Virus record (IMG/VR): IMGVR_UViG_3300042894_000116
Span: 1-32,163 of that record
From: a virus
Reading direction: 5' to 3' (one strand)
DNA length: 32,163 nt
Shown: in pieces, positions 1 to 32,163 of the stretch
How positions within the stretch are numbered: position 1 is the first letter of the stretch
Layout: each line of letters begins with the position of its first letter
Position numbers and translations under genes: made by a program
The notes under the pieces: model-generated
The model's database searches: none
Seen by the model: only the letters and a program-made list of their open reading frames with translations
What the model was told of the DNA's origin: nothing

Positions 1-48
1 AATTGGGTTGATCTTGGCCCATATCTTTCGGCGGCATTGTTTTTTCAT
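1..48 (-). CDS. N-terminal fragment of a conserved phage protein split by the window ends
   Basis: An ATG at 48-46 overlaps the stop of the upstream gene as ATGA and reads 16 codons (MKKQCRRKIWAKINPI) to the window edge. Collapsing the AATT at positions 1-4 with the AATT at 32160-32163 continues the frame without a stop into the gene at the right end, giving a 151-aa protein. Plain concatenation without collapsing AATT hits a stop two codons later. The K-W-x-x-I-N-P-I-x-H-A-I pattern across the join resembles the start of a hypothetical family I recall from Burkholderiales phages; that is memory, not a search. Function is unknown. Confidence 0.75.
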   Translation of the reverse strand, partial: MKKQCRRKIWAKINPI

Positions 49-374
49 TGGTGCGCCCTGTCTTGAAGTCGGTTGGTGGCTTCACGGGTTCTGAAAATCT
101 CAATGTCCAGCCGAGCCGACTCCATTTCCCACTTCAGGGTCTCTTCTGTCTCAATTGCTACAGCCAAACCCTTTAGCAGTTGATGGTAAGCAGGGTCAGC
201 GTATGCCTCACGCTCCTGTGCAGCAGCGGATTCAATGCCCAACTTTAGTGCGTCTTTCATCAACAACGCCCGTTTTATGCGTCTGAATTCTTCAAGATAT
301 ACCCGCTGCGCTTTGGCTTCGCCGTAGGCTGGCGCTTTGTCCCTGATGGTTTGGGCTGCTTGTTCTGGTTTCAT
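45..374 (-). CDS. Conserved phage hypothetical protein, helical
   Basis: Encodes 109 residues, rich in Ala, Glu, Arg and Lys and almost certainly all alpha-helical, with no membrane segment. The pattern R-V-Y-L-E-E-F (about residues 25-31) followed by A-A-A-Q-E-R-E-A-Y (about 50-58) resembles a hypothetical family I recall from many proteobacterial phages, whose function is not known. Its start overlaps the rusA stop by 4 nt (ATGA) and its stop overlaps the next ATG, so it lies inside a translationally coupled leftward operon of replication and recombination genes. Confidence 0.8.
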   Translation of the reverse strand: MKPEQAAQTIRDKAPAYGEAKAQRVYLEEFRRIKRALLMKDALKLGIESAAAQEREAYADPAYHQLLKGLAVAIETEETLKWEMESARLDIEIFRTREATNRLQDRAHQ

Positions 375-793
375 TCGGCCTCCATGACCATGACATCAAC
401 GCCAGCTTTTTCTGCGTACAGCTTTTTTACGTGCAAATCAATGACCTGGGTGTCATCCACAAAAATGACCCCGTTCATGGCATCAAGGTAGGTTTTTGCA
501 ATATTGTCGATGTCAGGTTTCTTGCATGGTTTCTCAGCGCCGCTTAAACAGGCTTCCCTGCGCTTTTTTGGGTAAGACTGTGGAATTGGAAGTCTTACGT
601 ACAAAAACACGCTCACGGGCGTTTTAAGAGGTTCTGTTGCACCTATTGCTTGTTTGGCAAAGGTGGCAATCATGGCCTCATAGGTCAAAGTCTGTTTGTC
701 GGTGTAAACCTTGGTGAAGTTGCCAACTCTGCTGAATCTAGGTCGGCCTTTGCCCTTTGGGTCACCCTGGACTTGAAAGTGTATTTGCATCAT
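371..793 (-). CDS. rusA: RusA-family Holliday junction resolvase
   Basis: A 140-residue protein with the RusA signature. The N-terminus has the basic G-x-P-x-x-K-x-R-P-R-F stretch (residues about 10-20). The acidic catalytic core is K-P-D-I-D-N-I-x-K (D94, D96), then D104 in L-D-A-M-N-G and D113/D114 in F-V-D-D. These aspartates match the metal-binding residues of the dimeric family that cuts four-way junctions. In a phage that probably packages from concatemers, it would clear recombination branches before packaging. Two ATGs (793 and 790) are possible; the first overlaps the upstream stop in CAATGATG. Length is typical for the family. Confidence 0.93.
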   Translation of the reverse strand: MMQIHFQVQGDPKGKGRPRFSRVGNFTKVYTDKQTLTYEAMIATFAKQAIGATEPLKTPVSVFLYVRLPIPQSYPKKRREACLSGAEKPCKKPDIDNIAKTYLDAMNGVIFVDDTQVIDLHVKKLYAEKAGVDVMVMEAE

Positions 794-953
794 TGTTCAT
801 TTCCGCAATCAAGGTATCGTGACCAGCCTGTCCACGTATTCTCAGAATGTCGGCTTTTACACCCGCCCACCAGTTCTGGGCGTTCTGCTTGCCAATCTCT
901 TTGACTTTCATCTTGTACCGCCCCTTCCATTCTCTCGCCTCGCATTGGGTCAT
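762..953 (-). CDS. Small hypothetical protein overlapping its neighbours in another frame
   Basis: From an ATG at 953 this frame gives 63 residues beginning MTQCEAREWKGRYKMK and containing W-W-A-G-V-K-A-D-I-L-R-I-R-G (about residues 28-41) and L-I-A-E-M-N. That composition looks like a real small phage protein, helical and basic. It runs 32 nt into rusA and overlaps the gene at 790-1056 in a different frame. The open frame upstream to 1016 looks like an out-of-frame reading of the neighbour. Either two genes overlap, or one base of change has split a longer gene. Function is unknown. Confidence 0.55.
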   Translation of the reverse strand: MTQCEAREWKGRYKMKVKEIGKQNAQNWWAGVKADILRIRGQAGHDTLIAEMNNDANTLSSPG

Positions 954-1056
954 GTAAGTCACCAGTGGCGAAAAGGGCGGCGCTGATTTGTTCAAAACTG
1001 AATTTTTGTCCATCACGTAATTTGTCCAAAATTTGGTTTGCTTGGTCTCTGTTCAT
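790..1056 (-). CDS. Small hypothetical protein, possibly the N-terminal part of a frameshifted gene
   Basis: The ATG at 1056 shares its A with the upstream stop (TGATG), and the stop at 790 overlaps the rusA start, so both ends are coupled. The first about 34 residues (MNRDQANQILDKLRDGQKFS then E-Q-I-x-A-A-L-F-A-T-G-D-L) look like genuine coding sequence. The rest is low in hydrophobics and lies opposite a better-looking reading of the same DNA in the frame at 762-953. I therefore trust the N-terminal third more than the tail. Function is unknown. Confidence 0.55.
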   Translation of the reverse strand: MNRDQANQILDKLRDGQKFSFEQISAALFATGDLHDPMRGERMEGAVQDESQRDWQAERPELVGGCKSRHSENTWTGWSRYLDCGNEQ

Positions 1057-1292
1057 CAATAAATCTCGTCTTTGTCGTCATACCACTGCACGATGTTTTT
1101 AGCTTGCAAAGCATCTGCAAGATTTTTCTTTGGCTTTAAAGTTTTACCGCCCCACTGATGTTCGCTACACATTGGTCTGTAACCCTCCATGTGAACTGAC
1201 CATCGTTTTCCACAACCAGGAACGCTGCAAAAAAGATGCCCTGTCTCGTCAATCTGTGTGTTTGTTTGCTGTTTGAAATTAGTTAGTGCCAT
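1056..1292 (-). CDS. Small putative zinc-binding protein
   Basis: Encodes 78 residues with a compact Cys/His array: C22-x4-C27, H34, C42-x2-H45. This spacing suggests a single structural zinc site, such as a treble-clef or ribbon. The C-terminus is charged (D-D-K-D-E). The start at 1292 overlaps the end of the DUF1376 gene by 14 nt and the stop is shared with the next ATG (TGATG). It sits between the replication protein and rusA, so a nucleic-acid role is plausible but not shown. It is too short and lacks the residues of an HNH nuclease. Confidence 0.75.
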   Translation of the reverse strand: MALTNFKQQTNTQIDETGHLFCSVPGCGKRWSVHMEGYRPMCSEHQWGGKTLKPKKNLADALQAKNIVQWYDDKDEIY

Positions 1293-2049
1293 GATATTTT
1301 CCCTCTACAATTTTTGCGAAGTTGCTTGGTTTGAGAATCCACTCGAGGTCTGCGGTAAACACACGACCATCTTTGCTGTTGACTTTTCCTGTCAGAAATT
1401 TTGATCTGCCAACATGCCTGAAAAAATCTGCCCACCATGTGAGAACATCATCGGCTTGGATCTGTTTGCCTTGTGAGAGTTCTGCCGCAACCTCTCGCCA
1501 TCGCTGTCTCAAATAACCTTGTCGTGCAGAATTCCAGACTTCGACCTTACGCAATGTAGGCAAATGCTGGTGGTAAAGGCCAATGACTTCTGTGTGTTTG
1601 CAATCAGGCAACTCCATCTCAGGTTCACCATCTGGTGGACATATATTGGTATTTCTTTGGTTATTGGTTATTGGTTTATGGTTATTAGTTGCCTTAGCGA
1701 TGGGTTCCGAGTCGGTATCCACTGGGTTACCCACTGGGTTCTTTTTCCTTCCACCAAGTTTCCCGTTTGCCCTGTTCTTTTCTGCCATAGCGTGATAGTG
1801 ACCAATCACCTCATGGCAGCGAGCATGAAACCAACCATCCTCATGTTTTTCAAACATATCGTTTAAGACATCCACAATGACAAAAGCCTCCACTCGGATG
1901 CGTCTGGCAACCCAGTGGGTATCAAGTGGGATTTTTTGCTCGGTGTCGTAGTACATATCAAGGAGCCTTCTATACGCAAGGTCTTCCTCATTTGAAAGGT
2001 GTGCAGTTGCACCTCGGTAATCACCGATGTTGAATGTGTAGTAGTGCAC
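1279..2049 (-). CDS. DUF1376 (YdaU-like) phage replication protein
   Basis: I place the start at the GTG at 2049, preceded by CGGAG seven bases upstream, giving 256 residues that begin V/M-H-Y-Y-T-F-N-I-G-D-Y. A GTG at 2103 in the same frame is possible but has no good ribosome site. Residues about 1-90 are the DUF1376 domain (L-S-x-x-E-D-L-A-Y-R-R-L-L-D-M-Y-Y), which in phages sits with replication genes. A low-complexity Asn/Pro/Thr linker follows. The C-terminal third has W-W-x-x-F-F-R-H-V then D-L-E-W-I-L-K-P-S-N-F-A-K-I, as in replisome organiser or helicase-loader type proteins. No helicase or polymerase gene is present, so it probably recruits host replication machinery. The linker DNA carries direct repeats. 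Confidence 0.88.
   Translation of the reverse strand: MHYYTFNIGDYRGATAHLSNEEDLAYRRLLDMYYDTEQKIPLDTHWVARRIRVEAFVIVDVLNDMFEKHEDGWFHARCHEVIGHYHAMAEKNRANGKLGGRKKNPVGNPVDTDSEPIAKATNNHKPITNNQRNTNICPPDGEPEMELPDCKHTEVIGLYHQHLPTLRKVEVWNSARQGYLRQRWREVAAELSQGKQIQADDVLTWWADFFRHVGRSKFLTGKVNSKDGRVFTADLEWILKPSNFAKIVEGKYHGTN
1655..1691. repeat. Degenerate 7-bp tandem repeats (ATTGGTT), iteron-like
   Basis: About five consecutive units of the form ATTGGTT (TTTGGTT, ATTGGTT, ATTGGTTT, ATGGTT, ATTAGTT) lie inside the linker-coding part of the DUF1376 gene. A unit of seven is not a multiple of three, so the repeat is conserved at DNA level and the protein sequence it encodes is not periodic. The tract is A/T-rich. 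Position inside the replication gene resembles the iterons within the lambda O gene. Confidence 0.6.
1717..1739. repeat. Pair of ACCCACTGGGT palindromes, third copy at 1910-1920
   Basis: ATCCACTGGGT (1717-1727) and ACCCACTGGGT (1729-1739) are spaced 12 bp apart. A third copy, ACCCAGTGGGT, lies at 1910-1920. The second and third are perfect odd-centred palindromes (ACCCA-N-TGGGT). All are in the DUF1376 gene near the heptad repeats. The 12-bp spacing also yields an N-P-V-G-N-P-V repeat in the protein, so coding constraint could explain part of it. Confidence 0.5.
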
Positions 2050-2109
2050 AAGGCATCTCCGCAAAACTCCCTGAAAAGAAACGTCAGCAGGTGGGGAGTT
2101 CACTTTTCA

Positions 2110-2129
2110 GCAAGGTAGCTACTCCTTGC
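2110..2129 (-). other. Hairpin between the Cro-like gene and the DUF1376 gene
   Basis: GCAAGG (2110-2115) and CCTTGC (2124-2129) form a 6-bp stem with an 8-nt loop in the 99-nt gap after the Cro-like gene. No run of T follows on the minus strand, so it is not a clear terminator. It could be a processing or translational control structure in the leader of the replication gene. Confidence 0.35.
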
Positions 2130-2148
2130 CTAGCTGGGTTTCAAAAAA

Positions 2149-2307
2149 TTATATCTTCACAAACCAGTCAGGTTTTATGACCATAAGCTGGTACAGCCGA
2201 CCTTTTGGCAACTGCTTCCATTGACAAACAGCACCTCTTGTCACACCGAGCAACCTTGCAAGTGCGACTTGTGAACCAGCTCTAGAAATGGCTTCATCTT
2301 TTGACAT
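2149..2307 (-). CDS. Cro-like helix-turn-helix regulator (52 aa)
   Basis: A 52-residue frame from the ATG at 2307: MSKDEAISRAGSQVALARLL, then G-V-T-R-G-A-V-C-Q-W-K as the recognition helix region, and L-P-K-G-R-L-Y-Q-L, ending in P-D-W-F-V-K-I. The order (A-x-x-L-G-V-x-x-x-A-V-x-x-W, then P-x-x-R-x-Y-Q-L) is that of short Cro/YdaS-type DNA-binding proteins. It is the first leftward gene next to the divergent control region, the usual position of cro, and a palindrome at 2342-2356 lies just upstream of its start. No partner CI repressor was found. The ribosome site is weak, so translation may be leaderless or poor. Confidence 0.8.
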   Translation of the reverse strand: MSKDEAISRAGSQVALARLLGVTRGAVCQWKQLPKGRLYQLMVIKPDWFVKI

Positions 2308-2340
2308 CGGTGCATTTTACTAAACAAAGTGGGCAATCGT

Positions 2341-2363
2341 ATTAGGGAAAGTCCCTATAAAAA
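2341..2363. promoter_or_regulatory. Operator-like palindrome O1
   Basis: ATTAGGGAAAGTCC starts at 2341. Inside it TAGGGA-AAG-TCCCTA is a perfect 6-3-6 inverted repeat, followed by an A-rich stretch. A near-copy (21 of 23 positions by eye) occurs at 3689. In both places the element lies exactly 37 nt, start to start, upstream of a -35 box. It is the best candidate for the binding site of the Cro-like protein encoded next to it. Confidence 0.6.
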
Positions 2364-2377
2364 TATCGCACCATTTA

Positions 2378-2405
2378 TTGACGGGTGTTTAGAACCCTAT
2401 ACAAT
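2378..2405 (+). promoter_or_regulatory. Early rightward promoter P1
   Basis: TTGACG (2378-2383) and TACAAT (2400-2405) are separated by 16 bp, a good sigma-70 match. The spacer and downstream bases (GTTTAGAA then CCTATACAATG) recur at two other places on the plus strand. It should drive the gene at 2453 and perhaps those beyond. Confidence 0.75.
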
Positions 2406-2414
2406 GTGACCATG

Positions 2415-2447
2415 CCCTAGCAATTTCGCACAAGGGTCTTTTTGGAG
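2415..2447 (+). promoter_or_regulatory. Leader element L1: CCC...GGG, U-tract, Shine-Dalgarno
   Basis: CCC at 2415-2417 and GGG at 2434-2436 flank a 16-nt interval with little internal pairing. TCTTTTT and GGAG follow at once, then the ATG at 2453. The stem is weaker than in the other copies, but the GGGTCTTTTTGGAG block is the same as in the leader at 6562. Confidence 0.5.
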
Positions 2448-2452
2448 AAATC

Positions 2453-2653
2453 ATGAAACCTCAGGAACTTTATAAAGGCATCAAGGTGGTAGCTACCGAC
2501 CTTCCAGATGCAACCGTTTACACGGTGGAGGCAGTCAACCAATTCTCGGTTGAACTGACCTATACGACAAGCAATGGTCAAACACTTCACGCTGGTGTTC
2601 TTGATGCTTGCTTTTTGAAACTCCCCACCATCCAACAACTCGCAAACGCTTAA
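2453..2653 (+). CDS. Small early hypothetical protein
   Basis: Encodes 66 residues from an ATG with GGAG eight bases upstream. It is soluble and mixed alpha/beta in appearance, with a Y-K-G-I-K-V-V-A-T-D-L start and alternating Val/Thr/Tyr segments suggesting a small beta barrel. No motif is recognised. As the first gene after the strongest early promoter it will be expressed first on infection, which often points to host takeover or anti-defence functions; that is inference from position only. Confidence 0.75.
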   Translation: MKPQELYKGIKVVATDLPDATVYTVEAVNQFSVELTYTTSNGQTLHAGVLDACFLKLPTIQQLANA

Positions 2654-2662
2654 TCAACCCAC

Positions 2663-2684
2663 GGGGCTTCGGCCCCATCTTTAG
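2663..2684 (+). promoter_or_regulatory. Leader hairpin L2 with UUCG tetraloop before the DUF932 gene
   Basis: GGGGC-TTCG-GCCCC (2663-2676) is a 5-bp stem closed by the very stable UUCG loop, followed by ATCTTT and AGGA ahead of the ATG at 2694. It could act as a weak terminator or attenuator between the first two early genes, or protect the mRNA. The T-run is short for a full intrinsic terminator. Confidence 0.55.
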
Positions 2685-2693
2685 GAAAAAATC

Positions 2694-3662
2694 ATGGCTC
2701 ACTTAATTGAAAACAATGTGATCACAGGCAAAGCAGAAATTGCTTACGCAAACAAAACTCCTTGGCATGGCCTTGGTCAACAGTTGACCCAGGATGCACC
2801 CATCGATGTATGGCGCACTGAGGCTGGACTTGATTGGGAGGCACAGGTCTCTCCTGTAATGTTTTGGCCTGAAGGTGTTGCTGCACCTCAAAAGGTTGCA
2901 AATAAAAATGTCATTTTCCGCAATGATACAAAGACCCCACTTGGTGTTGTTTCTGACCGATACAAAATTCACCAACCAGCGGATGTTCTTGACTTCTTCA
3001 ACACGCTTGTGCAATCGGCTGGCTTTACTCTTGAAGTTGCTGGTGCAATCAAAGGCGGCAAGCGCATCTGGGCATTGGCAAATGTCAACAAAGAAGCTGT
3101 GGTCTTAAATGATGATGCTGTGAAAGGCTACTTGCTTCTCAGCACATCATTTGATGGATCAGCAGCCACCATTGGTCAATTCACCAGCATTCGGGTGGTC
3201 TGCAACAACACCCTCTCGGCGGCTGATACTGAAGTTGCACCAAGCCGTGTGATGTTGACACATGGCACAGATTTTGATGCCAGCCTGATGCGGGAACGCC
3301 TCGGCATCATTGTTGGTGGCTTTGATGGAATGATGGACAAATACAGGTCACTCGCACGACAAGGCGTTTCAATGAAATACACACAGGATTTCATTAGCGA
3401 ATTATTCCCTGCCATCTTTGATCCACAAACAGAGAAGCTCAAAGAATCTAGAGGCTACAAACGTGTCTTGGAGTTGTTTGAGGGTGCAGGGATCGGCGCA
3501 TTTAATCAGGGTGTATACGGGACACGATGGGGCTTGCTGAATGCAGTCACACAATACATCGACCATGAGCGTGGCCATAACGTAGATACCCGCATGAACA
3601 ATGCATGGTTTGGCAATGGCAATCGACTGAAATCAGAGGCCGAATCACTTTTGCTGGCTTGA
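2694..3662 (+). CDS. DUF932 phage/plasmid protein
   Basis: A 322-residue protein of the DUF932 family. The opening carries the family's T-P-W-H-G-L-G motif (about residues 22-28). It continues with D-R-Y-K-I-H-Q-P (about 89-96) and S-F-D-G-S-A-A-T-I-G-Q-F-T-S-I-R-V-V-C-N-N-T-L (about 151-173), all typical of the family. Length is close to the family norm. DUF932 proteins are common on phages, plasmids and archaeal viruses; their biochemical role is not established, though they tend to sit near recombination genes, as here. AGGA plus a 6-7 nt spacer supports the start. Confidence 0.9.
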   Translation: MAHLIENNVITGKAEIAYANKTPWHGLGQQLTQDAPIDVWRTEAGLDWEAQVSPVMFWPEGVAAPQKVANKNVIFRNDTKTPLGVVSDRYKIHQPADVLDFFNTLVQSAGFTLEVAGAIKGGKRIWALANVNKEAVVLNDDAVKGYLLLSTSFDGSAATIGQFTSIRVVCNNTLSAADTEVAPSRVMLTHGTDFDASLMRERLGIIVGGFDGMMDKYRSLARQGVSMKYTQDFISELFPAIFDPQTEKLKESRGYKRVLELFEGAGIGAFNQGVYGTRWGLLNAVTQYIDHERGHNVDTRMNNAWFGNGNRLKSEAESLLLA

Positions 3663-3688
3663 TATAGATGGGGCTTTGGCCCTGTCTT

Positions 3689-3711
3689 ATTAGGGAAAGT
3701 CCTAATAAAAA
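3689..3711. promoter_or_regulatory. Operator-like repeat O2
   Basis: Second copy of ATTAGGGAAAGTCC, starting at 3689 and differing from O1 at two of 23 positions. The arms TTAGG and CCTAA remain complementary. It lies 37 nt, start to start, upstream of the -35 box of P2, the same as at P1, which argues for a functional unit. Confidence 0.6.
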
Positions 3712-3725
3712 CAGCGCGAAACCTC

Positions 3726-3753
3726 TTGATGAATGTTCAGAATCCTATACAAT
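3726..3753 (+). promoter_or_regulatory. Early rightward promoter P2
   Basis: TTGATG (3726-3731), a 16-bp spacer and TACAAT (3748-3753). The bases from the spacer to the start of the transcript (AGAATCCTATACAATGCACA then TATGCCC) match the copy at about 6534-6564 almost base for base. It should drive the block from 3798 through the recombination genes. Confidence 0.75.
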
Positions 3754-3762
3754 GCACATATG

Positions 3763-3788
3763 CCCCGAACTTCTTGGGGTCTTTTTAG
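3763..3788 (+). promoter_or_regulatory. Leader hairpin L3 with U-tract and Shine-Dalgarno
   Basis: CCCC (3763-3766) pairs with GGGG (3776-3779) across a 9-nt interval. TCTTTTT (3780-3786) and AGGA follow, then the ATG at 3798. This has the form of a small intrinsic terminator placed directly on a ribosome site. Confidence 0.55.
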
Positions 3789-3797
3789 GAAATCAAA

Positions 3798-4028
3798 ATG
3801 GCAAAATTCATCAAAACTCAATTTGTAAGAACCAAACACGGCTCTCTTTTTGATCGTGGATCGGCAGATTTTTACTATGGCCGCCAACCAAATCCTCATT
3901 GGTGGCCTTTAAGTACTGGCCGAGGCGAAATGATTGTTCAACTGAACAAAAAAGAAATCGCTGAATACATTGCCGGGTACGAGGAAAACGAAAACCTCGG
4001 TCACAAAAAAGGTTTTGACAGCCTTTAA
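3798..4028 (+). CDS. Small early hypothetical protein
   Basis: Encodes 76 residues, soluble and basic at the N-terminus. It shows F-Y-Y-G-R (about residues 25-29), P-H-W-W-P (about 33-37), and a C-terminal helix with E-Y-I-A-G-Y-E-x-N-E-N-x-G-H-K-K. The aromatic-rich first half suggests a small beta fold. The pattern resembles short hypothetical proteins of other phage early regions, but no function is known to me. It is the first gene after promoter P2. Confidence 0.8.
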   Translation: MAKFIKTQFVRTKHGSLFDRGSADFYYGRQPNPHWWPLSTGRGEMIVQLNKKEIAEYIAGYEENENLGHKKGFDSL

Positions 4029-4037
4029 TTTTTTAAT

Positions 4038-4058
4038 CCCGCAAGGGTCTTTTTAGGA
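4038..4058 (+). promoter_or_regulatory. Leader hairpin L4 with U-tract and Shine-Dalgarno
   Basis: CCC-GCAA-GGG (4038-4047) is a 3-bp stem with a GCAA (GNRA-type) loop, followed directly by TCTTTTT and AGGAG ahead of the ATG at 4065. No promoter copy precedes this leader, so the leader element travels independently of the promoter. Confidence 0.55.
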
Positions 4059-4064
4059 GCAACC

Positions 4065-4244
4065 ATGACAGCACTCGAAAACTTCACACAGCTAGCCGCT
4101 AAATACAGCGACAACCAAGCTAATCGCCTCGCCTACCACGTAGGACTTCTTGAGGCCCACATCCGACATCAAGATCAACTTCTGGAAACATTCCAGCAAG
4201 AGCTTGACCAGATCATCATTGAAATGCACAAGGAGCAAGCATGA
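4065..4244 (+). CDS. Small helical hypothetical protein (59 aa)
   Basis: The frame from the ATG at 4065, six bases after AGGAG, gives 59 residues beginning MTALENFTQLAAKYSDNQAN. It is strongly helical with a heptad-like second half (L-L-E-A-H-I-R-H-Q-D-Q-L-L-E-T-F), so it may form a coiled coil. The stop overlaps the next ATG as ATGA. No known family is recognised. Its place directly before the ERF block suggests a co-factor of recombination, but that is only context. Confidence 0.75.
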   Translation: MTALENFTQLAAKYSDNQANRLAYHVGLLEAHIRHQDQLLETFQQELDQIIIEMHKEQA

Positions 4245-4522
4245 AAATCAAACTTATAGCGCATATCCATTACAGGAAATATTCTTGGGAGGAAAAGGGC
4301 GAGTTCCAACTTTGGTATGCCGCTTTGCCAGATGACGATAGCCGCACCTACATTGGGGAACAAGAGGTAGAAATTGAAGTCCCTGATAACTACGATCCAC
4401 GACCAGCGCAAATTGCTGCATTGATTGCTCAAAAGCAAAAGGTCATGGGCGACTATCAAAAGACGGTCGCAGAAATTAACAACCGCATCAGCAACTTACA
4501 AGCACTGGAGTACACAGCATGA
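4241..4522 (+). CDS. Hypothetical protein upstream of the annealase
   Basis: Encodes 93 residues in two parts. The first about 60 are beta-rich with many aromatics (Y-S-W-E-E, Q-L-W-Y-A-A-L-P-D-D-D). The second is a helix with regularly spaced Ile/Leu ending N-N-R-I-S-N-L-Q-A-L, likely a coiled coil. Start and stop both overlap neighbours by 4 nt (ATGA), so it is coupled to the ERF gene. Function is unknown; a partner of the recombination module is possible. Confidence 0.75.
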   Translation: MKIKLIAHIHYRKYSWEEKGEFQLWYAALPDDDSRTYIGEQEVEIEVPDNYDPRPAQIAALIAQKQKVMGDYQKTVAEINNRISNLQALEYTA

Positions 4523-5079
4523 AGAACATTGCCACCGCACTGGTCAAGGCACAGCAATCCTTTGGCCCTGCCCTGAAAAGCAGCACCAACCCGCACTTCC
4601 GTAGCCGTTACGCAGACCTCTCGGCTTGCGTTGAGGCAGTCATTGAGGGACTGAATGGGGCTGGCATTGCTCTTGTCCAGCGCACCAGCGAGGACACCAC
4701 CGGGGTCACAGTTGAGACTGTGTTTATCCATGAGTCAGGCGAGATGCTGGAGTGCGGCAAGCTGCACGTACCAGCAGCCAAACAAGACCCACAAGGATAC
4801 GGCAGCGCCCTGACATACGCTCGGCGCTACAGCCTGATGGCAGCTTGCGGCATCGCACCAGAAGATGACGATGGCAACGCAGCCACACGCAAAGCCGTAC
4901 CGACTCCAGACATCACAGACCATCTGGCTGCAATCGATGCCAGCGCCAACAGCGAAGAATTGGCAAAGGTCTACAAAGACGCACTAGCAGCTTGCGAAGG
5001 CAATCAGGCGTTACAAGCCAAAGTTATTGCAGCAAAGAAGGCTCGGGTTGAGCGTGCCAAACAGGAGAAAGCAGCATGA
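4519..5079 (+). CDS. erf: ERF-family single-strand annealing protein
   Basis: A 186-residue ERF superfamily protein. The N-terminus has A-L-V-K-A-Q-Q-S-F-G-P-A-L-K, then S-R-Y-A-D-L-S-A-C (about residues 29-37). The family's hallmark G-S-A-L-T-Y-A-R-R-Y-S-L (about 94-105) and the D-D-D-G-N segment follow. ERF proteins bind single strands and anneal them during phage recombination and genome circularisation. It is paired with a YqaJ exonuclease two genes downstream, the normal two-component arrangement. The C-terminal about 50 residues are helical and variable, as in relatives. Confidence 0.93.
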   Translation: MKNIATALVKAQQSFGPALKSSTNPHFRSRYADLSACVEAVIEGLNGAGIALVQRTSEDTTGVTVETVFIHESGEMLECGKLHVPAAKQDPQGYGSALTYARRYSLMAACGIAPEDDDGNAATRKAVPTPDITDHLAAIDASANSEELAKVYKDALAACEGNQALQAKVIAAKKARVERAKQEKAA

Positions 5080-5420
5080 GTTACACCCCTGAACGCTGGC
5101 ACTTTCAAGACAATACACGCTATCAATCGCCATGGACAACACACCCTTACAGCATTACCACAAGGAAAACCGGGGTTCATGGCACAACGATTGCCAACAT
5201 CCCCAACCGCAGGACAGTGCCTGATGCTGAACAAAGGGCTAATGCCATGCTGATTGCCCATGCCCCTGAGATGCTGGAACTCTTGCGAACATTTGTAGGT
5301 TGGTATTCAAACAAAGAAAAGGACAATTTCCACAAGGTTATGCCATTCAAAAATCAGCCGCCTGAAATCCAGGCTGCAATGAAGTTGATCGAGAAAACAA
5401 CAGGGGAATCGTATGTCTGA
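5076..5420 (+). CDS. Hypothetical protein with an A-N-A-x-L-I-A-x-A-P-E motif
   Basis: Encodes 114 residues. The middle carries E-Q-R-A-N-A-M-L-I-A-H-A-P-E-M-L-E-L-L (about residues 51-69), a helix I recall from many small phage proteins in proteobacterial phages. The region before it looks like a beta sheet (W-T-T-H-P-Y-S-I-T-T). The function of such proteins is not known. It overlaps erf by 4 nt and the exonuclease by 8 nt, so all three are made together. Confidence 0.8.
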   Translation: MSYTPERWHFQDNTRYQSPWTTHPYSITTRKTGVHGTTIANIPNRRTVPDAEQRANAMLIAHAPEMLELLRTFVGWYSNKEKDNFHKVMPFKNQPPEIQAAMKLIEKTTGESYV

Positions 5421-6048
5421 AGAACAAGGAACCGAAAGCTGGTTTGCCAACCGCTTGGGCAAAGTCACCGCCAGCCGCTTGGCTGATGTGCTTGCCAAGA
5501 CAAAAACTGGTTACAGCGCCAGCCGTACCAATTACATGACGCAGCTTGTTCTGGAGCGCATCACACAGACTAAGGCCGAGTCATACAGTAATGCAGCAAT
5601 GCAGTGGGGTACAGAGCAGGAACCCTTTGCTCGGGCTGCGTATGAGGCGCATACGGGGCAAATGGTCGAGGAAGTAGGATTCATACCTCACCCCGACATC
5701 GATGCTGCTGGAGCCTCGCCTGATGGCCTGGTGGGTGATGATGGCATGGTGGAGATCAAGTGCCCGTCATCCAGCACAGCCCTTGAAGTGTGGCTGACCC
5801 ACTCACAAGGCGGCAACCCTGTTGATGCCAAGTATTACGCCCAAATGCAATGGCAAATGCGCTGCGCTGATCGGTCATGGTGCGATTACGTTGTCTTTGA
5901 CCCCAGGATGCCAGCCAAGGCCCAACTGTTTATTCACCGAGTCGAACGCAATGCCGAATGGCTGAAGATTGCTGAAGATGAAGTCACCACGTTTTTGGCA
6001 GAAGTAGATGCCAAAGTCACCGCCCTGAAAACCATCATTGGAGAATGA
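5413..6048 (+). CDS. YqaJ-type viral exonuclease (PD-(D/E)xK)
   Basis: A 211-residue nuclease of the YqaJ / lambda-exonuclease group. Visible motifs are W-F-A-N-R-L-G-K-V-T-A-S (residues 10-21), W-G-T-E-Q-E-P (E68, E70), S-P-D-G-L-V (D104), V-E-I-K-C-P (E114, K116) and Y-Y-A-Q-M-Q-W-Q-M (about 142-150). Together they form the PD-(D/E)xK active site with its upstream Glu and downstream Gln. It should resect 5' ends to expose single strands for the ERF annealase. Length is typical. It overlaps both neighbours, 8 nt upstream and 4 nt downstream. Confidence 0.93.
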   Translation: MSEEQGTESWFANRLGKVTASRLADVLAKTKTGYSASRTNYMTQLVLERITQTKAESYSNAAMQWGTEQEPFARAAYEAHTGQMVEEVGFIPHPDIDAAGASPDGLVGDDGMVEIKCPSSSTALEVWLTHSQGGNPVDAKYYAQMQWQMRCADRSWCDYVVFDPRMPAKAQLFIHRVERNAEWLKIAEDEVTTFLAEVDAKVTALKTIIGE

Positions 6049-6302
6049 AAATGTCCCGTATCAGCAAGGAAATCTCGTGCATTACAGGCGAGTACACAAA
6101 CGCCAACGGAGAGCGCAAGAAGCGTTATCAGCGAATTGGCTCAATCATCAACACCAAAAACGGTGAAATGCTCAAGCTGGATGTTATCCCGCTGCGTGAA
6201 GGTGGTTGGGATGGTTGGGCATACATCAATGACCCGAAGCCGCAAGAAGAGCGCCAAGAGCGCCGCCCAGCAGCATTTGATGACAGCGACATACCCTTTT
6301 AG
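6045..6302 (+). CDS. Putative single-strand DNA-binding protein, phage type
   Basis: Encodes 85 residues. The body has a small OB-like pattern (I-S-C-I-T-G-E-Y, R-Y-Q-R-I-G-S-I-I, M-L-K-L-D-V-I-P). A flexible Pro/Glu/Arg stretch leads to the acidic tip D-D-S-D-I-P-F. That ending is the hallmark by which SSB proteins recruit partners. It follows the exonuclease and overlaps it (ATGA), completing an ERF-exonuclease-SSB set. It is much shorter than bacterial SSB (about 170 aa), so assignment rests on the tail and context. ATG codons at 6045 and 6051 are both possible. Confidence 0.7.
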   Translation: MKMSRISKEISCITGEYTNANGERKKRYQRIGSIINTKNGEMLKLDVIPLREGGWDGWAYINDPKPQEERQERRPAAFDDSDIPF

Positions 6303-6305
6303 GCC

Positions 6306-6512
6306 ATGAACGCCGCCAGCATTGAAAAGAGCGAACGCCTTGGGCGTGTTCTTGATCTGCTGTCTCAGGGTGGGGACTTCTCCACCCTGGACATCATCAA
6401 ACAAGCCAACGTCTGCGCCGTGAACAGCATCGTGGCTGAACTCAGACAAAACGGCTTTGACATCAACTGCCAGCGCCGGGGCGACAAGTGGTTTTATTGC
6501 CTTGAAAAATAA
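6306..6512 (+). CDS. Small winged-helix DNA-binding protein
   Basis: Encodes 68 residues. It shows L-G-R-V-L-D-L-L (about residues 12-19), S-T-L-D-I-I (26-31), then A-V-N-S-I-V-A-E-L-R as a recognition helix (about 38-47) and G-x-x-I-x-C-Q-R-R-G-D-K-W-F-Y as a beta wing. This is the pattern of compact winged-helix proteins found in phage early regions. It is the last gene before promoter P3 and follows the SSB-like gene by 3 nt, so it may regulate the arm, but no binding site is known. Confidence 0.75.
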   Translation: MNAASIEKSERLGRVLDLLSQGGDFSTLDIIKQANVCAVNSIVAELRQNGFDINCQRRGDKWFYCLEK

Positions 6513-6524
6513 TTTGTAACATCG

Positions 6525-6552
6525 TGCATACTTGTTTAGAATCCTATACAAT
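6525..6552 (+). promoter_or_regulatory. Early rightward promoter P3
   Basis: Third copy of the promoter block: GTTTAGAATCCTATACAATG then CACATATGCCC (6534-6564), identical to P2 except for about one base. The -10 is TACAAT (6547-6552). The hexamer at the -35 position is TGCATA, clearly weaker than in P1 and P2, and the operator-like repeat is absent. It should drive the accessory genes from 6587 to 8415. Confidence 0.6.
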
Positions 6553-6561
6553 GCACATATG

Positions 6562-6580
6562 CCCTTTGGGTCTTTTTGGA
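6562..6580 (+). promoter_or_regulatory. Leader hairpin L5 with U-tract and Shine-Dalgarno
   Basis: CCC-TTT-GGG (6562-6570) followed by TCTTTTT and GGAG, then the ATG at 6587. It has the same arrangement as the leaders at 2415, 3763 and 4038, with the shortest loop. Confidence 0.5.
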
Positions 6581-6586
6581 GAAACC

Positions 6587-6730
6587 ATGAAACATCACAA
6601 ATACCATCAACACTATCAAGTCAAAGCCGCCAAGCTGCACGGGCGTGCCGAGGCTGCGCTAGACCTGATTACAGCACTCGTCATCGGCATTGGTCTTGCA
6701 GCCGTTTTGGTTTATGGGTGGACGTTATGA
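6587..6730 (+). CDS. Small single-pass membrane protein (47 aa)
   Basis: The start is the ATG at 6587 behind GGAG; an upstream in-frame ATG at 6524 lies before the promoter -10 and is not used. The protein has a His/Lys-rich N-terminus (MKHHKYHQHYQVKAAKLHG), then one hydrophobic span of about 20 residues (L-I-T-A-L-V-I-G-I-G-L-A-A-V-L-V-Y). This predicts an inner-membrane protein with the basic end in the cytoplasm. Such small early membrane proteins can act in exclusion or host control; nothing specific is recognised. The stop overlaps the next ATG. Confidence 0.7.
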   Translation: MKHHKYHQHYQVKAAKLHGRAEAALDLITALVIGIGLAAVLVYGWTL

Positions 6731-6858
6731 CTGATTACGATGATCTGCCTGATGAATACTACGAAGACAAGTTTGAGCGCCAGCGTCACAGGCGTGAGAT
6801 GAACAGCGAGTTGGGCAATCCTGAATTTGAACTTGACGAGGAGACAAGCGATGATTAA
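6727..6858 (+). CDS. Small acidic hypothetical protein (43 aa)
   Basis: From an ATG overlapping the previous stop (ATGA), 43 residues starting MTDYDDLPDEYYEDKFERQR. It is very acidic at both ends with a basic R-Q-R-H-R-R centre, with no hydrophobic core, so it is likely disordered or a DNA mimic or adaptor. No family is recognised. The stop overlaps the next gene start by 8 nt, supporting real coding. Confidence 0.65.
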   Translation: MTDYDDLPDEYYEDKFERQRHRREMNSELGNPEFELDEETSDD

Positions 6859-7018
6859 ACCTTACATCCCAGTTGGTCACCCTGATTACAAATGGTCATC
6901 AGGTGCAGATGTCCAGGCTTTGTGGCGCAAGTACGGCTGGACACCGCCAAGCGAAAAGATGACTCCACCACCGCCCGAAAAGGAAGTGACATTTGAAAAA
7001 GTCAGGCGGGTGAAATGA
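6851..7018 (+). CDS. Small hypothetical protein with W-R-K-x-G-W-x-P-P-S motif (55 aa)
   Basis: The start is the ATG at 6851 inside the previous gene's end. The 55-residue product has D-V-Q-A-L-W-R-K-Y-G-W-T-P-P-S-E (about residues 23-38), then a proline run and a basic tail. I recall the 'DV...W(R/K)..GW.PPSE' pattern from many short proteins of phages and prophages of Burkholderiales, always without known function. The stop overlaps the next ATG. Confidence 0.7.
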   Translation: MIKPYIPVGHPDYKWSSGADVQALWRKYGWTPPSEKMTPPPPEKEVTFEKVRRVK

Positions 7019-7488
7019 AAGACGAAGCTTTGAAGCTGGCGCTGGAGGCGTTGGAAAACTGTACAACATGGCATCTCACAAGAGAGCAGTTTGACAAAAA
7101 CATAACTGCCATCAAGGTCATCAAGCAAGACCTTGCAGCGCCTGTGCAGGAGCCTGTGGCGTATCGTCAAACCGGATGGGCAGCGCACCGTGACCAATAC
7201 GCCGTGCCTGTGCTGTTCAATCCGTACACCGGACAGCCGCGAGATGTGCGTGACGTGCAAAGCGACCCGCAAGGCATTTTGATTGTGCCTCCGGGGAAGA
7301 TTGAGATGCTGGCAGCAAAGCCAACTCATCAGCAAGGCTTACAAGTTGACGCCCCACCCGCAGCACAGCGGCAATGGGTTGGGCTGACGGATGAAGATTT
7401 TATTGACCTGTGCGAAGAAGCAAGCAACTTTGGGACGGGAGGCTTGATTCGTCACATTGAAGCCAAACTCAAGGAGAAGAACACATGA
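7015..7488 (+). CDS. Modular accessory protein, first of a tandem paralogous pair
   Basis: Encodes 157 residues. The N-terminal module MKDEALKLALEALENC with A-I-K-V-I-K-Q-D-L-A-A-P-V-Q-E-P-V-A (about residues 32-49) is shared with the next gene. The middle is distinct. The C-terminal part has W-V-G-L-T-D-E-D-F (about 121-129) and a final helix. I recall such N-terminal modules, joined to varied tails, from many freshwater betaproteobacterial phages; function is unknown. Both ends overlap neighbours by ATGA. Confidence 0.8.
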   Translation: MKDEALKLALEALENCTTWHLTREQFDKNITAIKVIKQDLAAPVQEPVAYRQTGWAAHRDQYAVPVLFNPYTGQPRDVRDVQSDPQGILIVPPGKIEMLAAKPTHQQGLQVDAPPAAQRQWVGLTDEDFIDLCEEASNFGTGGLIRHIEAKLKEKNT

Positions 7489-7976
7489 AAGACGAAGCAT
7501 TGAAACTGGCGCTGGCGGCATTGGAGAAGATTTCCAAAACCATGTATCACATTGAAACACCGCCAGTTGAAAGTCTTGAGGAACAGATGCGGCGCATTGC
7601 TTACAAAGCCATCACCGCCATCAAGCAAGCCCTTGCAGCACCTGTGCAGGAGCCTGTGGCGTGGATGGATGAGTTTGGTAATGTTTTCCCGCTTGGCGCA
7701 CAGCGTGGCCCGAAGTATCTTAACGAGCCAATGAAGCCCCTCTACACCACTTCACCCCCGTGCCCAACATGCGAAGCACTGGCGCGAACCGTGATGCTTG
7801 ATCAAACATCGCATGACCAATTCAAACCCGACTGGAATACCGAGGCTGTGCTGGTTGAGGAAATGCAACGCATGGCAAAGCGTATCGAGGAACTAGAAGC
7901 AATGCTGGAGCGCCAAACAGCCCGCATCGTTGACTTGCAGACACACATTGAGAATTTTGATGGAGAAGACAGATGA
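7485..7976 (+). CDS. Modular accessory protein, second of the pair
   Basis: Encodes 163 residues. It opens with MKDEALKLALAALEKI and has A-I-T-A-I-K-Q-A-L-A-A-P-V-Q-E-P-V-A-W (about residues 44-62), close to its upstream neighbour at both protein and DNA level. The rest differs: P-L-Y-T-T-S-P, a C-P-T-C-E-A-L pair (possible zinc knuckle, about 92-98), then a long coiled coil (E-E-M-Q-R-M-A-K-R-I-E-E-L-E-A-M-L) to the end. The pair looks like duplication of the head module with tail exchange. Confidence 0.8.
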   Translation: MKDEALKLALAALEKISKTMYHIETPPVESLEEQMRRIAYKAITAIKQALAAPVQEPVAWMDEFGNVFPLGAQRGPKYLNEPMKPLYTTSPPCPTCEALARTVMLDQTSHDQFKPDWNTEAVLVEEMQRMAKRIEELEAMLERQTARIVDLQTHIENFDGEDR

Positions 7977-8209
7977 CTGACAAAGAACTGTGGGAAAAAT
8001 CCCAACTATGGAATAGTTCTGATGATGGGCGAGGTGGGTTAAAACTACTGGAGAGCGTAGAAAAGTTTGCCGACCTTGTCCGTGCTGATGAGCGTGAGGC
8101 GTGTGCAAAGGTGGTCGAAGAAATTGAAGCACGGTGCGTTGCAGAAGATGTGGATGATCCATCGCTAGAACACGTTGCCGCCGCCATCCGAGCAAGGGGA
8201 CAAGCATGA
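7973..8209 (+). CDS. Small hypothetical protein with V-R-A-D-E-R-E-A-C motif
   Basis: Encodes 78 residues. The centre reads F-A-D-L-V-R-A-D-E-R-E-A-C-A-K-V-V-E-E-I-E, followed by A-A-A-I-R-A-R-G at the end, a helical module I recall from many short betaproteobacterial phage proteins. Function is unknown. It is coupled to both neighbours by ATGA overlaps and belongs to the run of small accessory genes after P3. Confidence 0.75.
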   Translation: MTDKELWEKSQLWNSSDDGRGGLKLLESVEKFADLVRADEREACAKVVEEIEARCVAEDVDDPSLEHVAAAIRARGQA

Positions 8210-8415
8210 ACTGCTGCAATGATTTTGGAGACTGCAACCAAGGCCGCAACTGCCCGGTGCGTGTGGCTAAGTACAAACCCGTGATGCGGGCTGCTGAACC
8301 TTTGCCGCCAAACGTCTGGTGTCAGCAGCTTCGATACTTGGCCGAGTGGGTGCTGCTTGGCATTGTTGGAGTGGTGTGGCTGACCTTTTTGGCGGCTTGC
8401 GTGTACTTGGCTTAA
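8206..8415 (+). CDS. Cys-rich small membrane protein
   Basis: Encodes 69 residues. The N-terminus has C-C-N-D-F-G-D-C-N-Q-G-R-N-C-P-V-R (residues 3-19), a four-cysteine knuckle likely to bind metal. The C-terminus is a hydrophobic span of about 25 residues (W-V-L-L-G-I-V-G-V-V-W-L-T-F-L-A-A). The topology would place the Cys knot in the cytoplasm next to the membrane. It is the last rightward gene, and its stop overlaps the stop of the leftward endolysin gene in TTAA. Confidence 0.78.
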   Translation: MNCCNDFGDCNQGRNCPVRVAKYKPVMRAAEPLPPNVWCQQLRYLAEWVLLGIVGVVWLTFLAACVYLA

Positions 8416-8924
8416 GCAGTCATGGTGGCGGCTACGGTTTGCACGGCAGCAACACGGCGGCCCCAGCCCTTGCCAAATGTACCCCAATGCGGCAAGTCCA
8501 TCAGGAAGGACAGGCGGCGCTTGGCGTAGTCCTCAACTAACTCGGCAGGGTTTATGGCGGAAACTGCTGCCAGTGTCTTGAGGCCAATGCCACCGTCTTG
8601 CTCAACGCCTACGCAGCCTTGCAGCCACTTTGCAGCACGCCCTGGGCCACTGTTAACTGCTGCGTCAAAGACAGCGTAATCTACGCCAGACGGCAGGTCG
8701 TCACCCTTCACTTTGTCCCAATACTTGGCTTTGTACATGGGGCCAACAATCTCAGGCGTCAGGCCACGCATGGTCTTTTCATCAACCTCGTGACCGACCC
8801 ACTCCTCCCAGACCTTTTTGGTCACGCCCAGGTTGGTCATGCCGCCCGGATCCGCAGGGTGATTTACAAACCCACCTTCATGGTGAAGGACGGCTTCAAG
8901 TGCGGATTCGAAGTTGTCCTTCAT
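8412..8924 (-). CDS. Endolysin, glycoside hydrolase family 108
   Basis: A 170-residue lysozyme of the GH108 type. The start carries the catalytic Glu in H-H-E-G-G (E16), then P-A-D-P-G-G-x-T-N-x-G-V-T (about residues 23-35). A W-D-K-V-K-G-D-D-L-P-S-G-V-D-Y segment (about 69-83) and a C-terminal PG-binding-3-like region (W-L-Q-G-x-x-G-V-x-Q-D-G, then R-R-L-S-F-L) follow. It should cut the peptidoglycan glycan strand at lysis. No signal peptide is seen, so release depends on the holin. Its ATG overlaps the holin stop. Confidence 0.93.
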   Translation of the reverse strand: MKDNFESALEAVLHHEGGFVNHPADPGGMTNLGVTKKVWEEWVGHEVDEKTMRGLTPEIVGPMYKAKYWDKVKGDDLPSGVDYAVFDAAVNSGPGRAAKWLQGCVGVEQDGGIGLKTLAAVSAINPAELVEDYAKRRLSFLMDLPHWGTFGKGWGRRVAAVQTVAATMTA

Positions 8925-9412
8925 TTTGCTGTCCTTGAGAGAATGTCAGTCTTGGCCTGGGAGCCAGCAGACGATCCGAAGTAATAAGCGATGATTCCCG
9001 TCCACGCAGTGCCCAAGCTGCCCAGCATCATCAAGATCGCCGGGTTGCTGCTGTCGATCTGGTTGAAGAACATCATCACCATGATGCCGAAGAAGCCGAT
9101 GGTCACAGCGCCAGCAAGAAGCGGTGGCATCAAGCTGCGAGTGGCGGCCTGCATGTCCCGTGCTGACTTGCGGTCTTCCACTTCCAGCTTTTCAAAATTG
9201 AGGCCCAGTTCTTGGGCTTGCTTTTGCAATTCGATCTCTGCGATCTTGACTTGGGCGATCTGCTCTGCTGACAGCTTGTTGTTGGAGATCATGTCGCCCA
9301 CTTTGTCGGGGTCCACACCGATGGCCTTGGAGATGGCCGACACAGCCATGCCTGCCAGTGGGCCACCCATTGCAGTAGCGATGGTCGGTGCAATTTGTTT
9401 GAGCCAGTCCAT
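8921..9412 (-). CDS. Holin, 3-TM family
   Basis: A 163-residue protein with an N-terminal hydrophobic stretch (about residues 9-30). A long amphipathic helix follows (I-A-Q-V-K-I-A-E-I-E-L-Q-K-Q-A-Q-E-L) with D-R-x-S-A-R-D-M-Q. Two clear membrane spans come next (L-L-A-G-A-V-T-I-G-F-F-G, about 96-107 onward; then I-L-M-M-L-G-S-L-G-T-A-W-T-G-I-I). This layout is that of the GTA-type / 3TM holin family. It lies directly upstream of the endolysin with a 4-nt overlap, which supports the role of forming the lesion that lets endolysin out. Confidence 0.85.
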   Translation of the reverse strand: MDWLKQIAPTIATAMGGPLAGMAVSAISKAIGVDPDKVGDMISNNKLSAEQIAQVKIAEIELQKQAQELGLNFEKLEVEDRKSARDMQAATRSLMPPLLAGAVTIGFFGIMVMMFFNQIDSSNPAILMMLGSLGTAWTGIIAYYFGSSAGSQAKTDILSRTAK

Positions 9413-9414
9413 AA

Positions 9415-9870
9415 TTACCCTTTCAGGTCAAAACTTAAGTTTGGATGGCGGGGATACTGAACCACTCGCTCACCCTCGGGGCACTTGTACTTGATCGTTG
9501 CCAGCAGGGTTGCCTTGCCATCAGCAATCTTCTCTTTTTGCACCATCGTGAGCTGGTACGTAAAGGTGTCAATCTCTGGCCCTGCTGGGCCGCTGAACTT
9601 GCTGGCCGTGGTGGTCGCTGCATGCACCATGCCTGCTGCGTCACGGATACTTGGGGTGAAGCTCTCGACAGAGCAGTCGTCACGCTTTTTAATCCGTGCA
9701 ACAGTGACGGCGATCGGATTCCCGGCCTCGGCCACGATCTTGAAGTTCTCCGGTGACCACTCAATAATAGTCCGGTCAAACCAGCCAAACTTGTCGGCCA
9801 AGGTGTAGCTGCCGCCAAGCGCAGCAACGCTTGCGGCAACTGCTCCAATGGCTTTGGTGAGGTCAATCAT
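9415..9870 (-). CDS. Membrane-anchored protein of the lysis cassette
   Basis: Encodes 151 residues. An N-terminal hydrophobic segment (A-I-G-A-V-A-A-S-V-A-A-L-G-G, about residues 7-20) probably anchors it. The rest is a beta-rich domain with two cysteines (in K-K-R-D-D-C-S and Y-K-C-P-E-G) that could form a disulphide, which would fit a periplasmic location. It is coupled to the gene above by ATGA and precedes the holin by 2 nt. It lacks the coiled coil expected of an inner-membrane spanin and no lipobox is present, so a spanin role is only a guess. Confidence 0.75.
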   Translation of the reverse strand: MIDLTKAIGAVAASVAALGGSYTLADKFGWFDRTIIEWSPENFKIVAEAGNPIAVTVARIKKRDDCSVESFTPSIRDAAGMVHAATTTASKFSGPAGPEIDTFTYQLTMVQKEKIADGKATLLATIKYKCPEGERVVQYPRHPNLSFDLKG

Positions 9871-10073
9871 CAGACCCCCAACATCTTTTTCAACATCTCC
9901 GCAGCAAAGCCTGGGCCGAGCAGCGTCACGGCAATGAGCGCATAGAGGATGTACTCAATACGGCTCATGCGCTTGCTGCCTGACTCAAACGACTTTTGGA
10001 TGGCATCGTACCTCAGTGCACAAATTTCTTCATGCGTTTGAAGTCGTGCATCAGTTGCATCGACCTGATTCAT
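9870..10073 (-). CDS. Small membrane protein, candidate second holin
   Basis: Encodes 67 residues: an N-terminal helix (A-R-L-Q-T-H-E-E-I-C-A-L-R-Y), then R-I-E-Y-I-L-Y-A-L-I-A-V-T-L-L-G-P-G-F-A as one membrane span and a short basic tail (L-K-K-M-L-G-V). This resembles small helix-plus-TM proteins common in phage lysis regions. It could be a pinholin, an antiholin or a membrane adaptor. It is the first member of a four-gene coupled lysis block (TAATG overlap with the gene above). Confidence 0.72.
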   Translation of the reverse strand: MNQVDATDARLQTHEEICALRYDAIQKSFESGSKRMSRIEYILYALIAVTLLGPGFAAEMLKKMLGV

Positions 10074-10426
10074 TACATGCCTTCGCCCTGGACGATGTAG
10101 ACGGTGGAAGCAGCCGAGGCCAAGCCGCTGAAGAACGACTCACGGGCAAAGCGGAGCACTTCAACAGCACCAGGCACAAGTACAATCGCAGCAGAAGGTG
10201 TGCCAGCGACTGGAGCCACTGCGTTGGCCGTAGCAATCGCCGCTGTTGGCCCTACACCCAAAAACACCGTGTTGGCGCTGGAGTTGATGATGCGGTACTG
10301 TCCTGTGCCTTGACCATCAAAGCGTGCTTCAACCAGCGCCTGAACGCCAGTGGAGGCCATAGCCGCAGCAGGGATGACAACGGTGTTGCCAAGTGGGGCA
10401 AATGCAATTTGACTATTCTGTGCCAT
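10073..10426 (-). CDS. Hypothetical protein, probable small structural protein
   Basis: Encodes 117 residues, rich in Ala, Val, Thr and Gly with alternating hydrophobics, typical of small beta-sandwich virion proteins. Features are Y-R-I-I-N-S-S-A-N-T-V-F-L-G-V-G-P (about residues 44-60) and a long Ala/Val stretch, then V-Y-I-V-Q-G-E-G-M at the end. No cysteines. It lies between the tailspike genes and lysis genes, so a decoration or tail role is plausible. No known family is recognised. Confidence 0.72.
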   Translation of the reverse strand: MAQNSQIAFAPLGNTVVIPAAAMASTGVQALVEARFDGQGTGQYRIINSSANTVFLGVGPTAAIATANAVAPVAGTPSAAIVLVPGAVEVLRFARESFFSGLASAASTVYIVQGEGM

Positions 10427-10427
10427 C

Positions 10428-10673
10428 TCAAACTCCTTTCGCAGCTTGGGCTGCTTGATATGCGCTCACCACAGCAGCCGTGTGCGTTGCAGCACAGATG
10501 GCCTGAACACGAGCATCCTCGTTGCTGTAGTCATCGCCGGGAGCAACAACGTGACGGTGGAAGTTGCCACTAATTTGCTTGCCATCTTCCATGATTCGGG
10601 TGGCAGTGCGTACTTGCACGACACCTGATTCGACCACTTCGATGCGGTCAACTACGGTTACTTTTTCCAACAT
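10428..10673 (-). CDS. Small hypothetical protein
   Basis: Encodes 81 residues from an ATG six bases after AGGAG. The first half is beta-like (V-D-R-I-E-V-V-E-S-G-V-V-Q-V-R-T-A-T-R-I), then G-N-F-H-R-H-V-V-A-P-G-D-D, and an Ala-rich helix at the end. The H-R-H-V-V-A-P-G-D segment is a memorable conserved core I associate with phage genes next to tail genes, of unknown role. It is separated by 1 nt from the gene below. Confidence 0.72.
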   Translation of the reverse strand: MLEKVTVVDRIEVVESGVVQVRTATRIMEDGKQISGNFHRHVVAPGDDYSNEDARVQAICAATHTAAVVSAYQAAQAAKGV

Positions 10674-10716
10674 GATGCTCTCCTAGTATTGCCCAAGAAT
10701 CCACTTAGGCTTTGGT

Positions 10717-10980
10717 TTAACAATCGGTTGCGCCAGCAAATCGCTGATCTTTTTTCATAGCCTCATACGCCTGCGCAATAAAGTTTATTTCGTTTAAAAC
10801 GGGCGTAAAAACAAGTTGCTGATTGCATATGTTTTGTCCGTTTTTCTCCCGATAAATGCCTATCGAAACACGCACTTCTTTTTTGTTACCAGATAAAGAA
10901 TTTACTCTGATATAAGCGTTGGTAAACTGCTTATCATCATTAAAATTGTCTTTAAGTATAATATTTTTTATAATCGCCAT
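10717..10980 (-). CDS. AT-rich hypothetical protein next to the tailspike
   Basis: Encodes 87 residues, Asn/Lys/Ile-rich (MAIIKNIILKDNFNDDKQFT), with predicted beta strands (A-Y-I-R-V-N-S-L, V-R-V-S-I-G-I-Y) and a C-terminal helix. Its base composition is visibly more A/T-rich than the rest of the genome, like the tailspike upstream, suggesting that the two were acquired together. It may be a chaperone or a small accessory of the spike. I do not recognise a family. Confidence 0.7.
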   Translation of the reverse strand: MAIIKNIILKDNFNDDKQFTNAYIRVNSLSGNKKEVRVSIGIYREKNGQNICNQQLVFTPVLNEINFIAQAYEAMKKDQRFAGATDC

Positions 10981-11006
10981 TTTGATACTCCAATCAAAAC
11001 CAATTT

Positions 11007-11023
11007 CCCGTGAACCGCACGGG
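11007..11023 (-). terminator. Hairpin after the tailspike gene, possible terminator
   Basis: CCCGTG (11007-11012) and CACGGG (11018-11023) form a perfect 6-bp stem with a 5-nt loop in the gap after the tailspike stop. On the minus strand it is followed by AAATTGGTTTTG, a poor U-tract, so termination would be weak. Confidence 0.4.
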
Positions 11024-11028
11024 CACAG

Positions 11029-11057
11029 TTTTCAAATTCCGCGTAAAGATATGTCAA
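11029..11057 (-). promoter_or_regulatory. Possible promoter before the AT-rich gene
   Basis: On the minus strand a perfect TTGACA (11057-11052, overlapping the tailspike stop) is followed after 17 bp by TGAAAA, a poor -10. The gap (10981-11053) is one of the few real spaces in the late operon. Evidence is the -35 box and position only, and the hairpin at 11007-11023 lies just downstream. Confidence 0.25.
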
Positions 11058-12400
11058 ACTCGCTTATACAACAGAACCATTGCATTGGTAATTAAAGTTG
11101 TTGCAGCGCCTGAAATTTGCGTGGCAACAACTGTAACAGTGTTTGCGGCTGTCGGTTGCGCGTGCATTACAAAATTTGACGGTATTACCGTGCCAAAAGC
11201 CAAGCCAATTTCATCCCCAACAACTGCGCCGGGAACAGTTATTGCAACCGTTGAGGAGCCGGGCACCGCGCCAGGAGCTGCAAAACTCAAATTAAAATAT
11301 TCTTGCCAATACCCATCGGTGTCAAATAAATAAACACCGTTGAGAGTGTTTGCTTTGCGTTGAGAATATTTTGTTTGCCCAGGCCCCGTTATTCCACCGG
11401 TAATAAATTGGTTATTTTCAAAAATAACAGGGTGATATAAAGTGGATGTGGTTGGATCATTTACAAATACATCCTGTCCCATTCTGTTATTGAGGAAAAC
11501 CATAGGGACATTAGGAGTAGCGTCAAAGCTGTTTCCTACTATCTGATTTATGGCGTTGTCTTCAATAACAATGGGTTGGGCTGATTCGCTATATATAACA
11601 TCAACTAATGACAGAAATTTAGTGCCTATTGTGCTTTCGGAATAGCATAACTTCATGTTGAAGTGGCTTACACCAACAACTTGGATCGCTTGGTCGTCAA
11701 AATTTGCAAAATGGCAACCATAAAAATCTGTTTGACTGGAGCCTTGAAGCCGCGCACTGGTTTTAGTTTTGTTAAAAAAGCAGTTGTAAAACTTGTTTTC
11801 AATGGTGTTAGTTTTCACCACGTTCAATGCCTGCGCTGCAAAATTTGCAGTGGCTGTGTCATATCCTGTTGCAAAAATGCAATTGCGGAAGATATTGAAA
11901 TCAACTTGCAGGTTGATTACGGAATCACCCAAATAAACAATCGTTCCAGTGGATGCCGTAGCTCCTTCAAAGGTGCAGTTGCTCCATTCGTGCTTAAAGC
12001 ATCCCTGCTGAAGTTGCACAACAATGTCTGAAAATCCGCCGCCGTCAAAAGAGATGTTTTCAACCACTAGATTGTGCGAGTAGTTAAAGCGCCAAAAAAC
12101 AGAATTGGAAGCCCTGGCCTTGATGCGTGTTGTCTTGGCTGTCGATTCTTGAAAAGAACCAGCAAGAGCAGCAACTTCACCAACAAGACGAATTGCACCA
12201 ATCCCGGGAGTTGTGTCACCCCAAAGAATTTGATCGCACATGTAAGTGCCAGAGGGGAAATAGACGCAACCTGCGCCACTTACCATTGCGGCTTTGATGG
12301 CAGCAGTGTCGTCTGTAACCCCATCACCCTTGGCACCAAAGTCTAAGACGTTTGCATACGCCCCAGAAATCATCGAGTTTGTAACTTTAGTCAGCGACAT
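11054..12400 (-). CDS. Tailspike with pectate-lyase-like beta-helix
   Basis: A 448-residue protein. Residues about 16-40 (N-V-L-D-F-G-A-K-G-D-G-V-T-D-D-T-A-A-I) are the typical opening of the pectate-lyase-3 right-handed beta-helix found in phage tailspikes. The next about 300 residues show repeated short Asn/Phe/Ile strands as expected of helix rungs. The last about 80 (A-A-P-G-A-V-P-G-S-S-T-V-A-I-T-V) look like a separate trimerisation or tip domain. It should bind or cleave host surface polysaccharide. It lacks a P22-type head-binding domain; that function seems to be in the separate gene at 13238-13723. A/T-rich relative to neighbours. Confidence 0.88.
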   Translation of the reverse strand: MSLTKVTNSMISGAYANVLDFGAKGDGVTDDTAAIKAAMVSGAGCVYFPSGTYMCDQILWGDTTPGIGAIRLVGEVAALAGSFQESTAKTTRIKARASNSVFWRFNYSHNLVVENISFDGGGFSDIVVQLQQGCFKHEWSNCTFEGATASTGTIVYLGDSVINLQVDFNIFRNCIFATGYDTATANFAAQALNVVKTNTIENKFYNCFFNKTKTSARLQGSSQTDFYGCHFANFDDQAIQVVGVSHFNMKLCYSESTIGTKFLSLVDVIYSESAQPIVIEDNAINQIVGNSFDATPNVPMVFLNNRMGQDVFVNDPTTSTLYHPVIFENNQFITGGITGPGQTKYSQRKANTLNGVYLFDTDGYWQEYFNLSFAAPGAVPGSSTVAITVPGAVVGDEIGLAFGTVIPSNFVMHAQPTAANTVTVVATQISGAATTLITNAMVLLYKRV

Positions 12401-12410
12401 TGATTACCTT

Positions 12411-13226
12411 TCAAACCATGTAGGTGATGGTAAATTTAAATTGAAGAATAGGTGAAACACCGGGACCCCAAAGAAAAACATCACTTCCAGAAACACCCAC
12501 AATATAACCAGCGTTGTACGCTGAAGTGTGTGCTGCTCCATCAAATTCTTCAGATGGCGCAAATGGAAGACCACCGCAAATAAGTGCCCCAGCAACCGCT
12601 GCTAAAGTTGTGCTTCCCTGTAGTTTTCCAAATACAGTCACCAGTCTTCCGACTTTTGTGTAAGTGCCTGAAGAAGTAAAAGTTCCAACAACCGTTAGAC
12701 CAGCGCCTTGCGTGGGTGTCCAAGTGCCTTCTTCATAGTCAGCCAGCAACTCGCTTGTACCTGTGCCCGGTGTGGCAGAAAAGTCGATGCCTTGACCGCT
12801 TGCGACAATCAGATTACCAGTGGACAGTGTGACGTTGCCCACCAAGGTCGGGGCTGTTGCCAGCACGTTGTCTCCAGTGCCTGTGTTGGTGACGCTGACG
12901 ATCTCTTTGCTGGCGTTCAAAGCCAGAGCTGTCGAGGCGGTCAAGCCTGACAGGGTGCTTATGCCTGAGACGGACAGATTCACGCCATTCAGATCAGCGC
13001 CGCCCTCAACTCGTTGCCAGACCGAGCCGTTAAAGGTTGCAAGATCACCCACGCCCCAGTTGCTGATGCCGTTCAGATTGGTTGAGCCTGCTGTGCCGAC
13101 AACGTAGTAGTCGCCCTTTGTGCCAACGCTGGAAGCCAGCGCAGGGCTGTTGGCGTTGGCATCCCACGTGCCCTTGAAGTTCAACGCACCGATGGCGTTG
13201 GTGATGGACGAGACAGTTTTTAACAT
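12411..13226 (-). CDS. Tail fibre-like protein
   Basis: Encodes 271 residues. The N-terminus has a carbohydrate-module-like stretch (L-N-F-K-G-T-W-D-A-N-A-N-S-P, about residues 15-28, with G-D-Y-Y-V-V about 38-43). The middle carries repeat-like segments (L-N-G-V-N-L-S-V-S-G-I-S-T-L-S-G-L, about 79-95). The C-terminal half shows L-L-A-D-Y-E-E-G-T-W-T-P-T (about 161-173) and G-T-Y-T-K-V-G-R-L-V-T-V-F-G-K-L (about 187-202), a motif pair I recall at the ends of many tail fibres. It sits between the head-binding adaptor and the beta-helix spike, so it may link them or act as a second fibre. Confidence 0.82.
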   Translation of the reverse strand: MLKTVSSITNAIGALNFKGTWDANANSPALASSVGTKGDYYVVGTAGSTNLNGISNWGVGDLATFNGSVWQRVEGGADLNGVNLSVSGISTLSGLTASTALALNASKEIVSVTNTGTGDNVLATAPTLVGNVTLSTGNLIVASGQGIDFSATPGTGTSELLADYEEGTWTPTQGAGLTVVGTFTSSGTYTKVGRLVTVFGKLQGSTTLAAVAGALICGGLPFAPSEEFDGAAHTSAYNAGYIVGVSGSDVFLWGPGVSPILQFKFTITYMV

Positions 13227-13237
13227 TCTGGTTCTCC

Positions 13238-13723
13238 TTAGAACACGAATTCAATGATCGATGTGAATGGCGGTGCTTCTGAGAATGTCACCGAACCAGA
13301 GGTCACTGTGTAGGTGTTTTGATTCTGATACACGCCGTTGATGTAGATGGCCATCGGCACAGAAGACACTGGAAATATGGTCTGCACGCCAGTGCCTGTA
13401 GCATTGGTTACGGCAGATCCACTACCAGCAGAATTGCCATTCAGCGAGGTGTAAACCACAGAGCCGTTTTTGTCCTGGACTTGAATGCTGTAATCACTGC
13501 CCACATAAAAGCGTGTTGGCGTACCCTGATAAACAGGATACCCACCAGAGGTGCGGATTGGCTGCACAGCCGGGATGGTCAGCGCAGCATCAAAGAACGC
13601 AGCGATGGGGTTAACAATGGGGTTGAGATTGACCGCACCAATAAAGATGTAGCCGTTCTCCAGCGGCTGACCATCAGCATCGGCAAATGCTGGATATGGC
13701 GGTTCTACTGAGAGTGCGGACAT
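13238..13723 (-). CDS. Tailspike head-binding / adaptor protein
   Basis: Encodes 161 residues. The first about 100 have P-P-Y-P-A-F-A-D-A-D-G-Q-P-L-E-N-G-Y-I-F (residues 8-27), N-P-I-A-A-F-F-D (38-45) and Y-S-I-Q-V-Q-D-K-N-G-S-V-V-Y (about 78-91). This resembles the head-binding domain of the P22 tailspike, which attaches the spike to the tail machine. The remaining about 60 (I-Y-I-N-G-V-Y-Q-N-Q-N-T-Y) form a small adaptor domain with no enzyme part. A spike split into adaptor and separate catalytic chain fits. Its start overlaps the stop of the ejection gene as TAATG. Confidence 0.85.
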   Translation of the reverse strand: MSALSVEPPYPAFADADGQPLENGYIFIGAVNLNPIVNPIAAFFDAALTIPAVQPIRTSGGYPVYQGTPTRFYVGSDYSIQVQDKNGSVVYTSLNGNSAGSGSAVTNATGTGVQTIFPVSSVPMAIYINGVYQNQNTYTVTSGSVTFSEAPPFTSIIEFVF

Positions 13724-16218
13724 TACTGGTTCTCCTGTGAGAGTTGGCGCTCAGTTTGCAGTGCAGACTGTAAGAATTGAACCCGAGCATCTAGCTCTTT
13801 GGGCAATTTAATTTGGTCTGCAAACTTCTGGAACGATTGTGACATAGCAGTGCTACGAAGGGTAGCGTTACTCGCTTGGCCTGTGGTTGCCGCCTCGACT
13901 GCAAGTTTCTGAAACGCTGGATCAGCAAATAGCTTGGCTGCTTTTTCAATGCCAGCACCTTTTGCACCAGCCATATAGCCAATGATGTCAGGTGCAATAA
14001 AACCGCCACCAGGAACTGTACCAACTACGCCTGTAACAACACGCTGTGCAGCTCCGCTTGAAATTATTTGGCTAAACAAGCCATTGATAGCCATGTCACC
14101 AAGTATTTGATTGGCTTTGCCTGTTGTTGGAATGCGAGACTGTGCATCAGCAATGCGCCTGGAAACCTCAAAAAGGTCACGTGATGCACGATCCCACTCT
14201 GGCCCCATGATCTTGACCATCTGTGCATAGACAGGCGGATTGGCTCTAAGGCCACGATAAACCTTTGTGTATTCGGTTGGACTAAAAACGGTTTCACCAA
14301 CACCAGCACGACCTGCTGCCTTACCAGCCGTGACTGAGGCCAATGCCGTAGCCACGGTTTCTTTTCGCAACTCTTCTGGCACGACTTTCATCAGCCTATT
14401 AAACGCTGCTGCATCACCTTTGGAGGCTGTTGATATTGCCGACTGCATCTTTTGCGCCACGCTGCCATCAACCTCTTTGCCAAACGCACCAATAATTCTT
14501 TCATCAAGCGCACCTTTTTTTGCAGTCAACAAGTTTGCTGCGCGAAGTTGTCGCCGAAGTTCTGCACCGCCAAAAGCCTCAGCCGTATCAAGCTGATCTT
14601 TTGCCAATGCCGATTCAAGTTGTTTGATGATGCCAACATTAAGATTTGTTGAATAAATGTTTGGCGTTGCTGCTCGCTTGGTCGCACCGAGCATACTTTT
14701 TTGAAATGACACATCGCCATAACTCATGCCATCTTTAAGCATTTCCTCAAGGCTTTTTATTGCGGCATTTTTCTTGGCTGACCTAGGTAAATCTGTGCGG
14801 ATTCTTGCTAGAGTATCTGCCAAATTGCGCGTCTCAGATGGAAAAGATTTTGGTACTACTGCATCAACTTGATCGTAAAGATTTTTGGCATCTGTTACAA
14901 GTTGTGTACGTGTACCTGTCAGGTTGTCCAGAATCTTTTGCGATGTTGCGCCTGTAGCTGGTCGGCCTTCAATAAAGGCAGCATCAAACTCTTGGGAAAT
15001 CTCATCAGCACGCTGAATTGCCGCACGGGTTGTAGCCTCCCATGCTGCCTCTGCCTCGCCAGCAACTTTTGCCCGAGTCAGGCCTACGGCACTTCGCACT
15101 TGAGCATTGTCTGACAGCACATCAAAAGGCACATCGATGTTTAACCTTTGAGCAGCAGCCGCAGCCTCTGGGTTAACTTGTGCCATGTCAATAAGGCGTG
15201 CTTTTGCAGCCGATGACCCTGGGCCAATACCAGAAGCCTTGCGTGCAAGATTTAAGACTTCGCTGGCATCTGTGCGCTCTAGCGTAGCAGTGAAGTTCAT
15301 GGGTGCAGCCTCGGCAACAGCCTCCACCGTTTCGGCTGCTGCTACTGGTGCTGCCGCCGGGACTTCTGGCATTGCAGCCGCCATTGGCATTGGCTCGGGT
15401 GCTACCGCTGCTGGCTGGACTTCTGGGGCCATTGCTGTCCCCATAGGTGCGCCAGGGGCCGCTGGTGATGGCCTTGCTGCTGCTGGCGCTGGTCTGCCTG
15501 TAATGCGTCTTGTGCCTTCCCTCACAGCTTGGACAACTGGCGGTGCAGCTCTTTGCAAAATTTGCCCCGCTGGGCCTGTTGCTGCGGCAATGCCAATCTC
15601 AGTTGGGCTAATGGCTCCGCCAGTGCCAGCTTGTGATAACTCAATAGCCGCCTGTGTTGCACCAGCTCCAAGAATTGCGCCTGGAATAGTTGCGGCTCGT
15701 CCCGCTGGAGTGAAGGCTGCAATGCCACCGATTGCACGTGGGATGTCACCAAGTGTAAAGCCTGGTGGAATTGCATATTCTTTTTGATCGACTGAGGAAC
15801 GCATCAAGAAGTTGCCTTTGGCATCTTGACGAACCTGCACGCCAGGAAAGTTAGCTTGCAGAATCTGCACAGTCTCTTTAGGGTTGCTCATTAGCGTGCC
15901 AAGAGCCGTTTTAAAGGATGCCACGCTCATCTGATTAAGCTCTGGCATAGATGTCCACTCTGGCAGTGCTTGTGTCTCAGGCGTTGCACGTGCTCTACCT
16001 GTAATCGATTCAGCCAACCCTGCCAAGAATCCAGTGGGCTGTTCAGTTGGTATTGTTTCTGGTGCTAAAGAAGGTGCGGCGGCTGTTGGCGCTGCGGCTG
16101 GCTGTTGACCAGCTCGTATTGCTGCTACACGGGCTTTAAGTTGTGGCGAGTCCGGCGGGACATCATCAGGAATGTTATCTACTGTGATGCCATCTTTTGT
16201 GGTTATGGAGTAGGCCAT
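13723..16218 (-). CDS. Large ejection / internal virion protein (P22 gp16 position)
   Basis: An 831-residue protein. It starts MAYSITTKDGITVDNIPDDV, followed by a long Ala/Pro-rich disordered part to about residue 300, with a hydrophobic Gly/Ala segment near 160-195. The second half is mainly helical (I-E-G-R-P-A-T-G, S-L-E-E-M-L-K-D-G-M). Third in the gp7-gp20-gp16 order of P22, it is probably ejected with the DNA to make the channel across the envelope. P22 gp16 is 609 aa, so this one is about 220 residues longer, mostly from the Ala/Pro part. No transglycosylase motif was seen. Confidence 0.75.
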   Translation of the reverse strand: MAYSITTKDGITVDNIPDDVPPDSPQLKARVAAIRAGQQPAAAPTAAAPSLAPETIPTEQPTGFLAGLAESITGRARATPETQALPEWTSMPELNQMSVASFKTALGTLMSNPKETVQILQANFPGVQVRQDAKGNFLMRSSVDQKEYAIPPGFTLGDIPRAIGGIAAFTPAGRAATIPGAILGAGATQAAIELSQAGTGGAISPTEIGIAAATGPAGQILQRAAPPVVQAVREGTRRITGRPAPAAARPSPAAPGAPMGTAMAPEVQPAAVAPEPMPMAAAMPEVPAAAPVAAAETVEAVAEAAPMNFTATLERTDASEVLNLARKASGIGPGSSAAKARLIDMAQVNPEAAAAAQRLNIDVPFDVLSDNAQVRSAVGLTRAKVAGEAEAAWEATTRAAIQRADEISQEFDAAFIEGRPATGATSQKILDNLTGTRTQLVTDAKNLYDQVDAVVPKSFPSETRNLADTLARIRTDLPRSAKKNAAIKSLEEMLKDGMSYGDVSFQKSMLGATKRAATPNIYSTNLNVGIIKQLESALAKDQLDTAEAFGGAELRRQLRAANLLTAKKGALDERIIGAFGKEVDGSVAQKMQSAISTASKGDAAAFNRLMKVVPEELRKETVATALASVTAGKAAGRAGVGETVFSPTEYTKVYRGLRANPPVYAQMVKIMGPEWDRASRDLFEVSRRIADAQSRIPTTGKANQILGDMAINGLFSQIISSGAAQRVVTGVVGTVPGGGFIAPDIIGYMAGAKGAGIEKAAKLFADPAFQKLAVEAATTGQASNATLRSTAMSQSFQKFADQIKLPKELDARVQFLQSALQTERQLSQENQ

Positions 16219-16219
16219 A

Positions 16220-17533
16220 TTAGTAATCCACAGTCACATTGCGGGTTGCACCAAATACGTTTTCAGGATTCAGTTTGTAGTTCTTCACCACAATGCCCAA
16301 GTCCTTTTTTTCTTGTTCGGCTTTTTTTTCTGCTGCATCTAAATATTGCTTGGCAAGTGCAACATATTCTCCACGCTGCTTTGAATCTAGGCTAAACAAT
16401 TGTCCACTTTGAATTTTTGTTGCCTGATTGGTCAGACGCTCAAAAAGGCCAGCAGTATCTCTTGCAGTAGCAAATTCAGTTTCACGCACCACAGAGCCAG
16501 GGTCGAGCATCTTCATGAACCCAGTAATCAAGGCAATGTCACCAGGGCCAGTTTTTGCATCAGCAGATGATTTAAGGTTGCTGTAAATACCACCAAGTTC
16601 ACCATACACCTTGCTGCGGCCTTGCCACTCTTTGCGTATTTTTTCTTCTTGGGTAAACTTCTTATCAGGGTCAACACCGCCTGATGCTTTGAGTGCTGCC
16701 AATGCAAGCGCTGCTTGTTGAGTTTCCACGCCAAGTTTTCTTGTGGCGGCCAGTGCTTGGTTTGCCTGATTGGTCGTCAAGCCAAGATCAGCTGCACGCT
16801 TTTTGATTGCGTCTTGAGCCACTTGCTCGGCGTACTTTGCCTCGACCTGTGCTTTGTCAGCTTGTGCTTGTGCCAGCTTATTTTCTGCCTCGGCTTTTTT
16901 AACGTCATCTGCCGCTGTTGCAACAGCATTTAATGCTTCCTGCTCTGCTTTTGTAGCCTCTGCCATTGCTTTTTGAACAGTAGCAGGGGCTGTACTTGCT
17001 TTTAGTCTTGCCTCAACTTGCTTTTGGAATCGATCAGGATCTGCCATTGCTAATGCAGAATTCACGTTAGCTTGTGCGCCTAGTACATCATCACGTTCTA
17101 ATGCTTCTAGTGCATCTTCGTAAATGCCAGTAGGCAAATTGGAATTTTTACGAGCCGTTATGAAGGTCTGCAATCTTTCCTTGGCAACTTCTGGTCTTTT
17201 ATTTTCCAAAGCCGTGGAAACTTCAAAACCTTGGCTGAATTCGTTTGCCAACGCAGTCTCGCCAAAACCCTTTCGAGCTTCAGCAAATGCCTCACGCTGT
17301 TGCGGATACTTGGCAATCATCTGACTCCAAGTTTCTTGTGTTGGATTGTTTAGCGCATTTTGCAAGTCTGTTGCATATTGCGCCTTCAAAGTCATTGCCT
17401 GTTCTTGTTTCTCACGCTCTTGTATGCCTTCGCCAATAGCGCGGAAACCCTCTCCCGCTGCCCTGAATGCAGGGGTGAGATCAACAAACTGTGCTGAGTA
17501 ATTTATCGGTTGTGCAAATGGGTTAATCGCCAT
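16220..17533 (-). CDS. DNA ejection protein (P22 gp20 position)
   Basis: A 437-residue, highly helical protein beginning MAINPFAQPINYSAQFVDLT. The region around residues 190-300 is an Ala/Lys/Glu/Gln-rich coiled coil (A-E-N-K-L-A-Q-A-Q-A-D-K-A-Q-V-E-A-K-Y-A). The C-terminal third contains G-P-G-D-I-A-L-I-T-G-F-M-K-M-L-D-P-G-S-V-V-R-E-x-E-F, a motif I recall from phage DNA-transfer proteins. P22 gp20 has 471 aa and the same neighbours. It should be carried inside the head and injected to help DNA cross the envelope. Confidence 0.78.
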   Translation of the reverse strand: MAINPFAQPINYSAQFVDLTPAFRAAGEGFRAIGEGIQEREKQEQAMTLKAQYATDLQNALNNPTQETWSQMIAKYPQQREAFAEARKGFGETALANEFSQGFEVSTALENKRPEVAKERLQTFITARKNSNLPTGIYEDALEALERDDVLGAQANVNSALAMADPDRFQKQVEARLKASTAPATVQKAMAEATKAEQEALNAVATAADDVKKAEAENKLAQAQADKAQVEAKYAEQVAQDAIKKRAADLGLTTNQANQALAATRKLGVETQQAALALAALKASGGVDPDKKFTQEEKIRKEWQGRSKVYGELGGIYSNLKSSADAKTGPGDIALITGFMKMLDPGSVVRETEFATARDTAGLFERLTNQATKIQSGQLFSLDSKQRGEYVALAKQYLDAAEKKAEQEKKDLGIVVKNYKLNPENVFGATRNVTVDY

Positions 17534-17542
17534 GTCAAATCC

Positions 17543-18400
17543 TTAAACTTTGCTGTAATCAACCGCCAAGAAGCCATTAATTTCAGATACAGCATCAGGG
17601 TATACGGCTTGAACTTCTTGCGCCATTAACCCGATCTGTCGAGCGCTGCCCCAGATGTAATCAAATTCGTAAACGCCCAAACCATCTTTGCGAGTTCCAA
17701 TGCGCTTGACATTCTTTTTAAGCCGTTGATCGCTAAATGCTGCTGCACCTGACCCGCCTGCTGCTGCTGCTGGACCACCGCCGAATGCCTTGAAAGCCTC
17801 GCCGCCAGTTTTCAGAGCGCCAAGAACGTCACCGAAAATTTGCCTGTTCACATTACCCGCTGCCAATTGACCGCCAGCCAAAGCAGCGCCTTGATTAGCC
17901 AACAAGTTTGCTACGTTTTGACCTGTTTGCTGTCCAGCAGCAGCTTGACGAACGGCTGTTGATTGCCCAATATTTGTTAGACCACCAAGTTGGCTATATT
18001 GCTCTTCAATCAACTGATTCAATAATTGCGGACGGAACTGTGCTAGTGCTTGTTGCACGTTGCCGCCACGCAATCCACCAGTAGCTGACGCCCGAGACAA
18101 AATAGCTTCTTCGCCCTGTCGTGTCAATTCCTGGAATCTTGAGCCACCAGTAAGTCGATCAATTGCTGCTTGTTCTGCCTCTGGGCCTTGAAGTCCTATA
18201 AGCGCCTGTTGCGCTGTAAGGGCTGGTGCGCCAACAGCTAAATATGGCGACATCAATTCAACCATAGCGTCAAACTGTCTACGCTGTTCTTCGATGCCTC
18301 TTTCTGCTGAAGCTGCTTGTGTTGCTGAGGCTTCTTGCGCTCCTCTGGCTGCTGCCGTTGCGCCAGTGATGCTGCCCAATGCTTTGCGAATAAAACTCAT
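17543..18400 (-). CDS. DNA ejection protein (P22 gp7 position) with C-terminal S74 chaperone domain
   Basis: I use the ATG at 18400, which overlaps the previous stop (ATGA), giving 285 residues; a start at 18412 is also open. Residues 1-220 are Ala/Gln-rich helices opening MSFIRKALGSITGATAAARG, like phage DNA-transfer proteins. The last 64 form a minimal Peptidase S74 (intramolecular chaperone) domain: S-D-Q-R-L-K-K-N-V (S223, K228 as the Ser-Lys dyad) with G-L-M-A-Q-E-V (about 257-263). In that family the domain folds a trimer and then cuts itself off, usually in tailspikes and fibres; here it sits on an internal protein. Confidence 0.82.
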   Translation of the reverse strand: MSFIRKALGSITGATAAARGAQEASATQAASAERGIEEQRRQFDAMVELMSPYLAVGAPALTAQQALIGLQGPEAEQAAIDRLTGGSRFQELTRQGEEAILSRASATGGLRGGNVQQALAQFRPQLLNQLIEEQYSQLGGLTNIGQSTAVRQAAAGQQTGQNVANLLANQGAALAGGQLAAGNVNRQIFGDVLGALKTGGEAFKAFGGGPAAAAGGSGAAAFSDQRLKKNVKRIGTRKDGLGVYEFDYIWGSARQIGLMAQEVQAVYPDAVSEINGFLAVDYSKV

Positions 18401-18843
18401 ATGACACCCCAATCTTGTCGGGTCATACCCAACACATAAACGTCTTTGACCACGCCGTTTTGCACACAGGCAGAACGCAAGCGGCCTTCTACCTTAAAAC
18501 CCAATTTGAGGCAATAATTCTTTGCAGACTCAAGCCCCTCAATGATGTAAGCGGTGACTCGCAAAATTGGTTGGGCAAAAGCCCATGCCAAACAGTCCAC
18601 GCCGAGATCACGTGATTGCTTGAGTGCTGATTTTTTGAGTAAAGCGTGAAGTTCAAGCTCTACAGGGCTTTGCTTGATGGCAATGAAAGCGCCAGAAAAA
18701 TTGTTACCAACCCACGCTGACAGGTATGTTACTTGCGGGTCATGTATTGGCGCAGCAGGGCGATGATCATGCCCGACTTTTGCAATGTAGGGGTCTGCAT
18801 AGACCTCTACTAAATGCTGCTCTGTGATGCCAACCGTGACCAT
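18397..18843 (-). CDS. GNAT-fold protein in the P22 gp14 position
   Basis: The start is the ATG at 18843 behind AGGAG (8-nt spacer); the product is 148 residues. It has the GNAT layout: F-S-G-A-F-I-A-I-K (strands 4-5), then E-L-H-A-L-L-K-K-S-A-L (about residues 64-74) and R-V-T-A-Y-I-I-E-G-L-E-S-A-K-N-Y-C-L-K-L-G-F-K-V-E-G (about 95-120). It lies between the tail genes and gp7/gp20/gp16-like genes, where P22 has gp14, a DUF2824 protein needed for head assembly. Whether it keeps acetyltransferase activity cannot be told; no Q/R-x-x-G-x-G/A acetyl-CoA loop is clear. Confidence 0.72.
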   Translation of the reverse strand: MVTVGITEQHLVEVYADPYIAKVGHDHRPAAPIHDPQVTYLSAWVGNNFSGAFIAIKQSPVELELHALLKKSALKQSRDLGVDCLAWAFAQPILRVTAYIIEGLESAKNYCLKLGFKVEGRLRSACVQNGVVKDVYVLGMTRQDWGVI

Positions 18844-18917
18844 ATGCACAACTCCTGTTCAGGGTGAGCTGCTGGTGGCCCGATAGACTCAGCGGCTCGA
18901 TTTTCGCACAGTTTTAC

Positions 18918-19313
18918 TCAATCCTCATACTCATCGTCTTCCCACGCTTGGCAAACTCTCATGTCATTGCAGATAAAGTTGAGCTTCTCGCAGTGACCAC
19001 GAAACCCTGCACCTTTGTCGTATGCCGCCATCGGGATGCGCTCAATACGGACTTGCGCCATCAGGCTGTTGTCGTAGTAACCACAGTTCGAGCAATGCTT
19101 GCGCCGTGCGTCTTTTTCATCGCACTGCATGGCCTCTGCCAGCCCTAAATAAAACTCTTTGTTGGCCCCAGGCTCATTGGTTGGCATCTCTGGGCCATAG
19201 TTCCAATCCTGTACGGCAATGGCGTAGTTTTTTTTGTTCTCTGCATTGGTGATGAATTCTTCATCCATCGGCAAGCCCATGAATCCCTTGGGCATCATCA
19301 TAAATTTGTCCAT
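18918..19313 (-). CDS. Cys-rich hypothetical protein
   Basis: Encodes 131 residues, start supported by AAGGAG. The first 50 are Met-rich (MDKFMMMPKGFMGLPMDEEF). The C-terminal half has H-C-S-N-C-G-Y-Y-D-N-S (about residues 73-83), H-C-E-K-L-N-F-I-C and V-C-Q-A-W-E, i.e. five clustered cysteines that would suit a zinc or iron-sulphur site. The protein ends very acidic (E-D-D-E-Y-E-D). The C-x2-C ... C-x6-C-x5-C arrangement resembles a family I recall in other phages with P22-like genes; function unknown. Confidence 0.75.
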   Translation of the reverse strand: MDKFMMMPKGFMGLPMDEEFITNAENKKNYAIAVQDWNYGPEMPTNEPGANKEFYLGLAEAMQCDEKDARRKHCSNCGYYDNSLMAQVRIERIPMAAYDKGAGFRGHCEKLNFICNDMRVCQAWEDDEYED

Positions 19314-19324
19314 GCTTGTTCTCC

Positions 19325-19660
19325 TTAACTTATTTCACGACCAGAAGCCCGAATGGTCAGCGATGTTGCCGTCCCTGCGATTGTGGAAATAAACCCACCT
19401 GGTTCTAGCGCCTGGCCCACCAACTCAGGGCAGGTATAGGTTTCATCTGGCACGATGGTTCGGCTATCAACAATCAAGTTTGACGCCCCCGCTGAACCAG
19501 AGACTGTTACCAAGTTGCAACTAAAAGTTACATTGTTGGCGCTGGTATTGGTCACCGTGAACTTGTCAATGATGGCCTTTACATTGACTGCTGTGTATTG
19601 GGTGGTCTGGCTGTTCTCTGCCTGTTTTGCGGGAATCAGCACTTTTATGATTACTGTCAT
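19325..19660 (-). CDS. Small beta-rich structural protein
   Basis: Encodes 111 residues, with no charged helix, rich in Thr/Val/Ser and alternating strands (K-F-T-V-T-N-T-S-A-N-N-V-T-F-S-C-N-L-V-T, about residues 33-52). It looks like an immunoglobulin-like or similar beta-sandwich. The start at 19660 overlaps the end of the tail-needle candidate by 4 nt. Placed between tail and ejection genes, it is likely a minor virion component, but no specific role is recognised. Confidence 0.75.
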   Translation of the reverse strand: MTVIIKVLIPAKQAENSQTTQYTAVNVKAIIDKFTVTNTSANNVTFSCNLVTVSGSAGASNLIVDSRTIVPDETYTCPELVGQALEPGGFISTIAGTATSLTIRASGREIS

Positions 19661-20499
19661 TGGACACCTCCGATATTGTTGTTAACTGTGAGAATTATGG
19701 ATGGAATGGCGGGAACTGGTGGTGTTGCGACAACAGAAAGCAACTCAACACTTAAGCTGGTGGTTGAAAACATCATCTCAACGTAATCGCCAGCCTTAAG
19801 GTCAAAAAAGTAATTCAGCGATGAAAAAATCTCTGCATCGTTACCCTGAATCCTAATCTGGCTTGCGCTGTCTGGCACATCCACGCCGTTGAGCCGAAAC
19901 CAAAAATAGAACTCAGCCGTGCCGCCTGATGTCTTGTCCAACTGAAACGATGTGTCAAAGTTGTAGATGCCCTCGCTATCCACAATGATTCGTGAGGTTG
20001 GCGTACCTATAAACACGCCGTTGCTCAAGTCTGTGCTGTTAAACGTAATGGCCTTGGCGGTGTTAATGGTGGTGGCTGTCTGGGTGGTGGTGTCGTAAAA
20101 CGAGCCGTATCTTGCCCTTTTGAACTCCCGTGGCGGTGGGGTCATCTGCAAGCCTTCGATGGCTTTTGTCAGCGTATCCAGTTGACTTGGCAATGGAGTC
20201 AACTGCAATGCCTGGACCGCCTTAGTCAAACTGTCCACCAGCTCCAGCGCCTGACTTGCTTTGTTTTCAGCCAGCGCAGAATTAATGGCCGACTCTTGGG
20301 CCAGTGCTGCTAGTTGGGCCAGTGCGCTATTTGCTGTGGCTGCTGCCGTATCTGCCTGATACTCAAAATCTGTGCCTGTGATAACTTGCAGTTGGTCAAC
20401 AGTAGAAAACAACAATTCAAACTGCCGAATCTGCTGCTGATCGGTCAGAAACTCCGCAAGCTGGTCACGGGTTAAATTGAGTTTGCGTGAGTTTGCCAT
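19657..20499 (-). CDS. Tail needle/fibre candidate with coiled coil and C1q/TNF-like tip
   Basis: A 280-residue protein. Residues 1-125 are helical: L-T-R-D-Q-L-A-E-F-L-T-D-Q-Q-Q-I-R-Q-F at the start, then an Ala/Leu-rich coiled coil (S-A-L-A-E-N-K-A-S-Q-A-L-E-L-V) and an imperfect repeat (L-T-K-A-V-Q-A-L-Q-L-T-P, then L-T-K-A-I-E-G-L-Q-M-T-P). Residues about 130-260 are a C1q/TNF-like beta domain (Y-G-S-F-Y-D-T-T-T-Q-T-A; G-I-Y-N-F-D-T-S-F-Q-L; D-L-K-A-G-D-Y-V-E). It follows the gp10-like gene where P22 has its gp26 needle. Sf6's needle is known to end in a TNF-like knob. Confidence 0.75.
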   Translation of the reverse strand: MANSRKLNLTRDQLAEFLTDQQQIRQFELLFSTVDQLQVITGTDFEYQADTAAATANSALAQLAALAQESAINSALAENKASQALELVDSLTKAVQALQLTPLPSQLDTLTKAIEGLQMTPPPREFKRARYGSFYDTTTQTATTINTAKAITFNSTDLSNGVFIGTPTSRIIVDSEGIYNFDTSFQLDKTSGGTAEFYFWFRLNGVDVPDSASQIRIQGNDAEIFSSLNYFFDLKAGDYVEMMFSTTSLSVELLSVVATPPVPAIPSIILTVNNNIGGVQ

Positions 20500-21920
20500 C
20501 AGTATGCCAATGGCTCAATCTGAGCTTCAAGTCGTAGGAATGACACATGGGCATCGCTGTCACCCTTGAACCGCTGGATGCGCCAGTTCCTCATATGACC
20601 CTGCTGAAACCATGCGAGGCGCTTCTTGGTGTTGCCAATCGTGCCTACAGAGATGCTGCGCTCTTGGCTATATGACTTTCCATCCAGCGAGTAACTGGTG
20701 CTGATTTGTGGATTCTTGCCAAGGGCAACGCTGCCCGTCAAGCTGACCAGCTCCAACTCATTGAAGATGGCTCCGTTACTTTCGTTGTAGACAATCAGCG
20801 TGCCAAATTCCCAGTAGACCTGTTGGCCCCAGTGATGACCCGTATCCTGAACCAGATAGCCAATGCTGCCTGACTGCGGATCGCCGACAAGCCATTTGTC
20901 GTATGCCCACACCATGTTTCTGGCTCGGTATTGGGCAAGGCCTGACAAGGTGCTGACTAAGATAAACCAGACAGGGGTTTGCAGCGCCCGTGATGCCGAT
21001 GCGTCATAAACCAGTGCCTGATTGGGCAGATGCACATAAAGATGTTCATGATTCTTGTCGTTTCTGGCCTCAATCTTGACCAAGGCCAACTGCGCCTCTG
21101 TGAAGTCCAGCAAGATGTTGTCAATCTCTTGCGTGCTAATCTTTTGGGTCGTTGCCGATGCCGCAGTGTAAATGCCTGGGGCTTCGTTGCGCCCACTGCC
21201 CAAGAACGCAACTTGGTCAAGGTAGATGCAGCAAGCCTGGACACCAACGCAGCCCTTTTGCACTTGTGCGCCATCAATGGTTCCGAATGGAAACGGCACG
21301 GCAGTTCCGAGGTTGTCGTAAACCTCCATCGTGAATCTGTTGATGGCGTAGACCTCATTTCGCAAACGAAGAAGCGATGTCACCGGATCTGGGTCAGCAG
21401 TAGGCTCAGCAAAAGCAAATGGATCAACTGTGAATGGATCGCCAATATCAGTGATAAAAAGTCTTTCGCCATCTGTAATCATAAATCTGCCATCTATAAA
21501 GCAGAAATCAATGATGCTACCCATAAACAAACTTGGCGTTACTACGTTGTAATTTGCGGGAGTAAGTGTCGTGCCATTCCAAAAATAAAGATTGCCGCCC
21601 GATGCAACAGCCAATTCATCAAAGCTGTAATCAAAAGTCACAAGTCCACCGCTGCCAACATCGCCAAGAATGGTCACTGCGCCAGTGCTGCTGATCTCCA
21701 CCAGCTTTGTGCCCATCACCCGATAACAATCATTGCGCCAGTTGATGCCGCCACGGTCAATGCCAGGGCCAGTGCCGTTGGCAACAATGCCATCACCGGG
21801 ACGCAAGAACCCATTGCTGATGCCCGACACTTTTGGCACAGGCATCAGATTCACTGGGTACGATGTACGCAACTCAGGGGTGTTGTCGGTGAAAATACCG
21901 TTGAGGATTGGTATTTGCAT
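20499..21920 (-). CDS. P22 gp10-like head-completion (DNA stabilisation) protein
   Basis: A 473-residue protein, matching the 472 aa of P22 gp10. The start (MQIPILNGIFTDNTPELRTS then Y-P-V-N-L-M-P-V-P) and the N-terminal G-F-L-R-P-G-D-G-I are typical of the packaged-DNA stabilisation family. The rest is beta-propeller-like (repeats such as L-Y-F-W-N-G, F-C-F-I-D-G-R-F, K-W-L-V-G-D-P-Q-S-G-S-I). It forms the hub beneath the portal and holds the DNA in with the needle plug. The stop overlaps the next start. Confidence 0.9.
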   Translation of the reverse strand: MQIPILNGIFTDNTPELRTSYPVNLMPVPKVSGISNGFLRPGDGIVANGTGPGIDRGGINWRNDCYRVMGTKLVEISSTGAVTILGDVGSGGLVTFDYSFDELAVASGGNLYFWNGTTLTPANYNVVTPSLFMGSIIDFCFIDGRFMITDGERLFITDIGDPFTVDPFAFAEPTADPDPVTSLLRLRNEVYAINRFTMEVYDNLGTAVPFPFGTIDGAQVQKGCVGVQACCIYLDQVAFLGSGRNEAPGIYTAASATTQKISTQEIDNILLDFTEAQLALVKIEARNDKNHEHLYVHLPNQALVYDASASRALQTPVWFILVSTLSGLAQYRARNMVWAYDKWLVGDPQSGSIGYLVQDTGHHWGQQVYWEFGTLIVYNESNGAIFNELELVSLTGSVALGKNPQISTSYSLDGKSYSQERSISVGTIGNTKKRLAWFQQGHMRNWRIQRFKGDSDAHVSFLRLEAQIEPLAY

Positions 21921-22214
21921 TTACTTGGCCTTATTCCGTGCAGATATTTTCTTTGCCTTGGCTTGCGCGTCTGCCTTTGATGATGCGCCCCATGCCCTCA
22001 AACTCAGCAGCAGCCTTGTGGGTTCACCGTCTTTATATTCTGGGCCGGGGTTGCCACCCATGCGAGCCAAGAACGATGCCCTGCGGGGATTGTCACCAGA
22101 CTTCACGGGAGGCTTCAGATTCATGCCTTCAGCACGGGCAGCAGCACGTCCTTTGGCGTTCAATCCGCCTTTGGGGTTTTGACCTTCCTTGCGTGCATAG
22201 GCTGGAGTCTTCAT
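21921..22214 (-). CDS. Small basic protein with G-L-N-A-K-G-R motif
   Basis: Encodes 97 residues, very rich in Lys, Arg, Ala and Gly. It shows P-K-G-G-L-N-A-K-G-R (about residues 14-23) and S-F-L-A-R-M-G-G (about 47-54), a pattern I recall from small phage proteins near head-completion genes. Net charge is strongly positive, so it may bind DNA in the virion or during packaging. It ends 1 nt before the gp10-like gene and starts 4 nt inside the gene above. Confidence 0.78.
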   Translation of the reverse strand: MKTPAYARKEGQNPKGGLNAKGRAAARAEGMNLKPPVKSGDNPRRASFLARMGGNPGPEYKDGEPTRLLLSLRAWGASSKADAQAKAKKISARNKAK

Positions 22215-22444
22215 CGAAACCTCTTGATTTTTTCGGCAACCTTTTTGGGCTGCTTTGCAAATTGTTCACCCTTGGCGGTGGCCTCACGCTTGGCCTTGGT
22301 GGTCGCCGCATATTCAGCCGATGACAATGCTTTGATGGCCTTCTCAGGCAGATAACGCTCGCCCGTCTCAGATGATGGCTTGCCGGACTTGGTGCGCCAT
22401 TTTTGCGCTGTCCAATCTTTCAGGCTTTTTTGTGGGGCTTTCAT
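22211..22444 (-). CDS. Small basic protein (77 aa)
   Basis: The start is the ATG at 22444, which overlaps the upstream stop as ATGA. The 77-residue product is Lys/Ala-rich (MKAPQKSLKDWTAQKWRTKS) with G-E-R-Y-L-P-E-K-A-I-K-A-L-S and Y-A-A-T-T-K-A-K-R. The W-x-x-Q-x-W-R-T-K-S-G-K-P-S core (about residues 11-24) resembles the DUF5872-type small phage proteins. It probably binds nucleic acid, but this is unproven. Confidence 0.75.
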   Translation of the reverse strand: MKAPQKSLKDWTAQKWRTKSGKPSSETGERYLPEKAIKALSSAEYAATTKAKREATAKGEQFAKQPKKVAEKIKRFR

Positions 22445-22617
22445 TTGTAGCTTCCACCCTTTTTCTTGTACTCCACCGCCAGTAGTTGTGCTTTTCGGGC
22501 TGACCATTCGCCTGGGTCACCGCCCTTTGTCCCTGCTTTGATTTTCTCAAACAGGTTCTTCCGCATGGTTGGCTTCGTGTAGTTGCCAGCCGCATTAACA
22601 GAGGACTTGGTTGCCAT
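22441..22617 (-). CDS. Small basic protein (58 aa)
   Basis: A 58-residue frame from the ATG at 22617, coupled to the gene above (TAATG) and below (ATGA). It begins MATKSSVNAAGNYTKPTMRK and has L-F-E-K-I-K-A-G-T-K-G-G-D-P-G-E-W-S-A-R-K-A-Q-L-L, ending K-K-K-G-G-S-Y-K. The same core occurs, as far as I remember, in many marine and freshwater phages next to head genes. A longer frame through the same region in another register looks random. Confidence 0.82.
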   Translation of the reverse strand: MATKSSVNAAGNYTKPTMRKNLFEKIKAGTKGGDPGEWSARKAQLLAVEYKKKGGSYK

Positions 22618-23657
22618 TACGCAGCCACACCTTTGATAACCGCAAAGTTAAATACTGGAGTTTCTGTAGTCGTTCCGCCAGTAGTGCGGAATGTGACGTT
22701 AAAACTACCAGCAGCCACCGCAGTGACCATCAGGTCATACAAATCAGTGCCTGACTTTTGGTTCAGGATGATGACATCGGTAGCCGCCACAGTGCTATTG
22801 GTCACAGTGAAGGTTGCAGCCGTAGCCGAACCCGCTGCGCTGAATAATGTGATTGCACCCGTTGTCTTGTTCAGAGTCACGCCTGTGGTGCGGCTTGTGC
22901 CTTGAGTAACCGCACCGCCAGCGCCTGTTGCATAACCCACGCCAGCCGTGCCAGTTGATGCAACAACACCCGTAGCTGTCAAACTTGTGCCAGTAGCTAC
23001 ACCAATAACTGGTGTCACCAATGTAGGGCTTGTGAATGTGCCTGTGCTGACTGTTGGGTTGGTGATTGTTGGGGTGGCCAGAGTTGGGCTGGTATTGAAT
23101 ACCAGCAGACCTGTGCCAGTCTCATCGGTCATTGCCGCCCGTAAGTTGGCGCTTGTTGGGGTGGTCAACCATGCAGCAATACCCGCTGCAAAAACCGTCT
23201 CAGCGTTAATGTTGTACCAAGAATTCGTTGGCTGGTAAAAGCGATAAACAGCAGCACACCCTGCGCCCAAACTTGTGACCGCACCAAAAATGGCAGATGC
23301 GCCATTCAAAGCAATCGTCAATGAGGTGATTTCTTGTGTGGTGGTAATAAGCACAGTAGTGCCATCAGGCACACCAGTGTTCAAAGGCAGTGTGATCGTG
23401 CCTGTTGCCAGCGTCCCTGCGGGTTGCAACAGCATCCATTGGTTTTGGCTAACTGGCGTTGGCACTGTGATGTTAAATCCAGAGCCAGGAACGTACAGAT
23501 TTACCGACAAGGTTGGTGATGCAAAACTTTGCTGAAAAAATGTCAGCAAGGAACCAATCGATGTTCTGCGAGCATCACCGTTGTTGGGCGAGTAAACGGG
23601 TAGCTGGTCACCACTGGAGATGGTGTTCAGCACTGGCAGTTGGTTGATTGTTGGCAT
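22617..23657 (-). CDS. Virion structural protein between gp4- and gp10-like genes
   Basis: A 346-residue protein rich in Thr, Ala, Gly and Val. It opens MPTINQLPVLNTISSGDQLP, then Y-S-P-N-N-G-D-A-R-R-T-S-I-G (about residues 22-35). The middle has repeat-like P-T-L-A-T-P-T-I-T-N-P-T-V-S-T-G-T-F (about 191-208). The C-terminal 90 form a small beta domain (V-T-L-N-K-T-T-G-A-I-T-L-F). This is the look of a fibre or decoration protein. P22 has nothing between gp4 and gp10, so it is an extra virion piece in this lineage. Confidence 0.8.
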   Translation of the reverse strand: MPTINQLPVLNTISSGDQLPVYSPNNGDARRTSIGSLLTFFQQSFASPTLSVNLYVPGSGFNITVPTPVSQNQWMLLQPAGTLATGTITLPLNTGVPDGTTVLITTTQEITSLTIALNGASAIFGAVTSLGAGCAAVYRFYQPTNSWYNINAETVFAAGIAAWLTTPTSANLRAAMTDETGTGLLVFNTSPTLATPTITNPTVSTGTFTSPTLVTPVIGVATGTSLTATGVVASTGTAGVGYATGAGGAVTQGTSRTTGVTLNKTTGAITLFSAAGSATAATFTVTNSTVAATDVIILNQKSGTDLYDLMVTAVAAGSFNVTFRTTGGTTTETPVFNFAVIKGVAA

Positions 23658-23665
23658 GATGATCC

Positions 23666-24148
23666 TCAGTAGTATTCGATTGGCCCATCAGGGCCAGCAT
23701 CAACAGGTTGGTATGGTGGGCGCACAAACGGGTTGTCGTACACACGCCAGGGCTTGTTGCCAGCGCCAGCGGGTGTGGTTGCCGGGAGTTGCTTCTCCAG
23801 CGGGAATGTCGCACGCTGAAGCAAAATGTCGTAACCCTGCTTGGCAGTGGTCTTTGTCTCAATCATCACTTGCTTGCCGTAGCTTGGGGCAAGTCTGATG
23901 CCCAGGCTGCAAATGATGGCTTCATATGCCGAATCAGGCACATTGGTCTGTTCATCCAAATCGCTGTCTTGTGGGCTTGAGGGCAGTGGATAACCCAAGC
24001 GGATGCCCTTGGCGTTCCAATCTGCCATCATTGCATCTAGCCTACGCAATGCCGTGTTCAACTGCTCGGGATTCAGGTCGAACACATAAGAGGCAAGACC
24101 GATCTCCTCAAAGGCAGCGGTCACGAACTGGCGCTTGCTGTATCCCAT
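23666..24148 (-). CDS. P22 gp4-like tail accessory / head-completion protein
   Basis: The ATG at 24148 gives 160 residues starting MGYSKRQFVTAAFEEIGLAS. The motif L-R-R-L-D-A-M-M-A-D-W-N-A-K-G-I-R-L-G-Y (about residues 34-53) and the A-Y-E-A-I-I-C-S-L-G-I-R-L-A-P-S-Y-G-K (about 74-92) helix are the typical core of gp4 proteins (P22 gp4 166 aa). It assembles on the portal as the first head-completion ring. P22 gp4 also has a muramidase activity reported; no catalytic site is identified here. It overlaps the upstream gene by 28 nt. Confidence 0.9.
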   Translation of the reverse strand: MGYSKRQFVTAAFEEIGLASYVFDLNPEQLNTALRRLDAMMADWNAKGIRLGYPLPSSPQDSDLDEQTNVPDSAYEAIICSLGIRLAPSYGKQVMIETKTTAKQGYDILLQRATFPLEKQLPATTPAGAGNKPWRVYDNPFVRPPYQPVDAGPDGPIEYY

Positions 24149-24438
24149 GATGCGGCCTCCATAGCCTGATTGATGCGATTGAGCAGAGTTTCGTCTGACC
24201 AACGCTTGTCCACTTTGAGGCCGATTTTAGCAGCTTGCTCCAACATTTCATCACGTGTTGGCTCGCCTACTTCCACAATCTCCACTTGCTGCACGACAGC
24301 ACCAATGGGTGATGGATAGCAGACTTTTGTCAATCTGCGCTCAATGGCTTGCTCTTTTTTGAGCTTGCGCTTTTGAATACGCATCTCCCGCCACGGGGCG
24401 AGATTCTTTTCTTTGATGATGGCTGCGGACTTAATCAT
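24121..24438 (-). CDS. Small protein with a HeH/LEM-like C-terminus
   Basis: Encodes 105 residues. The N-terminal half is basic and helical (K-K-E-Q-A-I-E-R-R-L-T-K). The C-terminal part T-R-D-E-M-L-E-Q-A-A-K-I-G-L-K-V-D-K-R-W-S-D-E-T-L reads as a helix-extended loop-helix unit (about residues 61-96), a small DNA-binding fold found in rho-like and phage proteins. It lies between coat and gp4, where P22 has no gene, and is coupled to both neighbours by overlaps. Confidence 0.75.
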   Translation of the reverse strand: MIKSAAIIKEKNLAPWREMRIQKRKLKKEQAIERRLTKVCYPSPIGAVVQQVEIVEVGEPTRDEMLEQAAKIGLKVDKRWSDETLLNRINQAMEAASWDTASASS

Positions 24439-24596
24439 TTTTTCATCGGTGCTTTACCTGGCTTGCCAGCGGCTTTTGCCGACTTGCTTGCCATGCCAAG
24501 AGCCATTGCAACAGCTTGCTTTTGGGGCTTGCCTGATTTCATTTCCATTTTAATATTCTTGGAAATGGTCTTGTCTGAGTAACCTTTTTTCATCAT
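24435..24596 (-). CDS. Small basic protein (53 aa)
   Basis: The start is the ATG at 24596, six bases after GGAG (24606-24603); the longer open frame to 24743 looks like non-coding sequence and crosses a terminator hairpin. The 53 residues (MMKKGYSDKTISKNIKMEMK) are Lys/Ala-rich with S-G-K-P-Q-K-Q-A-V-A-M-A-L-G-M-A (about 21-36). I recall short proteins of this K-K-G-Y-S ... Q-A-V-A-x-A-L pattern in phage head regions. No function is assigned. Confidence 0.78.
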   Translation of the reverse strand: MMKKGYSDKTISKNIKMEMKSGKPQKQAVAMALGMASKSAKAAGKPGKAPMKK

Positions 24597-24610
24597 TTCG
24601 CTCTCCATAT

Positions 24611-24639
24611 AAAACAGGCCAACATCTCTGCTGGCCTGT
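24611..24639 (-). terminator. Intrinsic terminator after the coat-gene block
   Basis: On the minus strand ACAGGCCA (24639-24632) and TGGCCTGT (24621-24614) make a perfect 8-bp stem with a 10-nt loop, followed by TTTTAT. It lies 7 nt after the stop of the gene at 24646-25260. Downstream genes start straight after, so it would be a partial terminator that lowers expression of the basic small protein, gp4-like and later genes relative to coat. Confidence 0.6.
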
Positions 24640-24645
24640 CTTGAT

Positions 24646-25260
24646 TTAACCACCGATACGATAGACGACAAAGGTATCAGCCGCAGTCTTACGGCAACGG
24701 AAACGTGCAGAAGCACCAGCCGTTGCAGCAGTTGCGGCAGCACCCACGATGGTCACGTTTGTATTGACTGTGAGAGTCAAAGCATATGCAGCCAAAGTAA
24801 TGACGCTGAAGTCAAATGAATCACCGATGGCCCACTCAGTTGCCAAATCAAGGTTTGCACCTGTTGGCAATTGAATGTCACGGCTTGCTGTGGGGGTAGC
24901 AGTAATGATGCCTGTCAACACGTTGGCAGCAGTTGCCGCCATCGAGCCGCCATCAGCAATGTTGGCTGGCGCACCTTGAGGTTGCCAGTTGCCATTGTTG
25001 CTGATGTCAGGAGAAACTCCCACAGAGTAGTAAGCACCCGATGCACCAGCTTGAATAATCACGTTGGTGGCATTGGTAAATGCGCCTGAAACATAGGTGG
25101 TGTTGTCAACAGTTGTCAACAGGTCATTGGCTTCAGGAAAGTTGGGGAAACCAACTTCTTGAAACACCTGTGCTGGAGAAAATGCTTGAACAGCGATTTT
25201 CTCGCCAGCGGGAACGGCAACAGTAGCTGTGCCTTGTGCAAAGATAACTTGATAGCTCAT
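24646..25260 (-). CDS. Probable head decoration protein
   Basis: A 204-residue Ala/Thr/Val-rich protein directly after the coat gene (12-nt gap). It begins MSYQVIFAQGTATVAVPAGE, then mostly beta strands with F-S-P-A-Q-V-F-Q-E-V-G-F (about residues 28-39). Position between coat and the head-completion genes and high beta content fit a decoration or stabilising protein. A terminator hairpin follows it, which would keep coat and this protein at high, matched levels. No specific family is recognised. Confidence 0.75.
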   Translation of the reverse strand: MSYQVIFAQGTATVAVPAGEKIAVQAFSPAQVFQEVGFPNFPEANDLLTTVDNTTYVSGAFTNATNVIIQAGASGAYYSVGVSPDISNNGNWQPQGAPANIADGGSMAATAANVLTGIITATPTASRDIQLPTGANLDLATEWAIGDSFDFSVITLAAYALTLTVNTNVTIVGAAATAATAGASARFRCRKTAADTFVVYRIGG

Positions 25261-25272
25261 GGTCGCCCCCTA

Positions 25273-26553
25273 TTAAGTCTGACCGAACAACAAAATACCA
25301 GACATTTCTGGCTGCTTATTGACCACGCCGAACAAGGTATCAAGGCGATACTTTGTCTTCATGGTGTTTACATCGTACTGCTTCTGCATCACCAGTTCGA
25401 TGCCCTGATCGGTGGAGGCACGCATCACTGCGACACCAGCATCGGACGGGACAGCGTAACGACCGGGCAGAATCTCCAACGCATCTTTTTGCCAGAAGCA
25501 GTTGATAGGTGCAGTGACCGAGTTCAATCGGGTCAAAGTTTCCGATGCGCTAGGTGTCACGATACAGTTCTGGTATTGCAGTTCTGCATCAGTGCCGCCT
25601 TGGGCCGAGATGATTGGCGGTGTGATAACGCAAGTGGTCGAGTTTGTGATGCTCACCACACGGAAGGTCTTGGCAAAGCCAGTACCCTGCTTAGTGATGT
25701 GATGCACAGCCTCAACGCCGCCGATCTGGAACGGTGTACCGACACGCAGATCAGTTGTCGATGTGACAGTGATGGTCTGGAAGCGGTTGTCAACGTTCTG
25801 GGTCTCGCCTGTCGCTGCGGTGGAAGTGGCAGTTGGGACGTAGTAGTTGTTTGCAGCAGCCAAAGTGGACATAGTGGTATTGGAACCAGTACGTGCAGCC
25901 AAGCGATTTGCGTAATCCAACTTGTATGTCTCAAAGCCAGCGACTTGACCAACAAACGAACGCTCGAAAGCAGTGTTGGACTTAGTGCCAGCAAAGCTGC
26001 GTGCGCCAGTACCAGCACCAGTGGCAATGTTGCCAGCGATACCGTTGTAGTCACGGCTGGACAGAGCCAGGTAACGGTCGAACGCTTGCACGCCCTGCTC
26101 GTTCATGATGCTGTCGCACAGGGCAACGTCATCATAATCACCAGCAGCGGTGTTCACGGTCACGACCAAAGAACCTTGGGCAGCAGCCACGTTCATGATG
26201 GCGATGTTGATGTCAGAGGCCAGCTTCTGTTTAGCAGCTTCGCCCAGACGACCTTCTTGCAACGCATCACGCAGTTCCAAAGCATCCAGAATGAACGGCA
26301 CGGACTTTTGAAAGCCCAATGTCGCTGGCACTGCAAGCTGTGTGTAAGCGGTGAAGTTGTTGGTTTGATCCATGCCATCGTACGACTGTGCGATGTAAGG
26401 CTGTGGACGATAGATCACGTTGTTGGTGCGTTCCATCATCGAACCGTCAGTGTTGTAGACGGAAACGTTGCGGGACAAGACCAATGCGTCATTGAAACCT
26501 TCAAGGATGTCCTCAAAGGCAACGCGCTCTTCTTTGCTGAATGAGTTGCTCAT
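25273..26553 (-). CDS. Major coat protein, P22 gp5-like
   Basis: A 426-residue protein (P22 gp5: 430). N-terminal A-F-E-D-I-L-E-G-F-N-D-A-L-V-L (about residues 12-26), then N-N-V-I-Y-R-P-Q-P-Y-I-A, and S-V-P-F-I-L-D-A-L-E-L-R-D are typical of the P22 coat family. The middle is rich in Thr/Ala/Val as expected of the inserted domain. It forms the icosahedral shell around the scaffold. It follows scaffold and portal in the usual order with AGGAG in front of the start. Confidence 0.9.
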   Translation of the reverse strand: MSNSFSKEERVAFEDILEGFNDALVLSRNVSVYNTDGSMMERTNNVIYRPQPYIAQSYDGMDQTNNFTAYTQLAVPATLGFQKSVPFILDALELRDALQEGRLGEAAKQKLASDINIAIMNVAAAQGSLVVTVNTAAGDYDDVALCDSIMNEQGVQAFDRYLALSSRDYNGIAGNIATGAGTGARSFAGTKSNTAFERSFVGQVAGFETYKLDYANRLAARTGSNTTMSTLAAANNYYVPTATSTAATGETQNVDNRFQTITVTSTTDLRVGTPFQIGGVEAVHHITKQGTGFAKTFRVVSITNSTTCVITPPIISAQGGTDAELQYQNCIVTPSASETLTRLNSVTAPINCFWQKDALEILPGRYAVPSDAGVAVMRASTDQGIELVMQKQYDVNTMKTKYRLDTLFGVVNKQPEMSGILLFGQT

Positions 26554-26571
26554 TTCATGCTCCTAAAAAAA

Positions 26572-27405
26572 TTACTTGGATGCTGATCGTTTCTGCGCCC
26601 GATACTGAATGACTTTCGTCATGTTGCCAGTACGGGACGCTTCTTCTCTCAGCCGTTCGAGGGTTGAGTCCACCGCACCTGAAGATCGTCCAGTTCCTGA
26701 AACGATACGCTCGGGTGCGGGTGCTGCTCTGCGGTTTGTAACTTTCAATTCCTTCTCCAGTTTTGCTACCGCAAAGGCAAACTTTACGGGGTCTGAGACT
26801 TCTGCCAACTCCTTGGCCTTCTTTGGGTTCTTACCAAGTGCGTAAACAACCAGTGCGGGGTTTTCAGCCCCTTGAAGAATCACGCCTTGCTGTGTGATTG
26901 AAAAGACTTCCTGGGCCACGGCCTCGGCATCTTCGTAATCCCTGACTCGCAGCTCTGCTTTCGCTTTGCCGTAGCCATCCAGCTTGGCTTGCCATGCCTT
27001 CTGCTGATTCATAACTTCAGCTTGTTGTTTGGCGTTGACATCATCGGCTTGTCGCTTGCGCTCAAACCAACCTGTCAGTGCTTCTTCGTATTTGTCAGCG
27101 TCATAGTCGTGATCTTCTAGCTTGGGCTTGGCTCCAATGACAACTGGCTTGTTCTCAGTTGGCTGGACTTGCAGCTTGCTTTGCAGTTCACGGTTCTGGC
27201 GTTGCAACTCACGGTTTGTCTTCCGCAACTCTCGTACCCATTCAGGTGCTGGAGTGTGCTCTTCGGGAGGTGGCGCTTCCTCTCCAATGCTGACAACTAC
27301 TTCCTCCGCATCGGGTTCTTCTTGGTCATCAACGATTTCCGTGACTTCCTCGACATCTTCCTCTACGTAGGTTTCCTCGTCCTCAATTACTGCCTTTTCA
27401 TTCAT
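26572..27405 (-). CDS. Scaffolding protein (P22 gp8-like position)
   Basis: A 277-residue protein, P22 gp8 being 303. The N-terminal 45 are extremely acidic (E-D-E-E-T-Y-V-E-E-D-V-E-E-V-T-E). A coiled coil follows (R-E-L-R-K-T-N-R-E-L-Q-R-Q-N-R-E-L, about residues 60-76), then helices, and a basic tail (A-Q-K-R-S-A-S-K). Such an acidic-to-basic, helical protein upstream of coat is the standard scaffold profile, and a basic C-terminus is the coat-binding part in P22. It would leave the shell on packaging. Confidence 0.85.
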   Translation of the reverse strand: MNEKAVIEDEETYVEEDVEEVTEIVDDQEEPDAEEVVVSIGEEAPPPEEHTPAPEWVRELRKTNRELQRQNRELQSKLQVQPTENKPVVIGAKPKLEDHDYDADKYEEALTGWFERKRQADDVNAKQQAEVMNQQKAWQAKLDGYGKAKAELRVRDYEDAEAVAQEVFSITQQGVILQGAENPALVVYALGKNPKKAKELAEVSDPVKFAFAVAKLEKELKVTNRRAAPAPERIVSGTGRSSGAVDSTLERLREEASRTGNMTKVIQYRAQKRSASK

Positions 27406-27424
27406 CTTTTGACCCCATTAAACT

Positions 27425-27446
27425 CACCCATTGAAAACGGTGGGTG
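27425..27446. other. Inverted repeat in the portal-scaffold gap
   Basis: CACCCA (27425-27430) and TGGGTG (27441-27446) bracket a 10-nt loop in the 73-nt gap between portal and scaffold genes. No U-tract follows on the minus strand. It may modulate the portal-to-scaffold read-through or mRNA processing. Nothing else is seen in this gap. Confidence 0.3.
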
Positions 27447-27478
27447 GCATCCGTTAATACATTCTCGCCTGTTTTTTA

Positions 27479-29539
27479 TTATCTGACAACAGGCTGCACA
27501 ATTTGTCCACGCAATATTTCTTGCACGGCCTCGGCGTTTGTCAAAGCCATATTTTGTGCAGTTTCATCGACTTTGCCCAATGTCTCCAGCGTCTGTGCAC
27601 GCTTCAACTCGGCGCTTGCCACAGTCTCCACGGTATCAGCACGGGCCTTGGCTGCTTTTGCCGTTGCCTCCTCTGCTGCTGCTTGGAGGTACATGGCGTT
27701 CGGGTCTTGCGGCTTGCCTTGCATTTCAGCCATGAGTTCTTGGGCTTCGTCATCGGTGGGCTGCACCACACCCATGCGGAGCAACTTCTTACGGAAGTAA
27801 GCATTGGCATCACCCACGCCCTCGCCCTCCATGTTCATCATCGCCATTGCAGTCAGCACTTGCGCTGTCTCTGGGTCGGTGGTGATCTGGAGCATCCCGG
27901 TCAACGCCCGAACAGTGGCTGCACGCTTGCTGCTGCTGGATGGGCCAACCTCGGCAACCACATCAAAGGTGGCGGTGCTGAGATCGTTTTCCATGACCAT
28001 TGCACCCGTTTCGGTGTCAATCATGGGCTTCATCAGCTCGACCACGCTGGACTCGCCAGTGGGCGCAATGGTCTTCATCTTGCGCTTGTCTTCGGTGTAG
28101 ATGTCCCGAGCCATGCTTAACCAGATCTCGCCGCAGCGTTTCATGCCCTTGGCAAAGTTGCTCATGTAGATGAACGTCTGCATATCCACACGGGTCTGGA
28201 TCATCTCCACAGCTTTACCAGACACGCCCGACACCATCTTGTCAGCGCCTTGCGGGTTGCCCAGGATGTCTTGCATATCCTGTTCGGTGATCTGCAACAG
28301 CGCAGCCATAGCCGGGGGAATGGATGCCGACTTGGTGTAAGCCAATGGGCCAGCCGCCTGGGTGTTGCCATCAGGCCCAGTAATTGGGTTAATCAGCAGA
28401 TACGGGTAATCCCGCAGGTTATCTTCAGCCCACATAAGCTGATGACCCGCCACTTGCTCGGGGGTCATAATGGGCTTCTCAATGCTGGACAAGGCTGAGA
28501 TTTCGCCCAGCTTGGACAGCTGCATATTCTTCAGGCGTTGGGCATCTTTCGCCAATCTGACAGCGCCCATGCAGCGTTCGATGTTGTCCACGAACCAGCG
28601 TTTGCCGTACACCACCACAATCGGGATGCACTTGCCAGCGATGTAACCAGCATCCTCCAGCACTTTGCCGCCCGACATGATGTATTTGCGGACACGCATA
28701 CGCTTGACCCGCTTCTGCCGAACTTCCCGTGTGCCGATGGCCATCAGGGTTTCTTCAAGCGTTTCATCGTTCTCAAAGTCTTTGGCTGTGTAGCGTTCCT
28801 CAGTCCCGTCAATGGCCTCAAAGATGCGGATTGTCTCGGTCTTTTCCTCGACTTTGTAGTATTCAGCCACAAACACTACATCAGGCGTTGCCCAGTCAAA
28901 CTCGTACTGGTGAATGATCTTAGGCCAATCCGTTGGGTCATCGTTGTAAATTTCTTTGTAGCTCTCGCGGGTCATGCTGGTGACCACAAAGGCAAACTTA
29001 GCGTCTGACTTGTCCTGGCGCTTGGCGTTCAGGTCAAAGAACACCGAGCTGTCAGCATCAAAGATGGGTTCCATGCGGATGCGCTGTCGGTCATCCTCGT
29101 CATTCTCTTCGTCTTCGTAGACTGTCCGCAGCCGCCATGCGCCAATGCCGCCGCCCACGGCTTCCTCAAAAGCGTTGTCGTAGGCTTCATCAGCAACAGA
29201 GGCTTGTTCGTCAGCACGGTACAGGCCATCGCAGACTTCTGCCAGCCTTGCATTGTCTGTGCCATCTTTGGACACGTAGTCCACAGTGATGCGGTTGTTG
29301 CGGTATTCGTTGACGATGCGAATGACCGCCAGCATGATCTTGTTGACCTCAAACTTGGGCTTGTTCTCGTATTGATCCCACAGTGGGCCTTCCCACTGAG
29401 CGCCGCACAGGGAGTAGAACCGCCTGTCTTGTAAGCACTGTAGGCGCTCGTCCCGCAGCGCAGTCTGGATGTCATTGAACTGGCGCAGGGCTTCGGTGTG
29501 TAGATTCGAGAGCCGTTGGTCGTTTGAGATTCTTGCCAT
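27479..29539 (-). CDS. Portal protein, P22 gp1-like
   Basis: A 686-residue protein (P22 gp1: 725). It starts with M-A-R-I-S-N-D-Q-R and has F-E-V-N-K-I-M-L-A-V-I-R-I-V-N-E-Y-R-N-N-R (about residues 83-103), a typical stretch of P22-type portals. Further on it has Y-N-D-D-P-T-D-W-P (about 197-205), V-V-V-Y-G-K-R-W-F-V and the long helical crown/barrel region near the end. It forms the dodecameric DNA channel at one vertex. It lies between TerL and scaffold. Confidence 0.92.
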   Translation of the reverse strand: MARISNDQRLSNLHTEALRQFNDIQTALRDERLQCLQDRRFYSLCGAQWEGPLWDQYENKPKFEVNKIMLAVIRIVNEYRNNRITVDYVSKDGTDNARLAEVCDGLYRADEQASVADEAYDNAFEEAVGGGIGAWRLRTVYEDEENDEDDRQRIRMEPIFDADSSVFFDLNAKRQDKSDAKFAFVVTSMTRESYKEIYNDDPTDWPKIIHQYEFDWATPDVVFVAEYYKVEEKTETIRIFEAIDGTEERYTAKDFENDETLEETLMAIGTREVRQKRVKRMRVRKYIMSGGKVLEDAGYIAGKCIPIVVVYGKRWFVDNIERCMGAVRLAKDAQRLKNMQLSKLGEISALSSIEKPIMTPEQVAGHQLMWAEDNLRDYPYLLINPITGPDGNTQAAGPLAYTKSASIPPAMAALLQITEQDMQDILGNPQGADKMVSGVSGKAVEMIQTRVDMQTFIYMSNFAKGMKRCGEIWLSMARDIYTEDKRKMKTIAPTGESSVVELMKPMIDTETGAMVMENDLSTATFDVVAEVGPSSSSKRAATVRALTGMLQITTDPETAQVLTAMAMMNMEGEGVGDANAYFRKKLLRMGVVQPTDDEAQELMAEMQGKPQDPNAMYLQAAAEEATAKAAKARADTVETVASAELKRAQTLETLGKVDETAQNMALTNAEAVQEILRGQIVQPVVR

Positions 29540-29563
29540 GATTGTCCTTTGTTAACCGATTTT

Positions 29564-30787
29564 CTACCATTTGTTTATGGTCGGCAATGGCGTGAAGTTG
29601 ATCGTCTTGGTCACTGCTGCACGCCTGACACCCTCGCAAGCATATCGCAGTGCGTCAATCACATGGTTCTTTTTGTCCTCCAGCACGGGCAGGATTCTAC
29701 CCGTCAGCGGGTCTGACTTATAGCTGTAAAGGCTCAGTTCGTCAATGGTGTGTATACAACGAGGATGCACCACGATGTCGTAGTTCTTCAGGAACTCAAT
29801 GCCTTCCTCGACAGACTTCGGGCCTTTTACGGCAGTCATAATCTTTGGAAACCCGTTGCGCTTCATATGGCTGATGGTCTCAGGCCTGGCTGAATCTGCC
29901 ACGATAGGCCAGCGTTCGCTTTCAGGCACTTGCATAAAAAGCTCTGGCGTGTTGATGATTTCACACCCCACCATGTAGGCTTCATAGTCAATGTAGAGCG
30001 TGCGCCCAATGATATGGCAGCGCACCAGCACTGTCGGGTCAATCGAAAAGCCCCAATCAGCGCCAAGTCGGTGGATGGCATCTGGCGGTGCTTCAAAATC
30101 GTCAATCTTCCAGTTCTTAAACACCCTGGCGTTGCTGTTCCGCAGGTACTGGCCCATCCAAACGTGCTGGTATTTGTCAGGGTCCCGCCGCTTGTCGTAC
30201 TCCATTTCGTCTTTAAGGACTTGCGGGAACCACGGGTTTTCGCCAAAGTTCACCTTGATGACCTTGGCATCTACAGGCGGCTCTGGGCCTCTTAAAAGAA
30301 AATCCACAGGGTCGCTTTGCTGTCTCGGGTTCCATGTAAACCACAGTTCACTGTCAGGCTTGCGGATGGTTGGCCTTAAAAGGTCAAGGCTGGACTGACT
30401 CAGGCTTTGGGCTTCCTCTACCCAAGCGCAGTCGTAGCCCTCCAGCGACTTGATGCTGTCGGCTGTGTGGTTCTGCATACCCTGAAAGATGATGGCCCCA
30501 TCGCCCTTCTTGGACTTGATGACCGAATCCTGGACTTCAAAGTAAGCGCCAGCGTTCATGGCCTCAATCTTGGTCTCCAGCAGACGCTTTACCGATTGGT
30601 TCAGTGATTTCTGGATTTCACGGACGCAAACGCTGCGCCGCTTCTGATCCATGATGTGCATCTCAATCATAAGTTCGGCAAACATATGGGACTTGCCAGA
30701 GCCTCGGCCACCCCATGCGCCTTTGTAGCGTGATGGCTCCAGCAGCGGTAGCGCCCACTCAGGGGTTTGGATTTGCAGGGTGCTCAA
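29564..30787 (-). CDS. terL: Terminase large subunit
   Basis: A 407-residue packaging motor of the PBSX/XtmB type. Walker A is G-G-R-G-S-G-K-S (residues 26-33). Walker B with its catalytic Glu is Y-D-C-A-W-V-E-E-A (118-126). The nuclease half has G-A-D-W-G-F-S-I-D-P (first Asp), V-A-D-S-A-R-P-E and H-V-I-D-A-L-R-Y-A (last Asp). It cuts concatemers and drives DNA into the shell with TerS. It starts 4 nt inside terS. The type does not itself prove headful cutting, but P22-like heads and the apparent circular map make that likely. Confidence 0.95.
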   Translation of the reverse strand: MSTLQIQTPEWALPLLEPSRYKGAWGGRGSGKSHMFAELMIEMHIMDQKRRSVCVREIQKSLNQSVKRLLETKIEAMNAGAYFEVQDSVIKSKKGDGAIIFQGMQNHTADSIKSLEGYDCAWVEEAQSLSQSSLDLLRPTIRKPDSELWFTWNPRQQSDPVDFLLRGPEPPVDAKVIKVNFGENPWFPQVLKDEMEYDKRRDPDKYQHVWMGQYLRNSNARVFKNWKIDDFEAPPDAIHRLGADWGFSIDPTVLVRCHIIGRTLYIDYEAYMVGCEIINTPELFMQVPESERWPIVADSARPETISHMKRNGFPKIMTAVKGPKSVEEGIEFLKNYDIVVHPRCIHTIDELSLYSYKSDPLTGRILPVLEDKKNHVIDALRYACEGVRRAAVTKTINFTPLPTINKW

Positions 30788-31224
30788 GGCTTAATCACCA
30801 CTCGCTCAATGCGATGAACCAACGGGTTGACGGGATCTCCTGAGACTTCAAGTTTCTCGCCGTACTTCTTGGGGGCGAGCTTAGACAGAATCCATTTGCG
30901 AGAATCGACCTGTAGTCTGTGCTTTTGGATAGCTTGCCAATCTTTTTTGCCATCGCCTGTCAGTGGCACTTCTTGGTCGCTCAACTCCAGCACCTCATTG
31001 GCAATGCGCTCAATTAGGTCTTCTCTCGCGTGTGCGTAGCTCTCCGCAAGTTTAACGTCAGTTTCAAGCCATCGCATAAACGTGCTGTTTGGGACTCCGG
31101 CGGCCTCGCACGCTTTGAAGCAGCTCAGTCCGCTTCTCATTCCTTGGAGTACAGCTTGACTGATACCGTCTTTGTCTCTCTCTGGCTTTGCTGGCTTATC
31201 GGGGTTTGCCTTCTTTGTAGCCAT
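30784..31224 (-). CDS. terS: Terminase small subunit
   Basis: The ATG at 31224 overlaps the stop of the small secreted protein (TGATG), giving 146 residues. A Lys/Pro-rich start (MATKKANPDKPAKPERDKDG) is followed by a helix-turn-helix (F-K-A-C-E-A-A-G-V-P-N-S-T-F-M-R-W-L, about residues 34-51) and an oligomerisation part (V-D-S-R-K-W-I-L-S-K-L-A-P-K-K-Y-G), common in phage small terminases. It recognises the pac site and feeds DNA to TerL. An upstream TTG start at 31254 lies inside the secreted-protein gene and is less likely. Confidence 0.88.
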   Translation of the reverse strand: MATKKANPDKPAKPERDKDGISQAVLQGMRSGLSCFKACEAAGVPNSTFMRWLETDVKLAESYAHAREDLIERIANEVLELSDQEVPLTGDGKKDWQAIQKHRLQVDSRKWILSKLAPKKYGEKLEVSGDPVNPLVHRIERVVIKP

Positions 31225-31352
31225 CAGAACCCACCGTTTCGAGTGGTTGTGCAAGTGTAGCTACCATCCGAATTTTTGACGCATCGGGTGGTTGTCTGGG
31301 CTTGGGCTGCAAAAGACAGCAGCAGGGCTGCGATTGTGAATAGGGTTTTCAC
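31224..31352 (-). CDS. Tiny secreted protein (42 aa) upstream of terS
   Basis: A GTG at 31352 with AAGGAG five bases upstream gives M-K-T-L-F-T-I-A-A-L-L-L-S-F-A-A-Q-A as a clean Sec signal peptide (cut after A-Q-A at residue 18). A 24-residue mature part rich in Thr follows, with two cysteines (R-C-V-K-N-S-D-G-S-Y-T-C). The stop shares its A with the terS ATG. A disulphide in the periplasm is likely. There is no lipobox, so it is not an outer-membrane lipoprotein. It could act on the host surface or on periplasmic enzymes; no family is known to me. Confidence 0.72.
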   Translation of the reverse strand: MKTLFTIAALLLSFAAQAQTTTRCVKNSDGSYTCTTTRNGGF

Positions 31353-31363
31353 GGTTACTCCTT

Positions 31364-31395
31364 AAAAAACAGGGTCGAGCAACAAAGCCCAACCC
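31364..31395 (-). terminator. Intrinsic terminator or attenuator before the late genes
   Basis: On the minus strand GGGTTG (31395-31390), a 12-nt loop and CGACCC (31377-31372) form a 6-bp stem (one G-U), followed by TG and six Ts (31369-31364). The Shine-Dalgarno of the secreted-protein gene follows at once, so the U-tract leads into translation start, as in the early leaders. It sits between replication-side genes and morphogenesis genes and could be the point where late transcription is gated. Confidence 0.55.
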
Positions 31396-31425
31396 CAAAC
31401 GCTGGCAACTGCTTTGTCAGCGTAT

Positions 31426-31755
31426 TCATTCTATCTCAGGCACGGGAATGTCAACAGGCCATCGCCCACTGTCAGTCAGCACCTGAACCGTTTTGTAATG
31501 CGCCACCTTCCAAGCCAATTGCCTTTCGGCCTTAGACCATTTGGCTCCCTGGTCTATGTCGTAGTGGCACGATTGACATAAAGCGGCTGTGTATTCGTCA
31601 CTGGCCTTGATCGATTTGCCTTTGCCGCCCCATTGCGTCCAGTTTGAGTGTGCTGCCTGAACACAAACGCCTGACCCGCATAACTGGCAGTCCAAACTGG
31701 CAACCAGCTTCAACAGCTTTTTGCTTCTGACATATGTGTGCTTTTGAAACATCAT
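31426..31755 (-). CDS. HNH-like zinc protein
   Basis: Encodes 109 residues. It has R-S-K-K-L-L-K-L-V-A-S-L-D-C-Q-L-C-G (C23, C26), Q-A-A-H-S-N-W-T (H36) and A-A-L-C-Q-S-C-H-Y-D-I-D (C60, C63, H64). The two Cys pairs fold a zinc ribbon and the H...H pattern resembles the HNH-like recombination proteins (DUF968-type) found near phage replication genes. It may be a structure-specific nuclease for replication or recombination intermediates. Coupled upstream by ATGA overlap. Confidence 0.8.
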   Translation of the reverse strand: MMFQKHTYVRSKKLLKLVASLDCQLCGSGVCVQAAHSNWTQWGGKGKSIKASDEYTAALCQSCHYDIDQGAKWSKAERQLAWKVAHYKTVQVLTDSGRWPVDIPVPEIE

Positions 31756-32163
31756 ATGTGCACCACCCTTTGATGGTTTGACCTGACATTGTTGTTACTT
31801 TTGTCAATCATTCGCTCAAACTCTGAACAACTTATGCTTTGCCTTTGGAGGTCATGCAAAACGCAAAGTTCTTTCAGATACTTGATGCCAGCTCCCGACA
31901 AGCCCATCTTTTTGGTTGCTTCATAGCGTTTGGCGGCTGCTTCCATTTCCGGCTGCACCAATGCACACAATGGCAACACCTCAATGCCAATACCATTGTG
32001 ACCCATCGTTTCTGACACGTTTAACACGTGCACCAGCGTAATCCAATCTTGCACTGTCCCAACCCCTTTAACCATGCTGTCAATGGCGCTGAGTTCGTGC
32101 ATTCTGAGTTTGTTTAGCTTTTCCTCGCTGGCAACCATTGCCCCTGTAATGGCGTGTTCAATT
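31752..32163 (-). CDS. C-terminal part of the conserved phage protein split by the window ends
   Basis: Reading from the right edge the frame is open from the codons E-H-A-I-T-G-A onward; an internal ATG at 32138 gives 128 residues, but the true start is likely the ATG at 48 across the join. Features are L-N-K-L-R-M-H-E-L-S-A-I-D (early), V-Q-D-W-I-T-L-V-H-V-L-N-V-S-E-T-M (middle) and H-D-L-Q-R-Q-S-I-S-C-S-E-F-E-R (late), all helical. The whole 151-aa chain resembles a conserved Burkholderiales phage protein of unknown role. It overlaps the HNH-like gene start by 4 nt. Confidence 0.82.
   Translation of the reverse strand, partial: IEHAITGAMVASEEKLNKLRMHELSAIDSMVKGVGTVQDWITLVHVLNVSETMGHNGIGIEVLPLCALVQPEMEAAAKRYEATKKMGLSGAGIKYLKELCVLHDLQRQSISCSEFERMIDKSNNNVRSNHQRVVHI

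Follow-up and report, generated by a model that had tools for sequence, protein, structure and literature searches.

The Shigella phage Sf6 and the Salmonella phage P22 are P22-like podoviruses that package headfuls of DNA from concatemers, and their headful cuts are imprecise. The DNA analysed here is the whole of the IMG/VR virus record IMGVR_UViG_3300042894_000116, a stretch of 32,163 nucleotides that we refer to as the window. Its likeness to these phages extends across Sf6-type small and large terminase subunits (TerS and TerL), the P22 portal, the P22-type coat and scaffold, the tail accessory and stabilisation proteins, Erf and a P22 Cro-like repressor, with the portal and coat-type head genes assigned by PF16510, phrog_283 and phrog_648.

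The window differs from Sf6 and P22 in several respects. Its genome measures about 32 kb, its early block holds a RecE-like exonuclease and a DUF932 gene, and its replication block is separated from the late genes by no more than a terminator and a small HNH gene. It also yielded neither a tyrosine integrase nor an S24-type CI repressor, the pair of genes taken as the mark of a temperate lambdoid or P22-like phage: PF00589 and PF00717 found no match in the window at E 0.1 in searches whose controls worked. Since a Cro-like gene is present and neither of these was found, the phage may be strictly lytic.

A further point of comparison is provided by MW202867.1 (Caudoviricetes sp. isolate ct3Oc712, Manatee Spring; 34,522 bp, deposited as circular), whose TerL, portal and coat are 80%, 69% and 68% identical to those of the window. 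Both place Cro and replication genes, then terminase and structural genes and finally lysis genes on one strand, with the early genes opposite. MW202867.1 differs in its replication gene, in the adenine methyltransferase that adjoins its terminase genes, and in giving no tblastn match to ORF151, the gene on which much of the present analysis turns.

The contig ends and the joined reading frame

Inspection of both ends established that the window starts with AATTG and finishes with CAATT; end repeats longer than 4 bp, whether exact or inexact, were not found in it. End joins were tested by translation at every overlap from k = 0 to k = 7; the sequence itself permits only k = 0 and k = 4. The former runs into an immediate stop at the seam (...INPIN and then the stop), while the latter reads MKKQCRRKIWAKINPIEHAITGAM... 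and yields a protein of 151 aa, in frame with 31752-32163, which we call ORF151. Translation of the joins thus bears out the earlier note, which had described an open frame from the ATG at 48 when the shared AATT is counted once, and a stop without the 4-bp overlap.

How far such a pattern might arise by chance was gauged from 175,168 pairs of unrelated window positions treated as ends. At least 4 bp were common to 0.7% of these pairs, and a match of at least 4 bp accompanied by an open frame of at least 150 codons over the join was seen in 0.39% (about 1 in 260), which makes the end pattern alone suggestive, not proof. One relative (G022) also has a 4-bp end match; neither of its joined frames resembles a natural gene, and its match is for that reason taken as chance. 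Four bases alone would therefore not prove closure. The CheckV paper accepts contigs as closed on a direct terminal repeat of at least 20 bp (PMC8116208), a rule for detecting complete contigs rather than a property of the molecule, and the window, with 4 bp only, falls short of it.

Table 1. Coordinates of features at the seam, in the leftward gene series and in the packaging region (window positions)
Feature	Position	Strand	Basis or remark
Left-hand AATT of the 4 bp duplicated where the contig was opened	1..4	.	Single copy in seam-crossing relatives
ORF151, first 16 codons (ATG at 48)	1..48	-	Joined frame; start codon shared by homologues
Gene immediately upstream of ORF151	45..374	-	Stop overlaps ORF151 start (ATGA); contiguous with ORF151 in relatives
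RusA-like Holliday junction resolvase	371..793	-	Family matches
Replication initiation/primosomal protein	1279..2103	-	Family match
P22 Cro-like repressor	2149..2307	-	PF14549
Endolysin (GH108), closing the leftward series	8412..8924	-	Family matches
P22-like portal protein	27479..29539	-	PF16510, E 5e-154
Terminase large subunit, Sf6 gp2-like	29564..30787	-	Family matches; PDB 4idh, E 5.7e-49
Terminase small subunit, Sf6 gp1-like	30784..31254	-	PF20901; PDB 3hef, E 2.9e-14
Intrinsic terminator-like hairpin and T run	31364..31397	-	In 7 relatives; position constant, hairpin sequence differs
HNH endonuclease directly downstream of ORF151	31426..31755	-	Family match
Promoter-like TTGACA-15-TAGAAT where the HNH gene ends	31428..31454	-	Consensus match; spacer shorter than usual; -35 inside coding sequence
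ORF151, remainder, continuing from position 1	31752..32159	-	PHROG 20828; complete at many IMG/VR loci
Right-hand AATT of the duplicated 4 bp	32160..32163	.	End overlap and seam-crossing relatives

Relatives that carry the junction

A search of IMG/VR with the joined 151-aa protein identified 13 contigs in which it is encoded whole or almost whole. Seven of these 13 possess an ORF151 homologue that is 95-98% identical and starts at the ATG at 48, and not at the internal ATG at 32138, the start that the earlier note had named as telling against the join. The joined DNA aligns in one piece over the seam in 12 of the 13, all of them contigs other than the window, and the four seam bases occur once in each seam-crossing relative; the seven close relatives have either AATT or GATT there, and distant ones vary more. 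An exact seam-spanning 29-mer, GGCGTGTTCAATTGGGTTGATCTTGGCCC, lies inside IMGVR_UViG_3300042868_002847 (12,606 bp). Sequences from other samples thus contain the intact junction, which constitutes proof beyond the end pattern.

The relative IMGVR_UViG_3300042462_000011 (G005; 32,972 bp) carries the window's map in permuted form. Its path follows the window from about 10.5 kb to 32.16 kb, then crosses the seam and runs from position 1 to about 10.65 kb. The ends of G005 themselves overlap by 369 bp at 92% identity, giving a unit length of 32.6 kb (32,972 minus 369). G005 and IMGVR_UViG_3300042868_002847 share about 84-98% DNA identity with the window over most of their matching parts, and their gene order through the seam is identical. 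They differ from it in being opened elsewhere and in their mosaicism, which lies between the HNH gene and TerL and also in the tail and early genes.

Another record, IMGVR_UViG_3300046028_000627 (47,430 bp), likewise crosses the seam and continues to 12.3 kb. It is probably a chimera of two phages, because its first 13 kb or so (1-12975, read as L015) carry a second, distant TerS (28%) and portal (27%); this part meets the remainder of the record close to a repeat of 993 bp (91% identical) in the tailspike region. As this record is probably chimeric in part, G005 carries most of the permutation argument. Given that the seam is intact in relatives and that G005 is opened elsewhere, the map is circular, with a true length of about 32,159 bp. 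The crossing contigs and G005 accordingly support the core of the earlier note, namely adjacent ends, a single AATT, a circular or permuted genome and this same length; for the window's own molecule, closure is a conclusion that we infer from relatives that are about 95% identical.

Of 20 long, more distant relatives, 10 have ends that repeat each other exactly over 121-127 bp, and three more have inexact end repeats. The break positions of these relatives are scattered relative to ORF151 (Rayleigh p about 0.2), and assemblers that break circular templates leave repeats of fixed, odd length (CheckV paper; PMC8116208). Their large terminases are mostly of another type, and so their end repeats do not speak for the packaging of the window phage.

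ORF151 and its neighbours

Closing the seam places ORF151 between rusA and the HNH gene, and the 4-bp ATGA coupling to the gene upstream recurs in neighbouring genes. With the ends joined, the Cro-like gene, the replication, RusA, ORF151 and HNH genes, and the terminase, head, tail and endolysin genes follow one another on the minus strand, and no gap between them exceeds 109 nt. A profile search of IMG/VR recovered 159 relatives of ORF151, and nearly all of the best 80 of the 159 match residues 1-151. Two relatives were found in bacterial genomes, one in a Betaproteobacteria MAG and one in Quisquiliibacterium transsilvanicum, where ORFs that we read as rusA-, ORF151-, small terminase- and large terminase-like stand in the window's order.

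The predicted structure of ORF151 is all-helical (mean pLDDT 81). Neither Pfam nor the PDB returned a match to its sequence, the predicted fold found no match in the PDB at E 0.001, and a search of a phage collection by protein (tblastn) gave no match; the fold search matched only uncharacterised phage or viral proteins. ORF151 is a member of a large phage family that is uncharacterised.

Among relatives, the region from the HNH gene to TerL is a hot spot of replacement. At one locus (L003, 6406-7059) it holds an ORF between TerS and TerL that reads as a DNA methyltransferase; at another (L006, 5971-8134) ORFs that read as ParB-like and as a different small terminase, together with a 312-aa ORF, stand beside a 98% identical TerL. 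The window also encodes, on the minus strand at 31225-31352, a 42-aa ORF with a signal-peptide-like start (VKTLFTIAALLLSFAAQAQ...), which is present in relatives and overlaps the start of the small terminase gene. Secondary alignments of relatives further disclosed a 70-bp stretch that occurs twice on the plus strand (2337-2406 and 3685-3754) and surrounds an early promoter-like site, TTGAYG-16-TACAAT.

Promoter-like and terminator-like elements ahead of the late genes

A promoter-like site followed by a terminator-like hairpin (31454-31364) lies in the window after the replication block and ahead of the terminase genes. The -35 element TTGACA is present in seven relatives. The hairpin falls into two sequence types among the seven close relatives, and its T run continues into the ribosome site of the first late gene. 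An extra hairpin, whose sequence is common to relatives, lies after the promoter-like site and before the terminator. The terminator-like hairpin was the top entry in a scan of that half of the window; the total number of such sites in the scanned region equalled the shuffled expectation, and the argument for a terminator is consequently one of positional conservation.

Judged from its sequence, this arrangement looks like a promoter with a terminator behind it, which transcription would have to read through for the late genes to be expressed. The presence of both elements at one position in relatives argues against a single uninterrupted transcript, and leftward transcription is probably not one unbroken unit. 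The leftward operon that the earlier note drew from the Cro-like gene to the endolysin is hence upheld as a gene order, and not as a single transcript.

It is tempting to consider whether ORF151 might be an undescribed late-gene antiterminator, since it precedes the late promoter-like site and the terminator, as lambdoid Q genes do. The family is without a Q-like match in sequence or fold. We regard this putative role as improbable.

Discussion

Taken together, our findings make it highly probable that the window is a complete Sf6/P22-like genome, the circular map of which was opened arbitrarily by the assembler inside ORF151, leaving 4 bp duplicated. The breakpoint is an ordinary assembly break and not the end of a fragment. 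A de Bruijn assembler working on a closed circle would not be expected to leave an overlap of 4 bp, and we take the 4-bp rather than k-mer-length overlap to be a detail of assembly or trimming.

Given the Sf6-type terminase genes and the P22 portal, the map is most likely circular because permuted DNA is packaged by the headful. The terminase would package headfuls from concatemers, yielding terminally redundant, circularly permuted virion DNA and, from this, a circular map. Packaging series are described as running along concatemers (PMC7617512). Alternatively, intracellular circles or concatemers may have been sequenced, and these could be the source of a circular map. Clustering of contig ends at a packaging start was also considered and is not convincing: 8 of the 45 contig starts listed lie within the first 500 bp upstream of ORF151, compared with 1-7 in the other 500-bp bins.

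The ends might instead be the physical ends of linear virion DNA, such as 4-nt cohesive AATT ends or a fixed terminase cut. Exactly 4 bp are common to both ends and form a palindrome, as a staggered cut followed by fill-in would be expected to produce. Such a cut would, however, split a conserved gene, and the palindrome is not conserved, the seam being AATT in some relatives and GATT in others. Moreover, close relatives are opened at other places, the ends of relatives' contigs do not cluster strongly upstream of ORF151, and the packaging genes are of the Sf6/P22 type, known for imprecise headful cuts. We thus consider physical ends very improbable.

Restriction by an enzyme of the MfeI type (C^AATTG), with the product cloned or filled in, seems to us just as improbable. 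The join does recreate CAATTG, which led the earlier note to think this origin conceivable, and MfeI ends after fill-in would give AATTG...CAATT. Nevertheless, the window contains a further seven CAATTG sites and 115 AATT sites, all of them uncut, so that only a very partial digest would fit; the sequence is, moreover, an IMG/VR virus record and, as far as can be seen, not a cloned insert. Coincidence, whereby the ends of a linear fragment match by 4 bp and in frame by chance, draws on the rate among unrelated end pairs and on the example of G022, and it is in effect refuted, its probability being negligible, by the same junction standing intact in 12 other contigs, one of them with the exact 29-mer.

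Recognition of the window as a circular map opened by assembly lifts the record from what might have been a fragment to a complete genome of about 32.16 kb, and closure restores one gene together with the correct gene order around the terminase. More broadly, a complete phage genome can escape rules that look for end repeats of 20 bp or more, even where its relatives show it to be closed.
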